A stretch of DNA of 64,000 bases from positions 62,001-126,000 of IMG/VR virus record IMGVR_UViG_3300008107_000003. The stretch is one strand, 5' to 3'. The stretch comes from a virus. Shown here piece after piece: positions 1 to 64,000 of the stretch. The translations under genes were made by a program, and so were the position numbers. A model generated the notes under the pieces. The model did no database searches. It saw only the letters and a list, made by a program, of their open reading frames with translations, and had not been told where the DNA came from. The number at the start of each line of letters is the position of its first letter. Position 1 is the stretch's first letter.

Positions 1-899
1 ATATCTTTTTTATTTAAAGACTTTGGCCAAATTACAATAGAATGTTTTCTATTGATGACTTTTTCCATTCTAGCAACGATCTGAGCGTTGCGGGGCTCGT
101 TATCATACACGAAAACGAATTCTGTGTCAACACAAGAATTAACAAATGTCCAATCAATGTCTGCTCCAACCATTGCAATTGAATTGGTTAAGAACATGCT
201 ATCGAAAGCACCTTCTGTTATATAAACTTGTTCTGTGTTATTAACATTATCTAAGTTATAAATTTTAGGTTTGCTTTCGTCAAGAATTGTAGTTAGATAC
301 CGCATTGAATTTTTCGGATTAAGTGCTCTTGCTTGAAAACCAAACCATTCTTTATCTAGAATAAGGGGAATAATAATCCTTGAGTGATCAGGATAAGTAT
401 CCTTGAATGTAGGTTTTTGTTTATTCACCCACTTTTTATATTGTGCAATATAATAAATCTCTTTGAATTTTGTTTCTGGTATTTGTCTACTTTCTACATA
501 TTTTCTTGCTGCGTGTGTTTTATTTAGATCAGATATTCTAACAAGTCCATCAATCTTTGCAGCAAATTTTGGTGCTTCAAAATTATATTCTTGATCCGAT
601 TTTTCAAATAGTTTATTACTTGAAAATCCATCCTTATAAGTTTCCAGAATATATTCATCATAAACATCTGGAGCATTTTGTTTTAGAAAATTTGAAAAGT
701 TAGTTGTAACTCCACAGTTATGACACTTGTATACTGTTACATTTTTATTATCAAAGAAATATCCTCTTGCCTTACTCTTATTCCTACTACTGTCTCCACA
801 ATAAGGACACCTAAAATTATAGATGCCTTCTTTTTTGCGAGCAAATTTATCTAACCTAATGGAAATTAGGTTGATATATTTAACATCAATATAATTCAT
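1..899 (-). CDS. gp61: DNA primase, gp61 type (3' end outside window)
   Basis: Reading from the ATG at 899 gives 299 codons without a stop up to the left edge, so the C-terminus is missing. The N-terminal zinc-binding domain has Cys31/Cys34 (CPYC) and Cys59/Cys62 (CHNC). The TOPRIM core follows, with the EGAFDS motif at about residues 229-234 and DNEPRN at about 266-271. This order is that of T4 gp61, which makes RNA primers at the fork together with the gp41 helicase encoded further right. Its ATG overlaps the stop of the preceding gene (ATGA at 899-896), suggesting translational coupling. The track of motifs is clear; only the C-terminal helicase-contact region cannot be judged. Confidence 0.93.
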   Translation of the reverse strand, partial: MNYIDVKYINLISIRLDKFARKKEGIYNFRCPYCGDSSRNKSKARGYFFDNKNVTVYKCHNCGVTTNFSNFLKQNAPDVYDEYILETYKDGFSSNKLFEKSDQEYNFEAPKFAAKIDGLVRISDLNKTHAARKYVESRQIPETKFKEIYYIAQYKKWVNKQKPTFKDTYPDHSRIIIPLILDKEWFGFQARALNPKNSMRYLTTILDESKPKIYNLDNVNNTEQVYITEGAFDSMFLTNSIAMVGADIDWTFVNSCVDTEFVFVYDNEPRNAQIVARMEKVINRKHSIVIWPKSLNKKD

Positions 900-1294
900 T
901 TTGTGGATTGTATGGGTGCTCCTCCTATAGTAACACGACCAGAACCCACTGTCAATAGATTTCCAAAGAATGCCGCTGATCCAATGACCAATGTAGCAGC
1001 ACCAAGAACACCCATAGTAACCCAACGAAACTTAGAAAGGTCTTCTACCTTTCTTTCAAGTTGCTCTAACTTATTATTGATAGCTTTGATTAATTCTAAA
1101 ATAGCAGCCTCTGCTTTATCTACTTGGTCTAATCTATTTTCGTGGCGTTCTAAAATGAGGGCAACATTCTGGTTGCTCTCACTAATTTTGTCTACTGCAC
1201 GTTCAAGTTTGTCAAGCATCTCCTTAGAGAGATCTTCATATATCTGAAACTTCGCTTCTAATACTGAAAGGTCTTTTGGAATTCCAAAGGGCAT
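896..1294 (-). CDS. small coiled-coil protein with C-terminal membrane segment
   Basis: A 132-residue protein. Residues about 15-90 are a heptad-rich, charged helical region (coiled coil likely). One hydrophobic helix follows at about 93-113 (VTMGVLGAATLVIGSAAFF) and then a short Gly/Thr tail. The start at 1294 has GAGGA about 9 nt upstream. It lies 10 nt after the Q/A-rich gene and overlaps the primase start by 4 nt. The layout suggests a homo-oligomeric membrane-anchored protein, possibly a spanin- or holin-like factor or an envelope-associated protein, but no family is recognised. The function is unknown. Confidence 0.8.
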   Translation of the reverse strand: MPFGIPKDLSVLEAKFQIYEDLSKEMLDKLERAVDKISESNQNVALILERHENRLDQVDKAEAAILELIKAINNKLEQLERKVEDLSKFRWVTMGVLGAATLVIGSAAFFGNLLTVGSGRVTIGGAPIQSTK

Positions 1295-1304
1295 TTCAGT
1301 ATCC

Positions 1305-1742
1305 TCAATTATTCAATCCTGGATTTTTTGCTGCCAATTTCTGTTGTTGAATTTGATTGGCCATTGCTTGCTTCTGCAATGCAATTTTCTTTTGAAGTGC
1401 TTGCTTTGCAACTTGTGCTGCCTTCTGTTGAAGTGGAGAAGGTTTAGCAGTTGCTTGTGTAGTAGAAGATGCTTTAGCAGGAGCAGCTGCTGGCGCTTGG
1501 GCTGCTTTAGCAGCTTCTTGCTTCTTTGCCATTACTTCTTGTGGTGATGGTTGGGGACTACCAGTTGCAGATTGAACAGGTTTCTTTTGATTATTTTGTT
1601 GTTGTAACATGGTAGCTTCCTTTATTCTTTTTCTTTTAATTAATTTTTTAACTAATTTAACTCCAGGTTGTACTGCAGGAGGTAAAGAAACTTCAGCACC
1701 TTGATTAGGTCCAATACTATTAGTTGGTGGATGACCTTCCAT
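1305..1742 (-). CDS. Gln/Ala/Lys-rich low-complexity protein
   Basis: A 145-residue protein. Residues about 38-140 are almost entirely Q, A, K, P and S, predicting an extended or helical low-complexity protein with a net positive charge (KKLIKRKRIK at about 32-41). The ATG at 1742 is preceded by AGAGGT. It sits directly after the gene ending at 1744 and before the coiled-coil gene. No conserved domain is recognised. The composition resembles head-internal or scaffold-like phage proteins, and the neighbours to the right are also probable virion proteins, but this is only contextual. Confidence 0.75.
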   Translation of the reverse strand: MEGHPPTNSIGPNQGAEVSLPPAVQPGVKLVKKLIKRKRIKEATMLQQQNNQKKPVQSATGSPQPSPQEVMAKKQEAAKAAQAPAAAPAKASSTTQATAKPSPLQQKAAQVAKQALQKKIALQKQAMANQIQQQKLAAKNPGLNN

Positions 1743-1743
1743 A

Positions 1744-2106
1744 TTAAATACCTCTTAATGAATTCTCAATATCTTCATCAACTGGAATTCCTTCCATAGA
1801 TTCTGATGGAAGACGGTTCAAGAATACCATAAATGCTTTTAAACATCCCCAATATTCTTTATCCAATTTATAAAAAAGTAATGGTGTTGCCGCTTCACCA
1901 AAAACATTATATAAAATTATGATGTGATTTAGTAATAAATGACTTCGAAGGGGACCACCAGTTAGATACCTTTTCAATAATCTTTTAATATATTTAAATC
2001 TTTTGATGTCCTCTTCAAAGTCTTCTCTAGTAACAGACTGAGGATTATCATAATGTTTAATAGCAAACATCATATAATTGTCTTCATTCAATTCCTCAAA
2101 TCTCAT
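1744..2106 (-). CDS. conserved phage protein of unknown function (120 aa)
   Basis: A 120-residue soluble, helical, slightly acidic protein with no membrane segment, rich in aromatic residues, resembling small uncharacterised proteins of T4-like cyanophages. It lies 6 nt after the Ig-like gene and 1 nt before the Q/A-rich gene, so it is part of the same run. No good Shine-Dalgarno sequence is visible before the ATG at 2106, so translation may depend on coupling to the gene upstream. No motif supports a catalytic role. Confidence 0.8.
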   Translation of the reverse strand: MRFEELNEDNYMMFAIKHYDNPQSVTREDFEEDIKRFKYIKRLLKRYLTGGPLRSHLLLNHIIILYNVFGEAATPLLFYKLDKEYWGCLKAFMVFLNRLPSESMEGIPVDEDIENSLRGI

Positions 2107-2112
2107 AATTTA

Positions 2113-2721
2113 TCATGCATAGGTTAATGACGCACTGTTAGAAATGACTTCCTCAGTACCACCAGCAGAATTGATCTTTACACGGAACTTGTAACCATCA
2201 TAGGTTGCCTTAGCAGCAGCAGTAAGTGTAAGAGTTGCTGTTGTAGCACCAGTATAAACACCTGTATTTGAAATGTCTGTCCACTTAGTTGTCTGCGAAG
2301 CAGTTTGATACTGCCACTGATAAGTGAGAGTTCCAGGTGTACCAGTTGTTGAAGTCGTAACTGTGAATGTTCCAGTGTAAGGAGTTGATGCTCCAGTAAC
2401 TGCTGCTGGTTGACCAGTAATAGTAACTGCAGATGCTACATCTGCTGCAATAGTATCATCTGCCTGAGTTTCATTAGCATTTGTATCAGGGTCAGCAAGG
2501 GCAACCATCTTCTCTGACTTATGACGAGTGTTGCCATCAGTATCAACATATGTATAATACGACCACCAACCTGGACCATCAATACCACGTTGACGGTTCT
2601 CGTTTAATTGTGCTTCTGTTTCATCAACGAAGACGATTGTTGGCGTAATTGATGATGCGGCAACTCCAATACCAGCCTTTGTTTTATTTGTGTTTGAATC
2701 GGTTCTTCCGTAAAGAGACAT
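2113..2721 (-). CDS. Ig-like virion protein
   Basis: The 202-residue product has an N-terminal acidic/aromatic region (residues about 20-75) and a C-terminal bacterial Ig-like beta-sandwich (about 95-202). The Ig-like part carries the YQWQYQ strand, TLTLTAA, YDGYKFRVKI and a final SNSASLTY strand. Such Ig-like domains decorate phage capsids and tails and bind carbohydrate surfaces weakly. The start is placed at 2721 rather than at the upstream TTG because GGAG ends 7 nt before this ATG. A perfect late promoter lies 34 nt upstream, fitting late expression of a virion component. Confidence 0.8.
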   Translation of the reverse strand: MSLYGRTDSNTNKTKAGIGVAASSITPTIVFVDETEAQLNENRQRGIDGPGWWSYYTYVDTDGNTRHKSEKMVALADPDTNANETQADDTIAADVASAVTITGQPAAVTGASTPYTGTFTVTTSTTGTPGTLTYQWQYQTASQTTKWTDISNTGVYTGATTATLTLTAAAKATYDGYKFRVKINSAGGTEEVISNSASLTYA

Positions 2722-2754
2722 TGTATTCTCCAATAAACTTTTATATCCTGTATT

Positions 2755-2762
2755 TATTTATA
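2755..2762 (-). promoter_or_regulatory. late promoter TATAAATA
   Basis: A perfect match to the T4-type gp55-dependent late -10 element, reading TATAAATA on the minus strand, 34 nt before the Ig-like virion gene. Its first T is the end of the U-tract of the terminator at 2762-2785, so termination of the upstream unit and late initiation are back to back. Confidence 0.8.
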
Positions 2763-2785
2763 AAAAAGGACCCGTAGGGGTCCTT
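2762..2785 (-). terminator. intrinsic terminator
   Basis: On the minus strand an 8-bp stem AAGGACCC/GGGTCCTT with a 4-nt loop is followed directly by a run of T. It lies 6 nt after the stop of the 59-residue gene and immediately before a late promoter. Confidence 0.8.
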
Positions 2786-2790
2786 CAGGA

Positions 2791-2970
2791 TCAAGGGGTT
2801 AGATCTTTTGCCCCTTTATTCTTAAGCTGTGCTTGGACTTGCATAAGAACTAGGGAAAGAATACCGTTTGATTTTACCTTTGGGTTTGCTCCAAGTGCTT
2901 CTGAAACTGCAAAAAGAACAGTTGCGATAAGAGCCTGGTTAGCAAAAGCCCATGCGATTAGTGCCGACAT
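2791..2970 (-). CDS. small membrane protein (59 aa)
   Basis: ATG at 2970 to TGA at 2791 encodes 59 residues: a hydrophobic N-terminal helix (about residues 3-27) and a polar helical tail ending KGAKDLTP. Its boundaries are convincing, because a late promoter/hairpin lies just upstream and an intrinsic terminator just downstream, making it a single-gene late unit. Small one-helix proteins of this kind occur in T4-like cyanophages without assigned function. A holin-like or virion membrane role is possible but unsupported. Confidence 0.75.
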   Translation of the reverse strand: MSALIAWAFANQALIATVLFAVSEALGANPKVKSNGILSLVLMQVQAQLKNKGAKDLTP

Positions 2971-2974
2971 GATG

Positions 2975-3005
2975 ATACCTATACTAAAGGGTATAGGTAT
3001 TTATC
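2975..3005 (-). promoter_or_regulatory. late promoter GATAAATA overlapping an RBS-masking hairpin
   Basis: GATAAATA lies at 3005-2998 on the minus strand. A 10-bp inverted repeat (3000-2991 and 2984-2975, 6-nt loop) covers the AGGT that precedes the ATG at 2970. Initiation about 7 nt after the promoter would begin near 2991 and leave out the first arm. Only read-through transcripts from the gene to the right should fold the masking hairpin. Confidence 0.65.
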
Positions 3006-3007
3006 AA

Positions 3008-4360
3008 TTAAGTTCCTCTAGTATCATTCATAAAATCTTGTGATGCTTTAGCAGCAGCACGACGTTTTGCAACCTTCTGAGCAGGAGTAACACTAGGTCC
3101 AGGTGTAGGAGCACCCTTTTCCTTTTTCTTTCCTCTTTGTTGGATAGCACCACCAGCACCCATTCTTCCAGAACCCATAACTTTGTGCATGTGTCTCATA
3201 ACTTGAGAATGCTTATCATCACCACCCATGGTGCCACCTTTGGTTACAGGTTTACCAGTCTTAAGATCCTTACCTGTTTCTTTCTCGTAACGATTACGCT
3301 CAGCAATAAAATCAGAGAATGAAAGTGATTCACCCATTGCTTTTTGCTTACGAAGTTTCTTAGGATTCTTCGTCTTGTCTGCTGAGTAGTTACTATCCTC
3401 ACCCTCAGGATCTACAGCACTACGATGTCTTGTGCTTCTTTCATGATCGGGCATATTTGCACGACCACTCTTTGCTTCATCTGGAGAATACGTTCTACCA
3501 CTGTTGTACCATTCCTTACCTACATGACCTCTCTTCTTAGCATCAGCAGAAGCTTCTCTACGCTTGAGTTTTCTGCGGTTTGCTTTGAAAGCCTTCATAT
3601 CCATGCCTTCTTCCATTTCAATCTCTTCCTTCATTCCCTTTTCTCTTGCTGCTCTTGCTGCTTTTGCTTTAGCAAGAGTTCTTTCTCTTGCAGCATCACG
3701 CTCATCCTTAGGGATAGCAGTTACAGCACCAAGTCTTTCTGCAGGTTTGCCAGGAACAGCAGATTCTAATACTTCACCTTCTGGATCAAAAGAATTTTTT
3801 AATCCTAATTTAGTTTTAATTCTATCACCAATACTTTGCTTTTTAGGTGCTGATGACCTATATCCATGACGCTTAGCATAATCCATATAAGATTCACCTG
3901 GCTTCAGTTTTTTAGGATCTTCTTTTGGTTTAGAAGTAGCATCTTCACGAGCACGAAGTTTTGCACCACGATCACTTAGTTTTTTATCTTGCTCAGGATC
4001 TGGATGCCAATAATCACCTTCATTTACAAACTCTTCATTACTCACCATACCAGGAATATATTTTCCTTTGGTTTTTTTGTCATGCCATTTAATAGATTTA
4101 GTTTCTTTTTTTGCATAATCTGATGCAATTGAGTTGGCATGTAATCCTGGAGTATGACTTTTTACACCAGCTCTTTTTGCTTCTCTTTCTCGTTCAGCAG
4201 CACGTTCTTGTGCTGCCAATCTTCTCATCTCACGATCTTCTTCTAGAGATTGTCTGATTTGTTCTTTGAGACTTTCTTTAGTTGGATTAATTTTCACGGT
4301 GCTTTTGTTTCCTGTGTCTAATTTTTTTCCTGTTTTAATATTGTTATTATCCTTTTCCAT
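3008..4360 (-). CDS. Lys/Ala/Arg-rich probable virion protein with internal capsid-targeting-like motif
   Basis: The start is set at 4360 (450 residues) because GAGGAG lies 7 nt upstream of that ATG and the preceding stop ends at 4362. The upstream ATG of the same frame would overlap the neighbouring gene. The protein is highly charged, rich in K, R, E and A, and mostly predicted disordered or helical. Near residue 352 it carries SLSFSDFIAER, resembling the FxEFIAE capsid-targeting/prohead-protease signal of T4 internal proteins. The C-terminus is basic and Gly/Lys-rich. It is likely packaged in or attached to the head; no enzymatic domain is visible. Confidence 0.75.
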   Translation of the reverse strand: MEKDNNNIKTGKKLDTGNKSTVKINPTKESLKEQIRQSLEEDREMRRLAAQERAAEREREAKRAGVKSHTPGLHANSIASDYAKKETKSIKWHDKKTKGKYIPGMVSNEEFVNEGDYWHPDPEQDKKLSDRGAKLRAREDATSKPKEDPKKLKPGESYMDYAKRHGYRSSAPKKQSIGDRIKTKLGLKNSFDPEGEVLESAVPGKPAERLGAVTAIPKDERDAARERTLAKAKAARAAREKGMKEEIEMEEGMDMKAFKANRRKLKRREASADAKKRGHVGKEWYNSGRTYSPDEAKSGRANMPDHERSTRHRSAVDPEGEDSNYSADKTKNPKKLRKQKAMGESLSFSDFIAERNRYEKETGKDLKTGKPVTKGGTMGGDDKHSQVMRHMHKVMGSGRMGAGGAIQQRGKKKEKGAPTPGPSVTPAQKVAKRRAAAKASQDFMNDTRGT

Positions 4361-4361
4361 A

Positions 4362-5657
4362 TCACTCCTCACAATAAATTTGTACGCCACTTTCTTCAAA
4401 AATTACTTCATGTCCATCTTCGTATGCAGCAATAACTTCACGAACTTGCTCAACTGTGAAACCTTCTTCGATCATATCAAGATAGAGTTCTTGATACTCT
4501 TCCTTAGGAACACAGTTAGGAACTTCCTTACCGCCCTTCATTTTCTTACCAACCATTTGATATCCTTTCCAGCAAGGATCCTTATCGCCACCTTGCATCT
4601 CACCGTCTTCTTCAATATGCTCTACTTCTTCTTTGTTATATGCTTTCCAAGCAGTAGCATAAGCAATACCTTTTTCTTTTTTAGTTAATCCACCCTTCTT
4701 ATACTTATCTTTGATATGCTTAACCATACGCTCATGCTTAGCACTAGGAGGTGCTTTCTCTACCAATGTTTCTTCACCTAAACGACTTGCAACTTTACCT
4801 GCACCTGATGCAACCTTTCTAGCTGCTTTACCGACAACTTTCTTAATTCCACTCTTAAGTTTTGCACCAACTCTTGATAGGAAAGAAGGTCTTGCTGGTT
4901 TATCTGAAGATGAAGAACTGCTCGATGATGAGGAACTACCAGAAGAAGATGAACTAGAAGACTGTTGCTTCTCTGATGCCTTTGCTTTACCTGCAGCATA
5001 TCCTGCGCGAGCTGCACCTGCGATTTCTCCTGCTGCGCCTGCTGCTTTTACTGCAACTTTCTTAGCACCCGACGCTGCTGCTTTCACACCAGCTTTTGCA
5101 CCAGACTTAACTTTACTTGCAAAGTTCTTAACTGCACCTTTGATCTTAGCAACCTTTTCTTTTCTTTGCTGTTGTCTTTGGTGTTGAAATAAATCTAATT
5201 GCTTTGCTGCTTCATCTAAAGATTCAACTAGCATCATTTCAAGATCTTCGATCTCATAACCTTCTGCTAGGCACTCAGTTAGAGCTTCCTCTACCATCTC
5301 TTCAATAAGATCATCAGTTAAGAATACAATATCTTCATCAGAAAAATCATCAAGAACTGAAGAGAAATCTAGATCTTCTTTTTTCATTGCCTTCTTAATG
5401 GCCTTATCCTTTACACCAGCATACTCATCAGTCTCATCTTCTACAGTGCCATCTTCATCATAGTCTCTTGACTTCTTACCAGACTTGTTAGGATACTTAT
5501 CTTCCTGATCCTCGCCAGCCTTTTCAGATTTTTCTTCTTTTTCCTTACCTTCTTTTTCTTTTTCTTTTTCTGCTTCAGAAAGATATCCAATACCGTTTAG
5601 AATATCTTCAATTCCAGACAATCTAGAAGTAGATTGTGAGTACATGTCGTTAAGCAT
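4362..5657 (-). CDS. histone H1-like Ala/Lys-rich probable head protein
   Basis: A 431-residue protein with three parts. An acidic helical N-terminus (about 25-155, E/D/K-rich) is followed by a strongly basic Ala/Lys repeat region (about 165-290; AKAGVKAAASGAKKVAVKAA-like), itself split by a poly-Ser linker near residue 235. A C-terminal Cys-containing region follows, with KGYQMVGKKMKGGKEVPNC and an acidic end. The Ala/Lys repeats look like histone H1 or HU tails and could neutralise packaged DNA. The gene is preceded by a perfect late promoter at 5689-5696 and ends 1 nt before the next start. A virion role is inferred from composition and late control. Confidence 0.8.
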   Translation of the reverse strand: MLNDMYSQSTSRLSGIEDILNGIGYLSEAEKEKEKEGKEKEEKSEKAGEDQEDKYPNKSGKKSRDYDEDGTVEDETDEYAGVKDKAIKKAMKKEDLDFSSVLDDFSDEDIVFLTDDLIEEMVEEALTECLAEGYEIEDLEMMLVESLDEAAKQLDLFQHQRQQQRKEKVAKIKGAVKNFASKVKSGAKAGVKAAASGAKKVAVKAAGAAGEIAGAARAGYAAGKAKASEKQQSSSSSSSGSSSSSSSSSSSDKPARPSFLSRVGAKLKSGIKKVVGKAARKVASGAGKVASRLGEETLVEKAPPSAKHERMVKHIKDKYKKGGLTKKEKGIAYATAWKAYNKEEVEHIEEDGEMQGGDKDPCWKGYQMVGKKMKGGKEVPNCVPKEEYQELYLDMIEEGFTVEQVREVIAAYEDGHEVIFEESGVQIYCEE

Positions 5658-5671
5658 AATTGATACCTAAA

Positions 5672-6856
5672 TTAGTTCTTCTTTTTATTATTTATATTTC
5701 TGAAATCTGAAAATTTCATTACAGGTTGACCAGGAGTAAGTTCCTGAACATACTCTCTATACTTATCTGTACCTACTTCTAATTGAGTTTCTGGATCTTC
5801 TCCTTCAGTTAATTCAATTAGATCTTTTAGCCAACCTCTATACTTTTCATCATGCTCATCAACGTAGATAACATGATTTGTTCCTCGATTTACAATCCTA
5901 CCTACAATACCAGTATTAATATTTTCAACAATAGTCCCAATTTCAAAGATGTTACCTTTGAAATAGTTTTCTCTTAAATTTAAGTAATCAAGTTTAGGAG
6001 CAATCTCCCAAAGATTATAATCATAATCTTCTTTAATATTCATTGCTTTACGCAAGGTAGTCATAATACCTCTTGCTTCACTGTCATTAATAGTCTTAGG
6101 CATACCCTTTTTAAAGGTATCAAAATCATTATCGGCAGCTGCTTTACGCATCTTGGATGCTGACATTCCTTCTACACCTTCTGCATCAGCATCTCTTTCA
6201 CCTGCAGACAATACTTGGATCTCTTCAAAGTTATATATCTTACCATTATACTTCTTGGCAAGAGCATCAAATTCCCCAACTCTATCACTACCAACTACAA
6301 TATGAACTGACCCATATCCTTCCCCATATGCCGCAGAAAGAACATCGAAGATATTTTTCATATCCTCATTATCCTGAATAGCATCAGCATAATCAGGAAA
6401 CATTTTTTTCATGATTGCAACTTTAGTTGCTGGATCTAAGGGGTTCTTTTTAGGATCTTGTGTCCTGCTAGGATAAATTCTAAGATCTCCACCTTGAGAT
6501 AACTTGCCAACTTGATTGATTAATTTTTCATGTCCGATAGTAGGAGGATTAAACCTACCAAAAGTAACAGTAATTGTAGGACCACCAGCATTTACTTCTA
6601 AAGCATCTGTTGGTGCATTTGGATCTTGAGCAGGGGCAGCTGCTTGTCCTGTAGGTGCTACAGCAGATTGATCTTGTCCAGTAACAACAATTGGAGTTTG
6701 AAGTTTTTTTAGTACACCATTTTCAGATTTATATGTAATCTGACCCATATCATTGGCATATCTTCCTCTACCAACATGATGTACTTTTAATTTTTCAGCC
6801 TGATCTCTAGTCTTTGAGACTTTTGCTTCAGTTAGAAATTCGTTAAAACTTTTCAT
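5672..6856 (-). CDS. T/HxGH nucleotidyltransferase-like protein with capsid-targeting N-terminus
   Basis: A 394-residue protein. The first residues MKSFNEFLTEAK resemble the capsid-targeting peptide of T4 internal proteins (MKTYQEFIAE), with an L-x-E/A site expected for the gp21 protease. After an Ala/Pro/Gln linker (about 55-90), residues about 95-245 form a nucleotidyltransferase fold: GRFNPPTIGHEKL (TIGH at 106-109), a VVGSDR strand near 188, and SASKMRK near 231-237 in place of the ISTSxxR loop. The C-terminal 140 residues are beta-rich and unrecognised. Related cyanophage proteins are annotated as cytidylyltransferases. The substrate cannot be told from sequence. Confidence 0.8.
   Translation of the reverse strand: MKSFNEFLTEAKVSKTRDQAEKLKVHHVGRGRYANDMGQITYKSENGVLKKLQTPIVVTGQDQSAVAPTGQAAAPAQDPNAPTDALEVNAGGPTITVTFGRFNPPTIGHEKLINQVGKLSQGGDLRIYPSRTQDPKKNPLDPATKVAIMKKMFPDYADAIQDNEDMKNIFDVLSAAYGEGYGSVHIVVGSDRVGEFDALAKKYNGKIYNFEEIQVLSAGERDADAEGVEGMSASKMRKAAADNDFDTFKKGMPKTINDSEARGIMTTLRKAMNIKEDYDYNLWEIAPKLDYLNLRENYFKGNIFEIGTIVENINTGIVGRIVNRGTNHVIYVDEHDEKYRGWLKDLIELTEGEDPETQLEVGTDKYREYVQELTPGQPVMKFSDFRNINNKKKN
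5689..5696 (-). promoter_or_regulatory. late promoter TATAAATA
   Basis: A perfect late element on the minus strand inside the last codons of the nucleotidyltransferase gene. Initiation would fall near 5682, about 25 nt before the ATG at 5657 of the H1-like protein. Confidence 0.7.
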
Positions 6857-7062
6857 TTATCCCAATTTTTACTGTTTGCAATGTGGATTAATCCACGTTT
6901 CTTCATCAAATAATATTTATGCTTCAATGCTTTTGTCTTTGATACTGAGATTTTACAATCCATTACCGTAGCAAAATAAGCAAGAGCAACTTCCATCTTT
7001 TTGGTTTTCAATAAGATCTCCAATGATTTATTTAGATCTTCATTATCAATAGACTTTAACAT
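6853..7062 (-). CDS. small helical protein (69 aa)
   Basis: A 69-residue Lys-rich helical protein with a hydrophobic middle segment and no recognised domain. It overlaps the end of the 572-residue gene by 17 nt and its stop overlaps the next ATG (ATGA at 6856-6853), so it is locked into the late run between them. Size and context suggest a small virion or chaperone-like partner of one of its neighbours, without direct evidence. Confidence 0.7.
   Translation of the reverse strand: MLKSIDNEDLNKSLEILLKTKKMEVALAYFATVMDCKISVSKTKALKHKYYLMKKRGLIHIANSKNWDK
6914..6921 (-). promoter_or_regulatory. probable late promoter CATAAATA
   Basis: A 7/8 match to TATAAATA on the minus strand inside the 69-residue gene. 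It lies 58 nt before the ATG of the nucleotidyltransferase gene and could allow that gene to be transcribed separately. It could also be a chance match within coding sequence. Confidence 0.4.
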
Positions 7063-8764
7063 GAAGTCCTCCAGTAAATTGTGCTTTTAATTTGTTTGCT
7101 TGACCTACTCCACTTTGAGCCAGTAATTCTCTTTCTTCTTTATTAAGTCCAGATCCAAATCCAACTGATGCACATGCATTATAAAGATTTTGAATTACTC
7201 TTCTTTTGATTTTATCATCTGGTATTCCTGCTATAGCTAATGATACTTCAGATGACATCATTTTATCTTTCAATAAATTAATATCTTTACCTACAGATTT
7301 ATCCTTTCTCATGTCTGGCATATTATCACCATTAACTGCTTTCCAAATATCATCCATATATGCAGCAACTTGATCATATTGCTCATCAGTAAATTTAACT
7401 TTTTGACTTATGAAGTAGTCATCTTTAGTCAAATCTAAATGAGGATGCCTATCTTTTATTTTATCTAATGCATGAATTCCTTGCTTAGAAGTTTCAGAAA
7501 TAATAGAGGTAAAAGATTTTGATCCCAATGATCCCATTTTTGCTAATGCTAATGAAGGCATTTGTGTTTGGGTATACTCAAGTTCAAGTTGCTTCTTATT
7601 TACATTATATTTAATGCGAATATGCTTCTCAGATCCTGGTTTAACTTTACCTATATTACCAAATAAATTTGCTTGTGCTCTACGAGCTGTCATACCCTTA
7701 TTCAGTTCAATTGTCTCTAATGTAAAATTAATTTTCATATCACGGTTTCCACCAGTTAATTCAATGGTAGGATTTTTACTTTTGCCAATAGAAATTCTTT
7801 CAATATATTCATTACTATTCAAAACAGTATAGTGAACTTGTGATGGATCTGCTTTAGTTTTCTTTAGTGAAATAGGAATAATATCTTTTGTTTTAAATTG
7901 ATTAATTAGAAAGTTATTTAAAAGTGCAACACTTGCTGTTTTTCTATTTGCCGTTTTTCTATTTAAATGAACTAAATCTCTAATTCCTGCAGGGGTCATG
8001 ACCCATATATCTGCAGGGTTCCACTTATCAGGTTGCAATCCTGTATTAGCACGTAAATAAATTGCATAAGGATCTCCAGGGGATCCATTACCAAAAATTT
8101 TATCATTAAAAATTTTAGCATCAGAAGGGATATTTAATTTGTCAACTAGTGTTTGTGCTGCTGCTGAAGCACTATCTAACCATGTATCATTACCATCTGA
8201 AATTTGTCTAGAGAATGCTCTTAAATTTTTTCTTACTGCAGTGTTTGAAAAAGCAAAACGACCTGGTGTTATAATCCTAGATTTAAGTGCATTGTATACT
8301 TCAGTTTTAAAATCATCTCCATCACCCACTACATCATGTGTTGCTCTCTTATTATATACAAGTTGATATGCTAATGCAAATTGAACTAATATTTCACTAT
8401 AAACCTCTGTATCTCTACCTCCAATTTTAGCAGCATTAGATGCCTTAGTTTCTTTTACATTATCTTTCCAGAGTTCAGTAATCTTAACTTTACCACCCTC
8501 TACTGTGGGCATTTCAGTATTATACTTATTCAAAAATGCAATGACCTCTCTGGAAGTAGTACATTTTGCCATGTCCGCAACAAATTTTTTATGGGCAGCT
8601 GCTGTTTTGTATCCTATTACTGCAGCACCATCTTGCCCTTGCGTTCCTTTTTTGAATGGTTGTTTATCTCTTACCATTTGCCAAAATGATGGCCAATATT
8701 TTAGATCTCCACTTTTATGTACTTTGGCTAAATCTGGGGTGCTACCCATTTTTAATTTTGCCAT
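7046..8764 (-). CDS. large conserved phage protein of unknown function (572 aa)
   Basis: Start chosen at 8764 (MAKLKMGSTPD), 9 nt after GGGAGG; the longer reading would start inside this ribosome binding site. The product is a 572-residue mixed alpha/beta soluble protein with a basic N-terminus and no recognised catalytic motif. The RBS lies in a hairpin whose other arm is removed when transcription starts at the late-type TCTAAATA element at 8789-8796, pointing to strictly late synthesis. It is followed by two probable head-associated genes, so a virion or head-maturation role is the best guess. Confidence 0.75.
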   Translation of the reverse strand: MAKLKMGSTPDLAKVHKSGDLKYWPSFWQMVRDKQPFKKGTQGQDGAAVIGYKTAAAHKKFVADMAKCTTSREVIAFLNKYNTEMPTVEGGKVKITELWKDNVKETKASNAAKIGGRDTEVYSEILVQFALAYQLVYNKRATHDVVGDGDDFKTEVYNALKSRIITPGRFAFSNTAVRKNLRAFSRQISDGNDTWLDSASAAAQTLVDKLNIPSDAKIFNDKIFGNGSPGDPYAIYLRANTGLQPDKWNPADIWVMTPAGIRDLVHLNRKTANRKTASVALLNNFLINQFKTKDIIPISLKKTKADPSQVHYTVLNSNEYIERISIGKSKNPTIELTGGNRDMKINFTLETIELNKGMTARRAQANLFGNIGKVKPGSEKHIRIKYNVNKKQLELEYTQTQMPSLALAKMGSLGSKSFTSIISETSKQGIHALDKIKDRHPHLDLTKDDYFISQKVKFTDEQYDQVAAYMDDIWKAVNGDNMPDMRKDKSVGKDINLLKDKMMSSEVSLAIAGIPDDKIKRRVIQNLYNACASVGFGSGLNKEERELLAQSGVGQANKLKAQFTGGLHVKVY

Positions 8765-8769
8765 AGAAA

Positions 8770-8808
8770 AAGTCCCTCCCTTCAATAATATTTAGAAGAG
8801 AGGGACTT
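8770..8808 (-). promoter_or_regulatory. RBS-masking hairpin/terminator with late promoter in its loop
   Basis: A 9-bp stem (8808-8800 with 8778-8770) is followed by TTTT on the minus strand, 4 nt after the mazG stop. Its 3' arm contains the GGAGG of the next gene. The loop holds TCTAAATA (8796-8789), 7/8 of the late element. Initiation near 8782 would yield an mRNA with a free RBS. Read-through mRNA from mazG would be terminated or translationally masked. Confidence 0.65.
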
Positions 8809-8812
8809 AGTA

Positions 8813-9274
8813 TTATCGATCATCAGCAGATCGATTTTCAGATCGATCTACGCTAAACATTTCTCCAGGATAACGCTTCATAAGTTTAACAGTATTGGTA
8901 ACAATAACATCTTCAATGCGAACACCTAGAGCCATACATGCTTGAGAAAAATACCACATAACATCTCCAAGTTCAATCAAAAGATGTTCTTTATTATCTT
9001 CACTATATGGTTTACCTTGGAAGATAATCTTCTTTACAATCTCAGTAAACTCACCTGCTTCGGCAGACATACCAACAGCAGCAGTCAAAAGACGAGGAAC
9101 ATCAGCGCCATATGCTTGAAGTTCTTGAACTCGATTAATGAACGCTCCAGTATTAGTACTGGCATCACTAGTAGTTTTATTTACAAACTCAAGATACCTG
9201 TCAGTATCAACATCAAATTTACCCTCAACCTCTGCAGCGTTGAGATCTTTTTCCAGAATTTCTTTTACGGTCAT
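8813..9274 (-). CDS. mazG: MazG-like nucleotide pyrophosphohydrolase
   Basis: A 153-residue all-alpha NTP-PPase-like protein. The metal-binding signature is visible as AEAGEFTEIVKK (about 71-82), with the second acidic pair in ELGDVMWYFSQ (about 101-111), the E-x-x-E...E-x-x-D pattern of the MazG family. It hydrolyses NTPs to NMPs and pyrophosphate. In cyanophages it has been proposed to alter nucleotide pools or the host (p)ppGpp level. It follows gp41 with a 1-nt gap and is closed by the hairpin at 8770-8808, so it belongs to the replication operon rather than to the late block to its left. Confidence 0.9.
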   Translation of the reverse strand: MTVKEILEKDLNAAEVEGKFDVDTDRYLEFVNKTTSDASTNTGAFINRVQELQAYGADVPRLLTAAVGMSAEAGEFTEIVKKIIFQGKPYSEDNKEHLLIELGDVMWYFSQACMALGVRIEDVIVTNTVKLMKRYPGEMFSVDRSENRSADDR

Positions 9275-9275
9275 T

Positions 9276-10658
9276 TTAAAACTTCAAATCTACAAAGGAC
9301 TTTTTGCGAAACTTACTTTCAGTTTCATCTTCATAATCATCTTGCCCAGAATCAATAATGTCTTTCTGTGCTGATTGATCTACATCATACAACTTCATCT
9401 TAGATCTGTCAACCCCAATGATGAACTTCCTATTTGATGTTGGATCATTATATCTATTTTTGAGTTGCTTTACACAAATTTGACCTAGTTCTTCTAGTTC
9501 TTCAGTACTAATAAGAGCAAACATAAAATCGGCAGTAGCAGGAAGACCAAAAGATTCAGATGTATCTGTAAGATCAACATCAGTATTACTATAACCACTA
9601 CGAGTAGTTTGAGTAGCAGATACAATAGGTACATTATGCTCAACTGCCATACCTCTAAGTTCTTCAGCAATTGCTTTAACATAGGTATAAGAATTTACAA
9701 TAGTTCCCTTATACCTAGAACTTGCACAAATATTCAAGTAATCAATAAAAATAATATCTGGTCGAAAAGATTTCTTCAATGAAAGTTCATTAAGTAAAGA
9801 CTTAAAATGACCAGAGTGAGCAGAGGCAGTCGGATATTCTTTAATAATAAGTTTGCCTTGCGTCTTCTTAGATAAGGAGTTAATCTTATTTTCATATAAT
9901 TGTTTTGGCAGAGTTTCTAAATCTCGTATTGAGATATTCAATAGATTGGCATCAATCCTTTCTGCAATACGTTCTTCTGCCATCTCCAAAGTAATGTATA
10001 AAACATTCTTACCTTGCAACAATGCAGCTGCCGCGACATGACACATGAAAAGAGATTTGCCAACGCCTGTGCCAGCAAGACAAATATTCAAAGTCTTAGA
10101 CGGAAGACCACCTTTAGTAATCTTATTAAAGAATTCTAAATCGAACGGAATTTTTTCTTCTTTACGATGATAGAAGTCGTAACGATCTGATGCATCAATA
10201 ATATAATCATGACCAACATGATCATCAAAACTGACACTCAGGGCAGTTGAAAGGATATCTGGAATTGCATCTCTAGTCATCTTACTATCTTTGCCATCGG
10301 CAATCCTGACACTTTCCAGGAGTGCCAAGTAGATAGCACGTTCTTTACACCAAGATTCAGTAGTATTTAATTTCCATTCATAATCCCACTCATCTTCAGG
10401 AAGATTTGTTAGAACATTTACAACCTCAGAATATCCATCTTGAGATAGATCAACTCTTTTACCTGTTTGAATTTGTAGAGCATTTGCTGTAGGGAGAGAC
10501 TGATACTGATTGACAAAAGTATTGATTTCTTCAAATAATACTTTATCAGAGTGATCCTCAAAATAATCCTTCTTCAAAAAAGGAAGAACCTTACGAGTAT
10601 ACTTTTCATCATAAAGTAAGTTAGCAAGAACTAGGTGTTCAATCTTTCCACTAAACAT
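9276..10658 (-). CDS. gp41: replicative DNA helicase, gp41 (DnaB-like)
   Basis: A 460-residue RecA-fold hexameric helicase with an N-terminal helical domain (about 1-150), then Walker A GTGVGKS at 196-202. Walker B is in IIFIDYLNI, and the DnaB-type QTTR segment is in SATQTTRSG. The start at 10658 (MFSGKIEH) has GGGAG upstream. An in-frame upstream start would add 33 residues lying entirely inside the oxygenase gene and is rejected. It overlaps the oxygenase stop by 8 nt. It unwinds DNA at the fork with gp61 primase. Confidence 0.95.
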   Translation of the reverse strand: MFSGKIEHLVLANLLYDEKYTRKVLPFLKKDYFEDHSDKVLFEEINTFVNQYQSLPTANALQIQTGKRVDLSQDGYSEVVNVLTNLPEDEWDYEWKLNTTESWCKERAIYLALLESVRIADGKDSKMTRDAIPDILSTALSVSFDDHVGHDYIIDASDRYDFYHRKEEKIPFDLEFFNKITKGGLPSKTLNICLAGTGVGKSLFMCHVAAAALLQGKNVLYITLEMAEERIAERIDANLLNISIRDLETLPKQLYENKINSLSKKTQGKLIIKEYPTASAHSGHFKSLLNELSLKKSFRPDIIFIDYLNICASSRYKGTIVNSYTYVKAIAEELRGMAVEHNVPIVSATQTTRSGYSNTDVDLTDTSESFGLPATADFMFALISTEELEELGQICVKQLKNRYNDPTSNRKFIIGVDRSKMKLYDVDQSAQKDIIDSGQDDYEDETESKFRKKSFVDLKF

Positions 10659-11244
10659 AATGTAAATAACTCCCAGCAATATATTTGGTTCCAGAAATAG
10701 GAGGTCTCCCCGCATGAGGGAACATCCATAATGGAGGGAACACCAGTATGCTACCACACTTTGGTTTGATATGCAAGTTTAGTGAAGGAAAGGAAGTTTC
10801 CCCTCCTTCCTCCACATCATTCAAATATAAAAAGAATACTAAAAATCTTCTAGCAGAATTGTAATTACCTACATCAACATGCTCTTTGAATTGTTCTTTG
10901 CCATTATTGAGATAACGCTTTATTCTAATCTGCTCTAGAGCATAATCCTCTGGAAATTCTCCGTTAATGAGAAGATCTTTTTGATACTGCCTAACAGCAA
11001 ATGCAGTAGCATTTTGAATGACTGCATGATGTTCACTCCAAGGATCATTGATATTTCCATTCTCTAATTCTTGAGCAAGATATTGAGTAATATTTAATTG
11101 AGTGAAAGTTGGACGTTGCTCTCTATCATGATATTCATGTAGGTATACATCTTCTTCAAATTTATTAATTATTTTGGAACACAGTTCTTTATCTACAACA
11201 TCATCATATACTTTAATAAAGTCTGGTAATGTTTTTCCTATCAT
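10651..11244 (-). CDS. 2OG-Fe(II) oxygenase, prolyl-4-hydroxylase type
   Basis: A 197-residue double-stranded beta-helix protein. The iron ligands are visible as H122-x-D124 (EHVDVGNY) and His177 (FPHAGRPP), and the 2-oxoglutarate-binding basic residue lies in GTKYIAGSY near 187. The EGGETSFP loop (about 146-153) is characteristic of the P4H/PHD2 group. It couples decarboxylation of 2-oxoglutarate to hydroxylation of an unknown substrate; such genes are frequent in cyanophages. Its ATG overlaps the uvsX stop (ATGA), and a second, different oxygenase lies on the other side of uvsX. Confidence 0.9.
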
Positions 11245-12287
11245 ACTTCTTCCTCTTGGTCCGAACTATCTACTGAACTTTGACCATAACTAAATTCTTT
11301 TTTAGCAGATTCGTCAAGTGCTTGCATAATCTCTGGAGTAAAATATTTTTTAGGATCAGCAAGAATAGTTTTTGCAAAAGTTTTTACGCCATTGATTTCA
11401 TAACGTCCTGCCGACTTAGAGAAGACACCATACTTTTCACCAAGTTCTAGCAGACCATAATAAGGATCTAATCCACAATCATAGAATAAACGAGTTTCTG
11501 CTACAGAATTCTCTTTGGTAAATCTAGATTTCTGTGCTTTGCATTTGATGATATTACCTACAACTACAGTGCCATCTTTTTCTTTAGACTTAGAAAGATA
11601 AATGATTGTAGATGCTGCATATTTCAGACCGCTACCACCGCCCATTTCTTTGGTAGGAACGTAAGCGCCAACAACATCATAGGTATGATTAGTAACGAGC
11701 ATCGGGATATTTGCCTTACCAAGTTTCAGTGTCAGTACACGGAATACAGATTTGGTAACTTGGGCTCTAGTCATATCACGGGTCTCTTTACCTTCAGAAC
11801 TATCCTCAATTTCTTTTGTAGTTGAAAGATTACCAAGACTGTCAAGCACAAACATCAATGGTTTACGATCAGATTGTTTCTGTTCTAAGAATTTATCAAC
11901 AATCTTAAGAGCTTGAGTTCTAAATTCTTGAACTGTCACTACAGGAACAATGATCATACGCTTACTATCAATTCCACGTTCCTCAATCATCTGCTTTGTA
12001 ATTGCAGATTCAGATTCAAAGTAAATAACTCCTGCTTCTGGATTACTATCCAAAAAATGTTTTACAATACTCAAACAGAAAAAAGTCTTACCAGTGGAAG
12101 TTTCACCAGCAAGAGCAGTAATTTTATTGGAAGGAATGCCACCGTAAATAGATCCAGACAACAAAGCATTTAAGATATAACTTCCTGTATCGATAAATTG
12201 ATCACAATCACCAGTAGAAACACCATCAGCAACAATGGATGCGTATTCATTTTTAATTTCTTTTACGATATCTTGTAGAAAATTCAT
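11241..12287 (-). CDS. uvsX: UvsX recombinase (RecA-like)
   Basis: A 348-residue RecA/UvsX strand-exchange protein with Walker A GETSTGKT at 61-68 and Walker B in [11 protein letters not shown]. The DNA-binding loop region ([12 protein letters not shown]) and the acidic C-terminal tail (SSDQEEEV) typical of the family follow. GGAG precedes the ATG at 12287. It works with UvsY (35030-35458), UvsW and the gp46/gp47 nuclease in recombination-dependent replication. It is translationally linked to oxygenase genes on either side. Confidence 0.95.
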
Positions 12288-12289
12288 AA

Positions 12290-12865
12290 TTACTCCTTTA
12301 CTTTAATGTTTAAGTTTGTTAGTTCAGTTGTGTCTCCAAACATTCCGTCAGCAAATATATTAAAAGATACTGATAGTCTGTCGTCTTCATTCCAGTTTGT
12401 TGCTTCATGTTGTAAATAAGATGGGAATATTAAACATGTTCCTCGCACACCCATCATTGCTTTAGCGATACTGTTAATATCGTTTTGTTCTTTTGTTTTG
12501 GGATACATCATCCACTGCTGTTGCCCATAAAAAATAATAGGACTATTTACATAATCAGGATACCATACTCCAGAAAGTAAACTATTTGGATGAAAATGTT
12601 TTTTCAATCCTGATTGTGCTGGTAGACGATTGCACCACATAGAGCAAATAACTGGATTAACATCTACCCACAACATTTCATTGAAACATTCCTGAGCAAA
12701 ATTTCGTATGTGAAATGTTAATTCATTAAAAGCATCTTGCTTATGAAGATCTCCAATACTTTGAGTTGCAGAAATATTTTGAATATATCTAACAATTTCT
12801 AATCTATTAGAAGGCTCAAATTGAGTTTCAAACACAGGTGTAGGAAACAAATTATGTAGTCTCAT
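12290..12865 (-). CDS. 2OG-Fe(II) oxygenase superfamily protein
   Basis: A 191-residue protein beginning [12 protein letters not shown] at 12865; the ATG overlaps the gp43 stop (ATGA), and a farther upstream TTG start is rejected. The fold resembles the putative oxygenases whose N-terminus reads LFPTPV. The first metal-ligand region is [11 protein letters not shown] (about 89-99), the last His is in [11 protein letters not shown] (about 153), and the co-substrate Arg is in RLSVSFN (about 163). The ligand spacing differs from that of the P4H-type gene at 10651-11244, so the two are not recent duplicates. The substrate is unknown. Confidence 0.8.
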
Positions 12866-15357
12866 CCAAATAGTGCCTCCAAAGTATTGACTTTTTCTGC
12901 TTTCCAACCGATAGTATCCAAAATTGTCTTCAGTGGTTCCAGAAAACTTTTGTCAAATTGTAGATCATAATCTATAGATTTGTCAAGTCCTAATTCAACA
13001 GGAAATGTTTGAATAAACGCAATCACATTTTCATTAATTTTATTGGGAGTTCTAAGCATAATAAACTTAATCTTTTCACCCTCTTGAATTAATGGATACT
13101 TGTGAGTAAGATTATTCTTTTTGATGTAATAGTTATACAACAATGATCCCCTTGCGTTAATTGGAGTTCCCTTACTATAAATCTGTTTGGGATCATGGTA
13201 TTTTTTCAATCCATTAACACTGCGAGGGAATGAGATAAGTTCTGGAGGAAGACTAGAAAATTCCTTTCTAAAATCTTTAATGAATTTTTGCAGATCCTCT
13301 TCAGTTTTTGTCATGATAACTTTCAGAGCATCCTTAATCTTCTGACGGCAAGGTGCAGGTGTTGAAGATTTAATTGCCTCAATACCCATAATCTTAAGTT
13401 TGGGTTGTTCATAACGAACACCTTCACTGTCCCAGACATTCAGAATGTATCGTTTTTTGGCAGTCCAGATACCTTTATCTGCAATGTTCTCTCGCTTCAT
13501 GATCATCTTCTGATCATAGGCATTCACATACGAAGCCAGTTCTTGGTAGCGACTTTCAATATACTTTTCAAGTTCCACCTGACAGACCTTATCAAGGAAC
13601 GTGACAATGCCTTCAGTAGTTTTCTCTCTTCCCTGGTATACACGTTCAACCAAAGGACCCATATTGAGATAAATGCTATCGGTATCCACAGCAATAACAT
13701 AATCAGTGTTCTCCGTTTTTAAAATTTTGTTTAGATACTCATTCATCTTATTTTCAATCCAACGAATTGAAAGTTGTCCCGAAAGAGTAATTGCCTCGGC
13801 ATTTGCAAGATTATAATAACGAAAATATTGATTGCCAATAGCACCATAGGCAGAGTTCAGTTGGATCTTTCTTGCCATCTGAATGTTATTATACTTCGCA
13901 ATATCTTTAACTAGTTGAGGATCTTTAGTCTTCTCATACTCCTGCTTAGCAGCAATCATTTTCTTCTTATAGATGGTACGTTCATCATAAATTTTTTGCA
14001 TCATCTTAGGAAGAAATCCCTGATACTCTGTTGTATACATAGCACCATTTGCACAGACTGTAGAATCAGTAAGGCAACTCAAATCAATTTGGCAGTTAAG
14101 TAACTTATCAACATTCACTCCAGAGAAACGTTTTGGTAAAAGAGTTTCTGGTGAAATATTATATTGCATAATAAGGTGTGGGTATAGTGAATTCAAATCA
14201 AAGTTGACTACCCAATTATAAAGTCCAGGAGCAGGTTCCTTAACAAAAGCTCCTGCGTATTTGTCATCTTTACTTGCGGCATCACGAGGAGGTACAACAA
14301 TATTATCCTTTTTCAGAAAATTATAAATCAGAGTATCCCACATACGAACCTGAGAATACACATCCTCAAAATTTACCTTTGCATCATATGCCATTGTAAT
14401 TGCCAGTTCAATCAATTTCATCTTGTCTTCTAGACGATCAACAAGTTCTACGTCATGAATGTTATACTCAATAAACTTTTGCCATCCATTTGTATAAAAA
14501 TCACGGAAAGTTTCAAATTCACTATGATCCAACTTACGTTGATCCAATTCAACTTCAGCAATATAATCTAGTCTATAACTTTCTTGAGCAGAGTAAGTAA
14601 ACTTTTTATAGAGATCCAAATAATCTAGAATAGATACACCAAGAATACTATAAGAAGTATATTTTCTACCCTGAATAATAATCTCATTTGCATTCACCCT
14701 GCTCCATGGCGAAAGAGATTTCATGTGTTTTTCAGTCAAAACTTTTTCAATACGACGGCAAATAAAAGGTATGTCGAATAGGTTGATATTCCATCCAGTA
14801 ACAATATCTGGAGTATTTTGAACCCAGTACTGTAGAAACTTCATCAGTAAATCTTGTTCATCATCACAGAGAACAAACTTTACATCCTTTCTAGTGTTTT
14901 GATATGGATTTACACCCCATACAACAATTTGTTTGGTATTAAAACATTTGATTGTAATACAAAGAATTTCTTCCAGTGCTTCTTCAACAGAAGGAAATCC
15001 ATTTTCTGAGGTAGTTTCAATGTCAATAGTATACAATTTAATTTGTGAAATATCATAATGCATTTCATCCTCAGGATGTTGCTCAGCAATATACTGATAA
15101 ACAAACCTTTCATTTCCATAAACAGAAAAATTCTCCATAGAGGAATACTTGGATATAAAATCCCGTGCCTCCCTTGGAGAATCAAATCTGATAGGTTTTA
15201 CATACAATCCATCAAGTGTTTTATACTTTGTTTTCTTAGGTGATTGTACGAACATAGTTGGAGAGAATGGTTCTTTCACAGTAACTTGTTCTTCTCTATC
15301 ATATCCACGATAGAGAATGTTATCACCCAGTAGTTGAACATTAGTATAGAACTTCAT
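12862..15357 (-). CDS. gp43: DNA polymerase gp43 (family B)
   Basis: An 831-residue family-B replicative polymerase. The proofreading exonuclease has ExoI DIETTSENG (from 112), ExoII NINLFDIPF (about 190-198) and ExoIII YNIHDVELVD (about 298-307). The polymerase has motif A DLNSLYP (387-393), motif B KIQLNSAYGAIGN (497-509) and motif C DTDS (558-561). The C-terminal end EALFG is short and hydrophobic, as expected for a sliding-clamp contact with gp45. The length is close to T4 gp43 (898) though somewhat shorter. It overlaps the stop of the gene upstream and the start of the oxygenase downstream. All catalytic residues are present. Confidence 0.98.
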   Translation of the reverse strand: MKFYTNVQLLGDNILYRGYDREEQVTVKEPFSPTMFVQSPKKTKYKTLDGLYVKPIRFDSPREARDFISKYSSMENFSVYGNERFVYQYIAEQHPEDEMHYDISQIKLYTIDIETTSENGFPSVEEALEEILCITIKCFNTKQIVVWGVNPYQNTRKDVKFVLCDDEQDLLMKFLQYWVQNTPDIVTGWNINLFDIPFICRRIEKVLTEKHMKSLSPWSRVNANEIIIQGRKYTSYSILGVSILDYLDLYKKFTYSAQESYRLDYIAEVELDQRKLDHSEFETFRDFYTNGWQKFIEYNIHDVELVDRLEDKMKLIELAITMAYDAKVNFEDVYSQVRMWDTLIYNFLKKDNIVVPPRDAASKDDKYAGAFVKEPAPGLYNWVVNFDLNSLYPHLIMQYNISPETLLPKRFSGVNVDKLLNCQIDLSCLTDSTVCANGAMYTTEYQGFLPKMMQKIYDERTIYKKKMIAAKQEYEKTKDPQLVKDIAKYNNIQMARKIQLNSAYGAIGNQYFRYYNLANAEAITLSGQLSIRWIENKMNEYLNKILKTENTDYVIAVDTDSIYLNMGPLVERVYQGREKTTEGIVTFLDKVCQVELEKYIESRYQELASYVNAYDQKMIMKRENIADKGIWTAKKRYILNVWDSEGVRYEQPKLKIMGIEAIKSSTPAPCRQKIKDALKVIMTKTEEDLQKFIKDFRKEFSSLPPELISFPRSVNGLKKYHDPKQIYSKGTPINARGSLLYNYYIKKNNLTHKYPLIQEGEKIKFIMLRTPNKINENVIAFIQTFPVELGLDKSIDYDLQFDKSFLEPLKTILDTIGWKAEKVNTLEALFG

Positions 15358-15728
15358 TCCTTCTCCAAATACTTTTTATACAGTCCAAGGATTGCTTCCT
15401 CAGGATCCAGTATAGTAGCAATGGCGTCAGATGTCAAGAAGATTTCACGTTGAGTAGTGTATTTTGGGTACTTCTGTAAGATTACATATTCATAAACATA
15501 GTAATCCTTTTCACCTTCATCAACTTTTTTAGCAGTTACTTTCAAATGTGTTCCCTCTAATGAGTGAGCACGTTTTTCAATCTCTGCTGCATCTGTTCCA
15601 TATTCAGCACACTCGACAATTTTATAACAATTTTCAAATAAAAACATTGGTTCTTCATCAAGTTCTGTTACTTGGCCAATGTAATAATTTTCATCACCCC
15701 GTAATAATAGGACTTTCGCTTGTTCCAT
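15354..15728 (-). CDS. conserved phage protein next to gp43 (124 aa)
   Basis: Start placed at 15728 (MEQAKVLLLRGDENYY) with GGAG 8 nt upstream; the upstream TTG is rejected. The product is a 124-residue acidic alpha/beta protein with repeated beta strands in its first half and a helical C-terminus. It overlaps the LSm-like gene by 35 nt and the gp43 start by 4 nt, so it is co-translated with the polymerase. No family is recognised. The position suggests an accessory role in replication. Confidence 0.75.
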   Translation of the reverse strand: MEQAKVLLLRGDENYYIGQVTELDEEPMFLFENCYKIVECAEYGTDAAEIEKRAHSLEGTHLKVTAKKVDEGEKDYYVYEYVILQKYPKYTTQREIFLTSDAIATILDPEEAILGLYKKYLEKE

Positions 15729-16083
15729 TCTTTGCTCCAACTAATTGATTGTACTTATTAACAACCTCGGCATGAGGTTCATAAATTGAAATTACTTCTG
15801 AAAGAGAAACTACAAATTTTCTATCTGCACTAAGAGGAGCCCAGGGAAACAAATTAAGTCTAATATCATTAATTTTTTGTGGTTCGTCACTTCCTTCAAG
15901 TAAAATCTGTGCGCTTTCTTGATCTACCCAAACATTATAGGGTTCAGTAAATTGAAAAGCAACTACTCTTTCGGGAGAAGGCATATTATTATTCATCATA
16001 ATAGAACTACCTTGCTCTACGATTTCACTGATATCACAGATAACGTCTTCACCTGTTCTTAGTTTTGCGATTTTTACGGTCAT
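15694..16083 (-). CDS. small beta-barrel, LSm-like protein
   Basis: A 129-residue protein. The N-terminal pattern KIAKLRTGEDVICDISEI is the two-strand start of an Sm/LSm-like barrel, followed by strands around FQFTEPYNVW and ADRKFVVSLSEVISIYEP. A similar pattern is seen in the gene at 33131-33559, and Sm-like proteins of cyanophage origin are known structurally. The RNA or protein partner is unknown. It overlaps both neighbours (35 nt each side) in the gp43 cluster. Confidence 0.6.
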   Translation of the reverse strand: MTVKIAKLRTGEDVICDISEIVEQGSSIMMNNNMPSPERVVAFQFTEPYNVWVDQESAQILLEGSDEPQKINDIRLNLFPWAPLSADRKFVVSLSEVISIYEPHAEVVNKYNQLVGAKNGTSESPIITG

Positions 16084-16279
16084 ACCTTTTACCAGAAATA
16101 ATGTTTACAGATTCGTTTACAATCTCTTTAAGAGATTTATGTTCAGTAATATTTTTTTGTTGTGAAATTGCTCTAGCGTGTGCTAAAAGATAATCCATCA
16201 CTTGTGGATGTGTTTCAACTGTAATCGTATCAGTTGTATCTTCGTACCCACTAGGAACTAAATTAAAATAAAAATTCAT
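16049..16279 (-). CDS. small protein at head of gp43 cluster (76 aa)
   Basis: Start placed at 16279 (MNFYFNLVPSGYED), 6 nt after GGAG; the longer reading would run across the hsp20 terminator. It has a mixed N-terminus, a central helix (about 30-45) and a very basic end (KRYDRKNRKTKNR). It is the first gene after a near-consensus sigma70-type promoter at 16290-16318, whose predicted +1 falls within a few nt of the ATG, so early transcripts may be almost leaderless here. The function is unknown. Confidence 0.65.
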   Translation of the reverse strand: MNFYFNLVPSGYEDTTDTITVETHPQVMDYLLAHARAISQQKNITEHKSLKEIVNESVNIISGKRYDRKNRKTKNR

Positions 16280-16289
16280 GTTCATCTCC

Positions 16290-16318
16290 ATTATACACAC
16301 AAAAAAGGGAGGGGTCAA
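16290..16318 (-). promoter_or_regulatory. early sigma70-type promoter of gp43 cluster
   Basis: On the minus strand TTGACC (16318-16313), a 17-nt spacer and a perfect TATAAT (16295-16290). The -35 box lies in the loop of the hsp20 terminator. It should drive the small gene, the LSm-like gene and gp43. Confidence 0.8.
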
Positions 16319-16331
16319 GCCCTTCTCCCTT
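16301..16331 (-). terminator. intrinsic terminator of hsp20
   Basis: On the minus strand a stem AAGGGAG/CTCCCTT extended by an inner GGG/CCC pairing is followed by TTTTTT, 20 nt after the hsp20 stop. It shares sequence with the early promoter at 16290-16318. Confidence 0.8.
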
Positions 16332-16350
16332 ATTCTGTTTGTTTTATTTA

Positions 16351-16806
16351 TCAACTTTCTGCAAGTAGTTGTGGGGCGCTGCCCTTAATATTGTAAGTTG
16401 TTTTCTTTTGATGTTCTGGAATAATCTTCTCCAAGTCGATTGTTAGTAGTCCATCTTCAAATCTTACCTCTTGTACTCTTACGTCTTCAGACAATTGCCA
16501 AGATCTGTTGAAACTTCTTTTTGATAATCCTTTGTGCAAGTAAGTTCTTGTAGTATCTCTGTCCTCAACTTTAGAGGCAACTCTGAGAATGTTTTGTTCA
16601 GTAGAGACTTCGATCTCTTCTCTTTTAAATCCTGCAAGCGCAACTTCAATAGTGAAATTACTCGAGTCATGTTTGATTAGGTTGTAAGGTGGATAGTTGA
16701 TGTTGTGACCAGATAGTGCATCTAATCTATTAAAAACATCATCCAGACCTACAGCGTGTGGTGCGTATTCTTTCCAAAAAGTATCCAATGTAGTGGTAGT
16801 AAGCAT
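16351..16806 (-). CDS. hsp20: small heat shock protein Hsp20
   Basis: A 151-residue small heat-shock protein with an alpha-crystallin domain at about 40-135. It has YPPYNLIKHD at the domain start, the central FTIEVALAGFKREEIEV strands, and RSFNRSWQL followed by EDGLLTIDLEKIIPE at the end. The C-terminal tail is short. These ATP-independent holdases are typical of T4-like cyanophages, where they are thought to assist virion assembly. GGAG precedes the ATG at 16806. A perfect late promoter is at 16865-16872 and an intrinsic terminator follows, so it forms a single-gene late unit. Confidence 0.95.
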   Translation of the reverse strand: MLTTTTLDTFWKEYAPHAVGLDDVFNRLDALSGHNINYPPYNLIKHDSSNFTIEVALAGFKREEIEVSTEQNILRVASKVEDRDTTRTYLHKGLSKRSFNRSWQLSEDVRVQEVRFEDGLLTIDLEKIIPEHQKKTTYNIKGSAPQLLAES

Positions 16807-16864
16807 TCTACTTCTCCTTAAATAAGCGAGTTGTTTGTAGTGGACCCCGAAGGCATCCGAAAGA

Positions 16865-16872
16865 TATTTATA
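16865..16872 (-). promoter_or_regulatory. late promoter TATAAATA of hsp20
   Basis: A perfect late element on the minus strand 59 nt before the hsp20 ATG. It is divergent from, and only 1 nt away from, the plus-strand late element at 16874-16881. Confidence 0.8.
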
Positions 16873-16873
16873 G

Positions 16874-16881
16874 CATAAATA
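16874..16881 (+). promoter_or_regulatory. late promoter CATAAATA of plus-strand island
   Basis: A 7/8 match to TATAAATA on the plus strand, 40 nt before the first gene of the island. No sigma70-type promoter is visible in this intergenic region, so the island is probably late-expressed. Confidence 0.75.
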
Positions 16882-16920
16882 CCTCAGGTCGTCATTTAAA
16901 CATTTTAGGAGAAACCGAAC

Positions 16921-17388
16921 ATGAAAAAGGTAATCACCGCACTTGCGGCATCCTTTTTCGTTATGCCTTCGTCATTCGCAGCTGAAATTACTTCGAGAAT
17001 TACTGATTCAGTACAGTTGGGTGTGCAGGGTGCAGCAGTTCAATCAACGAGAATTGGGGCTTCATATTCTGCCTCAGGTACAAATATTCAAGCAACTTCA
17101 TTTGGTGGAGTTGGTGGTGCTGGAACTTATGATATCAATACAGCAGGTCAAGCATTTACTTTCTCAGAAAGTTTCAATGCTGCTGATGCTATCGTAACAG
17201 ATCAAACAGTTACAAGTGGTGTTATTGGAACTCCAAATCTTTATGGAGATAGTGTTACTCAGTTAGCAGGAGACAAAGGTTCTCTCGCTGGTACTCTATC
17301 TGCTACTGGTGTTCCCACTATAACTGCTGGTGGTGCTGGAACTACAGGAACAGCACAACGTAGTATCGAATTGAGCGTATTCAAATGA
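16921..17388 (+). CDS. secreted Gly/Thr/Ser-rich protein with signal peptide
   Basis: A 155-residue protein beginning with a clear Sec signal peptide (MKKVITALAASFFVMPSSFA, cleavage expected near residue 20-21). The mature part is low in charge, rich in G, T, S, A and V, and predicted beta. It ends RSIELSVFK. The following gene encodes a shorter protein with the same plan (signal peptide, SGTNI/TGTNI, FxFSE, closing xSISVF/xIELSVF), so they look like paralogues. AGGAG lies upstream. It opens the plus-strand late operon and probably acts in the host periplasm or outer surface; no enzyme motif is seen. Confidence 0.8.
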   Translation: MKKVITALAASFFVMPSSFAAEITSRITDSVQLGVQGAAVQSTRIGASYSASGTNIQATSFGGVGGAGTYDINTAGQAFTFSESFNAADAIVTDQTVTSGVIGTPNLYGDSVTQLAGDKGSLAGTLSATGVPTITAGGAGTTGTAQRSIELSVFK

Positions 17389-17750
17389 GACATTTAACTC
17401 CCGTTTTGCTTTTGGCAACGGGAGTCATTTGTACTCCTACATATGCTGAAAGTGTTGTGCCTAATTTTACAAGAGGCACTATCAATGCAACTACAGAATC
17501 AACTACAAAAATTGTAGAAACTATTCGTCAAGTTGAATATACAACTGGCACGTCTTATACTGTCACTGGAACTAATATTAATATTCCTGGCACTCCTCAA
17601 CAAGGAGCAAATTATACCATCATGCAACAAGGTGCTCCATTCCAGTTCAGTGAAACTTATCTCGGACCTGGAGTGGCAAAAGAAACATGGATAGATCGCA
17701 CCACAGAAACTCAATCAACAACTACATCTATATCTGTATTTACGCAGTAG
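17385..17750 (+). CDS. secreted protein, paralogue-like of preceding gene
   Basis: A 121-residue protein with an N-terminal signal peptide (hydrophobic TPVLLLATGVICTP, cleavage likely after TYA at about 21). A Thr/Ser-rich beta-type mature part contains YTVTGTNINIPG, APFQFSETYLGPG and the end TTSISVF. Its ATG overlaps the previous stop (ATGA). A strong 9-bp hairpin (17397-17425) lies over codons 5-14 and could affect translation or mRNA stability. Its relation to the previous protein suggests a two-component surface or periplasmic structure. Confidence 0.8.
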   Translation: MRHLTPVLLLATGVICTPTYAESVVPNFTRGTINATTESTTKIVETIRQVEYTTGTSYTVTGTNINIPGTPQQGANYTIMQQGAPFQFSETYLGPGVAKETWIDRTTETQSTTTSISVFTQ

Positions 17751-18289
17751 GTCTTTATGTATCGCCTGTGCTGGCTCAAACAGCTCCTAGTAATACTAAT
17801 ATTGCTGGGCCTAGTGCTTCTGCTACAGGAAACGTTACAAACCAAGCGGTACAAGTCCTCCAGGGGCCATACGCCGTCAATACGTATGGTGGTGGAGTTA
17901 GTTGCCAGGGACCGACGATGAGTTTATCCCCCTTCGTATTAGGGAGTATTAATAGTAGTCAAGACCCAGAAACATTTCAATCTCAGAATGGAAATGCTGG
18001 TATCAGTATGGGATTTAACTTTCCTTTAGATGGAAGTTTAACAGAATTATGTAAGGAAAGAGCAAGAACAGAAATAAGAAGACAGAATGCAGAAACAGAT
18101 AAAGCACGTTTAGATTTTGAATTAGTAAGACTTCTTAAATGTGGTGAAGCAATTAAATCTGGAATTACATTTCATCCAGACAGTCCATATGCAAAAATTT
18201 GCTCTGACGTTGTTGTTAGGTATCCAACACCAACTATTGTAACAAATCCACAAAAACCAGATACTAAAATAAATAAGGCAGATAAGTAA
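17687..18289 (+). CDS. secreted protein with four cysteines
   Basis: A 200-residue protein. The only ATG of the frame before the hydrophobic stretch is at 17687, giving a polar lead, a hydrophobic segment (IYICIYAVGLYVSPV) and a likely signal cleavage after VLAQ near residue 31. The mature part has a Ser/Gly region, then a helical charged region (LCKERARTEIRRQNAETDKA, about 118-137), and four Cys (CQGP, LCKE, KCGE, ICSD) that could form disulphides in the periplasm. Its first 64 nt overlap the previous gene in another frame. No family is recognised. Confidence 0.75.
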   Translation: MDRSHHRNSINNYIYICIYAVGLYVSPVLAQTAPSNTNIAGPSASATGNVTNQAVQVLQGPYAVNTYGGGVSCQGPTMSLSPFVLGSINSSQDPETFQSQNGNAGISMGFNFPLDGSLTELCKERARTEIRRQNAETDKARLDFELVRLLKCGEAIKSGITFHPDSPYAKICSDVVVRYPTPTIVTNPQKPDTKINKADK

Positions 18290-18296
18290 TTCTACT

Positions 18297-18428
18297 GTGC
18301 GATATGTATCAGTCATGCTTCTTAAGCATAACAAAAGAGTTGAATGGTATGACATTCCTTGGGGTAAATCCCATCTGGATGTTATTAGAAAACACGGTAT
18401 TATTCTTATGACTATTGTACATGAATAA
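18297..18428 (+). CDS. small protein (43 aa, GTG start)
   Basis: A 43-residue reading frame from GTG at 18297 (37 residues if the internal ATG at 18315 is used). It has a basic/aromatic middle (KRVEWYDIPWGKSHLDVIRKHG) and a hydrophobic end. It fills the space between two well-supported genes and ends 12 nt before the next ATG. It has no good ribosome binding site, so the call relies on packing. Confidence 0.5.
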   Translation: MRYVSVMLLKHNKRVEWYDIPWGKSHLDVIRKHGIILMTIVHE

Positions 18429-18440
18429 GGAGATATTCAA

Positions 18441-18584
18441 ATGTATGTACTCTCAGAAAAAGACATCAATCGTCTAATCATCTTATGTGCTGAGAAATCA
18501 GCAACTACAACTGACAAGAGTGCCAAACAAGAATATCAACATCTCGTTAATAAATTGAAAAATTATAAAGATCAAAATCTATGA
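18441..18584 (+). CDS. small charged helical protein (47 aa)
   Basis: ATG at 18441 with GGAG 10 nt upstream, TGA at 18582. The 47-residue product is a soluble helical protein (MYVLSEKDINRLIILCAEK...). Its stop overlaps the ATG of the next gene, which supports it being translated. The function is unknown. Confidence 0.7.
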   Translation: MYVLSEKDINRLIILCAEKSATTTDKSAKQEYQHLVNKLKNYKDQNL

Positions 18585-18751
18585 GACATTTGGTAGTAGA
18601 AATCTTAACAAATACTGTATGTTTAGGGATCTTAAGTGGTGCTTTGATTATACTACCGATTATTGGTATCGCAAAAATTCATGAGCCACCGAATGGAAAA
18701 AATACATCCCGAACGTCTGGTAACACAGAAAGAATGCCAGGAGATGATTGA
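18581..18751 (+). CDS. small single-pass membrane protein (56 aa)
   Basis: Starts in an ATGA overlap at 18581. A hydrophobic helix covers about residues 9-31, followed by a polar Pro/Asn/Thr-rich tail. It overlaps the next gene by about 70 nt in another frame. Its function is unknown; an inner-membrane location is expected. Confidence 0.6.
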   Translation: MRHLVVEILTNTVCLGILSGALIILPIIGIAKIHEPPNGKNTSRTSGNTERMPGDD

Positions 18752-18899
18752 TGCTGCTATACGCAGACACAATCGGAATGCTTCCATTATTAGTATGTGT
18801 GTTGGTTGGGTGGTCCTTGCTTTATTTGCTGAAGGACTGTTGAGACTTATTGGTGTTATTCCTCCACTTCTACCATGGCTGAACATTACCCTGAAATAA
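18681..18899 (+). CDS. small membrane protein (72 aa)
   Basis: Read from the ATG at 18681 (MSHRMEKIHPERLV). A charged helical N-terminus (to about 37) is followed by a hydrophobic segment (about 38-60) rich in Leu/Val/Ile, then a short end. An in-frame TTG at 18663 and an ATG at 18693 are alternatives. It overlaps the gene before (about 70 nt) and after (25 nt), a compression typical of this block. Confidence 0.65.
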   Translation: MSHRMEKIHPERLVTQKECQEMIDAAIRRHNRNASIISMCVGWVVLALFAEGLLRLIGVIPPLLPWLNITLK

Positions 18900-19054
18900 T
18901 AGGAATTGTTTTCTTGCTAGTATTTGCTGCCACCATGTTCTATCAAGGAACATGCATCATAAGGGGGCAACGTGGATATTCTCTTCGAGATTATCTCAAA
19001 CAGGATAGTGATAATATGCGTAAACGAATAGAGGAACTACTCAAGGACAAATGA
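18875..19054 (+). CDS. small membrane protein with charged tail (59 aa)
   Basis: ATG at 18875 to TGA at 19052. One N-terminal membrane helix (about residues 8-24) is followed by a cytoplasmic-type charged tail (DYLKQDSDNMRKRIEELLKDK) predicted helical. Its stop overlaps the next ATG (ATGATC). It resembles other one-helix proteins of the island; the function is unknown. Confidence 0.7.
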   Translation: MAEHYPEIIGIVFLLVFAATMFYQGTCIIRGQRGYSLRDYLKQDSDNMRKRIEELLKDK

Positions 19055-19158
19055 TCATCTTAACAGAAGAGGATTTAAAAGAATTGCAAGAAAGAGTTTT
19101 TCAACAGAAAATGGATGAACTCTTTGAAGAACCATCTACCTATGAGGATGACGAATGA
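19051..19158 (+). CDS. tiny acidic protein (35 aa)
   Basis: A 35-residue acidic helical peptide (MIILTEEDLKELQERVFQQ...EDDE). It starts inside the previous stop (19051) and ends in an ATGA overlap with the metallopeptidase-like gene at 19155. The two exact overlaps are the main evidence that it is translated. Confidence 0.6.
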   Translation: MIILTEEDLKELQERVFQQKMDELFEEPSTYEDDE

Positions 19159-19886
19159 GAAAATTAATTGCATCTACATGTTTAGCATTGTCTATTTCCA
19201 TGCCAGTTATAGGAGAGACAATTAGAATTGAGGAACCTAAAGTAAAATACCATAGTTACGAATCTTTAGGGTGTGTAATTTTATTAGAGTGTACTACTGG
19301 TGTTGAACGTGCAACAGTAAATTACGATTATGGTGTCCTACAATCTGAACATCTAAATGAAATTAAAGAAATTATTACTGCACTAGATAATTTAAATGTT
19401 GAAGTATATATTGCAGATGAAAAATATTTTCCATTTAATACTAATGGAATTTATAAACCAAAATACAATCGTTTTATCATTCGTAGAGATTTATTAGAAA
19501 ATAGAATTGAATTTATTAGTACGTTAAGACATGAAGGTTGGCATGTTGTTCAAGATGCAATGGCTGGAGGAGTAGACAATCCTTTCATTGCTCAAGTACA
19601 TCAAGATAATGAAATACCAGATGTCATCAGAATGAGAACTTCATTAGTTTATGGGGCGGCAGGGCAAAATGCTGGAATAGATTGGGAAACGGATGCTAAC
19701 TGGGCAGAATTGCAACCAGGAAAAACTGCAAAGTATTTAAAAATGGCATCGGTCAAACCTCTATGGGAACAAATAGAACCAACTCCAATGACTAAAGAAT
19801 GGTTAATTGGATGTGGTTATATGCCTCCTACAGATAATTATAAATTGTATTCCAATAAAAAATATTGTAAAGAAGGTGGAATTTAA
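19155..19886 (+). CDS. secreted HExxH metallopeptidase-like protein
   Basis: A 243-residue protein with a signal peptide (about 1-20, cleavage near VIGE). Residues 122-136 read STLRHEGWHVVQDAM; HEGWH at 126-130 is a zinc-binding HExxH motif with the catalytic Glu. A third ligand is plausibly in the DWETDANWAELQPG region (about 176-190), which would make a gluzincin- or aspzincin-like site. Four Cys are present, two near residue 40-46 and two near the end. Expected to be exported and to cut a periplasmic or envelope protein of the host, perhaps at lysis. The substrate is unknown. Confidence 0.75.
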   Translation: MRKLIASTCLALSISMPVIGETIRIEEPKVKYHSYESLGCVILLECTTGVERATVNYDYGVLQSEHLNEIKEIITALDNLNVEVYIADEKYFPFNTNGIYKPKYNRFIIRRDLLENRIEFISTLRHEGWHVVQDAMAGGVDNPFIAQVHQDNEIPDVIRMRTSLVYGAAGQNAGIDWETDANWAELQPGKTAKYLKMASVKPLWEQIEPTPMTKEWLIGCGYMPPTDNYKLYSNKKYCKEGGI

Positions 19887-19888
19887 TC

Positions 19889-19981
19889 ATGAAAAGAGAT
19901 ATTATAGTTTCATCTTTAGTATACTTTAGTATTATGGGTTTATGGATATGGTGGGGTCTCACACATGCATATCCTTCCTAA
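19889..19981 (+). CDS. tiny membrane peptide (30 aa)
   Basis: ATG at 19889, 2 nt after the previous stop. The 30-residue hydrophobic peptide is rich in Trp and Tyr (LVYFSIMGLWIWWGL). It is likely a membrane insert. The call depends on position and hydrophobicity only. Confidence 0.45.
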   Translation: MKRDIIVSSLVYFSIMGLWIWWGLTHAYPS

Positions 19982-20017
19982 AATAGGATGCTAAATAATC
20001 CCATATGGAGATTATAT

Positions 20018-20338
20018 ATGCTATCTACGCAATATCGTCTTCGTCTTGAAACAATTTGCCAAAAAATTGTTAGACACGAAGAGGTAGGTTTGGAAGATAT
20101 GATCTGGGCAGAAAAACTTGCAAAAGTAAATCGTACTGCAGGTACAATGCTCAGACAGGCAAGAAGAACAGCAGAAAATCCTAATATGCAGGAAGGAGAC
20201 CTAGACGATTTTTTAAATCAACTTGATATTGGAGGTACTGGTCATGAACGTTTTGGAAAACGTGGTTTCAATGACATTGATGATATGATCGATTGGTTCA
20301 CTCAAGATAAACCTAATGATTGGAGGCAACGTGACTAA
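20018..20338 (+). CDS. helical phage protein (106 aa)
   Basis: Start at 20018 (MLSTQYRLRLETIC) because GGAG lies 8 nt upstream; the ATG 30 nt earlier lacks one. It is a soluble helical protein, basic in the first half (AKVNRTAGTMLRQARRTA) and acidic in the second (EGDLDDFLNQLD, FNDIDDMIDWF). Its TAA shares one base with the next ATG. The pattern could fit a nucleic-acid-associated or adaptor protein, but no family is recognised. Confidence 0.75.
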   Translation: MLSTQYRLRLETICQKIVRHEEVGLEDMIWAEKLAKVNRTAGTMLRQARRTAENPNMQEGDLDDFLNQLDIGGTGHERFGKRGFNDIDDMIDWFTQDKPNDWRQRD

Positions 20339-20514
20339 TGGACATTGAAGCACAAAACGAAAAATGGAACAGAGGTCTTGATCTGTTCATTGAAAGTGTA
20401 TATAAGCCAGATAATGAATTAAGACAAGATGCACATGATCAAAAGTGTTATAATGAACTTATGGGTATTCGTTGGCATGTTCTAGAGTATCTTCAAACAT
20501 TAAGAAAGCATTAA
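20338..20514 (+). CDS. small helical protein (58 aa)
   Basis: A 58-residue helical, charged protein (MDIEAQNEKWNRGLDLFIES...) beginning in a TAATG junction with the previous gene. It has a single Cys and no membrane segment. It is followed by a 76-nt gap with a late-type element. The function is unknown. Confidence 0.65.
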   Translation: MDIEAQNEKWNRGLDLFIESVYKPDNELRQDAHDQKCYNELMGIRWHVLEYLQTLRKH

Positions 20515-20543
20515 TTTGGTATCAAACTTTACAGTGATGCTTG

Positions 20544-20551
20544 AATAAATA
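20544..20551 (+). promoter_or_regulatory. probable internal late promoter AATAAATA
   Basis: A match to NATAAATA on the plus strand in the only sizeable gap of the island, 40 nt before the ATG at 20591. A GGGG/CCCC hairpin lies between it and the gene. Confidence 0.5.
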
Positions 20552-20590
20552 CAGATAACGGGGTATACTAATCCCCTATCGTTCATCCTA

Positions 20591-20812
20591 ATGTCTAAAG
20601 CACTTCTGCTTTTGGCATGGATACCCTTTCTGATCTTTCCCTATCATGCAGATCCAAGCACTACTCAGTATGTTAAAGTGACTTGTGATCATGCATGGGT
20701 ATTGATGGACATCGTTAAAAATAACGATACTATCTCATGGAAACAGAAAGATCCTTTGCTATTAGACCTCCGAGAGGAAGTCATTAGTGAGTGTAATAGA
20801 CACTATCAATAG
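20591..20812 (+). CDS. small exported or membrane-anchored protein (73 aa)
   Basis: A 73-residue protein with an N-terminal hydrophobic segment (MSKALLLLAWIPFLIFPYHA), either a signal peptide or an anchor. A soluble part with two Cys (VTCDHAW, SECNRHY) follows, which could pair in the periplasm. It overlaps no start of good quality downstream. The function is unknown. Confidence 0.65.
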   Translation: MSKALLLLAWIPFLIFPYHADPSTTQYVKVTCDHAWVLMDIVKNNDTISWKQKDPLLLDLREEVISECNRHYQ

Positions 20813-20849
20813 GACGGAAGTAAGCCAACTCGGAACGGAACGTTCATCT

Positions 20850-21002
20850 ATGGAAGCACTCATTCTAACTTGTCTTCAGGCACAATTGATTGCAGGAAGA
20901 GTTTATAAGCAAGATATTCCGAAACAAGCGAAGCTTGAATTAATTTCGGAATTGAAACTCATCTCACCTAGAGAGTGCAAGATAGACGCAAAAGTTGACT
21001 GA
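20850..21002 (+). CDS. small protein with two cysteines (50 aa)
   Basis: Read from the ATG at 20850 (MEALILTCLQAQL); a GTG start at 20787 would lengthen it by 21 residues through the end of the previous gene. It has a hydrophobic N-terminus, then a Lys/Glu helix, with Cys in LTCLQ and PRECK. It is probably exported or membrane-associated like its neighbours, but the evidence is thin. Confidence 0.5.
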   Translation: MEALILTCLQAQLIAGRVYKQDIPKQAKLELISELKLISPRECKIDAKVD

Positions 21003-21040
21003 AGGAACGCTCTTTAGCCTAAAAATTAAGGAGAACCCTA

Positions 21041-21205
21041 ATGTCAATCGCAACATACCGTGGGTGCAAGTACAACACTAACACCCCTAAGCAAGAATAT
21101 CAACACTGGTATTCTGAAACTCATGCCCCATCCCATCCACAGAATGTATATCGTGGTCATGCATATCGTCCATGCAACAACTGGAATTGGGAGGAAGGTA
21201 AATGA
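21041..21205 (+). CDS. DUF4278-like small protein
   Basis: A 54-residue protein with two copies of the YRG-x-x-Y pattern (TYRGCKY near residue 5 and VYRGHAY near 37). This is the hallmark of the cyanobacterial DUF4278 family, whose function is unknown. AAGGAG lies 8 nt upstream of the ATG at 21041. Its stop overlaps the next ATG. The family is largely cyanobacterial, which supports a cyanobacterial host. Confidence 0.65.
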   Translation: MSIATYRGCKYNTNTPKQEYQHWYSETHAPSHPQNVYRGHAYRPCNNWNWEEGK

Positions 21206-21288
21206 ATTGGTTAAATATTATCCGTAAACAAATTCTCAAAGAGAGAAAACTCCAAGAGGCACAATATTATATTGCCACTCTTGGTTAA
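21202..21288 (+). CDS. tiny basic peptide (28 aa)
   Basis: A 28-residue basic amphipathic peptide (MNWLNIIRKQILKERKLQ...) starting in an ATGA overlap. It ends where the convergent minus-strand gene ends, the two stops overlapping by 4 nt. No terminator is visible between the two converging units. Confidence 0.45.
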   Translation: MNWLNIIRKQILKERKLQEAQYYIATLG

Positions 21289-22175
21289 AATGATAATCTT
21301 GCTGAGAGTTTCTTAGCAATCTTTTTCGCAGGGGCAAACAGAGGTTTAAATCTCTTTTGCCCTTCTTTTGTAAATTTGTCAGAGATAATATCATCCACAA
21401 TAATTTTATTCTCTACTTCGTAAAGTGGATTAATATCAACTTGGTCTCTGAGATACTGCTCTACATTATCAATCGTATCGAGGAGTTTAGTTCCTTCCGA
21501 AGAGTATTGGAAAACGTCAACCTTACCACTATCAGTTAGAACATAGTGCAGTACAGGTTTGACTTGTTTGATTTTAATTTTAAACTTATTCTTTGCTGCT
21601 TCTCTAATCAACGGTTCTGCTGCGTTCTTAAGAGTATTAAAAACCATCGTTGATCCGATCGTGGCAGCAGTCGTAACGATTGCTACAGACCCCGCTGTAG
21701 CGATCATAGAGGGGTCTGGGAGGTCCACCTTGACCCCTGCGATGGTGATGCTAGGGTTCTCTGCTGGGATCTCTGCCTTGGTCACTGGAGGGGTCTGCTG
21801 GAGTGCCTGGATCTGTGGAGGCAGTTCTGGTTTAGCATCAGGTAACCCTCTGGTCTTATCCTGCTGTTGCTGTTGTTCTTTTTCTCTTTCTGCTTTTACG
21901 GCTGCATCAAATTCTTCCTGTGTAGGTACATTAATCACAGGATATTTGATTGAGGTATCTGGATTATCAAATACAGGTAAAGCAAGTCCCCGAGAAACAG
22001 GGACTTGCATCTGTTCTATTACAGGAGGATCAAGCCTCTGTATCAGCGTACCTTGAGGGTTCGGTATCCGCTGCTGCTGCAACGGGGGTATCGAAGACAG
22101 GTTGGACTGCTGGTTCGGCAGGGACTGGAGTTGGTTCGACTGCAGTGGTTGCAGGAACGGAATCTGGTTTGGCAT
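21285..22175 (-). CDS. Pro/Gln-rich protein with central membrane segment (296 aa)
   Basis: N-terminal residues 1-140 are Pro/Gln-rich and probably disordered, with a run of five Q near 100. A hydrophobic Ala/Thr/Val segment follows at about 158-180. A mixed alpha/beta C-terminal domain (about 190-296) has a basic end. The first 146 nt overlap the end of the preceding gene in another frame. The alternative start at 22010 (residue 56) would remove the overlap but has no ribosome binding site. Similar proteins in T4-like cyanophages are uncharacterised; a virion or membrane-associated role is possible. Confidence 0.7.
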   Translation of the reverse strand: MPNQIPFLQPLQSNQLQSLPNQQSNLSSIPPLQQQRIPNPQGTLIQRLDPPVIEQMQVPVSRGLALPVFDNPDTSIKYPVINVPTQEEFDAAVKAEREKEQQQQQDKTRGLPDAKPELPPQIQALQQTPPVTKAEIPAENPSITIAGVKVDLPDPSMIATAGSVAIVTTAATIGSTMVFNTLKNAAEPLIREAAKNKFKIKIKQVKPVLHYVLTDSGKVDVFQYSSEGTKLLDTIDNVEQYLRDQVDINPLYEVENKIIVDDIISDKFTKEGQKRFKPLFAPAKKIAKKLSARLSF

Positions 22176-22344
22176 CGTCCTTCTTCTCGTCCTTCTTCAA
22201 AGTATCAACACCGAAAGTAGCGGCTGCTGCAGTGAAGACTGTAGCAATAAAGGTTGGGTCCATCTTTGATAATAGACCAGCATAACTAGCTGTAAGTAGT
22301 GCAGCACTCCAACTCAAAACTGAAATTCTAACGATTGTGCTCAT
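22030..22344 (-). CDS. small membrane protein with Ala/Pro tail (104 aa)
   Basis: Start at 22344 (MSTIVRISVLSWSAALL), preceded by AAGGA; the upstream frame extension is rejected. Two hydrophobic stretches at about 4-22 and 29-48 may form a helical hairpin. A Lys/Asp cluster (KKDEKKDDAK) and an Ala/Pro/Val tail follow. A holin-like topology is conceivable but not diagnostic. Transcription can start at the late element 22404-22411 just upstream. Confidence 0.7.
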   Translation of the reverse strand: MSTIVRISVLSWSAALLTASYAGLLSKMDPTFIATVFTAAAATFGVDTLKKDEKKDDAKPDSVPATTAVEPTPVPAEPAVQPVFDTPVAAAADTEPSRYADTEA

Positions 22345-22379
22345 ACATCTTTCCTTTTTCTGAGTTTCCATCGTTCTAA

Positions 22380-22405
22380 AAAATTAGAGGGGTATGTCCC
22401 CTCTA
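22380..22405 (-). terminator. terminator of the clamp-loader/regA operon
   Basis: On the minus strand a stem of 8 bp (22405-22398 with 22392-22385, 5-nt loop) is followed by AATTTTTT, 4 nt after the regA stop. Its first arm lies upstream of the predicted +1 of the overlapping late promoter. Confidence 0.8.
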
Positions 22406-22411
22406 TTTATC
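22404..22411 (-). promoter_or_regulatory. late promoter GATAAATA overlapping terminator
   Basis: A 7/8 match overlapping the regA stop codon. Initiation near 22397 would start inside the terminator loop. Late transcripts of the membrane-protein gene would therefore escape the terminator that stops the early operon. Confidence 0.6.
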
Positions 22412-22835
22412 ATGAAGAAATTTTCTTCTTACCAATATTATATTTAGATTCTAAAGTCCACTCATCTTTATCTTTATAAGAGATAACTTTAATTTGATTT
22501 AATGGAGCAATATCTGAGATGGAACTTGCATTCACAATACTGATTAATCCCCAGTCACTCAAAAGTTGAGCAATTCTATTTCTACGTTGAAGATCATTCA
22601 CAGATAAATTTGTGTTCTTGCCATCAAGAGAAAATAGTTCTTTAAAGTGAACAATATAATACTTACCTTTCTTATGCAGAATATGGCAAGACTGATATAG
22701 TTTCTTTTCCTTCCTAGATGCGACACCAATTCTAGTCAGCGTCTCTCGAACCTTAAGAAAATCATCGGGCTCATTAAGAGTGATTTCGACCATATCTGTC
22801 TCACTCCACTTTACTTCAGAATATTCTTCTGTCAT
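22410..22835 (-). CDS. regA: RegA translational repressor
   Basis: A 141-residue RegA-like protein, slightly longer than T4 RegA (122). Recognisable segments are MVEITLNEPDDFLKVRETLTRIG (N-terminal half), CHILHKKGKYYIVHFKELF and DLQRRNRIAQLL, matching the conserved order of T4 RegA. It binds the translation initiation regions of early mRNAs, including those of the clamp-loader genes. It is in its canonical place at the end of 45-44-62-regA; the ATG overlaps the gp62 stop. Confidence 0.93.
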   Translation of the reverse strand: MTEEYSEVKWSETDMVEITLNEPDDFLKVRETLTRIGVASRKEKKLYQSCHILHKKGKYYIVHFKELFSLDGKNTNLSVNDLQRRNRIAQLLSDWGLISIVNASSISDIAPLNQIKVISYKDKDEWTLESKYNIGKKKISS

Positions 22836-23215
22836 TTTTTACCTCCAACATTCAGCCTAGACTTAATATATTCAAGTTGATCCTTAGATAACATACCGAG
22901 AGCAGTCTTAGCTTTTTCATTACTATAACCATAGTATTGCTTGACAATCTCAAGGTCTTTTAGTTTATCTGCCTTTAACCAGGGAGAAAAACGTTTCTTT
23001 GGTCTCAGACTATTTAGCAAAAAAATATATTGGATATCTTTATCTAGAAAATGATGGATATTCATTTCATTCGCATACATGATAGTATCAATCGTACCCG
23101 ACAAACAACGATTAATAATGTATGGCGGATAACCTTTGATAGCATCAGTTTCATCTAAAAGATTATTCTTCTGATGATTAATAGAATTAAGATAATCTTT
23201 TAATTCATACTTCAT
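22832..23215 (-). CDS. gp62: clamp loader small subunit gp62
   Basis: A 127-residue, helix-rich, basic protein in the gp62 position before regA. It is shorter than T4 gp62 (187). It contains the helical segments expected, such as YIINRCLSGTIDTIMYANEMN and KDIQYIFLLNSLRPKKRF. One gp62 with four gp44 subunits loads the gp45 clamp. It overlaps the methylase gene by 11 nt at its start and regA by 4 nt. Confidence 0.88.
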   Translation of the reverse strand: MKYELKDYLNSINHQKNNLLDETDAIKGYPPYIINRCLSGTIDTIMYANEMNIHHFLDKDIQYIFLLNSLRPKKRFSPWLKADKLKDLEIVKQYYGYSNEKAKTALGMLSKDQLEYIKSRLNVGGKK

Positions 23216-24038
23216 AGTTAGTCACCAAAAGTTCATAACGACCTTTCTGTTCTTGCATATAATCTCCTACTGAACGCATCGTATAAGTAAGATCCCAAGA
23301 ATGCATGTGGTATCCATTCAACCATTCACGAAGAGTTGGATTGTCATTATAAGTGATCATCCAGTTTAACTGACACTCCTTCACACGATCACAGAACAGT
23401 TTATGATCAAATCCTTTATGCAAATTTCCTTTGTTTCCATAAAGATTATCTTTAATATCATATGGAGGATCCAAGAAAATAAAAGCTGACTTGTTAACTT
23501 TTTCAGGATAAACTAACACATGTTCATAAGAGATGTGTGTAATAGTCCAATTCTTAATTAACTCTTTATATAATTCCAATTTTTCAATACCAGCATGTGA
23601 GAAATTACTGACACTTGCTTGTGCTGAAAAAGAAGAACTTTCAGTAAGACCAGAAAAACTACATTTATTTACAATGTAAAAAAACACTGCTCGATCAAGA
23701 GCAGATACTGTTGGATCATTTACACCTACTTTAGCATGAGTAAAAAGTTCTCTTGCTTTATCTGGAGTATCATGAGCATACTTAGCATTAGAAAGAATGT
23801 CTCTCATATGACCACCATTTGCTTGTAACTGTTGCCAGAAATTTACAAGAGGTTCATATAAATCACTTACCCAAACATCAGCATCTGGGTTCTCTTTAGT
23901 AAATGCAATTGCTACACTACCACCACCAAGAAAAGGTTCTCGATATTCTAGAATACCTTTAGGAAATTTCGGTACAAGATATTTTGTGGCACGAGACTTA
24001 CCACCAGGATAACGTAAAGGTGTCTTAAGACTTTTCAT
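23205..24038 (-). CDS. dam: DNA adenine methyltransferase (D12 class, Dam-like)
   Basis: A 277-residue N6-adenine methyltransferase starting at 24038 (MKSLKTPLRYPGGKS), the ATG sharing a base with the gp44 stop. It has motif X LRYPGGKS (8-15), the SAM-binding motif I EPFLGGGSVA (about 34-43), and catalytic motif IV DPPY at 190-193. The target specificity (GATC or other) cannot be read from the sequence. It sits between gp44 and gp62, two genes adjacent in T4, and so interrupts the clamp-loader operon. It probably protects phage DNA or marks its replication status. Confidence 0.93.
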   Translation of the reverse strand: MKSLKTPLRYPGGKSRATKYLVPKFPKGILEYREPFLGGGSVAIAFTKENPDADVWVSDLYEPLVNFWQQLQANGGHMRDILSNAKYAHDTPDKARELFTHAKVGVNDPTVSALDRAVFFYIVNKCSFSGLTESSSFSAQASVSNFSHAGIEKLELYKELIKNWTITHISYEHVLVYPEKVNKSAFIFLDPPYDIKDNLYGNKGNLHKGFDHKLFCDRVKECQLNWMITYNDNPTLREWLNGYHMHSWDLTYTMRSVGDYMQEQKGRYELLVTNYEV

Positions 24039-24973
24039 TAGAAACACTCCACCATAATTTCAGTTAAACAAGCAAGAGTATTAATCTCTTGGTCAGCAAC
24101 AAATGCTGCTTGATATTGATATTTTGCAATCAAAAGAATTGCCTGGGCAATTGCAGGACCTTCAAGATTACTATACAGTCCATCATAAATTGACCTGAAG
24201 ATCATCGATGGTTCACTATCCAAATTGGCATTAACCCATTTGCGAACTTCACCAAATTTTTTAGATTTCAGATCTTTCATTAAATCATCAACATTGGATG
24301 AATTTGCATTTAAAATGCCGACATCAATACTACCTGCTGCCGAATATCTTTGTAGTTCATTTAGAACTCTACGCCAATCTGGAAAATATTTTTGAACAAT
24401 ATCAGCAACTACTTGTGCTTCATATTCAACATTTTCTTCAGAGAGGATTTGCCGTACTCGATTAAAGAACTGAGCAGCAAGATTTGATTTTTCTTTTCCT
24501 TTGATGGAGAAGTCAATAACTGAACATCGGGAATGGAGTGGTTCAATGATTTTGTTTTTGTAATTTGCTGTGAAGATAAATCGACAGTTGTTAGCAAATT
24601 CCTCAATAGACGCACGTAGGAGGAGTTGTACGTCGTTTGTTGTGTTATCTGCCTCATCAATAAGGATGACTTTGTGTTTAGCAGTTGATGTAAGCGAGCG
24701 GGTCGCAGCGAAGTTTTTCGCATTGTTTCGGACAGTATCGAGGAATCTACCCTCGTCGGATCCATTGATGACATATAAATCTACTCCTAGTTCATTGCAC
24801 AGTGCTTTTGCAACTGTAGTTTTTCCAATTCCTGCAGTTCCATGAAGCAGGAGGTTAGGGATTTCACCTTTAGTTAGAAATCCCTGAAAGACTTCTTTGG
24901 TATCTTTAGGTAAGATACAATCCTCAATACTCTGAGGACGGTATTTTTCTACCCAAAGGAATTTTTCACGCAT
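24038..24973 (-). CDS. gp44: clamp loader ATPase gp44
   Basis: A 311-residue AAA+ clamp-loader subunit with Walker A GTAGIGKT (45-52), Walker B LIDEAD (104-109), sensor 1 in FIFTANYKNK, and the RFC-type SRC arginine-finger motif (148-150). The length matches T4 gp44 (319). With gp62 it opens the gp45 ring at primer ends and hydrolyses ATP. It lies 28 nt after gp45, with the ATG at 24973. Confidence 0.96.
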   Translation of the reverse strand: MREKFLWVEKYRPQSIEDCILPKDTKEVFQGFLTKGEIPNLLLHGTAGIGKTTVAKALCNELGVDLYVINGSDEGRFLDTVRNNAKNFAATRSLTSTAKHKVILIDEADNTTNDVQLLLRASIEEFANNCRFIFTANYKNKIIEPLHSRCSVIDFSIKGKEKSNLAAQFFNRVRQILSEENVEYEAQVVADIVQKYFPDWRRVLNELQRYSAAGSIDVGILNANSSNVDDLMKDLKSKKFGEVRKWVNANLDSEPSMIFRSIYDGLYSNLEGPAIAQAILLIAKYQYQAAFVADQEINTLACLTEIMVECF

Positions 24974-25001
24974 AACAAAACCTCATAATAAAATAAATGT
25001 A

Positions 25002-25685
25002 TCAGTCTTCGTTTGGTTCTAGTGCAATCCAATATCGAAGATTAGTTGGTTCAGATACAACAGTAAACTGTGCTGCTGTTGCTGCTTCAGAAATTACCAC
25101 TTCATAATCATAATCAGGAATGATTCTAAGGTTCTCTACTTTAAAACAGTGACAGAAAATTTCTGTAGTTTCTCCCAAAGGATAAGAATATACATTAGAA
25201 GTATTATTCTTTTTGTCTGTAACCAAAATATTAATTTCTTCTCCGTTACCGTTAATACAAAGATCTGTGACCTGATACACTCTTGCTGCATTTAAAATAT
25301 TACGCAGCATTTGTTTAGTAAGCAAAAAGGAAATATCTTTACTAGGAAGAACTAGATCTTTATCTGGAGGTGAAGTAATTACACTGGGATCTGCATAGTA
25401 AAAATGACTTTTTGCTTTTGATACTGCATCAATAACAACCAATTTTTCACTATTAGAAGTATCAAATTCTGGTTGTTCAAACAAAGACAATCCACCAAGA
25501 AGTTGAGGTAGATCATAAATTGCAATTTGCTTATCAAACTGCTCATTAACATCGCACTTAGCAAAAATATTTTTATTTACGCTAAGCGTAGAAATAGTTT
25601 TTCCAGGATTAATGATAATAGAAGTGTTGATGCTGGCAAAGTTTTTAAGAATATTAATTGTCTGTTTAGAAACTGCAAATTTCAT
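25002..25685 (-). CDS. gp45: sliding clamp gp45
   Basis: A 227-residue PCNA-type clamp, equal in length to T4 gp45 (228). The typical start MKFAVSKQTINILKNFASIN and the long IYDLPQLLGGLSLF interdomain region are visible. It tethers gp43 to DNA and also activates late transcription with gp55 and gp33. That fits the many late promoters in this window. It overlaps the stop of the DUF3310-like gene by 4 nt. Confidence 0.94.
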   Translation of the reverse strand: MKFAVSKQTINILKNFASINTSIIINPGKTISTLSVNKNIFAKCDVNEQFDKQIAIYDLPQLLGGLSLFEQPEFDTSNSEKLVVIDAVSKAKSHFYYADPSVITSPPDKDLVLPSKDISFLLTKQMLRNILNAARVYQVTDLCINGNGEEINILVTDKKNNTSNVYSYPLGETTEIFCHCFKVENLRIIPDYDYEVVISEAATAAQFTVVSEPTNLRYWIALEPNED

Positions 25686-25996
25686 ACTGATTTAAACTCC
25701 TGAAGTCCATTGTTAGTGCGGGAATAGTGTTTGTCAAAGTGAAGTAGTAGCATAGCATAGTGAATAACTTTGAGCAGATCACGCTTGTTATGACCATCTT
25801 TATCACCATAACGAGATCCATATTTCAGGATATTTGCTTGACAGAAATCTGCTGCTAGTCCTTTTGCTGCCATAAGGTCAATAGTCTGAATATCTGAATA
25901 TTCATCATCGTGCCCACAATAATGGCTGCCATAAGTGCTTACAACATAGTCTTCAACATCTTTAAGGATTTTATCCTCATTGTACTTCCATTGCAT
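25682..25996 (-). CDS. DUF3310-like protein
   Basis: A 104-residue protein with an acidic middle (CGHDDEYSDIQTIDLMAAKGL) and the end HNKRDLLKVIHYAMLLLHFDK. The latter resembles the small DUF3310 (SaV-like) phage family, in which a basic patch is followed by a DL-x-K-hydrophobic helix. The role is unknown. It is the first gene after the terminator at 26015-26038, and its stop overlaps the gp45 start, so it may be the lead gene of the clamp operon. Confidence 0.6.
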   Translation of the reverse strand: MQWKYNEDKILKDVEDYVVSTYGSHYCGHDDEYSDIQTIDLMAAKGLAADFCQANILKYGSRYGDKDGHNKRDLLKVIHYAMLLLHFDKHYSRTNNGLQEFKSV

Positions 25997-26014
25997 AATA
26001 AATAAATCTCCAGT

Positions 26015-26038
26015 AAAAAGGGGAGGAACGACCTCCCC
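26015..26038 (-). terminator. intrinsic terminator of CobS-like gene
   Basis: On the minus strand a 7-bp GGGGAGG/CCTCCCC stem with a 5-nt loop is followed by TTTTT, 10 nt after the stop codon at 26048. Confidence 0.85.
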
Positions 26039-26047
26039 GTTAGTATA

Positions 26048-27112
26048 TCAGAAAGGTGCTTGTTCGTCAACCGTAGTTTCAACCTTTTCATCCACCTTAG
26101 AATACAGATCCAAGAAAGATTGTTTGGTGTCAGCATCGAAACGGTTCACACACACTTCAATTGCCTTATCACGTTTGCCAAAGATCTTGTATGCCTTGGC
26201 AATGTGAACCAAGCGGCGAGTGCTGATTACTTCATCCACGCCACCATCATAGAAGGTCTTACGGATCACTTGTGCCCAGCGCACCAGTTTCTCAGCAAAG
26301 TCATCATCCTGACCGTCAAGTGCCTGAGAAACAATCTTCACCTCAGTCTTTTCTGCAGGATAGTCTTGCTCAAACGTGATCGGGAAACGCTCAAGGAATG
26401 CTTCGTTCAGAACGTTGGTGCCGATGAAGCGACCATCATCAGAACCTTTGCCCTTGGTGTTAGCAGTAGCAACCACACTAAAACCGTCAGCAGGAATAAC
26501 ATACTTGCCAGTTTTCTTCAGATAAAGACCAGAACCCTCCAAAATGGACTGCAGACACAGGATCTTATTAGAAGCAAGATCAACTTCATCAAGCAGCAGA
26601 ACGGCGCCCCGTTGCATTGCCTCAATCACAGGACCATTATGCCAGACAGTCTCACCATTCACTAGACGGAACCCGCCGATCAGATCATCCTCATCAGTCT
26701 CAATTGTGATGTTGACACGGATCAGTTCACGCTTCAGTTGAGCACATGCTTGCTCCACACCAAAAGTCTTACCGTTACCAGACAGACCAGTAATAAAGAT
26801 AGGATAGAACTGCTTAGATTGAATAATCTTCTTCAGATCAGCAAAGTTCCCGAACGGGACAAAACTAGCATCCTTAGCAGGAACATAGGACTTAATTTCC
26901 CGAACGGGATCAACAGCAGGAGATGCAAAATTTTCTTCCAGTTTCTCTACTTCCAAGGTCCATACTCCGCGTCCAGTTTTATAATTAGCAAGTTTCTTAC
27001 TAAGAGTTTGATAGGTAGTGCCCATCTCAGCAGCATATTCCTGTAGTTGAGGGGCAGTGACGGTATTGCCAAATCGTTGTTGCAGTTCAGAGATTTCCAC
27101 AGTTTTGGTCAT
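26048..27112 (-). CDS. cobS: CobS/MoxR-like AAA+ ATPase
   Basis: A 354-residue AAA+ ATPase. The start at 27112 is chosen because an early promoter -10 box lies inside the longer frame. An N-terminal helical region (1-80) precedes Walker A GLSGNGKT (109-116) and a hydrophobic LIGGFRL loop. The MoxR-type VLLLDEVDLAS Walker B is at 172-178, followed by sensor ATANTKGKG. In cyanophages this protein is named CobS after the cobaltochelatase subunit, but the chelatase itself is absent here. The neighbour upstream is a vWA protein, the usual MoxR partner, so a protein-remodelling role is more likely. Confidence 0.88.
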   Translation of the reverse strand: MTKTVEISELQQRFGNTVTAPQLQEYAAEMGTTYQTLSKKLANYKTGRGVWTLEVEKLEENFASPAVDPVREIKSYVPAKDASFVPFGNFADLKKIIQSKQFYPIFITGLSGNGKTFGVEQACAQLKRELIRVNITIETDEDDLIGGFRLVNGETVWHNGPVIEAMQRGAVLLLDEVDLASNKILCLQSILEGSGLYLKKTGKYVIPADGFSVVATANTKGKGSDDGRFIGTNVLNEAFLERFPITFEQDYPAEKTEVKIVSQALDGQDDDFAEKLVRWAQVIRKTFYDGGVDEVISTRRLVHIAKAYKIFGKRDKAIEVCVNRFDADTKQSFLDLYSKVDEKVETTVDEQAPF

Positions 27113-27145
27113 GATGAAGGGGTTGCTCCCGTCGATTACCTTAGT

Positions 27146-27174
27146 AGTATAGGGCATCGGCGGTCAGGGGTCAA
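27146..27174 (-). promoter_or_regulatory. early sigma70-type promoter of CobS-like gene
   Basis: TTGACC (27174-27169), a 17-nt spacer and TATACT (27151-27146) on the minus strand. The TGA of TTGACC is the stop codon of the vWA gene. A GGTCAGG/CCTGACC hairpin surrounds the -35 box. Confidence 0.75.
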
Positions 27175-29312
27175 GCCACCTGACCCACGAACTTCGATAA
27201 GATTGTCTTATTGATCATCTTGCCAGTCATATGTTTTTTAAATGCGGTGGCAAGTTGTCCCTTAGTTGCATTTTCTTTTACTTGAATTTCATTAGTATTT
27301 TCTTCCTGTTTAGGATTCCAATAACGATAAGGATTATAGTTACTCTTAGGAAGTTGCATCAGATAAAGTTCATCAAATCCAGTACCTTTAATTGCAACTG
27401 ACTTATTCTTCTCCCACTCTTTATTAAGATTTGCAGCATCCATAAAATCCATTCCAGCACAACTTGCCTGCAAACGAATTTCAGATTTACTGCAAAGACG
27501 GAAACCTAGAAGATTAGCATCAACGATATTAGAAATATATTCTACAAAAGCATTGGTGATACCTTTTTCAAAATTAACTTGTCGTTGATAACGAGAATTA
27601 GGATCACGGACCACGCAAACACGATCACCATACATCGGTTGAGAATGAATTTTGGTCATAGCAGCGATGTATTTGTTATACATCGGGTAGCAAGCTTCAC
27701 CATCAGAAAGATAAACAACATTCACTTTCTGAACTTTCTCTTCACTTTTAAATTTATTAATAACCTGAGGAGTTGTAATAATGGTTTCTACCAAAGGAGT
27801 GCCAGATAGAGAATAATCAATATTATAAGAACCGTTAGAATTATAAAAACTATCACAGTTATAGTACATATATTCCATCATCTTATCAAGAGTTTGAGAA
27901 TTCATCTTGGAAGAAAAGAACTCAAGCAAACGAAACGACTTGTCAATATGTACATCATTTAGTTTAAGTTTGGCAGGAATACCAGGGAAAAGATGATCAT
28001 TATGACATGAATCGGAGAACGCATAGACACGGAAAGGAATGCCAACCTTCTTACAGAACCAGATCAAATCATACAGTTGCTTAATGGTAGGAACCATAGT
28101 ATTAGACATAGAACCAGACCAATCAAGATAGAACACTAGACCATGGTTTTTACCATCAGGAATAGTAGTAACTTTCTTAAAGAGATCCTCATTCCACTTG
28201 AAGGTATGAAGTTTCTGCGTATCAAGAACTCCAGTGTTGGAAGTGTTAGCACGATGATATTGATCAGCAGCTTTCTTGCACTCAAACTCTTTTGCAAGAT
28301 AATTAACAGTCTTGATACTCTCTTTTTTATAAGTACGATAGTTCTCTACAGACCGTGAATATGGATCTGGATTCACAATCTTTTGATTGTTTGTCCAATA
28401 TTCAAAATCACTATAAGTTTTTTTGAAAGGCACAATCATCTTGTCCAAATTAACAGTTGGAATAGATGCATAGATATATTCTTTAGCATTCTTGTCCACA
28501 AGATCCTGTCGATTATCATCCATAGCGCGTTGAGTTTCAGAAGTGAATTCATCAACGGTTTCGTTCTTACCAGCACCATTATTGGAACCACCCATTTCTG
28601 GAGTAGAATCACCCCCTTCTTGAGTAGTTTCTACCTGTGAACCAGAACCCTCAACTTCACTATTAGAAGGACCAGATTGTTGTTGCTCAACTTGATCTCC
28701 ACCACCAGCAGAAGACTGGGGAGGATTAGGCATATCAACTTTCATCTTTTCTTCTTTCTTTCGATTGAGATAATCCATCAGATCCATTCCAAGATCGACA
28801 ACATCATCAAAAGTTTCAGTCTCAGCAGTACGATTAATCCACTGCATTTCTTCACGTTCAAAAGGAACGATGGTGCGATTACCAAACACACCACATTTAA
28901 AATGAACGTTGATGCGATCGATCAGAGACAACTTGCTAAGATCTTTACCTTGGATCTCAAAAAAGTTCTTCTCATCCAGTTCAGAATATCCACGGTAAAA
29001 AGATTTTGCCAGACCAGGATAACGTCGCTTCATGAGTTTTTCAACCCGAACATCCTCCAGCACGTTCAGAATGTCCTGTGGGACCGCCTGAGTAGCAGAG
29101 GTATAGTCTATAGGGGTATAGAGGGCATGACCGACTTCATGCCCCACCAGCATGTCGTATACGTCCGCAGAAACGTCCTTCCAGATCGGCAGGCAAAGGA
29201 TACGGTTCAGCACGTCGAAATATGCAGTCTCCACATTGCGATGCTCCACATTCAGGTTCTCAGTGGCAAGCAGTTTGGCAAGGGTTCCTTTAACTTCGGT
29301 GTTGACGGTCAT
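27171..29312 (-). CDS. vWA-domain protein with N-terminal HExxH metallopeptidase-like region
   Basis: A 713-residue protein. Residues 50-100 carry HEVGH (58-62) and a downstream VLEDVRVEK helix that can supply the third zinc ligand (about 86), the CobT/vWA-peptidase arrangement. A low-complexity Ser/Gly/Glu linker spans about 190-260. Residues about 390-600 are a von Willebrand A domain with a complete MIDAS start, DWSGSM (397-402). It is co-located with the MoxR-type ATPase downstream, a pairing in which the ATPase acts on a metal-bound vWA partner. The substrate is unknown. GAGGA lies 4 nt before the ATG. Confidence 0.85.
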   Translation of the reverse strand: MTVNTEVKGTLAKLLATENLNVEHRNVETAYFDVLNRILCLPIWKDVSADVYDMLVGHEVGHALYTPIDYTSATQAVPQDILNVLEDVRVEKLMKRRYPGLAKSFYRGYSELDEKNFFEIQGKDLSKLSLIDRINVHFKCGVFGNRTIVPFEREEMQWINRTAETETFDDVVDLGMDLMDYLNRKKEEKMKVDMPNPPQSSAGGGDQVEQQQSGPSNSEVEGSGSQVETTQEGGDSTPEMGGSNNGAGKNETVDEFTSETQRAMDDNRQDLVDKNAKEYIYASIPTVNLDKMIVPFKKTYSDFEYWTNNQKIVNPDPYSRSVENYRTYKKESIKTVNYLAKEFECKKAADQYHRANTSNTGVLDTQKLHTFKWNEDLFKKVTTIPDGKNHGLVFYLDWSGSMSNTMVPTIKQLYDLIWFCKKVGIPFRVYAFSDSCHNDHLFPGIPAKLKLNDVHIDKSFRLLEFFSSKMNSQTLDKMMEYMYYNCDSFYNSNGSYNIDYSLSGTPLVETIITTPQVINKFKSEEKVQKVNVVYLSDGEACYPMYNKYIAAMTKIHSQPMYGDRVCVVRDPNSRYQRQVNFEKGITNAFVEYISNIVDANLLGFRLCSKSEIRLQASCAGMDFMDAANLNKEWEKNKSVAIKGTGFDELYLMQLPKSNYNPYRYWNPKQEENTNEIQVKENATKGQLATAFKKHMTGKMINKTILSKFVGQVA

Positions 29313-29336
29313 ACGGTCCTCGTTTGGTATGTACCT

Positions 29337-29365
29337 AATATAGAGTATCAGGATCCATGGGTCAA
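29337..29365 (-). promoter_or_regulatory. early sigma70-type promoter of vWA gene
   Basis: TTGACC (29365-29360), a 17-nt spacer and TATATT (29342-29337) on the minus strand, 24 nt before the ATG at 29312. The -35 box is the 3' arm of a GGTCAA/TTGACC hairpin just after the tRNA. Confidence 0.75.
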
Positions 29366-29394
29366 GGGGTTGACCGATAAAAATTACTTATCAA

Positions 29395-29467
29395 TGGAGA
29401 ATAGCGGACTCGAACCGCTGACATCCTGCTTGCAAAGCAGGCGCTCTACCAACTGAGCTAATTCCCC
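29395..29467 (-). tRNA. tRNA-Ala (anticodon UGC)
   Basis: A 73-nt cloverleaf on the minus strand. The acceptor stem GGGGAAT pairs with ATTCTCC (one G-U). The D-arm GCTC-AGTTGGTA-GAGC, the anticodon stem CCTGC/GCAGG with loop TTTGCAA (anticodon TGC), and the T-arm AGCGG-TTCGAGT-CCGCT are all intact. The discriminator is A and CCA is not encoded. The U-starting anticodon reads GCA/GCU-rich phage codons. It has its own sigma70-type promoter immediately upstream. Confidence 0.96.
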
Positions 29468-29476
29468 AAGAAACCT

Positions 29477-29505
29477 AGAATACACTAGGTATTTAGTTTT
29501 GTCAA
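29477..29505 (-). promoter_or_regulatory. sigma70-type promoter of tRNA-Ala
   Basis: TTGACA (29505-29500), a 17-nt spacer and TATTCT (29482-29477) on the minus strand; +1 would fall 1-3 nt before the tRNA. The TGA of TTGACA is the gp46 stop codon. Confidence 0.8.
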
Positions 29506-31229
29506 GATTTCAAAGTTTCATCAACAATTTTACTAAAATCTTGAACCTTATCAAATTTAATGTTGTTTACAAATCTATCTGTTAGAATTTCTCCTTTATG
29601 AGAAATAACAAATACATTAGTAGAACTGTCTAAATTTTTAAGAATTTTAAGTAGATCTTCAGTACCATTGGTGTCCAAAGAACTATCAAAAACTTCATCT
29701 AATATAAGAAGATTAGTAGAAACACTATTCTTCATTCTAGCAATCTCTCTCCAACAGAATAGAATTGATAGGTCAATCTTTTGTTTTTCACCCTCAGAAA
29801 AAGAAGAATAACTAAAAGCATCCCTATAACGAGATTTAATTATTTCATTAAACTCTTCATCAAGAGTAAAGTTGGCATAGAAGTCCATGCTTGCCAAATA
29901 TTTATTGATTAATTTATTAAAGATTGGAACATATTTTTTAATAATCTGCGACTTAATTCCACTATCTTTTAATAGGTTAGAAATAACTTCATAGATATTT
30001 TTTTGTCTGGAAACTTCAGAACAACGTTTTTCAGTTTGAAAGTATTCTTCTTGATAAACTTCCAATTTACCTTGCATCTTAGCAATATCAGGAGATGCAG
30101 AAAGACGATTGATTTCCTCTTTCAAACTAGAAATTGAATTTTCATTTCTATTGATAATGTTAGAAAGATGAAAAACCTTTGATGTGTTTGACTTCATAAC
30201 ATCTCTACGTTCTTGAAGAATGGTAAATTTACCATCAAGATCTTCAATCTGCTGACTCATCTTGCCGAGAGCATCAATGTATTGTAGAGTTTTACCACGA
30301 AGATCGGAAATTTTCCGATCTTTGAATTCTTTTTCGATAGTTTGAGTACACGTTGGACATGTATCATTATCATGAAAAAAGTCTAGATTTTTTTCTGCAT
30401 CGTTTTTATTGTGAGTGATTTTAAAATGCAGTTCATTAATTTTCTTAATCTGTTTCTTTAGATCATCGATCTCTGATGTATGAGCATCAATGTCAAGACT
30501 TTCTGCTTCAAGCATATTGATTTGCTTTTGAAGATCAAAGATTTCCTCTTCAATCTTAGCAATCTCTTTCTCTTTAGTGAGAATTACATCCCCATTCGCT
30601 GTTTGCGAATTGCGAATGTACTCTTCCTGCATCTTAACCTTCTCTTCTGCAGACTTGAGTTCATAGGTACAATCTCTTTGTTGTTCCTGGGTCAAACGAA
30701 GACGTTCTTTTAAAAGAATATTCATTGTAGAAAAGATTTGAATATCCAGAATATCTTCAATAACTTCCCGACGATATGCAGGAGTTAGTTGCATGAAAGG
30801 TACAAAAGTAGAAGATCCAAGAATTACAACTTGAGTAAAACTCTTAAAGTTCATTTTCAGAACATTCTGCTCTAACCATTTTTGTTGATCAAGTGTTGCT
30901 GCATCTTGATCCAAAAGGACACCATCTTTATAGATATTAAATTTTGCTGGTTTAATACCTCTAACAACTTTCCATTTTAGTGTTCCAATACCAAACTCAA
31001 TTTCAACTATGCAATCTTTTTCATTAATTGAATTTACAAGTTGGGGTTTATTAATTTTACGAAATGGTTTATTAAACAACCCAAAACAAATTGCATCAAG
31101 GATAGTGCTTTTACCTGCACCATTTGAACCTTGAATTAGAGTTGAAGAATTTGTATTAAGTTCAATTTCAGTGAATTGATTTCCAGTTGAAAGGAAATTT
31201 TTCCATCTAATCTTTTCAAAAATAATCAT
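29502..31229 (-). CDS. gp46: recombination endonuclease subunit gp46 (SbcC/Rad50-like)
   Basis: A 575-residue SMC-type ATPase with Walker A GSNGAGKST (34-42) and two coiled-coil arms around a zinc-hook CPTC (291-294). The ABC signature-like FSEGEKQ is at about 478-483 and Walker B LLILDEVFDSS at about 507-517. The length matches T4 gp46 (560). With gp47 it resects double-strand ends for UvsX-dependent recombination. Its ATG overlaps the stop of the DUF3110-like gene (ATGA). Confidence 0.96.
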   Translation of the reverse strand: MIIFEKIRWKNFLSTGNQFTEIELNTNSSTLIQGSNGAGKSTILDAICFGLFNKPFRKINKPQLVNSINEKDCIVEIEFGIGTLKWKVVRGIKPAKFNIYKDGVLLDQDAATLDQQKWLEQNVLKMNFKSFTQVVILGSSTFVPFMQLTPAYRREVIEDILDIQIFSTMNILLKERLRLTQEQQRDCTYELKSAEEKVKMQEEYIRNSQTANGDVILTKEKEIAKIEEEIFDLQKQINMLEAESLDIDAHTSEIDDLKKQIKKINELHFKITHNKNDAEKNLDFFHDNDTCPTCTQTIEKEFKDRKISDLRGKTLQYIDALGKMSQQIEDLDGKFTILQERRDVMKSNTSKVFHLSNIINRNENSISSLKEEINRLSASPDIAKMQGKLEVYQEEYFQTEKRCSEVSRQKNIYEVISNLLKDSGIKSQIIKKYVPIFNKLINKYLASMDFYANFTLDEEFNEIIKSRYRDAFSYSSFSEGEKQKIDLSILFCWREIARMKNSVSTNLLILDEVFDSSLDTNGTEDLLKILKNLDSSTNVFVISHKGEILTDRFVNNIKFDKVQDFSKIVDETLKS

Positions 31230-31477
31230 CGGGGTGGCACTACAAAATCATTAGGTTCAATAATGCAATATTTGTAACCAAATATATTGCAATTGTCAAT
31301 AACAGCATTTTCATCTACTTCGGTAACTTCTAGAGGTTCACGATAGTCATCTGCTAATAGCAATCCATGATATCTTACTGCGTCATCTTTGTCAACAAAC
31401 ATTTGAACAGTTTTGATGCGATCTTTATTTTCGATCGCATAAACTCCTCCAGATTTTTTAGAAGTAAGAATATACAT
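31226..31477 (-). CDS. DUF3110-like small protein
   Basis: An 83-residue alpha/beta protein. The pattern QMFVDKDDAVRYHGLLLADD, followed by a V-x-E-V-D segment and an ending with GYKYCIIEPNDFVVPP, resembles the cyanobacterial/plastid DUF3110 domain of unknown function. It is inserted between gp47 and gp46, sharing one base with the gp47 stop and 4 nt with the gp46 start. It is therefore stoichiometrically coupled to the nuclease complex. Family assignment is from memory of the pattern. Confidence 0.6.
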   Translation of the reverse strand: MYILTSKKSGGVYAIENKDRIKTVQMFVDKDDAVRYHGLLLADDYREPLEVTEVDENAVIDNCNIFGYKYCIIEPNDFVVPPR

Positions 31478-32526
31478 TAGACCTCCAATGCTTCAGTGTA
31501 AAGACTTTTTATTGCAGTCTTAACAAGATCTCTATCAACAGAATATTCAAAATTATCTATGTAATTTTCCAATAGAGTGATTGTATCTTCGGTCTGAAAA
31601 TCTTCTTCACTTCCTTCAAATTCGACAGAAAGATCTTCAATAATTTTAACTTCTGCTGGATTTGAATTATATACCATATTGATATACCGATCAAAAATTA
31701 ATTGATCATTTTTACTTTCAACAAAAACTTTAACATATCTGTTTTCTAGATGTGAAAAATCTATTTCTGATGTGTAACAATTTTTAATATCATTATAATA
31801 AATCTTCTCAAACATCGTAAAAGGATTTCTATAAAATTTTAAACTCAAATCATCAGTATCCAAAACATGAAATCCCCTTTTGGATTGATAATCATTCCAA
31901 TAAAGTTCGTAAGGGTTGCCAAGATAATACACATTACCCTTATTTGATTTACTATGAAAATGACCTGAAAGAACCTTATCAAATTTCCTAAATGGATCTG
32001 TGGATATCCCATGATCCATTACAATTCCAGGCACAGTCTCAAAACCATTAAACTCAAGATGGCCCACACAGAGAGATGCGTTAGATTTTTCCAAAAGTTC
32101 GTAAACTCTGGATCGATTGTCATCACATATCCAAGGGATGCCAAGTACAGGCAAAGAACCAAGAAGGAATTCACCAGGGCCATCCATAATCTGAATGTTG
32201 CCATACTCTCCCAGGAGGAGAGATGGGGCATTAATTCTAAGAGTGTTTTTATAGTAGATGTCATGGTTTCCTACCAGCATGGTCATCGAGACACCCATAT
32301 CTTGCAAAGGATTGAACCACATTTCTTTTGCCGCATCCAAAGAATTGAAGTTTACAGATTTACGGCGGTCAAATGTATCACCCAAGCAAAGTACATGTTT
32401 AATTTTTGAGGCTTTAATAAAGGGTAATGCAATTTCAGTATAAAATTTTTTATAATACTCTACATAAGTTTGCGAATCATTTCTCACTCCAAAATGTTGA
32501 TCAGTAATAACAAAGACTTTACTCAT
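31477..32526 (-). CDS. gp47: recombination nuclease subunit gp47 (SbcD/Mre11-like)
   Basis: A 349-residue calcineurin-like phosphoesterase. The metal motifs are in order: DQHFG (8-12), GDTFDRR (about 48-54), GNHD (about 82-85), GHLEFNG (about 155) and GHFHS (about 187). The length matches T4 gp47 (339). It is the nuclease partner of gp46. Its start shares one base with the gp55 stop (TAATG), so late sigma and recombination nuclease are translationally linked. Confidence 0.95.
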   Translation of the reverse strand: MSKVFVITDQHFGVRNDSQTYVEYYKKFYTEIALPFIKASKIKHVLCLGDTFDRRKSVNFNSLDAAKEMWFNPLQDMGVSMTMLVGNHDIYYKNTLRINAPSLLLGEYGNIQIMDGPGEFLLGSLPVLGIPWICDDNRSRVYELLEKSNASLCVGHLEFNGFETVPGIVMDHGISTDPFRKFDKVLSGHFHSKSNKGNVYYLGNPYELYWNDYQSKRGFHVLDTDDLSLKFYRNPFTMFEKIYYNDIKNCYTSEIDFSHLENRYVKVFVESKNDQLIFDRYINMVYNSNPAEVKIIEDLSVEFEGSEEDFQTEDTITLLENYIDNFEYSVDRDLVKTAIKSLYTEALEV

Positions 32527-32993
32527 TAACCGTACCTACTGCTAGTTTCAACTTTAGATTTTATTTGTGAATAATTTGCATAATTTTCCACATCACCTGT
32601 AAATATTTGTTCAAAACCTGTCTTTTCAATTAATTTTTCCTTGATATCCATCTGACGTTTTTCTTTTGCAATCCTTCTTAGGAAGGCATAGTAAACAATC
32701 TGAGTAAAATATGCAAATGGATTTTTAGATTTTTCAGGATCAAAATTATCAATGTACTGAATACAATTTTCAATCCCATCACATACCATATCATCTTTAT
32801 ACATGTAATTAATAAAGTTTGGTCGATACGATAGATGAGTTGCAATCTTAAGAAAACACTCACCGAGATAGTTTGATACTCTTGGTTTTGTTAATCCTTT
32901 TTCTTTTGCAATAGCAACTTTATTCCTATAGACAATGATAGCCTCAAGAAAATCTTGATTATTAATATAATGTTGTTTTTTCTTTTCGTTCAT
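32526..32993 (-). CDS. gp55: late sigma factor gp55
   Basis: A 155-residue sigma70-region-2-like protein, somewhat shorter than T4 gp55 (185). The core-binding and -10-recognition helices are seen in DMVCDGIENCIQYIDNFDP (about 67-85) followed by PFAYFTQIVYYAFLRRIAKEKRQ. It directs host RNA polymerase to the NATAAATA late promoters found throughout this window, with gp45 as the mobile activator. It has a strong early promoter (33018-33045). Confidence 0.92.
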   Translation of the reverse strand: MNEKKKQHYINNQDFLEAIIVYRNKVAIAKEKGLTKPRVSNYLGECFLKIATHLSYRPNFINYMYKDDMVCDGIENCIQYIDNFDPEKSKNPFAYFTQIVYYAFLRRIAKEKRQMDIKEKLIEKTGFEQIFTGDVENYANYSQIKSKVETSSRYG

Positions 32994-33017
32994 TGCTTTG
33001 GATTATCTTTGTTTACT

Positions 33018-33075
33018 AGTATACCGCAAAATAAAAATTTGTCAAGTCCCAAACACAAAACGATGGGAGCTTGAC
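33018..33075 (-). promoter_or_regulatory. early promoter of gp55 fused to a weak terminator hairpin
   Basis: TTGACA (33045-33040), a 16-nt spacer and TATACT (33023-33018) on the minus strand, 25 nt before the gp55 ATG. An imperfect inverted repeat (33075-33065 with 33050-33041) precedes an AAATTTTTATTTT tract. The CTTGAC of the -35 box is thus the 3' arm of a terminator-like hairpin for the upstream gene. The rest of the 137-nt gap holds nothing else recognised. Confidence 0.75.
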
Positions 33076-33130
33076 AAACATTCAAATTATATGTACAATC
33101 ATTCTTGTAAAGGATGAAATACTTAGAGAT

Positions 33131-33559
33131 TCAAAGCTTCTTAAATAATCTCTCTAATCTTTCTCTTTCTGCAGCAACTGAGTTAATATATCCCATCGCT
33201 GCGTCAGGTTCAACTTTATTATCTACTTTATCTTCTTCATCCGTTTCTTCGCTTCTTAGAAACATATGATAAATGGCAGAAGCTTCTTTAGATGTTGGAG
33301 CAATTGATAAAATATCTTTTTCTTGAATAATATAAAATTCTTCTTCAGAAAATCTCATCCATTTCGAAACTCCAACACCTTGAACCTTTTGCCCATTTTC
33401 TCCAACTCGTGTGATAACTTCGACAGAGCAAGGATTTGAAACATACAATACAGATTGTTCTCCTTCTTGCGACAAAAGACATTCAGCAATAATTTCATCT
33501 CCTGACGTGAGTTTAATTACTGCTTCAAATTCTTCTTCGTGTCGAATGTAGTTAATCAT
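33131..33559 (-). CDS. LSm-like small beta-barrel protein (142 aa)
   Basis: The N-terminal 85 residues form a small barrel: FEAVIKLTSGDEIIAECLL, a middle strand pair, then EKDILSIAPTS. They are followed by an acidic linker and a C-terminal amphipathic helix (SVAAERERLERLFKKL). The strand plan resembles the gene at 15694-16083. It sits between uvsW and gp55. A late-transcription coactivator (gp33-like) could be expected near here, and the helical tail might be such a part, but no clear gp33 signature is present. Confidence 0.6.
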   Translation of the reverse strand: MINYIRHEEEFEAVIKLTSGDEIIAECLLSQEGEQSVLYVSNPCSVEVITRVGENGQKVQGVGVSKWMRFSEEEFYIIQEKDILSIAPTSKEASAIYHMFLRSEETDEEDKVDNKVEPDAAMGYINSVAAERERLERLFKKL

Positions 33560-33560
33560 A

Positions 33561-35030
33561 CTAGTCTTTGATCTTAATTTCTAGAATTTCGTAGTCAAAA
33601 TTTTCTTCATTATAAATTTTAATTCTTTCAAACAAATGATTTAAGGTGTAATTTTTGAAATTGTCTTTAGAAATATCATCAGAGATATCATATAAAACTG
33701 CTTGATTTTTATTCTCTCCTTTTCTCAGAACTCTTCCGATTGATTGGAGGTTTCTGACTCTTGATTTACTAGGGGAAGCAAAGATAACATTATGTAAATT
33801 TCGGATGTTAATACCAGTAGAAAAAGTCCCGTAAGAAGCAACGATGATAGCATTGTTTTCCTTTTCAGTTATAGCTCTAATTCTTTCACGTTCTTCAGTT
33901 TCTATTCCACCATGAACAAGAAAGACTTTTCTCTGATCGTCAACACTAGTATTTATAAGTTCATAAAGAGGGTCTCCATGTTTTTCGACATAGTTGAAGA
34001 GTACAAGAGTATTTCCTTGCAGATCTCGACATAAGTTACGAATAAATTTATTCCGACCTTCATGGGTGACAATATACTCCATTTCATTTTGATAACTTTC
34101 AAATTTTTTAAATTTGTGTTTCAACAATAAAACTTTAATTTTCAAACGAGATAGGTGACCTTCATTGATAAGATGATTTGTGTTTGTAACTTTATTGCAT
34201 TTACCAAACAAACCTTCAAGAACTAATTGATTAGTATTGCTACCATCAAGAGTTCCTGTAAATCCAACTCTATATTTGCACTGGTGCATTTTAGTTAAAA
34301 TGCCTGTCAAAGATTTTGCTTTAAATAAATGTGCTTCATCTCCAATAACAGCATCAAACCTATCAAACCATGCTTTATTTTCTTTGTAGATTGATTGCCA
34401 AGTTGTAATTACTACAGGTTGATCGATATGATATTTGTCTCTACCTGCATAAATTTTATAACAATAATCTTCTGCTCTCCATCCATAATCTTCAAAGTCT
34501 TTATAAAGTTGCTCTACTAAAGAAGTTGTCGGAACAATAATTAAAACATTTCTATCAGCATTAACATGATATCTAACTAAAGAATAAATCATCAAAGATT
34601 TTCCAGAAGCAGTTGGAGATAATAAAAGTCTCCTATTAAATCTCAATGCTTCATAAATTGCCATATACTGATAGTCTCTTACTTTGTGTGGTAAGTGCAA
34701 AGATTTTATGAAGGAAACTATTCCCTCAGGACTAATCAATTCATTTTCTTCTTTTGGGTGACCATGAAATTTGCAAGTTTCATATTCAAGAGAATAACCT
34801 TTAATATCACACCATTCTTCCAAGTATTCTATTAAACCACAATATAATTCTCCTGTTCCTGGAGAATATAATCTAATTTTGCCGTCCCACAGTTTGTTTC
34901 TGTATTGTGGCATAAATTTTGCTGCAGGAACTTCAAAGGTAAAGTATTCTGCAAGTTCTACATTGATGTGAGGTTCTGTTTGTATTTTTAAATAGACTTC
35001 GTTCTTTTTCTTGATGATAAGATCACTCAT
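33561..35030 (-). CDS. uvsW: UvsW helicase (SF2)
   Basis: A 489-residue superfamily-2 helicase with an N-terminal DNA-binding domain (about 1-100), motif I SPTASGKS (138-145) and motif II DEAH (231-234). Motif III VGFTGTL, motif V ATGTFSTGINIRNL-like and motif VI QSIGRVLRKG are also present. The length is close to T4 UvsW (587 with UvsW.1). It unwinds R-loops and branched intermediates, helping the switch from origin- to recombination-dependent replication. It shares one base with the uvsY stop. Confidence 0.94.
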   Translation of the reverse strand: MSDLIIKKKNEVYLKIQTEPHINVELAEYFTFEVPAAKFMPQYRNKLWDGKIRLYSPGTGELYCGLIEYLEEWCDIKGYSLEYETCKFHGHPKEENELISPEGIVSFIKSLHLPHKVRDYQYMAIYEALRFNRRLLLSPTASGKSLMIYSLVRYHVNADRNVLIIVPTTSLVEQLYKDFEDYGWRAEDYCYKIYAGRDKYHIDQPVVITTWQSIYKENKAWFDRFDAVIGDEAHLFKAKSLTGILTKMHQCKYRVGFTGTLDGSNTNQLVLEGLFGKCNKVTNTNHLINEGHLSRLKIKVLLLKHKFKKFESYQNEMEYIVTHEGRNKFIRNLCRDLQGNTLVLFNYVEKHGDPLYELINTSVDDQRKVFLVHGGIETEERERIRAITEKENNAIIVASYGTFSTGINIRNLHNVIFASPSKSRVRNLQSIGRVLRKGENKNQAVLYDISDDISKDNFKNYTLNHLFERIKIYNEENFDYEILEIKIKD

Positions 35031-35458
35031 TAAAATCCACCTTTAAATCTTTGCCATTCAATAGCATTTTTGATTTGATACGTTCTATTTGATACCATCT
35101 TTAGAATGTTATCAAGATAAGACAGTATCTGATTTATGTATTCTATTTTTAAACCTAGTTTTTGAAGGTCATCATCTGCCTCCAAAAATAAAGTGATCTC
35201 TTCTTTTGTTGTTAGTTTTAAATCAAAAGGCAACTCCTTATACATTTCTTTTGGTGCCTTTCCCTTATAATACCTCCATTTATCACGCAGCAAAATTTTA
35301 TACTTAAATTCGTTCTCTTTTTTTATTAGAGAGAACTCATTAAATATAACCATGTATTTTTGATGTAGTTGTGGAATTCTGGTGCTCTCCACACAAAGAA
35401 GATCATCATCAATAACAGAGTCTTCTGCCCACATTTTTTGAATTTCTTCTAAAGTCAT
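35030..35458 (-). CDS. uvsY: UvsY recombination mediator
   Basis: A 142-residue helical protein of the same length as T4 UvsY (137). The start MTLEEIQKMWAEDSVID matches the T4 plan (MRLEDLQEELKKD). The conserved basic region RDKWRYYKGKAPK (about 59-71) and the C-terminal NRTYQIKNAIEWQRFKGG are visible. It loads UvsX on ssDNA coated by the phage SSB. Gene order uvsY-uvsW is as in T4. Confidence 0.9.
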   Translation of the reverse strand: MTLEEIQKMWAEDSVIDDDLLCVESTRIPQLHQKYMVIFNEFSLIKKENEFKYKILLRDKWRYYKGKAPKEMYKELPFDLKLTTKEEITLFLEADDDLQKLGLKIEYINQILSYLDNILKMVSNRTYQIKNAIEWQRFKGGF

Positions 35459-35492
35459 TACAAAACCTCACATGTAAATTAATTATAACATA

Positions 35493-36050
35493 TTATTCTT
35501 CTCTTCTCTGCCCCCTCAAAGTTCTAATTTCATAAACAGTATAAGCAAATGTTACTTGTGCAGTAAAGAATTGAACATCATCTGCGGCAACATTAAAATT
35601 CAAAGTTGATAGTTCTGTAGGAAATAAATCTTTATATACTACATCAAAATTTGCATTTAAATTATTGTTTAATACTTGAAGTGTCCCATCACTAAATTGA
35701 ACTTTTTTTCTCAACTCTCTTGAATTTGTATTGTCTTGTATAAATTGTCTTCTCTCTTCAAAATTGTCAGGAACACCTAATGCTCTGATCCAGTTATGTA
35801 TTTCTAGATAATTTTGTAGATCTTCATCAACCAAAAATGATAATTCTAAAGTACCATATGTAATGTTTCCATCAATAGGATATGCTTTAAATGGAGTTGG
35901 AACATCTACAGTTCCTAAACTGATACTCGGAATATTTGCCTCTTGACAAAAGAATATTGTTTTTGGCGCACGATCGAGTAAAAACTTAAAACCAATTGGT
36001 GATAGAAAGTTTCTATTTGTAATTTGTTTTGAATACCAATCTGATGCCAT
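35493..36050 (-). CDS. tail tube-fold protein, probably tail completion gp3-like
   Basis: A 185-residue beta-rich protein. It begins with an NFLSPIGFKFLLDRAPK strand pair and continues through IPSISLGTVDVPTPF and GTLELSFLVDEDLQNYLEIHNWI, then ends in strands around FTAQVTFAYTVYEI. This is the plan of myovirus tube-fold proteins (tube, tube initiator, tube terminator). In T4-like cyanophages the gene after gp23 is usually gp3, the tail completion protein. A gp54-like tube initiator is an alternative. A late promoter lies just upstream. Confidence 0.65.
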   Translation of the reverse strand: MASDWYSKQITNRNFLSPIGFKFLLDRAPKTIFFCQEANIPSISLGTVDVPTPFKAYPIDGNITYGTLELSFLVDEDLQNYLEIHNWIRALGVPDNFEERRQFIQDNTNSRELRKKVQFSDGTLQVLNNNLNANFDVVYKDLFPTELSTLNFNVAADDVQFFTAQVTFAYTVYEIRTLRGQRREE

Positions 36051-36071
36051 TGAACTAATATTCCTTTGTAT

Positions 36072-36079
36072 TATTTATC
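36072..36079 (-). promoter_or_regulatory. late promoter GATAAATA
   Basis: A 7/8 match on the minus strand, directly after the gp23 terminator and 22 nt before the ATG of the tube-fold protein. Confidence 0.7.
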
Positions 36080-36082
36080 CAT

Positions 36083-36108
36083 AAAAAAAGAGGGTCCGAA
36101 GACCCTCT
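36083..36108 (-). terminator. strong intrinsic terminator of gp23
   Basis: On the minus strand an 8-bp stem AGAGGGTC/GACCCTCT with a stable TTCG tetraloop is followed by seven T, 19 nt after the gp23 stop. Confidence 0.9.
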
Positions 36109-36127
36109 GAGTAACCTTGTGAATGGA

Positions 36128-37507
36128 TCACATTAGGTTCTTAACTTGTACACGTCTGTAGTATACGTTTGCGTTAGCGGTGAGAGCACCGTTACCTTGA
36201 GTTAGACCCTCAGCAAATGGGTTAGCAACTAGACCATAACGGGTCTTGAAGCCAATCTTAGGCTGGAAGGTGTCCTGACCAACGGCACGAACCATCTGGA
36301 GAGGAACATATGGGCAATAGAAGAGACCTGCATCATAAGGTGAGGTGCCCTTATAACCCATAACATAGAAGTGGTTAGCAGCAACGTTTGCCGAATAAGG
36401 ATCGACATAAACTTTGATGCGACCGTTGATAGTACCTGCAAGGGTGCTTGAGGTATCATCGGGGATCTCGTTGGTCTTGCCATTGAGAGGTGAGTTGTAA
36501 TCGAGAACTCCTGCCATTGCTAGAGCACTTGCAACGTCTGCAGAGCAGATGATGAAGTTACCCTTGCCACGACGGGTCTGTTGACCGATTGCGTTAGCAT
36601 CACGCTCGATCTGGAAGAGTAGACCCTTGAACTTCTCAACTGACCAACGACCGTTGCTATCAACGTCGAGGTCGAAGATACCAGCGTTAGCAGTGTTGTT
36701 CTGAGCACCAGGCTTAGCGATGGTGTAGATAGTACGAACTACTTCGCGGTTGATTTCAGCGAGAACTTCGGTTGAGAGAATGTTTGCTAGTTCAGTCTCA
36801 GCATCAAGACCATGGATTGCCTTGAGGTCTTGTGCGAGTTCTAGCGAGTACTCAGCCTTGAGTGCGCGTGACTTTGCAGTAACGGTAACTTTCTCGATCG
36901 AGAAGCCCATTTCTGCGAAAGCATTTGAACCAGTACCTAGGGTCTCTGATTCATCAGTTCTCATGCCAGTACCACGGGTATAAGTACCAGGGGTTGCATC
37001 GTTAAGAACTGAAGGGTTGGTGCCACTGTGAGCGGTTGAAGAACCGAAACCTGAGGTTCCAGCTGCATCTCTACCCGAGAAGTCTGAATCTGCTTCGTTG
37101 AATAGAGCTTCGGTTGCACCTGCGTTGAAGTCACGGTTAGTACCGTAAGACGAACGCATTGCGAAAATTAGACCAGTAGGACCAGTCATTGGCTGAACAC
37201 CGCAGATGTCATAAGCAATAAGCTTAGGCATCGAACGACGAATTAGGCTGATTAGAACTGGATCGAAACCTGCAACAGGACCAGTTGAAGTTGCACCGCT
37301 GCTAAATCCAGCGAATGATGCACCTGAACCAGTGTTGTTAGTAGGTGATGCTTCTGCAAGCATTCCACGCTCTTGGCGAAGGAATTGCTCTTGGTTTTCT
37401 AGCAGGACTGAAGTGACAGCCTTCTTGTAAGAATCTTTGATTGGATCAAGATCGTTATGCTCAAGAATAGGTGCCCACTTTTCCTGCAGATGCTCTGACA
37501 TGAACAT
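36128..37507 (-). CDS. gp23: major capsid protein gp23
   Basis: A 459-residue HK97-fold T4-type major capsid precursor. The N-terminal delta domain is helical, and a prohead-protease site is visible at GMLAE/ASPTN, predicting cleavage after Glu52 by gp21. The Gly/Ser-rich segment about 57-75 and the YDICGVQPMTGPTGLIFAMR motif (about 97-116) are hallmark gp23 sequences. The end is VYYRRVQVKNLM. GGAG lies 9 nt before the ATG at 37507, with a late promoter at 37550-37557. GC-richer codon use than its neighbours reflects high expression. Confidence 0.97.
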   Translation of the reverse strand: MFMSEHLQEKWAPILEHNDLDPIKDSYKKAVTSVLLENQEQFLRQERGMLAEASPTNNTGSGASFAGFSSGATSTGPVAGFDPVLISLIRRSMPKLIAYDICGVQPMTGPTGLIFAMRSSYGTNRDFNAGATEALFNEADSDFSGRDAAGTSGFGSSTAHSGTNPSVLNDATPGTYTRGTGMRTDESETLGTGSNAFAEMGFSIEKVTVTAKSRALKAEYSLELAQDLKAIHGLDAETELANILSTEVLAEINREVVRTIYTIAKPGAQNNTANAGIFDLDVDSNGRWSVEKFKGLLFQIERDANAIGQQTRRGKGNFIICSADVASALAMAGVLDYNSPLNGKTNEIPDDTSSTLAGTINGRIKVYVDPYSANVAANHFYVMGYKGTSPYDAGLFYCPYVPLQMVRAVGQDTFQPKIGFKTRYGLVANPFAEGLTQGNGALTANANVYYRRVQVKNLM

Positions 37508-37549
37508 TTGCTTATACTCCTTTTTTGGAAAAATTAACTTTGGCTTAAT

Positions 37550-37557
37550 TATTTATG
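37550..37557 (-). promoter_or_regulatory. late promoter CATAAATA of gp23
   Basis: A 7/8 match on the minus strand, 43 nt before the gp23 ATG, in the gap after the gp22 stop. Confidence 0.75.
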
Positions 37558-37569
37558 AATTAATGTAAT

Positions 37570-38601
37570 TCACTTTGACCAACGACTGATTGCACGAACA
37601 TAAGTGTCCATGCTTCCAGTTAGTTGAACATTTTCGGTTAAAGTATCTTCAACCTGAGTTGCGGAAGCTGATTTAGCAAAATATGCTTCCTTGAGAGTTT
37701 CAACCTTTGTACGGAAATCACTTTCGTTATGAAACTCTACTGCTTCAGCTAGACCTGCTAGCTTCTCCTTCTGGATCTCAGAAAGACCCATAGAAATCTC
37801 ATTCACAATCCCATTCTTGACAAAACTGCCCAACTGTTTGTTGAGCTCAACATTAATACTAATTTGCTCATTTAGTTTCTCTTCTAGTGCTTCAACTCTA
37901 GTTTCAGCGTCACCTAGAAGATCAACCTTTTCTTCAGAGACATCAATATTATGCTCTTGGAAAAGATTTCTTAGACCTTGGATGATGCTCTCTCCAATTT
38001 CTGCTTTAATGCCACTATCAACTGCTAGTTTATTTTCATCTAACCAGTTGGTAGCAACATATGAGAGATAACCATCAACCTTTTCTGCTAATTCTGTTTT
38101 AATTGTAGCAACTTCCTCTTCAAGAACTTCTGCAAATGCAGCTTCCATGATTGAATATTGCTCAGATAATTTTGAAGTTAGAGCTGCTTCAAAGATCGTT
38201 TTTGCTTTTTCTTTAAAATCTTCTGAAAGATCTTCACCAAAAACTAAAGCATTGACATCTTCCTCAACGTCAACTTTGAATGCTTCTTCAACAGTTTCTT
38301 CTGCTTCATCAGCTTCAACTTCTTCACCTTCTACTTCAGCAAGAACTTCTTCTTCATCTCCTTCAGTTTCTTCAGCAACTTTACCAGATGCTGCAGAAGG
38401 ATGAGTAGTAGGAGCGGATGCTTTGCTCACTTTAGCAGCAACTTTTTTACCAGTGCTTTCTTTATCAGTTGGCTTGGTAGTCTTAACGTCTGGTCCGCCA
38501 ATAACTTCAGCTTCGTTGCTTAATCCAGATTTTTCAGCAGGTTTCGCACCTCTGGTAACAACCTGTTCTTCTGATAGATCGTGTTCAATTTGTGTTGACA
38601 T
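37570..38601 (-). CDS. gp22: prohead scaffold protein gp22
   Basis: A 343-residue acidic, helical protein in the gp22 position between gp21 and gp23. The N-terminal third is low complexity (E/V/K/A), including runs such as EGDEEEVLAEVEGEEVEADEAEE-type sequence. The rest is a long coiled-coil region (about 110-310). It carries several L/I/V-x-E sites expected to be cut by gp21 when the core is degraded. It forms the scaffold core inside the prohead. A perfect late promoter is at 38643-38650. Confidence 0.92.
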   Translation of the reverse strand: MSTQIEHDLSEEQVVTRGAKPAEKSGLSNEAEVIGGPDVKTTKPTDKESTGKKVAAKVSKASAPTTHPSAASGKVAEETEGDEEEVLAEVEGEEVEADEAEETVEEAFKVDVEEDVNALVFGEDLSEDFKEKAKTIFEAALTSKLSEQYSIMEAAFAEVLEEEVATIKTELAEKVDGYLSYVATNWLDENKLAVDSGIKAEIGESIIQGLRNLFQEHNIDVSEEKVDLLGDAETRVEALEEKLNEQISINVELNKQLGSFVKNGIVNEISMGLSEIQKEKLAGLAEAVEFHNESDFRTKVETLKEAYFAKSASATQVEDTLTENVQLTGSMDTYVRAISRWSK

Positions 38602-38642
38602 TATGGAAGTCTCCTTGTCCTAACTTTTCAAATTTCTATATT

Positions 38643-38650
38643 TATTTATA
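38643..38650 (-). promoter_or_regulatory. late promoter TATAAATA of gp22
   Basis: A perfect late element on the minus strand, 42 nt before the gp22 ATG, in the gap after the gp21 stop. Confidence 0.85.
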
Positions 38651-38651
38651 T

Positions 38652-39296
38652 TCAAAGAGTTTTCAAATACATTTCAAATGCATTTAATTGTCTTTGTTCA
38701 ATATTATGACGAGTAGATTCGTCCAAATATTTTTTAATTTTGTTAACAGTAACTTCTTTAATAAGACCGTTATCCCAAATCCACTCTTTCCCTTCCATAA
38801 TTCCATTCACAAATGCGTCAGGTGCGGAAGGATCTGCTACAATGTCAGCAGCAGTGGCAAGCATAAAATCTTCACCAACATAATTGATACCATTTTTTTC
38901 AGTTAGTGAACCCATGCCTCTCGAAGAAACACCGAGTTTTACACCTTCATCAATAAGATTTTGAGCAATGATGCCCATTGGTGTTGATAAGATTTTTGCC
39001 TTACCGATAAAATTATTTCCTTCTCTAGTGAGAGAAATAATTTTATGAGATACTCTGTCTAAATTAATAGTTGGACCCTCAGGGTGACCGAGTTCTCCAA
39101 GTGCTCTATTGTTCTCAACAAAAGTGTTATTATATTTAGCAACTTCTCTATCAAGAATATCTACATCATAATATCTTCTATTACGATTAGCAAGATTTCC
39201 TTGTAAGAAGACGCCTTCAATATATAGATGTTTTTTTCCGTTCTTTTCTTCGGTTAAAACTTTTACCTCTTCAATTTGTTCGCTAATTAATTTCAT
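38652..39296 (-). CDS. gp21: prohead core protease gp21
   Basis: A 214-residue U9/S78-type serine protease, as long as T4 gp21 (212). The catalytic His is in ELGHPEG (His71) and the catalytic Ser in LGVSSRGMGS (124/125). The NRNRRYYDVDIL segment (about 37-48) is conserved. It cleaves gp23, the scaffold and internal proteins after L/I-x-E. Its ATG overlaps the stop of the small core protein (ATGA). Confidence 0.95.
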   Translation of the reverse strand: MKLISEQIEEVKVLTEEKNGKKHLYIEGVFLQGNLANRNRRYYDVDILDREVAKYNNTFVENNRALGELGHPEGPTINLDRVSHKIISLTREGNNFIGKAKILSTPMGIIAQNLIDEGVKLGVSSRGMGSLTEKNGINYVGEDFMLATAADIVADPSAPDAFVNGIMEGKEWIWDNGLIKEVTVNKIKKYLDESTRHNIEQRQLNAFEMYLKTL

Positions 39297-39469
39297 TCTC
39301 CTTCTCCTGCTAATTGATTTGCAATTTCATTCGCAACAACAGTTTTTCTTGCATCAATCAAATCAACTGCATGTTGTTGAAATCCCACTTTAATATCATC
39401 AACAATATCAGAATTGCTTACATCAGCAAAAATTTTATCTACAATATCAAATGCAATTTGACTGGTCAT
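39293..39469 (-). CDS. small prohead core protein (gp67/gp68 position)
   Basis: A 58-residue acidic helical protein (MTSQIAFDIVDKIF...) in the place of T4 genes 67 and 68 between portal and protease. GGAG precedes the ATG at 39469 and its stop overlaps the gp21 start. It is shorter than either T4 protein, and the assignment rests mainly on synteny and composition. A late-type element lies at 39492-39499. Confidence 0.7.
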   Translation of the reverse strand: MTSQIAFDIVDKIFADVSNSDIVDDIKVGFQQHAVDLIDARKTVVANEIANQLAGEGE

Positions 39470-39491
39470 AAAAACTCCTTTTTAATAATAC

Positions 39492-39499
39492 TATTTAGA
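39492..39499 (-). promoter_or_regulatory. probable late promoter TCTAAATA
   Basis: A 7/8 match on the minus strand at the end of gp20, 23 nt before the small core-protein ATG. The same TCTAAATA variant is used at 8789-8796. Confidence 0.5.
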
Positions 39500-41117
39500 A
39501 TTCTGCTTTTTTCAATTCTGCAGAAGATGGTTGAGCAGGTTCTGCTGGTGGTGCTGCTTGTGCCATAGCATTTGGATCTTGTGCGCCCATTGCCATTGGA
39601 TCCATTCCAGGCATTCCCATACCTGCATCCATTGCCATTGGATCCATGATTTTCCCATCAGCAATTTCAGTTTCAATCTGACCTTGAATTTCTTCAATTT
39701 CAGTATCGGTTTGTCTCAATACTTGTCTCTTAATATATTCCATTGAGAAATATCTACCAACATAAGGATCCATAGCACCAAGAAGTGCTAAACGATCATT
39801 CATAATTTCGCTTTCTTTTAATTCATTGAAATAGTTATCTGCAATGAAATCATATTGAATATGGTTTTTAATTGCTTCCCAATCTTCAAGAGAAATAATT
39901 CCTTTGAGTAATAGTTGAGTTTTTAAAATATCATGGAATAATTCAGAGAATTTTTTACGCAAACGGTTAATAAATTTTTGAAATTTAATTTCATCTCTGC
40001 TAATTTCTGCTGATCTACCAATATTAAAAGTTTGTTCACTTTCTAATCTAGAATCTGGAACGTTGAGAGACTTATATAATTTTCTTTGGAAATATTTAAT
40101 ATCCTCTAGTTCTCCAAGATTTTGACCACCAGGAAGTGTAGTGATCTCAGTTCCTCTACCACCTTCGCGGCGAGGTAACCAGAAATCTTCAAGCATACTC
40201 ATGAACTTACGATCATCACGAATTTCTCCAGTTGATGCATCATACACAAGTTTATTTCTGTAACGAGACATTACATCGCGGAGGTATTGCTCTGCCTTTA
40301 CCTTTGGAAGATTACCTACATCGATGTAGAAAATTCTACGTTCTGGAGCACGAGATAATCTATAGATAACAAGACTATCTTCAATCATGCGAAGTTGGTT
40401 AACAGATTTGATTGCCTTATGCAAATGACTGATAACCATGTTTTTGTTGAGTTCCAAAATACCAGATGGTACATAGCAAATTGCATCAGGAGCAATCTTA
40501 ATTCCACTGCTATCTGAACCTCTAACTCCTTTGGTATTGTAAATATAATATTCTACAGTTTTTTGCGTAAAAACTTCTGATGGATCAACCGTAGGAATAT
40601 TTGGTTTGTTATCAATTTCTATAACTTTTCTAATCTTTCTTGGATCAATATAGCGAAGTTCAATAATTCCTTCTCCAGGTTTAGATGGATCAATTACTTT
40701 ATGGAAAAATAATCTTCCATCAATATACCAACGACGGAAAAGGTCATATGCTCTATTTTCAAAATCCAACAATTCTAATACATGTTGGAATTCTTCTCTA
40801 ATTAATTTTTTAATTTTATCCGATGCGTTTAAATTAGATAATTCAATACTGACAGGAACATCATCTAACCCACCGCAAATACTTTCGTTTACAATATCAT
40901 CTACTGCTTCATCAACTTCAGGTTGAACAGCCATGTCTCTATAACGAGTAATCAACTCCCATTCGTTTTTGACAGTTCCATCAATATCTACATACTGACC
41001 AAAGTAACCGCCAGCAACGATAGGAGTTGCTCCGTCTTGATTGTCCTTTTGAACGAAAGAAGGTCCCTTAGGAACCTTCTTTGCTCTTTCAATAGAGTAA
41101 CCAAACAAATTTGACAT
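39495..41117 (-). CDS. gp20: portal vertex protein gp20
   Basis: A 540-residue T4-type portal protein, similar in length to T4 gp20 (524). Recognisable parts are the wing/crown region with WELITRYRDMAVQPEVDEAVDDIVNE-type sequence (about 53-78), the RYIDPRKIRK segment, and the conserved stretch around SRYRNKLVYDASTGEIRDD used in gp20 surveys. The C-terminus is low-complexity Met/Ala/Gly/Pro repeats (MDPMAM, MGMPGM), unlike T4. It forms the dodecameric ring for DNA entry and head nucleation. Confidence 0.96.
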   Translation of the reverse strand: MSNLFGYSIERAKKVPKGPSFVQKDNQDGATPIVAGGYFGQYVDIDGTVKNEWELITRYRDMAVQPEVDEAVDDIVNESICGGLDDVPVSIELSNLNASDKIKKLIREEFQHVLELLDFENRAYDLFRRWYIDGRLFFHKVIDPSKPGEGIIELRYIDPRKIRKVIEIDNKPNIPTVDPSEVFTQKTVEYYIYNTKGVRGSDSSGIKIAPDAICYVPSGILELNKNMVISHLHKAIKSVNQLRMIEDSLVIYRLSRAPERRIFYIDVGNLPKVKAEQYLRDVMSRYRNKLVYDASTGEIRDDRKFMSMLEDFWLPRREGGRGTEITTLPGGQNLGELEDIKYFQRKLYKSLNVPDSRLESEQTFNIGRSAEISRDEIKFQKFINRLRKKFSELFHDILKTQLLLKGIISLEDWEAIKNHIQYDFIADNYFNELKESEIMNDRLALLGAMDPYVGRYFSMEYIKRQVLRQTDTEIEEIQGQIETEIADGKIMDPMAMDAGMGMPGMDPMAMGAQDPNAMAQAAPPAEPAQPSSAELKKAEF

Positions 41118-41144
41118 ACTATAATAAACCTAATTCCTCAGAAT

Positions 41145-41152
41145 TATTTATA
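41145..41152 (-). promoter_or_regulatory. late promoter TATAAATA of gp20
   Basis: A perfect late element on the minus strand in the 41-nt gap between gp19 and gp20, 28 nt before the gp20 ATG. Confidence 0.85.
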
Positions 41153-41158
41153 ATACCA

Positions 41159-41773
41159 TCAGATCTGAAGATTATTGTTTGTTGATGGTACACCAACTTT
41201 ATTCCAGTATTGAACTTGAAGTTCAACTGTAAACTCTTCAATAGCATCATTGCTACCAAAATCTAGATCAATTGCACTTACATTTGTTGGGAATACATTT
41301 ACAAACTGATATGTTGCTTTTGCATTTCCTTGGCGATCTAGTTGAGTAACACTCATGTTTTTGAAGTAACCTGAGTTTACATTTGATGATCCAGTTGCAC
41401 CAGTAGTTGCTGATGAAGCACCCAACCCAGCAATAGATGAATAGTTTTCATTATTTGCTTGGATTGCTTCAACCCATGCTTCAAATGAATTTCTTAGAAC
41501 AAAGTTAGTATCATTGAAAACTGTAATTGTCCATGCTTCAAATGTTCTGTCGCCTGCAATCTTAAGAGTACGTCCTCTAAAAGGAACCTCTACAACACCA
41601 AGTTGTGATGCTGGTAAATTTGCTGCTTTAACTAGAAAAGCACCTAGTTTTTTAACATCATCTCCAACACCATTAAGAACTGCTGGAAAATCAATGTCTA
41701 CTTGGAATAGATTAGGTCTTGCAAAGTCAGTAATGACTGAAGACTTAAAGGTATCGATTGTGGATCTTGCCAT
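41159..41773 (-). CDS. gp19: tail tube protein gp19
   Basis: A 204-residue tube protein, slightly longer than T4 gp19 (163). It has FARPNLFQVDIDFPAVL at the start, FRGRTLKIAGDRTFEAWTITVFND in the middle (T4 reads INVAGDRTFDDWTVTVMND) and FTVELQVQYWN at the end. A Ser/Gly/Thr insertion (about 117-132) explains the extra length. It stacks as hexamers inside the gp18 sheath. Confidence 0.96.
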   Translation of the reverse strand: MARSTIDTFKSSVITDFARPNLFQVDIDFPAVLNGVGDDVKKLGAFLVKAANLPASQLGVVEVPFRGRTLKIAGDRTFEAWTITVFNDTNFVLRNSFEAWVEAIQANNENYSSIAGLGASSATTGATGSSNVNSGYFKNMSVTQLDRQGNAKATYQFVNVFPTNVSAIDLDFGSNDAIEEFTVELQVQYWNKVGVPSTNNNLQI

Positions 41774-41806
41774 GGTTTTTGTCTCCCGTTAAATTTATTT
41801 GGTTAA

Positions 41807-44074
41807 TTACGAAGCAACTTCTTCAAATGCAATTCCAGTTCTGGTTGCAATGAATGTTAGGGTAATGTAGTTGATTGTTCTTGTTGGCTTGACATAAATT
41901 TCAGCATAGAACTCTCCTCTATCAACTGCATCAGGAGGATTATTTTCATCATCGCACTTAACTAGGAAGTCATAAACACCTCTTCTACCTTGAACATCAC
42001 GAAGATAAGGTTCAACAATATTTCTAAAGGTCGAACGAGTTGTTGCATCATTTTGTTGGAATAGTTGTTGCTTAGCAGCTGCCCCAATAGTTCTTTCTAG
42101 AATTAGGAATAGACGGCGAACGTTAATTCTGTCAAATGCTGACTGATAACCGAGCGCAGTTTTATCACCAAATAGGACGATACCTTGACCTGGGAAAGCA
42201 ACGATTGGATTAACTCTTGAAGAGTACAATCTATCTCTTTGTTCTTTGTTTGGTGAATATGCAAGTTTGATTGCATTCCTTAGACCACCTCTTTGGAAAC
42301 CTGCAGGTGAGAACCAAGCATCGGCTGTTTCGGTAGTCTGTACACAAAGACCAGCTACATCTCCATTGCAAGCAATATATCTGTAAGTATCATTATACTT
42401 ATCGTAGATGTACTTATAACCAGTATCAAATACTACATAAGAATTGCTTGGCAATTGATCGAAGAATTTGATCATATCTCTAGTGATCATTTCACCATCA
42501 ACTTTACCAAGTACATCTCCCGAGAATGGAGAAATGAACGCCATACAATCTTTTCTTGTATTAACAATATCAATAATCATATTTGCTTTAGCAAGTGTTG
42601 CTGGAAGATCAGCTGCACTTGGACCCATCAATAAGTAATCAATCTGCCAAACTTCAGGATCAGCAACTAAATTGTAAGCATCTGCAAAGTTTTGATTTGT
42701 TAATTCACTTGCTTGTGCTGGTTCAGCACCATTTCCTAAAGTAAATTTAATAGAAGGACCTCTTAAGGTATTAATGACCAATGAAGAATTTGCTGATTCT
42801 GGTTCAACTTTATATGCCGCTGCCGCTTTAATTAAATCAAATTTAACGTTAACTGCACTCTGACCCCATGCACCAGAGTCTGCATCTACATCAAATAAAT
42901 CAGAAGAAGTTAGATGCTTACCCCAATAGATATATTTTGAATTATTTTTTAATACATCTTTGTAGTAATTATTTTCACCTTGAGTTGATTTAGAATCAGA
43001 AGCTTTGGATACATAAGTCCACTTTTCTAAGAGTGTATTTGGTGTACCTGTAATTTTTCCATCACCATCAAGAACTACTACATGAAGTTCATCATTACGT
43101 CCACCTTTTGCAGCTGCAAACTGTGAAGTACCAGGGCGACCTGCAAGACTGATCCACTTAAGACCTGGAACTACTTCTCTGGTATCATATTCACGATCAA
43201 CAGAAGAGATTGTTACAACTGTGGATGAAGCATCTAGAATAGTGTCTGCAGCAGCGAATTCTGTTGGTGATGTTGGTAGAACATGTACAGTAAGTCTTCT
43301 TCTAACTGCAGTATAGTTAGCAGTAATAGATCCTTGTGTAATTGTTCCAGTTGCACCAATAACTCCAGAAATTGCGCTTCCAGATGGTCTAGTAATTTCT
43401 AATCTCTTTGAGATAGGATCATATGCAACAATGTTGACAGTCAATGCTCCAATAGTTGCCGCTCCTGGAGTAAGTGGTGCGGTTACGGTAACAGGATTTA
43501 AATCTAAAACGATGGAATAGTTGTATACTTTTCCTTGTGCTCCAGATCCAACTCCAACTAAATCTCCACTTGGAGATGCTCCAAAATCCCACTCAACAGC
43601 ACCTTGACCTGTTGGTGTTGAAAGAAGTAATACTTGATCAGGACCTGCATCAGTTGCATATACTCTTAAACTGTTACCCCAAACACCAGGAGTTCTAGCA
43701 GCAAAGTTGAAATTATTTGAGTTAGAAGTTTCAACGTTTGTCTCATAGTATTGGAAATTTTGAATTGAAGTATATGAAGTGTTACTATAGTTTGCAGCAG
43801 TTTTATAAAGTGTATTATTTGTTCTGATAACTTTTAGTGTTCCTCCATAGTTGAGAAACTGAGCTGCTACGAACCAATATCCATAATTAAAATTGTTTGG
43901 TTTACCAAAAGTTGCCAAAAGATTTTTTTCAGATGTGATTGTTACTACTTCGTTAATTGGACCTCTTTCAAAAGGTCCAGCAATAACTCCAACACTAGGA
44001 GTTGAGACATTAGTTACCGTAGTAAAGTCCCTCTCCTGAATAACAATTCCTGGTGAAGATTGAGATGCTGCCAT
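41807..44074 (-). CDS. gp18: contractile tail sheath protein gp18
   Basis: A 755-residue sheath protein (T4 gp18 is 659). It opens with SPGIVIQERDFTTV, includes GVIAGPFERGPINEVV, and ends in the conserved sheath domain with NVRRLFLILERTIG and GEFYAEIYVKPTRTINYITLTF. The middle region (about 150-330) holds extra beta domains probably exposed on the outer tail surface. A perfect late promoter precedes it. GGAG is near the ATG at 44074. Confidence 0.96.
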   Translation of the reverse strand: MAASQSSPGIVIQERDFTTVTNVSTPSVGVIAGPFERGPINEVVTITSEKNLLATFGKPNNFNYGYWFVAAQFLNYGGTLKVIRTNNTLYKTAANYSNTSYTSIQNFQYYETNVETSNSNNFNFAARTPGVWGNSLRVYATDAGPDQVLLLSTPTGQGAVEWDFGASPSGDLVGVGSGAQGKVYNYSIVLDLNPVTVTAPLTPGAATIGALTVNIVAYDPISKRLEITRPSGSAISGVIGATGTITQGSITANYTAVRRRLTVHVLPTSPTEFAAADTILDASSTVVTISSVDREYDTREVVPGLKWISLAGRPGTSQFAAAKGGRNDELHVVVLDGDGKITGTPNTLLEKWTYVSKASDSKSTQGENNYYKDVLKNNSKYIYWGKHLTSSDLFDVDADSGAWGQSAVNVKFDLIKAAAAYKVEPESANSSLVINTLRGPSIKFTLGNGAEPAQASELTNQNFADAYNLVADPEVWQIDYLLMGPSAADLPATLAKANMIIDIVNTRKDCMAFISPFSGDVLGKVDGEMITRDMIKFFDQLPSNSYVVFDTGYKYIYDKYNDTYRYIACNGDVAGLCVQTTETADAWFSPAGFQRGGLRNAIKLAYSPNKEQRDRLYSSRVNPIVAFPGQGIVLFGDKTALGYQSAFDRINVRRLFLILERTIGAAAKQQLFQQNDATTRSTFRNIVEPYLRDVQGRRGVYDFLVKCDDENNPPDAVDRGEFYAEIYVKPTRTINYITLTFIATRTGIAFEEVAS

Positions 44075-44114
44075 GTTTATACTCCTAGAAAATTTCCATT
44101 TGAGTTTCTAGTAA

Positions 44115-44122
44115 TATTTATA
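44115..44122 (-). promoter_or_regulatory. late promoter TATAAATA of gp18
   Basis: A perfect late element on the minus strand, 41 nt before the gp18 ATG, in the gap after the zinc-finger gene. Confidence 0.85.
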
Positions 44123-44162
44123 AATTGATTTATTTCAAATGGGGAAACAGTGCGTGAACATA

Positions 44163-44393
44163 TTACCAGTCAGGATATTCCCACTTATCAAATACTGCAG
44201 TGGTGATTCTACTTACAGTTATTCTTTTAATAGTACATTTTTTGCACTCATATGAATATGCTGATGGATATGATCCTCTGTCTTTTCTAGTCAAATAAAA
44301 ATCTTCTAATAAGTTTTTTGTTTGACCACAAATTCTACATTGACGGTCAACAAATAAAAGATGTTCTAAATTTATTTGACTGAATAAATCCAT
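44163..44393 (-). CDS. small zinc-finger protein next to terminase (76 aa)
   Basis: Start at 44393 (MDLFSQINLEHL), sharing a base with the gp17 stop (TAATG); a GGGA lies upstream. It has two CxxC pairs: C19/C22 (CRICG) and C50/C53 (CKKC), separated by a basic aromatic stretch. This zinc-ribbon plan resembles the N-terminal part of phage HNH proteins, but the HNH residues are missing. The role is unknown; it could be a terminase accessory. Confidence 0.7.
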   Translation of the reverse strand: MDLFSQINLEHLLFVDRQCRICGQTKNLLEDFYLTRKDRGSYPSAYSYECKKCTIKRITVSRITTAVFDKWEYPDW

Positions 44394-46045
44394 TACTGAT
44401 ATTCCCACATAAATGCTCTATCTCCATATTCATCTACATGCCAAATTTCACCATCATCATCTACAAAAGTTTGTTGATCGGTTAATCCATCATCAATAAA
44501 TCCAAATGGAGACATGTCAGCTTCAATTGCTTCTCTTTGCTCCTCATAAATTCTTTGACGAACATCATTACTGGTCATCTCTTTAAAGTATGGTTGAGTT
44601 GCCAACCAAGAAAAGATAACTAAACACATTGCTAAATCGTCATTACAACCATCTTCTGCTTCAAATCCTTGACCTTTTTGGATAAATGTAGTCAGCTCAC
44701 TAATTACATCGTAATCATTTACGATTAATTTATCCTCTTCAATTAGTGCTTTTAAATTTGAGCAACCATATTTTTTGACCGCAGTTGTCATGCGAACTCC
44801 TAAAGTTGCTTTCTTACCACTAAATCCCGATCCAACAATTTGTCCTGCTCTACCTCTCATAGAACACATCAATAAATTCTCATACTCCAATTCATATTGT
44901 AAGATATCCGCCACTTGCCCACCAATATCATTTACTTCTACAAGAATATATGCTTTATTATAATTTAATGCTGTTTTATGAATTATGCTTGGAAATAAAA
45001 TTGGTTTAATTTCATTGTTCTTATATTTTGCTACAACACGATAAGGTATATCTGTAATATCAATAACAGTAAATGCACTGTAATCATTTGATAGACCTCT
45101 TGACACATCCACCGTAATCATGTATTGTCTATCTTCTATGGAATGTTGATACACATCCAATCCTGCATTAGAAACTACAGGATCCTCATATACCATCAAT
45201 CTAAGCTTAGATGCAGAAATTAGTGTATCAACAGATCCAAGGAATTCACATTCAAACTCAACTCTAAACTGTTGCTCTGAAGTATTTTTAATTGTTTGTT
45301 CTTTCCAAGCAGCATCTCTACCTGGGACTTCACTCCAATGAACTTCAGTATTTACATATTCATTCTTACCTCTTTCAGCATCATGCCAAAGTTTATAGAA
45401 CATATTCATACCATGTGGGGTAGAAATAATAATTACTTTGGTTGATTTACCAGATGAGATTGTAGGATATACTGAACTGAAAAATTGTTCTGCAATATTT
45501 GATGGAACGAATGCAAATTCGTCCAAGAAAATAATGTTGAATGACATTCCTCGGACAGCAGATGCTGATGTTGAAGCAGCAAGAATTTTAGATCCATTTT
45601 CTAATTCAACGGATCCTTTATTCCAAGAAACAATTCCTTGCTGTAACCATTTCGGCAAATTTTCATAAGATAACTGTAAACGTCCTAGCATCTCTCTAGC
45701 AGTAGCTGCTTTGTTTGCTAAGATAGCAATATTTACATTATCATAAAAAAGAGAATACCATAGTAGGTAAGAAGTTACAATTGTAGATTTTCCTGACTGT
45801 CTTGGTAACTTACAAATATTAAAACGATGTTTATTAAATTTAGTAACCATTTCTTCTTGAAATGGGTACATATCAAATGGAACTAATCCCTCATCCAATG
45901 AGACAATTTTAATATATTTTTTAATAAAATATATTGGATCATTTTGGCAAGTCATAAATTCTTGCACCTGTTCCTCTGTAAATTCAATAGGAACATTTGC
46001 TTTCTTTAAATTAGGATTACCTAAGTAAATATCGTCAGGACGCAT
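44393..46045 (-). CDS. gp17: terminase large subunit gp17
   Basis: A 550-residue packaging motor/nuclease (T4 gp17 is 610). The ATPase domain has Walker A PRQSGKST (81-88) and Walker B IIFLDEFAF (171-179), with coupling motif IISTPHGMN soon after. The C-terminal RNase H-like nuclease starts with the catalytic Asp in VDVSRGLSNDYSAF (about 305) and has NDDLAMCLVIF near 480. No convincing Shine-Dalgarno is seen before the ATG at 46045. Confidence 0.97.
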   Translation of the reverse strand: MRPDDIYLGNPNLKKANVPIEFTEEQVQEFMTCQNDPIYFIKKYIKIVSLDEGLVPFDMYPFQEEMVTKFNKHRFNICKLPRQSGKSTIVTSYLLWYSLFYDNVNIAILANKAATAREMLGRLQLSYENLPKWLQQGIVSWNKGSVELENGSKILAASTSASAVRGMSFNIIFLDEFAFVPSNIAEQFFSSVYPTISSGKSTKVIIISTPHGMNMFYKLWHDAERGKNEYVNTEVHWSEVPGRDAAWKEQTIKNTSEQQFRVEFECEFLGSVDTLISASKLRLMVYEDPVVSNAGLDVYQHSIEDRQYMITVDVSRGLSNDYSAFTVIDITDIPYRVVAKYKNNEIKPILFPSIIHKTALNYNKAYILVEVNDIGGQVADILQYELEYENLLMCSMRGRAGQIVGSGFSGKKATLGVRMTTAVKKYGCSNLKALIEEDKLIVNDYDVISELTTFIQKGQGFEAEDGCNDDLAMCLVIFSWLATQPYFKEMTSNDVRQRIYEEQREAIEADMSPFGFIDDGLTDQQTFVDDDGEIWHVDEYGDRAFMWEYQ

Positions 46046-46067
46046 AAAATTAATAATTCTATACTAT

Positions 46068-46301
46068 CTATCCATTTACTTTCTTTAAATCTTTTTCTAG
46101 AGCATTCATAGTACCTAATCTATCTTGCCAGGTAGTCCCGCTAGTTGATCCTCTACATGGATTGATACAAGTATCATCTCCAAACCTATTGCAGACTAAT
46201 CCTGCAAGATCATGGGGATCCCCTTCTTTCCCCGTACCAGACCAGAAATGTTGCCCTCCGATCCAGCAAGCCCCACATTTAGGGCATGTTTTAGTATCCA
46301 T
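46068..46301 (-). CDS. Cys-rich zinc-binding small protein (77 aa)
   Basis: A 77-residue protein with six Cys: CPKCGAC at the N-terminus (C6, C9, C12), then C37, C45 and C49 (VCNRFGDDTCINPC). It has conserved GGQHFWS and DLAGLVCN stretches as seen in small proteins of many cyanophages. It is probably a zinc-ribbon protein. It is separated from gp17 by 22 nt. Confidence 0.75.
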   Translation of the reverse strand: MDTKTCPKCGACWIGGQHFWSGTGKEGDPHDLAGLVCNRFGDDTCINPCRGSTSGTTWQDRLGTMNALEKDLKKVNG

Positions 46302-46367
46302 TAAAAGTCCTACCAGAATTGGTGAACTTATTATATAGGTGGATATTGTATCTGTCAGCTACCAATA

Positions 46368-46784
46368 TTACTTTTTGCGTTTTGAATCCAACACTGAAAA
46401 ATCTTTTTTCTTAGTTCCCCCATCATATTCCCATGCATATCCTTCAGCAATCATTTGGTTATTGAGAGATGTTACTTCACTGTTGATAAACAGATGTCCG
46501 ATGATGCGACCATACTTCTCTGTGCTGTCTGGAAGTTCGGTCTTGATGATAATATCTTTAGCATCTTCTAATCTGTGCTTGAGCCATTCTTTCGATTCGA
46601 GACCGTATTTCTTTTCGTTTGTATCTGCTGTGCGACTTTCAGGAGTATCCACACCAGCCAACCTAATGCGCTTAGTGAGGCTGATGTCAAAACCCAAGTC
46701 AATATCAGCATCAATAGTGTCTCCATCTACTACCTTTAGAACTGATTTGATGCGGTAGATATAAGGATCTTTAATGTCTGTCAT
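46368..46784 (-). CDS. thermonuclease (Staphylococcal nuclease) family protein
   Basis: A 138-residue SNase-fold protein. VVDGDTIDADI (18-28) supplies the Ca-binding Asp, RIRLAGVDTPES (39-50) holds the catalytic Arg/Glu pair, and YGRIIGHLF (about 93-101) holds the second Arg. It cleaves RNA or DNA non-specifically. No signal peptide is present, so it acts in the cytoplasm or in the virion. It is transcribed with the terminase region, and its start overlaps a small membrane-protein gene by 14 nt. Confidence 0.9.
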   Translation of the reverse strand: MTDIKDPYIYRIKSVLKVVDGDTIDADIDLGFDISLTKRIRLAGVDTPESRTADTNEKKYGLESKEWLKHRLEDAKDIIIKTELPDSTEKYGRIIGHLFINSEVTSLNNQMIAEGYAWEYDGGTKKKDFSVLDSKRKK

Positions 46785-46893
46785 TGTCTTTCATCTCTTC
46801 GTTAGCCATCCTTAATATATAGTAGATGACATATAAAGTGAATAAAAGACCACAACAAAGAATTATGAATACTCCCCAGGGAAAGTCGTTCAT
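46771..46893 (-). CDS. small membrane protein (40 aa)
   Basis: ATG at 46893 to TAA at 46771. The 40-residue product has one strong membrane helix (VFIILCCGLLFTLYVIYYIL) and a charged tail (NEEMKDNDRH). It lies 6 nt after the Lys/Gly-rich gene and overlaps the nuclease start. The function is unknown. Confidence 0.65.
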   Translation of the reverse strand: MNDFPWGVFIILCCGLLFTLYVIYYILRMANEEMKDNDRH

Positions 46894-46899
46894 ATCAAA

Positions 46900-47016
46900 T
46901 TATTTTTTCTTTCCGCCGTTCTTTGCTTTCTTAGCAGTTGCGTTTCCCTGATTTTGTTTAGAGTTCTTTTGACCTCCAGCAGTACCTTTCTTTCCTTTGT
47001 TGGGTGACTTAGACAT
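46900..47016 (-). CDS. tiny Lys/Gly/Asn-rich protein (38 aa)
   Basis: ATG at 47016 shares one base with the preceding stop (TAATG); TAA is at 46900. The whole 38-residue product is low complexity and strongly basic (MSKSPNKGKKGTAGG...GGKKK). It may bind nucleic acid or be packaged in the head, but only composition supports this. Confidence 0.6.
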   Translation of the reverse strand: MSKSPNKGKKGTAGGQKNSKQNQGNATAKKAKNGGKKK

Positions 47017-47996
47017 TAGCAGTTCCACGCACGTAACGACTTATTTATGCGTGAATTTGGGTCATTCGCAGTTTCCTTAGAAGTTAGCTTATCTTTCATA
47101 CCTCTCATTCGAGCACAAAACGACGCCCTGCGGGGATTTCCAACCTTCTTTGAAGGTGCTTTAAGGTCGCTTCCAGGATTGTCATCCTCATAAGATTTAC
47201 GTCCTTTTTCGTTAAGTCCTCCATTTTTGTTCTTACCTTCTGAACGTTGCCATGCTGCAACTTCTTCAATGTAATCACCAAAAGATTTCAGTTCAAATTC
47301 TTCTTCATGGTTGCTTCTGAGATACATTGCAGCAGCATTTAGATTATGAACTGCAAGTGCTAGTTTTGCCTGAACCCAACCAGGAAGTTGATAGTCTGGA
47401 GACTTGATTGTTTCTCTGAGCATCTTGATGTAGAGTTCGATCTCATCAAGTTGTCCAAGTGCCATCGCACCTTCATCATCTTTTTCAGTACCATTATTGA
47501 TTGCAATATGGTTCTCTTTCAATTTTGATGCTTTTCTCTCTGCTGCCTTCCTACGCATCTCTGCTTCGGATGGGCTCATTCCTTTTTCCGATGCTGCTTT
47601 ATGTGCTGCATCTCCAGCTGCTTTCACTCTTTCTGCGAATTTTGCCTTTGCATCAGACTGAGATTTAGCAACTTCAGAATTACTGATTGGTCCAGTTGGT
47701 CTGGATTGAATTCCACCCATTCGTGCTCTACGTGCATTACCACTAGATACGTTTTCTTTGATGGGATCTTTCTTTTTCCATTCTTTTTTGAGTTGTTTTT
47801 CCATACCTAGTAAGTGCTTGTAGTAATCGGGGAATTCTGCAATATGTTGAAGAGCAATACCGTATGCTGCTTTGTGATCAGTTACATGCTCACGTTCGAC
47901 AGTAGAACCGATTTCTGCCTGACGAATGACGTAATCAACATCAACACCATGCTTTTTAGCAATTTCCTGTTCGGTAGGTACTCTCTTCTTTGCCAT
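47016..47996 (-). CDS. DUF5661/DUF6321-like probable virion protein
   Basis: A 326-residue protein. The first 75 residues (RVPTEQEIAKKHGVDVDYV, then EREHVTDHKAAYGIALQHIAEFPDYY) resemble the DUF5661 module. The middle is Lys/Ala-rich (about 75-165) and followed by a helical region. The last 75 residues (NGGLNEKGRKSYEDDNPG, NPRRASFCARMRGMK, end RINKSLRAWNC) resemble DUF6321, seen in phage head-associated proteins. A KSFGDYIEEV stretch (near 238) resembles the capsid-targeting motif. Domain names are from memory. Confidence 0.75.
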   Translation of the reverse strand: MAKKRVPTEQEIAKKHGVDVDYVIRQAEIGSTVEREHVTDHKAAYGIALQHIAEFPDYYKHLLGMEKQLKKEWKKKDPIKENVSSGNARRARMGGIQSRPTGPISNSEVAKSQSDAKAKFAERVKAAGDAAHKAASEKGMSPSEAEMRRKAAERKASKLKENHIAINNGTEKDDEGAMALGQLDEIELYIKMLRETIKSPDYQLPGWVQAKLALAVHNLNAAAMYLRSNHEEEFELKSFGDYIEEVAAWQRSEGKNKNGGLNEKGRKSYEDDNPGSDLKAPSKKVGNPRRASFCARMRGMKDKLTSKETANDPNSRINKSLRAWNC

Positions 47997-48017
47997 GGTA
48001 ACTATTCTTCTATGTAC

Positions 48018-48025
48018 TATTTATC
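48018..48025 (-). promoter_or_regulatory. late promoter GATAAATA
   Basis: A 7/8 match on the minus strand overlapping the end of the 425-residue virion gene, 22 nt before the ATG at 47996. Confidence 0.6.
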
Positions 48026-49298
48026 TTTGCTCTAACCAGTTCAACACTGCTAGTGCTGCTTTGTTGGTATTTGGTGAAGCACAAACAAGAGTGTAAGTAT
48101 CACTTACAGTTCCCAAACCACTTCTGCCAATTTGCAGAGATGCTTTTATATCAAGCTCGATCAAACTTGAACCACCACCAATCGTAAAACCACCAAGAAT
48201 ATTAGTGCCACCTGTATAAGCAGTAGCACTAATATCATATTGAGTAATGATATTAGGATCAGAAGGATTGGTCCAATTTGCTCCAGTCAGGGTTGCATTC
48301 TCTACCAATCTCCAAAACACATTAGTATTATCGTTAGTTGCTACCTGAAGTGATCTAGGCAAAGCAACACCTTGAAGTGCCGTTGGTTTCAATCTAATAC
48401 TGATTACTGGATAATATGTGTTTGCAGATGCCATCGTGGTGCCAGCAATAGCATTACTACGACTTACAAGTTGTCCTAGTTTCTCTGGTTCTCCTTCTTG
48501 AATAAGAGAATTGGAACCTTGATAGAGATAGTGTGTTCCAGCAGCACCGCCTACGTTCTCAAGTTCTAAGCGGATTGGCAGGAAAGGAGTAGCACACCAG
48601 ACATAATTAATAACGTTAGCATTATTGAATTTATGAATGACGTGAGTTTCACCGTCAATCGTATAACTGAAAATGACTTGACCAGCACCATACCATTCAT
48701 AGTCAATATTGATTAGGTGTTGTGCGTCTGGGTCTGCTACGATTTGACTAGGACCATTACCATCTAACTTATCACCATTCCAATCTTCTCTAGCAACTCG
48801 TCTCTCTACAACACTACCAGATGCTTTACTACGAATAACGCAATAATAATTTCCATCTCCACCATCTTCAAAGAAGACACCATCAGTATCGTTGAATATA
48901 CCAAACCTTCTGCGAATACCTGCTACTGGTGCTTCCAAACGAATACCAAATGAGCACTGTGATGCTCTACCTGGAATATATCTCATTACTGTTCTGGTCT
49001 GTCTGATGACCTTATCCCCAGCAGTTCCACCAACAGACATGATAATGTTTGCTGCATTTGGGTTATGGATAGCAGCACCAGCGCCCGTAGTTGCTTCATC
49101 CCAGACATCAGTTTCCTTTCCAAACTGGAAAGTGTTGAAGAATACTGTTTGGTATGGAGATGTTTTAAATCTACTCTTTGAAGTAAATTGAGGTCTCCAA
49201 TCCGATTGCTCACCCCAGTGGTCGGCAATATTGACAACCTCAAACAGAGATCTTTCTTGATTTAGAAAATCCTGTGTACTCTTATTCCACTGAGCCAT
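48021..49298 (-). CDS. virion structural protein (425 aa)
   Basis: A 425-residue beta-rich protein (strand-loop pattern throughout, many N, G, T and Y). It has an N-terminal helical lead (NKSTQDFLNQERSLFEVV) and a jelly-roll-like body, e.g. PGRASQCSFGIRLEAP and FGIFNDTDGVFFEDGGDGNYYCVIR. Similar proteins are found among the structural proteins of T4-like cyanophages. It may be a capsid-decorating or tail-attached protein. Its start at 49298 follows the preceding gene by 2 nt. Confidence 0.75.
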   Translation of the reverse strand: MAQWNKSTQDFLNQERSLFEVVNIADHWGEQSDWRPQFTSKSRFKTSPYQTVFFNTFQFGKETDVWDEATTGAGAAIHNPNAANIIMSVGGTAGDKVIRQTRTVMRYIPGRASQCSFGIRLEAPVAGIRRRFGIFNDTDGVFFEDGGDGNYYCVIRSKASGSVVERRVAREDWNGDKLDGNGPSQIVADPDAQHLINIDYEWYGAGQVIFSYTIDGETHVIHKFNNANVINYVWCATPFLPIRLELENVGGAAGTHYLYQGSNSLIQEGEPEKLGQLVSRSNAIAGTTMASANTYYPVISIRLKPTALQGVALPRSLQVATNDNTNVFWRLVENATLTGANWTNPSDPNIITQYDISATAYTGGTNILGGFTIGGGSSLIELDIKASLQIGRSGLGTVSDTYTLVCASPNTNKAALAVLNWLEQR

Positions 49299-49300
49299 TA

Positions 49301-49630
49301 TCAGAATGCTCCATACTTATGTGCAGATGTATCAATATTAACTTTATTTGATTTAGTAATATTTACTCTTGGTTTATATGGAGGATAAATTTGTTGAACC
49401 ATTGCTCCAGGGTAATCTTGCTGTAGCATCCATGTCAAATCACCATGATTGGGAATTCCATCTTCAGAAATTATTTCTATTCTGAATAACTCGCCGTTGT
49501 AGATAATATCTGCGCTATAAGTTTCTCCAACTGGTTCTGCATTCTTTCCATCAGAATGGACGTGCAGAGTACCGTTGAAGTCTCCAGCAATATTAATAGA
49601 TTCAGATAAAAATTGTTTGTAAGACTTCAT
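49301..49630 (-). CDS. small protein with capsid-targeting-like N-terminus (109 aa)
   Basis: Start at 49630 because GGAGG lies 6 nt upstream; the upstream TTG is rejected. The N-terminus MKSYKQFLSESI strongly resembles the T4 internal-protein capsid-targeting peptide, with L-S-E/S as a predicted gp21 cut. The remaining 95 residues form a compact alpha/beta domain (ADIIYNGELFRIEIISEDG, then DLTWMLQQDYPGAMV) of unknown fold. It is probably packaged in the head and injected, or retained, after cleavage. Confidence 0.75.
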   Translation of the reverse strand: MKSYKQFLSESINIAGDFNGTLHVHSDGKNAEPVGETYSADIIYNGELFRIEIISEDGIPNHGDLTWMLQQDYPGAMVQQIYPPYKPRVNITKSNKVNIDTSAHKYGAF

Positions 49631-49631
49631 A

Positions 49632-50162
49632 TCAGCCTCCAACAATTTGTACTTCTTCTACAACAATATTTGCAGCACCAGCAGTAATCTTAACGCATCT
49701 ATGTGCATATGCTTGAGCGCCAGATCCAGTATAAGTATAATTACCAGTTGCCGCTGATGAGTTAATATCAGTAGTGATAGTCATTCCAGTAGCAGCAGTA
49801 ATCTTTTTGCCTGCAGTATCGGCAGACTCAAATGCATCATCAATTACGCCAGCAGCATCAATAATTGCAATATAATCATTAACACTGAAAGGATGTGTAT
49901 CTCCTGTTATTCCCGAATTGCGATCACCAAAGGTATATACTGCAGTGGTAGAATCAGTTGCTGCAGTAATAGCTGCCCTTCCAGGGGTTGATCCCTTAAG
50001 CAAAACAGATTCACCTGCCAAAATTTGAATTGCAGGACCAGCATTAAATTGAACGGTTGATGCTGAAGTAGCACTCACTCTGTAAATACCAGTATTGACA
50101 ATCTGATATTCTGATTGAGTTGCAGAGATACTATTAGTATTCAATACATTTAAAACGGACAT
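49632..50162 (-). CDS. virion structural protein (176 aa)
   Basis: A 176-residue beta-rich protein low in charge (S, A, T, I, V). It has repeated short strands (GIYRVSATSASTVQFNAGPA, ILAGESVLLKG) and no Cys until the end. It looks like a small structural trimer or decoration protein. A late promoter (50194-50201) precedes it, and it is followed after 1 nt by the capsid-targeted protein gene. Confidence 0.75.
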   Translation of the reverse strand: MSVLNVLNTNSISATQSEYQIVNTGIYRVSATSASTVQFNAGPAIQILAGESVLLKGSTPGRAAITAATDSTTAVYTFGDRNSGITGDTHPFSVNDYIAIIDAAGVIDDAFESADTAGKKITAATGMTITTDINSSAATGNYTYTGSGAQAYAHRCVKITAGAANIVVEEVQIVGG

Positions 50163-50192
50163 GTTAAACTCCGAAGATATTCTTTCCTATTT

Positions 50193-50612
50193 TTATTTAT
50201 CTAAGGTTTGCTTTTGCTGTTTGATTAATTTTGATAGTTCAGTAGTAGATCCAACAAATAATGCATTGGTTACATTTGTTGGTCCACTTCTTGGCTTTTC
50301 ATCAATATCTTTCATTTTCTTTTGAAGATCAACAAGTTTATCAGTCACATCTGCAACTTGTTTAATTAAATTGCCAGCAACCTCATATGCTCTAGGATGA
50401 TCAGTACTTTGAGCAACATCCAATGCACCTTCAATAGCTCTCTGTCCTTTTTCAATTAGGTCATAAAGATTATTTCTACTATGTTCATAATCTCTCTGTA
50501 TCTCTGGCTTTTTTTGAGATAGAGGAGTTGGGTCTTCCTCAACTGTTGGTTCAGTGCTTTCAATATCTGAAGAAATATCAAAAACTTTATTCAATTCATC
50601 AAAGGTACTCAT
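50193..50612 (-). CDS. gp16: terminase small subunit gp16
   Basis: A 139-residue helical protein with an acidic N-terminus, a central coiled-coil helix pair (DYEHSRNNLYDLIEKGQRAIE, then EVAGNLIKQVADVTDKLVDLQKKM) and a C-terminal ALFVGSTTELSKLIKQQ segment. The helical core and length agree with T4 gp16 (164). It forms a ring that regulates gp17 packaging. It is in its canonical place after gp13-14-15, though gp17 is displaced by about 4 kb. Confidence 0.9.
   Translation of the reverse strand: MSTFDELNKVFDISSDIESTEPTVEEDPTPLSQKKPEIQRDYEHSRNNLYDLIEKGQRAIEGALDVAQSTDHPRAYEVAGNLIKQVADVTDKLVDLQKKMKDIDEKPRSGPTNVTNALFVGSTTELSKLIKQQKQTLDK
50194..50201 (-). promoter_or_regulatory. late promoter GATAAATA
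   Basis: A 7/8 match on the minus strand overlapping the last codons of gp16, 32 nt before the ATG at 50162. Confidence 0.6.
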
Positions 50613-51418
50613 ACGGGTTCATCTTCTCCAGTTACAGGATTCCAATTTTGTGCATCAGTGAAATCTGAATACAGTTCATCAAATCCAAAATTATCATCTG
50701 CGTTTGCTGATAGTGGATCAGGTTGAACTGTATATCTAACTTCTCTAGTTGCGTTAGTAACATCTGTCGATGTATAGTAATCAACTTGTGCCTTACGAAT
50801 AGTCTTGAAGTCTTCATCTTCTGTTCTGATTGGACCATAATAATAAGTTTTAACATTAAATGACAATGTATAAACTATGGTTCTCCTTTCTGTGAAATCA
50901 CCCTCATAGTTATCTTCATAGGATACATTCTCTAAAACAACAGGAATATCTTTAGTTTCATCACTGTTAGGAACCATCTTAACAGTCAAGTTGTAATGAG
51001 GTTGAAAATGTGGTAAAATTTGTTCTAAGATTTGTAAGGCATCATCTTGATTTTTTGCAATGATACCTAGTTCAAATGATAGATTATATGGAACAGGCAT
51101 GTATTGATGCTTCTGTTTATTATTTGCATCAACAACTTTAATTGCTTGAGTTGGAGAAACTTTTCTGCTGCCATCATATGCAAGTCCAGTCATTTCAAAA
51201 GAAATTCTTGGAAGAGTAATTTGAATTTTTTGTGCAGTAATATCAGGTTGCTCTAGAATTCTTGCTAGGAATTTTTGCTTTGGACCATATGCAAGAGGAA
51301 CTTTCATTACCTCTGTTTTGCTATTTGACGTTCTTCTCAATTGTATATTGTTGAAAAGAGTACCAAAACCAACAATGGTCTTCTTAGTTAATTCGTGATA
51401 AAAATACTGTCCTAACAT
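50609..51418 (-). CDS. gp15: tail sheath stabilizer/terminator gp15
   Basis: A 269-residue protein as long as T4 gp15 (272), beginning MLGQYFYHELTKKTIVGFGTLF-type sequence (T4 gp15 has the same plan of YHE..R..V..FG.LF). It includes the conserved VPLAYGPKQKFLARI segment (about 41-55). It caps the sheath and contacts the neck. It starts in a TAATG junction with gp14. Confidence 0.94.
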   Translation of the reverse strand: MLGQYFYHELTKKTIVGFGTLFNNIQLRRTSNSKTEVMKVPLAYGPKQKFLARILEQPDITAQKIQITLPRISFEMTGLAYDGSRKVSPTQAIKVVDANNKQKHQYMPVPYNLSFELGIIAKNQDDALQILEQILPHFQPHYNLTVKMVPNSDETKDIPVVLENVSYEDNYEGDFTERRTIVYTLSFNVKTYYYGPIRTEDEDFKTIRKAQVDYYTSTDVTNATREVRYTVQPDPLSANADDNFGFDELYSDFTDAQNWNPVTGEDEPV

Positions 51419-52308
51419 TAGAACTTATCTCCCATGTTTCCAATTTCCCCAAAGGGATTTTTCTCCGAAAAATCTAAAATCAGATTTCCCTTAGTCTCAA
51501 AATATTTATTCATTGCACCTTCAAAACTATCCATAGCATAACTATCTAGAATTGTTATAGTCCAGTTTGCAGTGTTGTCTGCGTTTTTAACTGCTTCATT
51601 ATCTTTAAATGTGCCAGTAAGATCTCTAAGTACAAGTTTTCTTGTAGTTGGATTCCAAGAAACAACAACTCCTTGTGCCTGACTAGTCTGACCAGTTACA
51701 GTCTGACCAGCAACAAAAGTTCCAGTTCCGCCTGCTGACATATTTAGACTTAAACTATAAGCAGATTCATCTTCAACTTCATCAACCTCAGTAATTCCAG
51801 TATCAAGAGTTTCATCACTATATTCAAATAGTTCACATCTCAATTCCCATACATATCCTTTACCTAATGGATAAAATGGGGATTGGTGATCAACAAATTT
51901 AATTTCAAAAATATCGTTAGACAATGGCATGTAGATTAAGTCACCTTCATTTGGTCTACCCTCTGCAATTAATGTTGCATTATCATCAACCAAATCTTTA
52001 AATCTTTTTCTTGCGATAACAAAAGTTGTCTGCTCAGCAATACGAATTCCAAATTTTGTATATAAATTTCCTTCTCCTTCTAATCCTTGAGCATTAGGAA
52101 AAAATGCTTCAATTTGGTATGAGGATGAAAATGTTGACATAGCATCTTCACCAAATAAAGAATCATAATTTGCTAAAGTTCTTGGTATGTAATATACTTC
52201 CATACCAAACATTTTAATTTGTTCTACGACTAGACTTTCTATGAGGTTCTGCTCCCCAGAAGACCCCATAGTAATTCCAGTATTATTGAAGTATGGATTT
52301 CTTGGCAT
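51418..52308 (-). CDS. gp14: neck protein gp14 with inserted beta module
   Basis: A 296-residue gp14 (T4 256). It starts PRNPYFNNTGITMGSSGEQNL, the T4-like neck start. Residues about 195-250 form an extra module (TGTFVAGQTVTGQTSQAQGV, then RKLVLRDLTGTFKDNEAV) not expected in gp14. A similar module occurs in the large protein at 59752-64000. The remainder (YFETKGNLILDFSEKNPFGEIGNMG) matches the conserved gp14 end. It joins head and tail with gp13. Confidence 0.92.
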   Translation of the reverse strand: MPRNPYFNNTGITMGSSGEQNLIESLVVEQIKMFGMEVYYIPRTLANYDSLFGEDAMSTFSSSYQIEAFFPNAQGLEGEGNLYTKFGIRIAEQTTFVIARKRFKDLVDDNATLIAEGRPNEGDLIYMPLSNDIFEIKFVDHQSPFYPLGKGYVWELRCELFEYSDETLDTGITEVDEVEDESAYSLSLNMSAGGTGTFVAGQTVTGQTSQAQGVVVSWNPTTRKLVLRDLTGTFKDNEAVKNADNTANWTITILDSYAMDSFEGAMNKYFETKGNLILDFSEKNPFGEIGNMGDKF

Positions 52309-52312
52309 ATTC

Positions 52313-53119
52313 TTAACCTATCATATCTAATGGTGGAAGTTCGTATGTCGTTCTTAACTTCTCTTCCAACTTTTCAATTTCAATTAATGCATCTTGGAAT
52401 ATTTTATCTCCATTTAAGGTGACGCCACCTGGAAGTTGAACGTTGTTGTATTTGGTTAAGTTCTGACCCCACTGCTTTTTAAATAATGCAGTGGTATATT
52501 CTTTTAACCAAAGATTATTCCAAGCATCAGAAACATCTGCAGGATTTAATGCCCTGTAACAGTCAACTAAAATATAATCTCCTACTCCAATTTCATCCCA
52601 GTTGATGTCCAAATATAATTTTCTATCATGAACATTAAATCTAGTTCTCTTCCACATACTAGCATTAGTAACAAAATCTAAAGTCTCTAAGTAACTCTTT
52701 ACCATATAATAATGTAAAACTTGTGCCGAGGTAAAGGCATAGATATCATTTAAGAAAATTTGATATTTAATATTAAAAATGTTTGCAGGTACAGCATTTG
52801 CAGTACTCAATTGAGTATGAACATCATTAATTCCTAAAATATAATCTGGTACTTCAATGTATGTATTTTGTGTTGAAAAATCAGTTCCAGTAATGTTGGT
52901 TGCAGTTTTTGCAGCATCTCTCATTTCCTGAGTGAACTGAGTTTTTAGCATCATTCTTTCAGATCCATCTCCATGAAATTGCCAAAAATATTGCAATGCC
53001 ATATCAATAAGATCTTCTAGTTGATCATCGGCAACATTAATTTCTAGTACTGGTGCTCCCAATCTACGCAAACACCAAGCTTTTAATTCTGCTCTGCTAG
53101 CTGGTCTATTCGTTGACAT
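52313..53119 (-). CDS. gp13: neck protein gp13
   Basis: A 268-residue gp13 (T4 309). It starts RPASRAELKAWCLRRLGAPV with the conserved aromatic YFWQFHGDGSERM segment (about 40-52) and the VDCYRALNP stretch. It forms the neck ring connecting portal to tail. AGAGGT lies upstream of the ATG at 53119. It is followed after 4 nt by gp14. Confidence 0.93.
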   Translation of the reverse strand: MSTNRPASRAELKAWCLRRLGAPVLEINVADDQLEDLIDMALQYFWQFHGDGSERMMLKTQFTQEMRDAAKTATNITGTDFSTQNTYIEVPDYILGINDVHTQLSTANAVPANIFNIKYQIFLNDIYAFTSAQVLHYYMVKSYLETLDFVTNASMWKRTRFNVHDRKLYLDINWDEIGVGDYILVDCYRALNPADVSDAWNNLWLKEYTTALFKKQWGQNLTKYNNVQLPGGVTLNGDKIFQDALIEIEKLEEKLRTTYELPPLDMIG

Positions 53120-53132
53120 TTTTCGTTACCTC

Positions 53133-56100
53133 TTATACTGCATCAAATGCATTTGTACTGCTAATTGGATAATTTACTGCTCCACTCGTTAAAGTTTCAC
53201 CTCGTAAAAATACTCCACTAATCGCATTTACACTAATAACTGCTGGAGTATTGACTGAATCATATGCAGTAATTGTTGCTGTAGCACCACTAGTAGATCC
53301 AGTTACAGTTGAACCATTAGTATATGTTCCTGATCCCCCACCACCGCTGAATGAAATAGTTGGCGCTGAAGTATAATCTGAACCAGAACTAGTAATAACT
53401 AAACTTGTTACAACTCCACTACTGAGAACTGCAGTAGCAGCTGCCCCTGATCCACCGCCTCCAGTGAATGTTACGGTAGGCGCTGATGTATAACCAGAAC
53501 CTCCAGCAGTAACGTTATATCCAGTAACACCCATACTAATTGTTGAAGATGCAGCGGCAGCAGACCCACCGCCTCCACTAAAGGAAACTGAAGGTGCAGA
53601 AGTGTATCCAGACCCGCCGCCAGTCAATGTTATATTTGAAACATATCCTGTAATTGTCGAGGTTGCAGTAGCACCTGTTCCACCTCCACCACTAAAGGAA
53701 ACAGCAGGAGCAGAAGTATATCCAGAACCTCCAGCGGTAACAGTAACGGAAGAGACATTATAACCAATAGTTGCACTAGCCGTAGCACTTGAACCGTCTC
53801 CAGTGATTGATACTACAGTTGCGTTAGTATAACCAGAACCACCACTATTAACAGTAATACTTGCAATAGCATATCCTAAAGTTACAGTAGCAACTAATCC
53901 AGCGCCCCCTGCAACACTAACTGTTGGAGGAAGTGTATAACCTGAACCACCTGCACTTACTGTGATAGCAGTAATTATACCACTTGCATCAGTTGTTGCT
54001 GTAGCAACAGCACCAGATCCACCGCCACCGCCACTAAATGTGACTGGCAGTGTGGAACTTGGAGCATATCCTGCTCCACCATTAGTTACTGCAATTGTCT
54101 TAACAGAACCACTAGAAGCTAAGTTAGCAGTTGCTGTAGCACCAGTACCAATACTGAATGAAACTGAAGGTGCAGTTGTATATCCAGAACCACCAGCAGT
54201 CACAGTAACACTCTTAACTGCACCTGTACTAGATAGAGTAGACGTTGCAGTAGCACCTGTTCCACCTCCACCAGTAAATCCAACTGAAGGTGCTGAAGTG
54301 TATCCAGAACCGCCACCAGTTACGGATACAGTGTTAACATATACGAATACAGATGCTGTAGCAGATGCTCCAGATCCTCCTCCACCACTAAAGGAAACTG
54401 AAGGTGCTGAAGTGTATCCAGAACCGCCAGATCCTAAAGAAACACTGTTTACTGGTCCACTGATGCTTGAAGTTGCCTTGGCACCAATCGCAGTAATATT
54501 AATCTTCATTCCAGTTGTAGAATCAAGATTATTCAATAAAGCTTCAAATTGATCATATACAGAATTCATCTTATTCTGCATATCACTAATATAATCACTA
54601 ATTTTAGATAAAGTGACACTTGGAATATCTGCAGCAGATAAAGTAGTACCACTTGTTGCTCTACCCTTAGCATCTACAGTAACTTTTGTATAAGTTCCAG
54701 CAGTTACTCCACTATTTGCTAGAGTAGTTGATATTGTTGCATTAGCACTACCATTAAAGTTAGCAGAACCTGTTGCATCTCCAGAAAGCGCAATGGTTCT
54801 TGTATTTTGTAATGTGGTAGCAGTAGAAGCATTACCAGTTAATGCTGCAGTAATTGTTCCTGCTGTAAAATTACCAGAAGCATCGCGTGCTACTAGAGTT
54901 GATGCAGTATTTGATGAAGTTGCATTAGTTGCAATAGTTACTGCAGAAGATCCATTATATGAAGTTCCTGTGAGATAAGTTCCAAATGTTAAAGTATTTA
55001 AGTTATTACCTAATGTTACCCCAGAGATTGTATTAGCAGCAAGTTTTGATACTGCAATTGCTGCAGTAGAACTAATATTACTATTACTTACTACACCAGC
55101 AGAAAGAGTAGTTGCTAGTGCAACGTTTGCACCACCATTGAATGATACCGCTGATGCTGTTACATCACCAGTGATACTGAAGTTTCTAGAAGTTTGAAGT
55201 GTAGTTGCAGTTGTAGAGTTGCCTGATAATGCTCCAGAGAACGTTGTTGAAGAAAGTGTACCTGTAGAAGGATTATATGTTAACTTTGTGCTGGAAACTT
55301 TTGATGGAAGGTCTCCAGTATTTGCCGTTACGAAGGTTAGATAATGAGTACTGTTAGTTGCATTATCATCAGTAATTGTGGTATTTGTAGCATTAGTTGC
55401 TGTTCCACTCAATGAAGCAGTAATAGTTCCTGCTGTAAAATTACCAGATGCATTTCTCAGTACAAGAGTTGATGCTGTATTTGCAGAAGTTGCATTTGTA
55501 CCTAGAGTAACATTTCCAGCAACTCCAGTTGCATTACTAACTGTTAGTCCAGATCCAGCAGTAACATCTACTTGTCTAGTTACTGCAGTTCCAGATCCAG
55601 TTCGAACAATAATACCAGTAGTTGTTAAGTCTCTTAGTGCTACTAAATCCGTGTCTACAATCGATGCTGTTAATGTTACATCTGATCCACCATTAACTGA
55701 AACACTTCCACTTAAATCGCCACCTAAAGAAAGAGTTCTAGCAGTCTGCCATGTTGACGCAGTTGTTGCGTTTCCTGAGAGTGCAGCAGTGATAGTCCCA
55801 GCACTAAAGTTTCCAGAAGAATCGCGCACCACAACAGTACTAACAACATTATTTGATGCTGTATCAAGACCATTTAGGAAGTTTGCATTTAAATTGTTTA
55901 CCCTTGTGGTAGAAGCAACAACAAATGGAGCAGTTCCAGTTGTTACAGTTGAAGTTAATTGACCTGAAGTTGTAATTGCCGTGATATTAGTAAGTGCTCT
56001 AGCAGAACTAATTACTTGAGTGTTACCTACAAATAAACCTCTACTATTGACAATATTAACGTGTTGATTGAAGTCCCAAGAAGTTGTTGAGTTTGTATAT

Positions 56101-59100
56101 GTAATAGTTTTATCCGTCGCCCCGCGAAGTGTGATTCCTCCACCGTCAGCTGTGGAATCTGTTGGAGAAGCTACACTACCAAGTTCAATATTTTTATCAT
56201 CAACTGTAACTGTTGTCGAATTTACAGTTGTTGTAGTGCCATTAACGGTGACGTTACCAGTAACTGTTAGATCACCACCTACAGTTAAGTTTTGACTTGC
56301 TGCTAAGGTTATAGGAGCATTGAATGTTGAAGTAGCATTAACAGTTAAGGTATCAGATGATGCATCACCTAAAGTGGTATTAGCATTAGCAACTAGGTTT
56401 CCAGATAAAGTAGTTACTCCTGTTACTCCTAATGTTCCTGCAACTGTAGTGTTTCCAGAAGAAGCTTCAACAAAGAATTTAGGACTGGTTAATCCTGAGG
56501 TTGGATTAACATAAACATTTCCAGTAAAAATACTTCTCTTATCAACTACAAGACCACCATACGAACGTAGTGCTACATCTGTATCACCGTTGCTATCTGC
56601 ATCTCTTTGGAAAATAGTACTTGCACTAATGTTTCCTTTAAAGGAAGCAGAACCACTATATGACTGAGCACCAGCAACATCAATATCACCATAAACTTTT
56701 AAAGTTCCAGCAATTAATACATTTTCTCCAAAAGATGAACCACCTGTTACTCTTAAAGCACCTGCAGCAGTATAGGATGATGGAGTAGTGCTTGCTGCAG
56801 TAGCATTAGTGATGGAAGTTACTCCAGTTACTCCTAAAGTATTATTGACTTGAGTTGCACCATTTAGCGTAACTCCACCAGTAAATGTTGATGTACTAGT
56901 TACACCTAGAGTACCAGTGATTGTGGCGTTGTTATTAACAATTAATGCAGTTCCTGCTCCAGTTAAAGTTAAGTTACCAGCAATGATACCAGCATCAGTT
57001 CCAGAAACAACCTCAGATGTATTTGTAACTGCACTTAAGAATACATACTTTGATAGATCTGTGTTCCATCCAAAGAACCCTAAACGTGCTTGAGTATCAT
57101 AGTATCTAAATTGAACACCGCGATCTTTATTATCATTTGAAGTTGGTGCTGTATCACCATTAATAGTAATAATGGGGTCATCAATTGTTAAGGTTGTAGC
57201 ATTAATAGTTCCACTTGCTCCATTTAAAGTAGTATTGCCAGTAACTATTAAGTCTCCACCTACAGTTAAGTTTTGACTTGCTGCTAAAGTTACAGGAGCA
57301 TTAAATGTTGAGGTGGCATTAACAGTTAAGGTATCAGATGATGCATTACCTAAAGTTGAATTGGCCTCGGCAATTAAATTATTTGTTAATGTTGTAACAC
57401 CAGTAACACCTAAAGTTCCTGCAATTGTTGTGTTACCTGATGCAGCAATAACGTTAAATTTATTTGTATTGATATTAAAGTTGCCAGTTAAATCTAAAAT
57501 TCCAGCAATATCAGTATTTCCACTAGCAGCAGTAATATTAAATTTATTTGTATTGATAGCAACATCATTGAATAAATTAGTAACTCCTGTTACTGAAAGT
57601 GCATTATCTACTCCAACACTTCCTTTAACAGTTAGAGTTCCTGCAGTGCTATTATCTTGATTAGGATCAAGAATAATATCTCCAGTTGCACTTAAAGTAT
57701 TTGCTGCAAAGCGAATACTTTCTAAAGTTACATAACTATTGGTTGATCCAATAGTAATTTCTTCGTCAGCAGTAATATTTAATAATGCATTTCCTGCACC
57801 AGAGTTAGTTGAGGTAATTGCAAGAGTTCTGTTTGCAGCATTATTACCAGATAGACTTAGTGTAATATTTTCTGCAGATCCTACAGTCAATCCACCACTC
57901 TTAATAAAGGTAATATTTTGACTAAACTCAGATGGAGTATCAACTGACATTTTGGCGTTAGTGCCGCCAACCTCAAACATTCTAGAACCACCAGAATTAA
58001 CTTTCAGTTCTGAAATAGTTCTAAAACCATTGTATGTATTAATTTGATCTAGGTCATAATTTGTTGATGTAGTGCCATCATTAAATGTAATTCTAGAATT
58101 CTGAAGTTGTGTGTTATCAACACCACCAGTGGCAATCGTAACATGACCAGCAGCAGTAACTCCAAAATCTTCTTGATCGAATGATGCTAATCCTTTCTGT
58201 GGAGTTACTGAGGAAGCAATAAATTCCCATGAACCTGTTGTTCCACTAGTATGCGTAGGTTGAGTTCCACCAGTAATTGCAGCAACAGCTTGATATAGTC
58301 TTCCACCATTAACTACTTTATCTCCTCTTGAATATGCAGTAGAAACAGACCATGCAGATGCAGTTGTTCCTGATACTGCAGTTGCGATAGGGACTGTTAA
58401 AGCTGCAGTAAGTCTTCCCCACTGATCAACAGTAAATTTGGTTGTATTTACTGTTTGTGTGCCTGTACCTACAGATGTGAGACTTTCAGTATTATAGTCA
58501 CCAGCAACAACTGTAGTATTAATTAAATCTAGTGTTGGATTACCTAAAACTCCATTGCCATCAACAACACTAATTCTTCCTGCGGTTCCTGTAACTGTTC
58601 TCATCCCAATAGAACCGTCTGCAGTTTTTGCGTAAATGCCAATGTTGGTATTTTCTGCAATTGCTCTTAAATCTCTATCAAATGGTTGGGCAGATTGACC
58701 TTCAACAGTTCCATCTAGTCCATAACCTTGAATAGTTGTGGGGTTACTAGCATTGATTACACGACCACCAGAATCAACGGTAACTTTTGTATATGTTCCA
58801 GTTGCACTTTCATTTGCTGGATTATAGTGTGGTAGAGTACTAATTAATCCAAATTTAGTTGAAATAGTTAAGTTGGCAGAACCATCAAAAGTTCCAGAAC
58901 CAACAGAGTCTCCAATTAATGTAATAAGACGAGTATTAGCAAGTCTAGTAGCACTTGCAGCATTTCCAATCAGAGATCCAGTGATAACACCTGCTGCAAA
59001 GTTACCATCAGCATCTCTTTGTACTAATGTATTTGGAGAATTGTCAGTAGCAATTTCTGGCGTAACATATCCCAATAAGTTCCATGGGGTTGCACCATCA

Positions 59101-59216
59101 CCGATTTTAAATCTTCGGGTATTAAGTTCAATTCCAATTTCACCTTGAGCCAAAGTGGGATTAGCATTACTCCACTCAGACGAATCACCTCTTCTTAGTT
59201 GTATTCTATTTGCCAT
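53133..59216 (-). CDS. giant repetitive fibre-like protein (2027 aa)
   Basis: The N-terminus (MANRIQLRRGDSSEWSNANP, then ELNTRRFKIGDGATPWN) is the small attachment module common to phage fibres and Mtd-like proteins. Residues about 60-1500 are beta-helix-like repeats, with recurring LTVNATSTF, LTVGGDL-VTGN and AGTITAALTGNA segments. Residues about 1585-1970 are ten Gly-rich GGSGYTSAPxVSFSGGGG units. The end has a TSGATATITAYD beta module. It is probably a long tail or whisker-like fibre for receptor binding. A perfect late promoter lies 47 nt upstream. It is by far the largest complete gene here. Confidence 0.85.
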   Translation of the reverse strand: MANRIQLRRGDSSEWSNANPTLAQGEIGIELNTRRFKIGDGATPWNLLGYVTPEIATDNSPNTLVQRDADGNFAAGVITGSLIGNAASATRLANTRLITLIGDSVGSGTFDGSANLTISTKFGLISTLPHYNPANESATGTYTKVTVDSGGRVINASNPTTIQGYGLDGTVEGQSAQPFDRDLRAIAENTNIGIYAKTADGSIGMRTVTGTAGRISVVDGNGVLGNPTLDLINTTVVAGDYNTESLTSVGTGTQTVNTTKFTVDQWGRLTAALTVPIATAVSGTTASAWSVSTAYSRGDKVVNGGRLYQAVAAITGGTQPTHTSGTTGSWEFIASSVTPQKGLASFDQEDFGVTAAGHVTIATGGVDNTQLQNSRITFNDGTTSTNYDLDQINTYNGFRTISELKVNSGGSRMFEVGGTNAKMSVDTPSEFSQNITFIKSGGLTVGSAENITLSLSGNNAANRTLAITSTNSGAGNALLNITADEEITIGSTNSYVTLESIRFAANTLSATGDIILDPNQDNSTAGTLTVKGSVGVDNALSVTGVTNLFNDVAINTNKFNITAASGNTDIAGILDLTGNFNINTNKFNVIAASGNTTIAGTLGVTGVTTLTNNLIAEANSTLGNASSDTLTVNATSTFNAPVTLAASQNLTVGGDLIVTGNTTLNGASGTINATTLTIDDPIITINGDTAPTSNDNKDRGVQFRYYDTQARLGFFGWNTDLSKYVFLSAVTNTSEVVSGTDAGIIAGNLTLTGAGTALIVNNNATITGTLGVTSTSTFTGGVTLNGATQVNNTLGVTGVTSITNATAASTTPSSYTAAGALRVTGGSSFGENVLIAGTLKVYGDIDVAGAQSYSGSASFKGNISASTIFQRDADSNGDTDVALRSYGGLVVDKRSIFTGNVYVNPTSGLTSPKFFVEASSGNTTVAGTLGVTGVTTLSGNLVANANTTLGDASSDTLTVNATSTFNAPITLAASQNLTVGGDLTVTGNVTVNGTTTTVNSTTVTVDDKNIELGSVASPTDSTADGGGITLRGATDKTITYTNSTTSWDFNQHVNIVNSRGLFVGNTQVISSARALTNITAITTSGQLTSTVTTGTAPFVVASTTRVNNLNANFLNGLDTASNNVVSTVVVRDSSGNFSAGTITAALSGNATTASTWQTARTLSLGGDLSGSVSVNGGSDVTLTASIVDTDLVALRDLTTTGIIVRTGSGTAVTRQVDVTAGSGLTVSNATGVAGNVTLGTNATSANTASTLVLRNASGNFTAGTITASLSGTATNATNTTITDDNATNSTHYLTFVTANTGDLPSKVSSTKLTYNPSTGTLSSTTFSGALSGNSTTATTLQTSRNFSITGDVTASAVSFNGGANVALATTLSAGVVSNSNISSTAAIAVSKLAANTISGVTLGNNLNTLTFGTYLTGTSYNGSSAVTIATNATSSNTASTLVARDASGNFTAGTITAALTGNASTATTLQNTRTIALSGDATGSANFNGSANATISTTLANSGVTAGTYTKVTVDAKGRATSGTTLSAADIPSVTLSKISDYISDMQNKMNSVYDQFEALLNNLDSTTGMKINITAIGAKATSSISGPVNSVSLGSGGSGYTSAPSVSFSGGGGSGASATASVFVYVNTVSVTGGGSGYTSAPSVGFTGGGGTGATATSTLSSTGAVKSVTVTAGGSGYTTAPSVSFSIGTGATATANLASSGSVKTIAVTNGGAGYAPSSTLPVTFSGGGGGSGAVATATTDASGIITAITVSAGGSGYTLPPTVSVAGGAGLVATVTLGYAIASITVNSGGSGYTNATVVSITGDGSSATASATIGYNVSSVTVTAGGSGYTSAPAVSFSGGGGTGATATSTITGYVSNITLTGGGSGYTSAPSVSFSGGGGSAAAASSTISMGVTGYNVTAGGSGYTSAPTVTFTGGGGSGAAATAVLSSGVVTSLVITSSGSDYTSAPTISFSGGGGSGTYTNGSTVTGSTSGATATITAYDSVNTPAVISVNAISGVFLRGETLTSGAVNYPISSTNAFDAV
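53310..54470 (-). repeat. ten Gly-rich GGSGYTSAP protein repeats
   Basis: This stretch of the fibre gene encodes about ten diverged copies of a 35-45 residue unit (V-x-GGSGYTSAP-x-VSFSGGGG-x-GA-x-A). Sequence between copies differs in codon choice, so they are protein-level repeats rather than a recent tandem array. Copy 4 (NGGAGYAP) and copy 10 (SSGSDYTSAP) are the most divergent. Confidence 0.85.
56275..56375 (-). repeat. direct repeat, copy 1 (fibre gene)
   Basis: About 101 nt nearly identical (about 6 differences seen) to 57256-57356, 981 nt (327 codons) apart in the same frame. Suggests a recent in-frame duplication or gene conversion within the fibre gene. Confidence 0.8.
57256..57356 (-). 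repeat. direct repeat, copy 2 (fibre gene)
   Basis: Partner of 56275-56375. Both encode the SSDTLTVNATSTFNAP and LAASQNLTVGGD segments. Differences are mostly synonymous. Confidence 0.8.
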
Positions 59217-59262
59217 TTGCTCTAGAAATCCTCTACTATATTTCTATAATTAGTCTCTTATG

Positions 59263-59270
59263 TATTTATA
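59263..59270 (-). promoter_or_regulatory. late promoter TATAAATA of fibre gene
   Basis: A perfect late element on the minus strand between the terminator at 59280-59303 and the fibre ATG at 59216. Confidence 0.85.
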
Positions 59271-59279
59271 CTATCAATA

Positions 59280-59303
59280 AAAAAAGGGGAAGTGTATTTC
59301 CCC
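59280..59303 (-). terminator. intrinsic terminator
   Basis: On the minus strand a 6-bp GGGGAA/TTCCCC stem with a 6-nt loop is followed by TTTTTTT, 12 nt after the stop of the 66-residue gene. It separates the DUF4815-like unit from the fibre gene. Confidence 0.85.
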
Positions 59304-59314
59304 TCACAAACATT

Positions 59315-59515
59315 TCACTCTTCAGATTTTTCCTCTTCCGTTTCTTCGGGTTGATTTAAATAATTTAGTGTTTCAATCGCTCCAGCTAGTTTCAAAATAG
59401 TAATCTCATTTTCTTTAATTTTCTTTGCCAAACCTTCATTTTCTTGAAGTAGTGTATTATACTGTTTGGTAAAATCAGCTAACAGCTCTTCAGAACTAGT
59501 CTTTTCAATTGCCAT
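59315..59515 (-). CDS. small coiled-coil protein (66 aa)
   Basis: A short coiled-coil protein (about residues 5-50, e.g. LLADFTKQYNTLLQENEGLAK) with an acidic end (EETEEEKSEE). Two adjacent ATGs (59518 and 59515) are possible, with GGAG 5 or 8 nt away. It overlaps the preceding gene end. It could be an assembly chaperone or trimerisation partner of the fibre protein encoded next; this is inferred only from position. Confidence 0.7.
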   Translation of the reverse strand: MAIEKTSSEELLADFTKQYNTLLQENEGLAKKIKENEITILKLAGAIETLNYLNQPEETEEEKSEE

Positions 59516-59750
59516 CATCAGTTCTCCTTAATAATTCTAGTAGTAAATTTTTGATGTCAGAAACATCAGATTGTAACATGTTAACATCACTTCTCAAATT
59601 TTGCAACTCTTTTTTTCTTTTTTGATTTGCTTCATAATTAGACATGTATCTATCATATTCAGTTTTGTCCACATTTAATATTGCACCAGATCTAGCATCT
59701 CTGACAAGACCTGCTTCATCTTCAACGGGTATTAAAAAATCATCATTCAT
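59505..59750 (-). CDS. small coiled-coil protein (81 aa)
   Basis: An 81-residue protein. A short N-terminal motif (FLIPVEDEAGLVRDARSGAILN) is followed by a coiled coil with regular hydrophobic spacing (LQNLRSDVNMLQSDVSDIKNLLLELL). Such small proteins lie next to baseplate or fibre genes in T4-like cyanophages. It starts 1 nt after the stop of the large protein and overlaps the next gene by 11-14 nt. Confidence 0.75.
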   Translation of the reverse strand: MNDDFLIPVEDEAGLVRDARSGAILNVDKTEYDRYMSNYEANQKRKKELQNLRSDVNMLQSDVSDIKNLLLELLRRTDDGN

Positions 59751-59751
59751 T

Positions 59752-62700
59752 TTACGTTGCTAAAGCAATACATCTTAAACTTTCAATAATTGGTACAATA
59801 GCTTGGTTCTTACTCTTCATAATAATTTTTACCTGGAAAGCGGTAAATGCATCACCAGAGAAAGTATATTCATAAGATTTGAACTGAACAGTCTCTGTCG
59901 GAATCACAGTTTTATCTGGATTGCCAGTATTATTAAATAATTTATAACCAATTTGATCTTCTGGAGTAGTAGATCCAGCTGGAATTACTTTATATAATAC
60001 TTTAATGTCTGCATCTGGATGTCTCCAAGCATCAAACATTACCTTGAGAGATTTAGATTGAATTGTCAATCTTGCCAATCTAGTAATATATATGGCTGCA
60101 TTTGGATCACCAACTGCAAGAGTTGCGGTTGAATCAGTCGTTAAATTATTAATTCTATTAGAAGTTGTAATACAACTTAGTCTATCTAAGTCAATAATTG
60201 GAGATAGATATTCACTCTCAGATTGCATAATTGTTTGAATTAACAATGACTTAGCACCATTATTTCTTGCGTTTTCATTAACTTTTGATGCAATCAAGTA
60301 TTGCTTATCCAAATAATTTGAAGTATTTAATTCTACATCAAATAATGTTCCGTCATTAACAAAAGAATTTGTTAGAACAGTTACTCCGTCATTAATTGAA
60401 GTACCAGTGACAGCATTTAATCTAGATGAAATAGTTGTCTTTGGTACAATTGCTGTCTGAATTTGAGGTGTTATTACTTCAAATGGTACGTTTTGAGTTG
60501 CATAAATTTGTGTGGAACCTCCAGTAATGCCATTAATACCTACTGAATTTGTAACTAAATCATAAGAATCTAAAGTTGGAGCACTAATTTCAGTGTGTGT
60601 TTTATTAATCTCTGTTAGTGGAATACCATCTAAATTATAACACTCAACTACAGTTCCTTGTTCATGTGCAACAGCAATTGTATTTGCAGCTGCTCTACCT
60701 CCAGTCTTAATTGTGATTGTTGTGCCATCAGCACTAATAGCAGAATATTGTAAAATTTCATTTTCAATTTTAATATATCCTGGATTACTTTCACTGATAG
60801 ATAATCCAGCAACTGTTTTGTGGAATGCACTTGCATCAACTACAGACAAAGTAGTATCAGTTGAACTAATACCAGTTTTTAATGAAGTTGGTGAAATTTC
60901 GGAAATCGCTCCAGAAATGGTCACATTATTTAAAGTATCATGCATACCATGATTGCTATGTGCTATAGTAATTTTCCTACTATATGCTGGATAAGATGGA
61001 GCGACGCTAACATAAGCCGTTCTAGTATCACCAGCATATGTTGGTGTTCCACTAATTGTTCCTGATGCAGCGGATGGTGACGCCTGACTAATAGTTTCAG
61101 ATGCAGTCCAAGTTGCATTAGTTGCAGTGCTATTTGCTCCCAAATATCTAACAACAAGTGTTCTTGTTCCTGCTGTCCAAGATACAACTTCAGCAATCAA
61201 TCCACTTGTACCACCAGTTATTGTAGCCCCAGCAACAAAAGTTCCTGTTAAACCAGCAGAATTCAATACTATAGTAGATGTTGCAGAACTACTACGAATT
61301 GCATACGTTAATGGTGATCCAGTACCTTGGTTAAATGCCCCAACAATATCAGTTACTACTAATTGATTTGGTGTTGTAGTATTATTAAATTCTTTAATGG
61401 TTGCTTGAGCAGCAGCATTACCAACTTGCCTAATTGTAGCACCAGGAGTAAATGTTAAACCTGTAGTATTCAATACTAAAATTTGTTCTGGTTTATAGGT
61501 CTTAATTGCATTCTCTTTAAGATTGAGAATTTGATTGTTGCCAATTCCAAGTTCTGCATTATTAAAGATTGCCGTTCCTTGTGATTTTGTAAATTTAGCT
61601 CTATAGATATTAAACTTCAAGTCTTCATATTGATCAGCAGTCCACGTTGTTGCGTTCTGAGATTTAAATAGAACACCAGCATATGGCTGTTCAGAAATAG
61701 TTCTACTACCACTGATATCGATATCTCCCATTCTAGAAATCCATACTCTATATTCATTACTATCAGATAACAATACTAAAGAATATTCTACCCCTTTTTG
61801 CAAATAAATTGGAGCTTTAAATCTGAAAGTAGTTGCTAGGGAAGCATTTTCAGAAATTTGAACATCTGATGGATAAATGGTAACATCGGAGAATGGTAAA
61901 ATTTTATTGGATGGATAACCATTTACCATGGTACGAATTTGGCAACTGATAGGAATATTATTATCTCTAGTTGCAAAATATATTTCTGCTTTAGTTACAT
62001 ATACTCCATCATCTTTATCTACTAGGAATGATTGTGCTAATGGATCATACCATCCAATTTGTCTAACTTCAGTTCTCGTTGATGTGATAGTTCTTGTATC
62101 AGTTACTGTATCCCTGACAATATCAGCATTTCTAACAGCAAGAATATTTTCTTGTACCGTATCTAAAGTTCCAGAAGCACTATAAGTTGTATCTGCGGAA
62201 GAATCTACAGTTCCAGGAACGTAACTATTAACTGAACTTGTTGTAAATCTGAGAGCTCTAGTTCCCGTTGGCCATCTTGGATTAGTATCTACAGATGGAC
62301 TTGGAATAAAGAAAGTTCCATATAATGTCCCCTTTCTATCACTAATTAATCTTCTATCCTTTACAACTGCTTTAGCACCAGAGGAACCTTGTAAAATTTC
62401 ACCTACTTTAATATTTCCATAGAAGTTTGCATTGACTTGAGTTGCCATTGCTTCAGTATCAATATTTAAATATGCAGTTTGAGATGAATATGTTGAAGGC
62501 AATGTACTATCATCATAAGGACTATATACATAACCATCATTTGGTGCCACAACTTTTAATTTTACTCCACTAGATAATCCAGTTACAGTCTCACCAATAC
62601 TAAATGGAATATCATTTGTTCTTGGATCGGTTGCAGCATTTTTAATTAATTCAATTAATTTAGGAGTGCAATATTGTTCGATTGAATTTTCATCAAAGAA

Positions 62701-64000
62701 CCCATAAACTCTCGTTTTTGGCTTCAATCTTTCTACTTCAAATTTAATATTTCTAGAGCGAATATATGGAATTGTTGTTCTAGAAACTAATGAATCTCCT
62801 AAACTCTTATTGTCAATTCTAGGTACAACTTTTGTTCTTACTCCAGTTCTAGCTTGATTTGTAGTTATAGTAAAATCTCTTCTTTCATGCACATATGCGA
62901 ACCATCCTGTAGGACCTAACCATCTACCTCCACCTAAATTTGTATGCGATATATATGTGCTTGTACCAGTTTGCTTTTCACCAGTCCAAGTTGTTTCCCA
63001 AGCATTCCATTCAATAGGTGCAAATCCATTTTGATCAGTATTTAAATTTCTAGATACTGACGAAAAATCTCCTTCAACATTTTCAATTCTTGCAGGAAGT
63101 CTCTTAGTTTCAATCCAATCATCACTTGATGGAGTTAGATCAATTCTTCCAATATATGCAAATACGTTAAATGGGTTTACATTCTCCTGTCTTGATGCAT
63201 ATGGTTGTTTAATTAATAATTCATCAGTAAATGGTAAACTTAAAATTGGCCCACTCTTTTGAATATTTGTAGATAATGCACTATTATACTCTAGAGGAAC
63301 ATTTGTGGTATAATGTGAAGGTCTAAGTTGTCCATTTTTAAAATCTAAGGATGCTTTATATTCTGTACTATTGACATCTCCGATATTATGAGAAGTAAAA
63401 TCATCAACTACATATCCATTTTTTAATTTATCGTTGTTGTCATCATCAGTAATTCTCATTGAGTTAGTATCTGCTTCAAGCAAACTCAATGAAGTGTAAT
63501 ATTCTACTTGATTTAATCTTCTTTCAATAGTTCCAATATCTCGCATTGTATAGCGACGATTATCTTCTTTTTTGAAAATTACATCTCTTTCAGGATCAAA
63601 TCCATATGGTTTATGGATAAGAATTCCCAACAACATGGCATTATTAAGTACATCAGGAACATTTGGATTTTCTGCTGATTTTCCTAATACTGGTTTAAAT
63701 TCCCCCTCAGAAGTTAGATATAATCTATCAATTCTAGAGAGATAATAACTATAATCACAACGGAAATCAGTATCAGGTTTTGGAATATCAAATACTGTTG
63801 CTTTTGGATCTGCACTAGTTTGGAACAATCTAGAAGCAAAATCTAGAGACGAACAATTTACAAAAAATGGACTAGCAATTGTTCCTGCACCACCAACATC
63901 TCTTAATGGCTTAACTGCAGGTCTAAAATCTAAAACATCCCTAAGTTTTTTATCATTAAATTCTGGAATATCTGCATAGTCTAAACCAACATATGACTGA
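59752..64000 (-). CDS. large DUF4815-like virion protein (5' end outside window)
   Basis: At least 1415 residues are encoded, and the frame runs open to the right edge, so the internal TTG/ATG at 63828 is not its start. The sequence upstream of it (QSYVGLDYADIPEFNDKKLR) is clearly coding. The N-terminal visible part (DFRPAV, then DYSYYLSRIDRLYLT, RRYTMRDIGTIERRLNQVEYYT) resembles DUF4815 structural proteins of T4-like cyanophages. The middle has several FxxGxTITGGTSG-type beta modules. It is probably a baseplate or tail-fibre-network component; the late terminator and fibre gene follow. Confidence 0.85.
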   Translation of the reverse strand, partial: QSYVGLDYADIPEFNDKKLRDVLDFRPAVKPLRDVGGAGTIASPFFVNCSSLDFASRLFQTSADPKATVFDIPKPDTDFRCDYSYYLSRIDRLYLTSEGEFKPVLGKSAENPNVPDVLNNAMLLGILIHKPYGFDPERDVIFKKEDNRRYTMRDIGTIERRLNQVEYYTSLSLLEADTNSMRITDDDNNDKLKNGYVVDDFTSHNIGDVNSTEYKASLDFKNGQLRPSHYTTNVPLEYNSALSTNIQKSGPILSLPFTDELLIKQPYASRQENVNPFNVFAYIGRIDLTPSSDDWIETKRLPARIENVEGDFSSVSRNLNTDQNGFAPIEWNAWETTWTGEKQTGTSTYISHTNLGGGRWLGPTGWFAYVHERRDFTITTNQARTGVRTKVVPRIDNKSLGDSLVSRTTIPYIRSRNIKFEVERLKPKTRVYGFFDENSIEQYCTPKLIELIKNAATDPRTNDIPFSIGETVTGLSSGVKLKVVAPNDGYVYSPYDDSTLPSTYSSQTAYLNIDTEAMATQVNANFYGNIKVGEILQGSSGAKAVVKDRRLISDRKGTLYGTFFIPSPSVDTNPRWPTGTRALRFTTSSVNSYVPGTVDSSADTTYSASGTLDTVQENILAVRNADIVRDTVTDTRTITSTRTEVRQIGWYDPLAQSFLVDKDDGVYVTKAEIYFATRDNNIPISCQIRTMVNGYPSNKILPFSDVTIYPSDVQISENASLATTFRFKAPIYLQKGVEYSLVLLSDSNEYRVWISRMGDIDISGSRTISEQPYAGVLFKSQNATTWTADQYEDLKFNIYRAKFTKSQGTAIFNNAELGIGNNQILNLKENAIKTYKPEQILVLNTTGLTFTPGATIRQVGNAAAQATIKEFNNTTTPNQLVVTDIVGAFNQGTGSPLTYAIRSSSATSTIVLNSAGLTGTFVAGATITGGTSGLIAEVVSWTAGTRTLVVRYLGANSTATNATWTASETISQASPSAASGTISGTPTYAGDTRTAYVSVAPSYPAYSRKITIAHSNHGMHDTLNNVTISGAISEISPTSLKTGISSTDTTLSVVDASAFHKTVAGLSISESNPGYIKIENEILQYSAISADGTTITIKTGGRAAANTIAVAHEQGTVVECYNLDGIPLTEINKTHTEISAPTLDSYDLVTNSVGINGITGGSTQIYATQNVPFEVITPQIQTAIVPKTTISSRLNAVTGTSINDGVTVLTNSFVNDGTLFDVELNTSNYLDKQYLIASKVNENARNNGAKSLLIQTIMQSESEYLSPIIDLDRLSCITTSNRINNLTTDSTATLAVGDPNAAIYITRLARLTIQSKSLKVMFDAWRHPDADIKVLYKVIPAGSTTPEDQIGYKLFNNTGNPDKTVIPTETVQFKSYEYTFSGDAFTAFQVKIIMKSKNQAIVPIIESLRCIALAT

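Follow-up and report, generated by a model that had tools for sequence, protein, structure and literature searches.

A two-armed gene module between hsp20 and regA of cyanophages, with a candidate holin and a possible role in envelope breach at lysis

The window analysed here, a 64-kb stretch of the genome of a picocyanobacterial phage, contains a single plus-strand gene run, at 16921-21288. Among the 57 non-overlapping ORFs of at least 90 aa in the window, 51 lie on the minus strand, and those on the plus strand comprise five in the block and one isolated ORF at 46339, which aside, the block is the sole one on that strand, as originally predicted; 17 small ORFs were counted in it, close to the roughly sixteen short genes estimated earlier. 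Homologs beyond the near-identical L083 were found for every block ORF except 20591-20812, and dN/dS values of 0.03-0.35 in almost every informative pair indicate purifying selection; three pairs, each with only a small number of changes, gave values above 0.35, and a stop codon occurs in one 20787 relative. Signal peptides and hydrophobic segments were judged by sequence composition, and the export and membrane topology given below for the module proteins are predictions on this basis. An n-region, an h-region and an AxA-type site were recognized in the products of 16921, 17385, 17687 and 19155, in agreement with the four or more signal peptides claimed before, and strong hydrophobic segments in the products of 18581, 18663, 18875 and 19889 are consistent with the claim of several one-helix membrane proteins. 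The product of ORF 20591 has a signal-like N-terminus without a clear AxA site and may be exported. From one end to the other, the locus comprises hsp20 (minus strand), genes 237, 236 and 235 (plus), a stretch of further ORFs, and genes 234, 218 and regA (minus), all five numbered genes being present between hsp20 and regA (Table 1).

Table 1. Positions and predicted properties of genes and signals at the locus (window coordinates).
Feature	Position	Strand	Description
Late-type promoter CATAAATA	16869..16885, motif at 16874	+	47 bp 5' of gene 237
Gene 237 (T4-GC237, phrog_564)	16921..17388	+	Predicted exported; distant paralog of 236
Gene 236 (T4-GC236, phrog_650, PF19847 DUF6322)	17385..17750	+	Predicted exported; long beta strands predicted
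Gene 235 (T4-GC235, phrog_848)	17687..18289	+	Predicted exported; conserved Cys
Cargo ORFs 18297, 18441, 18581, 18663/18693, 18875, 19051	18297..19158	+	phrog_1184/1096/1953
HExxH...WExxA protein (phrog_591)	19155..19886	+	Predicted exported; predicted zinc metallopeptidase
Cargo ORFs 19889 (hydrophobic), 19988/20018 (phrog_507), 20338	19889..20514	+	
Second late-type promoter AATAAATA	20544..20551	+	47 bp 5' of ORF 20591
Cargo ORFs 20591 (signal-like N-terminus), 20787 (phrog_504), 21041, 21202	20591..21288	+	
Terminator-like stem-loop and T run	21299..21319	+	Block end; fold z-score only -0.8
Gene 234	21285..22175	-	Pro-rich towards the N-terminus, one membrane helix predicted near residue 157, basic towards the C-terminus
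Gene 218 (PF20048 DUF6450)	22030..22371	-	Two predicted membrane helices, charged C-terminal tail
Late-type promoter GATAAATA	22404..22411	-	40 bp 5' of gene 218

CATAAATA, the late-type promoter of gene 237, shares positions with TATAAATA, which belongs to hsp20 and points the other way. Simple counting over the window gives no excess of NATAAATA over chance (25 observed, 30 expected), and sigma-70-like matches are likewise at chance level (17 against 19.8). Among relatives, 39 of the 89 distinct regions upstream of gene 237 carry the late motif, 31-47 bp 5' of the gene, which together with CATAAATA supports the earlier assignment of an own late promoter to the block; the motif was found upstream of 236 in 0/88, of 235 in 0/96, of 234 in 0/90 and of the HExxH gene in 0/42.

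Gene 236 is a member of DUF6322 (PF19847), with a score of 50.8 against the curated cut-off of 30.6; 237 scores 15.1, below that cut-off, yet the 237 and 236 profiles align. The start of gene 235 overlaps 236 in the -1 frame, and a -1 frameshift between the two was considered because 119 of the 127 marine and podoviral cases lack a start codon within 40 codons of the 235 signal sequence (of the remainder, four have a start at 21-40 codons and four are truncated); neither synonymous-site profiles nor the charge pattern gave support for it. The AlphaFold model of 236 contains two strands of about 25 residues each (pLDDT 80), and the model of 235 was poor (pLDDT 56). A likeness of 236 to pore-forming toxins was discarded, with TM-scores below 0.35 and a pTM of 0.34, as any long beta hairpin would fit. 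Sequence inspection revealed no lipobox in 235, 236, 237 or their homologs.

The remainder of the block, 18297-21288, is variable cargo between the two halves of the module, at an insertion point occupied in S-H38 by transaldolase, PTOX, dehydrogenases and plastocyanin. The envelope- or lysis-type reading of the original prediction fits the comparison, but its unit has to be redrawn: the functional module consists of plus-strand 237-236-235 together with minus-strand 234 and 218, and most of the sixteen genes are cargo rather than members. Three of the six small ORFs in 18297..19158 encode strong hydrophobic segments. The exported HExxH protein noted earlier was confirmed in sequence, with a signal peptide on the 19155 product and H126-E127-x-x-H130 and W177-E178-x-x-A181 invariant in ten sequences, so that H126, E127, H130 and E178 provide the HExxH motif and downstream glutamate ligand of a zincin; no curated peptidase family matched it above cut-off. 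It resembles Syn5 gp14 (phrog_16003) in its signal-like N-terminus and its RHExWHxxQ and WExxA motifs, but the Syn5 protein has 149 aa as compared with 243 aa and is encoded just 5' of the Syn5 RNA polymerase gene.

On the minus arm, 218 belongs to DUF6450 (PF20048; score 64.6, curated cut-off 25), and two hydrophobic segments occur in all 158 distinct 218 members. In 48 freshwater T4-like contigs (37 distinct proteins), a phage lysozyme gene (PF00959, E 6e-22) lies directly 5' of 218 on the same strand, with a median gap of 7 bp (52 loci), usually with a C39 peptidase before the pair and an HExxH gene after it. This adjacency, a new observation, is confined to one phage lineage, and in isolates DSL-LC02 and DSL-LC03 other genes lie between lysozyme and 218. 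Since 218 adjoins the gene for a cell-wall-cutting lysozyme in related viruses, it is a good candidate for host-bursting machinery, namely a candidate holin. Like the class II holins of the T7 gp17.5 type, 218 is small, with two membrane helices in its predicted topology and a charged C-terminal tail, and its place beside lysozyme in freshwater T4-like relatives, as well as its position in T7-like genomes, recalls class II holin-endolysin cassettes. Unlike these holins, the 218 members tested matched no named holin family (Pfam, PHROGs, NCBIfam), and the 218 of the window is not beside an endolysin, the lysozyme homolog of this phage lying at genome position 57.7-58.4 kb, about 26 kb from 218.

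Sullivan et al. 2010 (PMC3037559) described a group of clustered hypothetical genes, to which T4-GC 237-236-235, 234 and 218 belong, from 15 of the 16 cyanomyoviruses; the accessible text proposes only functional clustering and mobility, and T7-like phages, linkage to lysozyme and copies in hosts do not figure in it. The statement of the original prediction that the block has no recognised counterpart is therefore true for T4 but not for cyanophages, in which the cluster had been described without a function in 2010. Compared with the T4-GC 218/219/234/235/237 cassette (PMC3037559), the window has the same families at the same hsp20-regA locus, but lacks 219 and 414, for which no profile match was found in the window, and adds 3 kb of cargo with the HExxH gene. 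The label 'plasmid stability / Phd-like antitoxin' attached to T4-GC414 appears doubtful, as its S-SM1 representative carries a membrane helix at the N-terminus and gave no toxin-antitoxin Pfam match.

At loci with at least 3 kb on each side (n=81), 235 was accompanied by 236 in 81, by 234 in 80 and by 218 in 75, and the 237-236-235 order is kept across relatives, contrary to random order and loss of the signal-peptide genes. A four-gene core, 234-218-236-235, is common to T4-like and T7-like cyanophages, which is new; its T7-like carriers are KBS-P-1A, NATL2A-133, SS120-1, P-SCSP1n and P-SSP7. The T7-like phages hold all four genes as one tight run, located in KBS-P-1A, NATL2A-133, SS120-1 and P-SSP7 between the tail-fibre genes and the small terminase, where T7 encodes its holin 17.5 and Rz 18.5. 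S-TIM5 carries 235, 236, 237 and 218, with 234 adjoining (L274), and the module occurs in three phage groups. In P-SSP7, annotation and a scan gave 234, 218 and 236 as the only membrane or exported proteins besides hliP and psbA. None of the T4-like or T7-like cyanophage loci compared has a gene named as a holin or spanin. The module was not found in Syn5, S-PM2, P-SS2, S-SZBM1 or, apart from a lone 64-aa 218-like protein (E 1e-8), S-CREM2, so other solutions exist. Profile searches of the complete S-SZBM1 and S-CREM2 records found neither 235 nor 236, and the virion proteomes of these two phages are thus uninformative; the accessible text of the transcriptome papers does not name the module genes.

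It is proposed, with about even confidence, that the block forms one of two arms, each an operon, of a late envelope module of picocyanobacterial phages for envelope breach at lysis. Genes 237, 236 and 235 would be expressed from the late promoter and Sec would carry their products to the periplasm or the outer membrane, while 218, with its two predicted membrane helices, is hypothesized to act as a class-II-like holin that gives the endolysin, encoded elsewhere in the genome, access to the peptidoglycan. The one-helix protein 234, whose Pro-rich arm is probably periplasmic, would act with 235, 236 and 237 at the periplasm/outer-membrane stage, the step of spanins in coliphages; this outer-membrane role is a hypothesis, as is the accessory protease activity by which the exported HExxH protein might cleave envelope proteins. 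The remaining small ORFs are variable cargo between the arms. The overlapping 236/235 envelope genes in the same region of T7-like genomes, and the Pro-rich arm and membrane helix of 234, are reminiscent of spanins (Rz/Rz1; T7 18.5/18.7), which differ in that the module proteins have no lipobox and no i-spanin-type periplasmic coiled coil, and 235 and 236 have signal-peptidase-I-like sites.

Also new is the finding of 237-236-235-234, but not 218, in three freshwater Synechococcus genomes. These genes adjoin ordinary chromosomal genes and are under strong purifying selection (dN/dS 0.05-0.35), which suggests that they are tolerated by and useful to the cell, and this fits poorly with lethal lysis effectors. 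Scanned with the 235 profile, 11 of 400 genomes from the family gave matches, comprising five phage-like contigs, three loci beside chromosomal genes and three distant single relatives. In the 235 tree, sequences of freshwater phages are the neighbours of the three chromosomal copies, and a host AMG origin of the module was rejected on that ground; capture by the host from phage appears more likely than the reverse, although the tree is no proof of this direction. Alternatively, the exported genes may serve to remodel or protect the envelope, and both the chromosomal copies and their place in the tree favour an explanation, considered possible but doubtful, in which 218 is a holin and 237-236-235-234 form a separate secreted or surface structure remodelling the envelope of the infected cell, for example by excluding later phages or by stopping progeny from re-adsorbing to debris, with bacteria keeping the genes as protection. 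The predicted strands of 236 would also suit an oligomeric or fibrous beta protein. The promoter is nevertheless of the late type, whereas exclusion genes are usually needed early, and T7-like phages keep all four genes with 218 in the lysis-gene position. As for the lysis module, its fuller form, in which three phage groups share a DUF6450 holin together with exported proteins and 234 as a Pro-rich membrane tether (234-235-236, with 237 in myoviruses), this second set taking the place of spanins in breaching the outer envelope, and in which the non-holin part was domesticated by freshwater Synechococcus, is put forward only tentatively.

An auxiliary module of periplasmic physiology, used during infection for nutrient capture or against envelope stress in the manner of phage PstS or PhoA, is improbable: pstS and phoA lie just past hsp20 in S-SM1 and photosynthesis genes neighbour the module in freshwater phages, but similarity to transport or stress proteins was not found, and linkage of the genes to two membrane proteins is strict, with endolysins linked as well in one lineage. 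It is likewise improbable that the genes encode virion components or assembly factors, as their place after tail-fibre genes in podoviruses, the late-type promoter and a weak Foldseek match between 236 and a tail protein of a phage (TM 0.32) are set against Sec-type signal peptides and the accessible text of the S-SM1 paper, which does not report module products as virion proteins.

In the ocean, a large share of picocyanobacterial carbon is released by cyanophage lysis. The shared module, with its lysozyme-linked holin candidate, provides a concrete gene list for cyanophage lysis and possible roles for DUF6322 and DUF6450, and bacteria have retained part of a phage envelope module.

The window lies in a virus record of 176,692 bases; its hsp20-regA region matched cyanophages only, and the DUF6322 homologs nearest to its own belong to T4-like cyanophages (Kyanoviridae) from freshwater or estuaries. 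The plus-strand block proved to be real and, as described in the original prediction, is the sole run of plus-strand genes within the window. It comprises 17 small ORFs, which are considered genuine genes because dN/dS against relatives is far below 1 in almost all informative pairs; ORF 20591 has a single, near-identical relative. All four predicted signal peptides (products of 237, 236, 235 and the HExxH gene) were recovered, the product of ORF 20591 is a possible fifth, and strong hydrophobic segments occur in approximately four other block ORFs. An exact NATAAATA element is located 47 bp upstream of the first gene, overlapping a divergent copy belonging to hsp20, and a second is found 47 bp upstream of ORF 20591; the element is not enriched over the window as a whole. 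Among relatives, it recurs 31-47 bp upstream of 237 in 39 of the 89 distinct regions compared and in none of the regions upstream of 236, 235, 234 or the HExxH gene, a pattern that supports a conserved late-type promoter for a predicted 237-236-235 operon.

Coordinates of the block, its genes and the sites compared in other sequences (window coordinates, except as given under Sequence).
Feature	Sequence	Coordinates	Strand
Plus-strand block	window	16921-21288	plus
237 (T4-GC237, phrog_564)	window	from 16921	plus
236 (T4-GC236, phrog_650; DUF6322, PF19847)	window	from 17385	plus
235 (T4-GC235, phrog_848)	window	from 17687	plus
Exported HExxH gene	window	from 19155	plus
ORF 20591	window	from 20591	plus
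Lysozyme homolog	genome of the window's phage	57.7-58.4 kb	
Autotransporter-like protein (annotation)	DSL-LC03 (L118)	10581-12230	
Large hypothetical protein	DSL-LC02 (L323)	11717-13576	
gp47	Syn5 (L316)	36392-36652	
glnA RNA (annotation)	S-CREM1 (L324)	7342-7440	
Exported-protein cluster	picocyanobacterial contig (L308)	4775-9426	

The first three genes of the block, of which 237 and 236 are distant paralogs, form a plus arm, and two minus-strand genes past the block, T4-GC234 and T4-GC218 (DUF6450, PF20048), form a minus arm. T4-GC 218, 219, 234, 235 and 237 were listed as a hypothetical-protein cluster in 15 of 16 cyanophages, that listing giving no function (Sullivan et al., 2010, PMC3037559). 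In the window, 3 kb of small ORFs and the exported HExxH gene separate the arms. Direct contact of the arms in S-ShM2 and the metabolic genes at the same point in S-H38 mark the block's second half as variable cargo. S-CREM1, near in core genes, has just three small ORFs from hsp20 to regA, the module's site in relatives, with an annotated glnA RNA among them.

Of the 81 loci carrying 235 with at least 3 kb on each side, all have 236, 80 have 234 and 75 have 218. Profile searches also retrieved 234, 218, 236 and 235 from the T7-like cyanopodoviruses KBS-P-1A, NATL2A-133, SS120-1, P-SCSP1n and P-SSP7. P-SCSP1n differs in having 234 convergent and its run beside the large terminase; in the other four, the order is 234-218-236-235, with tail-fibre genes on one side and the small terminase on the other, a position occupied in T7 by the holin (17.5) and the Rz spanin (18.5). 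The myovirus S-TIM5, which is not a member of the Kyanoviridae, carries 235, 236, 237 and 218; its 235 adjoins 234 and a weak match to hsp20, and was placed among marine T4-like sequences in the 235 tree. Profile searches of complete records for 235, 236 and 218 found neither 235 nor 236 in S-PM2, Syn5, P-SS2, S-SZBM1 and S-CREM2; all but S-CREM2, where a lone 64-aa 218-like protein was found (E 1e-8), also lacked 218.

The best supported interpretation is a late envelope module that most likely serves lysis and has 218 as a candidate holin. Two hydrophobic segments were identified in all 158 distinct 218 sequences. The minus arm of freshwater T4-like contigs runs from a C39 peptidase through phage lysozyme and 218 to HExxH. 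In 48 contigs (37 distinct 218 proteins), the lysozyme gene is the immediate upstream neighbour of 218 and shares its strand; across 52 loci the median gap is 7 bp, with approximately 2 kb at a few. In P-SSP7, the annotators' membrane or exported proteins, hliP and psbA aside, are 234, 218 and 236 only, and a hydrophobicity scan gave 218 as the sole small protein with two segments. Against a holin role, other genes separate 218 from lysozyme in the isolates DSL-LC02 and DSL-LC03; 218 matched no named holin family, and the lysozyme homolog of the window's phage lies approximately 26 kb from 218. The autotransporter-like protein of DSL-LC03, which has no Pfam match, is encoded between the minus arm and lysozyme, and the DSL-LC02 hypothetical protein occupies the corresponding site. 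In Syn5, gp47 (86 aa; an N-terminal hydrophobic segment, then a charged stretch) occupies the module's site of other cyanopodoviruses and is a candidate alternative lysis protein.

The role of 234-237 may lie either in an outer-envelope lysis step or in envelope remodelling or exclusion. 234 is Pro-rich in its N-terminal part and basic in its C-terminal part, with one membrane helix; cysteines within the Pro-rich part of marine members suggest that this part is periplasmic. 235 has conserved cysteines and, in a low-confidence model, a 43-residue helix. Long beta strands were confidently predicted for 236, their overall arrangement being uncertain (pTM 0.34), and structure searches returned nothing beyond cyanophage homologs and weak matches to hairpins. 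HExxH homologs, including Syn5 gp14, keep both HExxH and WExxA. In marine T4-like and T7-like homologs (L124, L126, L127 and others), the Arg-rich signal sequence of 235 overlaps, in the -1 frame, the 3' end of 236 and has no ATG, GTG or TTG within 40 codons of it; freshwater members have a conserved ATG.

237-236-235 also occurs beside ordinary chromosomal genes in three freshwater Synechococcus-type genomes; judged by sequence, these neighbours encode NAD kinase, NdhE and a CYTH-type protein. 234 is visible on two of the three contigs, and 218 had no match anywhere in these genomes. These copies (L275, L276, L277) are flanked, on the upstream side of 237, by a bestrophin-like membrane protein and an exported protein of 105 aa. 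Comparison of the bacterial genomes with one another gave dN/dS values of 0.05-0.09 (235 and 236), 0.35 (237) and 0 (234 tail), and bacterial 235 clusters with freshwater T4-like phage sequences in the 235 tree. Three further, more distant 235 relatives were found in other genomes of the family; around one of them, in a 2.66 Mb picocyanobacterial contig, lie several exported proteins of 150-260 aa that may represent a cellular relative of the module. The chromosomal copies argue most strongly that the exported set, on its own, is not lethal and may be of use to a cell.

Follow-up and report, generated by a model that had tools for sequence, protein, structure and literature searches.

The gene at 49301-49630 and its surroundings

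The window, i.e. the whole stretch of 64,000 nucleotides that was analyzed, comprises positions 62001-126000 of a virus record of 176,692 bases (also labelled G000). The relatives of this record are the T4-like cyanophages of Synechococcus and Prochlorococcus, and the window is part of such a phage. A reading frame on the minus strand, opened by ATG 49630 and closed by the stop at 49301, specifies a protein of 109 residues that starts with MKSYKQFLSESINIAGDFNG. Because a GGAGG sequence is located 5 bases upstream of this ATG, within the final codons of the preceding gene, translation likely starts there rather than at TTG 49645. This confirms the preliminary description, in which MKSYKQFLSES opens a 109-residue protein.

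The gene sits between gp16 and gp17, among head and packaging genes, where it follows the DUF7243 gene and precedes the gene for a virion structural protein (Table 1). The positional counterpart of the latter in phage S-SZBM1 (S-SZBM1_190) is found in the virion table of that phage. The protein matches the profile of phrog_1742, a family to which PHROGs assigns no function, from end to end (residues 1-109 on 1-108 of 108). A Pfam search with the protein returned no family and no DUF6321 domain, and a sequence search of the PDB returned nothing up to an E-value of 10. Relatives were identified with tblastn in 137 of 50,697 phage records, all of them named Synechococcus phage, Prochlorococcus phage or cyanophage.

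Table 1. Features of the window that bear on the 109-residue protein and its N-terminal peptide.
Feature	Position	Strand	Evidence
phrog_1742 protein, 109 aa, with N-terminal capsid-targeting-like peptide	49301..49630	-	ORF; phrog_1742 E 1.6e-43; no Pfam family
Capsid-targeting-like peptide MKSYKQFLSE; predicted cut after Glu10, before Ser11	49601..49630	-	T4 IPIII-like positions; conservation; cut inferred
Core beta-beta-alpha-beta domain, residues 34-86	49373..49531	-	model of residues 30-93; same domain inside DUF6321 polyproteins
Ribosome-binding site GGAGG for ATG 49630	49636..49640	-	sequence
Upstream neighbour, DUF7243 (phrog_682), ending at the start of the 49301-49630 gene	49632..50162	-	profile matches and sequence
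Downstream neighbour, virion structural protein (phrog_1645)	48021..49298	-	PHROGs match
gp21-type prohead protease, expected cutting enzyme	38652..39296	-	PF03420 E 9.9e-34; phrog_207
gp22-type prohead scaffold, expected docking partner of the tag	37570..38601	-	PF25623 E 2.3e-68
Cytidylyltransferase/NMNAT-like protein, N-terminal tag MKSFNEFLTEA	5672..6856 (tag 6827-6856)	-	phrog_395 E 1e-108
DUF5661 + DUF6321 protein, internal tag KSFGDYIEE directly ahead of DUF6321	47016..47996 (tag 47262-47288)	-	Pfam PF18905, PF19846; stand-alone tagged DUF6321 genes
CTG (Leu) codon at the position of the ATG in stand-alone relatives and L005/L200	47289..47291	-	sequence comparison
Multi-module protein rich in lysine, with FSDFIAE as weak internal tag at module junction	3008..4360 (tag 3299-3319)	-	relatives switch modules here

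The N-terminal peptide and its T4 counterparts

The peptide MKSYKQFLSE (hereafter the tag) has Y4, F7, L8 and E10, the residues that govern targeting and cleavage of the T4 internal protein IPIII. According to the available part of the published account, residues 4 and 7 act in targeting and residues 8 and 10 in processing, and the cleavage rule of the gp21 protease is L/I-x-E (PMC9026906). By its sequence, the L-S-E|S of the 109-residue protein would fit this rule. The internal proteins of the T-even phages are described as diverse, with the targeting sequence as the sole shared part (PMC3012670, available text). As a control we inspected T4 itself, in which both IPII and IPIII start with MKTYQEFIAEA. 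Their likeness to the 109-residue protein consists of a ten-residue N-terminal MK[ST][YF]xxF[IL]xE. Moreover, like IPI, IPII and IPIII, the cyanophage protein is small and encoded in a genome that has a gp21 protease and a gp22 scaffold. In contrast, its body is unrelated to these proteins by sequence (PHROGs, PDB sequences), its presence in the virion and its cleavage are only predicted, and the cyanophage tag occurs inside fused proteins as well. A comparable system is known from the giant phages phiKZ and SPN3US, where many head proteins are likewise cut after Glu in short motifs (PMC9026906, available part); the phiKZ site reads S/A-x-E, whereas the putative cyanophage sites are mostly of the T4-like form L/I/V/M-x-E. 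Within T4, the 54-residue product of gp61.1 (NC_000866.4 18966-19130, L304; annotated as hypothetical) has a tag-like start, MKTFKEFIKED.

The conservation of the tag was assessed with relatives that were fetched with residues 12-109 only, although one of the seeds, INIAGDFN, adjoins the tag. Among the best 80 of 224 of these relatives, the tag core was kept in all 58 unique contexts, and the pattern MK[ST][FY]xxF[LIVM]xE[SGA], Met included, in 57 of the 58, while the identity of the remaining body went down to 38%. The exception (L260) reads YEIFKQFISES. An earlier set of 31 unique sequences was not relied on because MKSYKQFL had been a search seed.

Frequency of the motif

The pattern that had been put forward in the preliminary description, [KS][SF][FY]xx[FY][LI]xE, matches three of the 74 non-overlapping ORFs of the window (49301-49630, 5672-6856 and 47016-47996), against a mean of 0.007 and a maximum of 1 in 300 residue shuffles. 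As a general code for the tag it was nevertheless discarded as too narrow, since it has no match in 277 T4 ORFs and none in the 219 CDS of phage S-CREM2. We also used a looser motif, [FY]xx[FY][LIVM]xE, which was counted as N-terminal if its aromatic residue was at 3-5. It opens 8 of 656 reading frames (219 ORFs of G000, 219 CDS of S-CREM2 and 218 CDS of S-SZBM1), versus an expectation of 0.22 based on its frequency in the rest of these proteins. The only two G000 genes that start with it are the one at 49301-49630 and the cytidylyltransferase gene at 5672-6856. The N-terminal match of the 109-residue protein is beyond chance. Internally, by contrast, the loose motif occurs 4 times in the 219 ORFs of the complete 176,692-base record versus 5.3 times in shuffles; the gene at 49301-49630 figures in this list because of its upstream TTG. 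As the motif is not commoner internally than in shuffles, the case for internal copies has to be made on grounds other than frequency.

Tagged enzymes and internal tags

The tag was found at the N-terminus of the cytidylyltransferase in 7 of the 8 records searched; in the remaining one, S-CAM1, there is only a split partial match, of which the N-terminus is unreadable. A cytidylyltransferase/NMNAT has been reported in the virions of S-CREM2, S-SZBM1, S-SCSM1 and S-SM1 (PMC10665884, PMC9146016, PMC9602691 and PMC3037559, available parts), and all four homologues begin with a tag, where for S-SM1 and S-SCSM1 the single homologue found is presumed to be the protein named in the papers. The protein encoded at 5672-6856 also has a tag-like KFSDF close to its C-terminus, as does S-SZBM1_140 (KFSDYR).

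Two related internal stretches had been pointed out before, and both are present: KSFGDYIEEV as residues 237-246 of the 326 encoded at 47016-47996, and FSDFIAER as residues 348-355 of the 450 encoded at 3008-4360. They do not have the same standing. KSFGDYIEEV heads a DUF6321 domain, and relatives encode this domain as a gene of its own that starts with a tag. In the closest isolate this gene starts with MKTYNDFITEV and in S-CREM1 it encodes 91 residues (MKTYNDFITEVAAWQRKEGKN); other stand-alone DUF6321 genes start with MKTYNDFITEVAAWQ and similar sequences, or with MKTFKDFISEG or MKTFNQFIAEE. In two loci (L005 and L200) an ATG precedes KSFGDF, and the CTG at the equivalent position in the window is likely a relic of the start codon of a gene that has been fused. 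Judged by these alignments, KSFGDYIEEV is a true copy of the tag. A second internal tag is found in S-SZBM1_194, where FITYREFIAEG at residue 539 lies ahead of a SAM-lyase domain that forms a separate tagged gene, gp6, in S-CREM2. In a third case (L102) the tag, the cytidylyltransferase, DUF3008 and DUF6321 are joined in one chain of 1167 residues. The modules are exchanged between tagged genes and fused chains.

The junctions in front of DUF6321 were counted in 38 unique contexts, with the loci fetched by a tag-holding query (L144-L223) left out. A Glu lies within 7 residues of the first Trp of DUF6321 in all 38, and the P3 position is occupied by L, I, V, M or F in 26 of the 38, versus 196 of the 1072 other Glu residues in the same ORFs. 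The tag itself directly precedes the module in 15 of the 38 contexts.

FSDFIAER does not match the narrow pattern and fits only the looser one, and by frequency alone, given the internal count above, it is at chance level at most. It was not accepted as a full tag: some relatives read SLSFSDFIAE or SLSFSNFIAE, others only DFVTE, EFVSE or HIDE. The tag-like part is missing from several relatives, and its P1' residue is Arg. Four relatives of the 3008-4360 protein (L068, L072, L078 and L082) do have an N-terminal tag at their start. The adjacent reading frame at 4362-5657, which adjoins the cytidylyltransferase gene, encodes a 431-residue protein that is rich in acidic residues and lysine and has runs of Ser and of Ala/Lys; it may be a further head polyprotein.

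Published virion proteomes

For S-CREM2, mass spectrometry yielded a list of 52 virion proteins (PMC10665884, Table 3). The loose motif starts three of the 219 CDS of this phage, gp6 (SAM hydrolase), gp14 (kinase) and gp154 (cytidylyltransferase), and all three belong to the 52 (Fisher p 0.013). With a widened motif, which was chosen after the N-termini had been seen, the score is five out of six (p 0.0032), gp13 and gp136 being added and gp175 remaining undetected. Within the published table, the tag is associated with virion proteins in S-CREM2. For S-SZBM1, where 30 virion proteins were detected (PMC9146016, Table 1), only one of three tagged CDS is in the table, namely the cytidylyltransferase (p 0.36). 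For proteins other than the 109-residue one, the idea of a common head-sorting code is backed by the S-CREM2 list, whereas the S-SZBM1 count speaks against it.

The 109-residue protein itself has homologues in two of the phages with a proteome. S-SZBM1 gp191 (MKSFKSFLSES) is absent from the 30 detected proteins of Table 1, and so is its tagged neighbour gp192. S-SCSM1 gp30 (MKTFKQFMSES; phrog_1742 E 3.4e-46) carries no virion protein label in its record, whereas its neighbours gp29 and gp31 do; we take these labels to reflect detection by mass spectrometry. These two proteomes therefore give the 109-residue protein no support. The proposed capsid-targeting character of its N-terminus is supported by the T4-like positions 4, 7, 8 and 10, by the near-invariance of the peptide in the family and by the S-CREM2 virion list, and not by the homologues in S-SZBM1 and S-SCSM1.

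The core domain

The predicted model of the whole protein was poor (pLDDT 61), and a fold search of the PDB with it returned nothing under an E-value of 0.001 (VIA best Z 4.8). The model of residues 30-93 showed strand-strand-helix-strand with a mean pLDDT of 83. We found this core domain in 12 unique long ORFs, and DUF6321 along with it in 11 (E 5.5e-5 to 1e-2). A hydrophobic-x-Glu-Ala/Ser joint lies just ahead of the core in 11 of the 12; the twelfth (L210) has a VIEA that was seen by eye and missed by the joint pattern. By eye the domain was also recognized in S-SCSM1_29, which is labelled virion protein. The cyanophage polyproteins with DUF6321 (phrog_727) have in common with the 109-residue protein just this core module, and they show the same hydrophobic-x-Glu joints; they differ in being fused chains, in most of which no tag immediately precedes the module.

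In VIA-align the core model had T7 Gp2 (chain 4lk0_M) as its first match (Z 5.1, rmsd 2.5, 50 of 51 residues), with the following unrelated row at Z 4.5. In Foldseek T7 Gp2 was again first (E 0.15), followed by YkzG, an RNA polymerase interacting protein. Because ribosomal proteins nearly tie with it, within one Z unit, the match to T7 Gp2 is a lead and not a result.

A proposed modular cargo set

We consider it probable that the 109-residue protein is a small internal protein, or one of the prohead core, with a T4-type capsid-targeting peptide, and that it belongs to a modular cargo set. The protein would be made late, and its ten N-terminal residues would act as a propeptide that docks on the gp22-type prohead core. 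The gp21-type protease would then cut after Glu10 to leave a mature protein of 99 residues in the head, which would probably be ejected together with the DNA. The same tag is present on the cytidylyltransferase and within the 47016-47996 protein, and in this phage group the cargo modules are encoded either as separate genes that start with the tag or as fused chains with a hydrophobic-x-Glu site at the joints.

We are less certain that the mature head retains the protein than we are of the reading of its tag. The tag could be genuine while the protein is a component of the prohead core, like T4 gp67 and gp68, which is cut up or lost so that little of it is left in the virion. The T4 core proteins exit the head after cleavage (PMC9026906, available part), and the virion table of S-SZBM1 and the labels of S-SCSM1 could be explained by a core protein that disappears during maturation; the position of the gene among head and packaging genes also speaks for this reading. 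The ordered core, however, and its reuse as a module elsewhere look like a domain that is kept, and we regard such a loss as unlikely. It is quite improbable that the N-terminus is conserved for a reason other than head sorting, for instance as a binding helix for a partner in the tail, neck or terminase. Although the gene adjoins neck and terminase genes, and the presence of its product in virions is a prediction, the same peptide opens an unrelated cytidylyltransferase, SAM lyase, kinase and DUF6321 protein, several of which are listed in the published virion tables, and it matches that of T4 IPII and IPIII. A chance origin of the internal copies, to which the internal counts would point, is likewise hard to credit as a general explanation. 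It is disfavoured for the 47016-47996 gene, where the copy can be aligned with the tag at the start of stand-alone DUF6321 genes and a CTG occupies the Met position, and the internal tag of S-SZBM1_194 precedes a domain for which S-CREM2 has a tagged gene of its own. It is possible for FSDFIAER.

What is new is that the tag and the cleavage-like joints are used in a modular way. The occurrence of the tag both on head cargo proteins and at the joints of chained ones suggests a reusable loading code. A literature search covering titles and the beginnings of abstracts, with few subscription journals, returned nothing on cyanophage capsid targeting, prohead-protease cleavage sites or DUF6321, and the available parts of the papers cited leave unexplained by which route the virion enzymes of cyanophages (NMNAT/cytidylyltransferase, SAM lyase, kinase) enter the head. 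With a readable tag, the injected proteins of a widespread group of ocean viruses could be predicted from their genomes; such a tag would also show that the T4 head-loading code functions in distant phages and serves at the joints of multi-module proteins. The closest parallel for the enzymes is T4 Alt, an injected head enzyme: the idea of a packaged enzyme is common to both, whereas the start of Alt (MELITELFDE), like that of IPI (MKTFKEFTST), escapes the loose motif.

A bolder and rather unlikely extension is that the T4-like cyanophages possess an exchangeable cargo system, in which each module has a tag and a gp21-type site, polyproteins are cut by gp21 in the prohead and the cargo is injected, with the 109-residue protein as cargo of T7 Gp2-like fold aimed at the host RNA polymerase. 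If true, its role would be that of Alt and IPI for T4.

In the cyanophage cytidylyltransferases the tag is followed by a stretch of about 45 residues, LGLxxDGHGxWxDxxGxxxAxTxxGxLxF and variants (window 6700-6856; L102:1291-4794). It recurs in S-CREM2 gp12 and gp14 (L053:7704-10313 and L053:10579-12846), in gp14 also internally, after WSFDQFQEHALMEGG, and might represent another module for packaging or for binding DNA. S-CREM2 gp12 is annotated as a CRISPR-associated, Cas9-like endonuclease, for which a Pfam search found no family; it is reported in virions in the published table, and its tag, RFASFMAEA, is located at residue 18 and not at its start.
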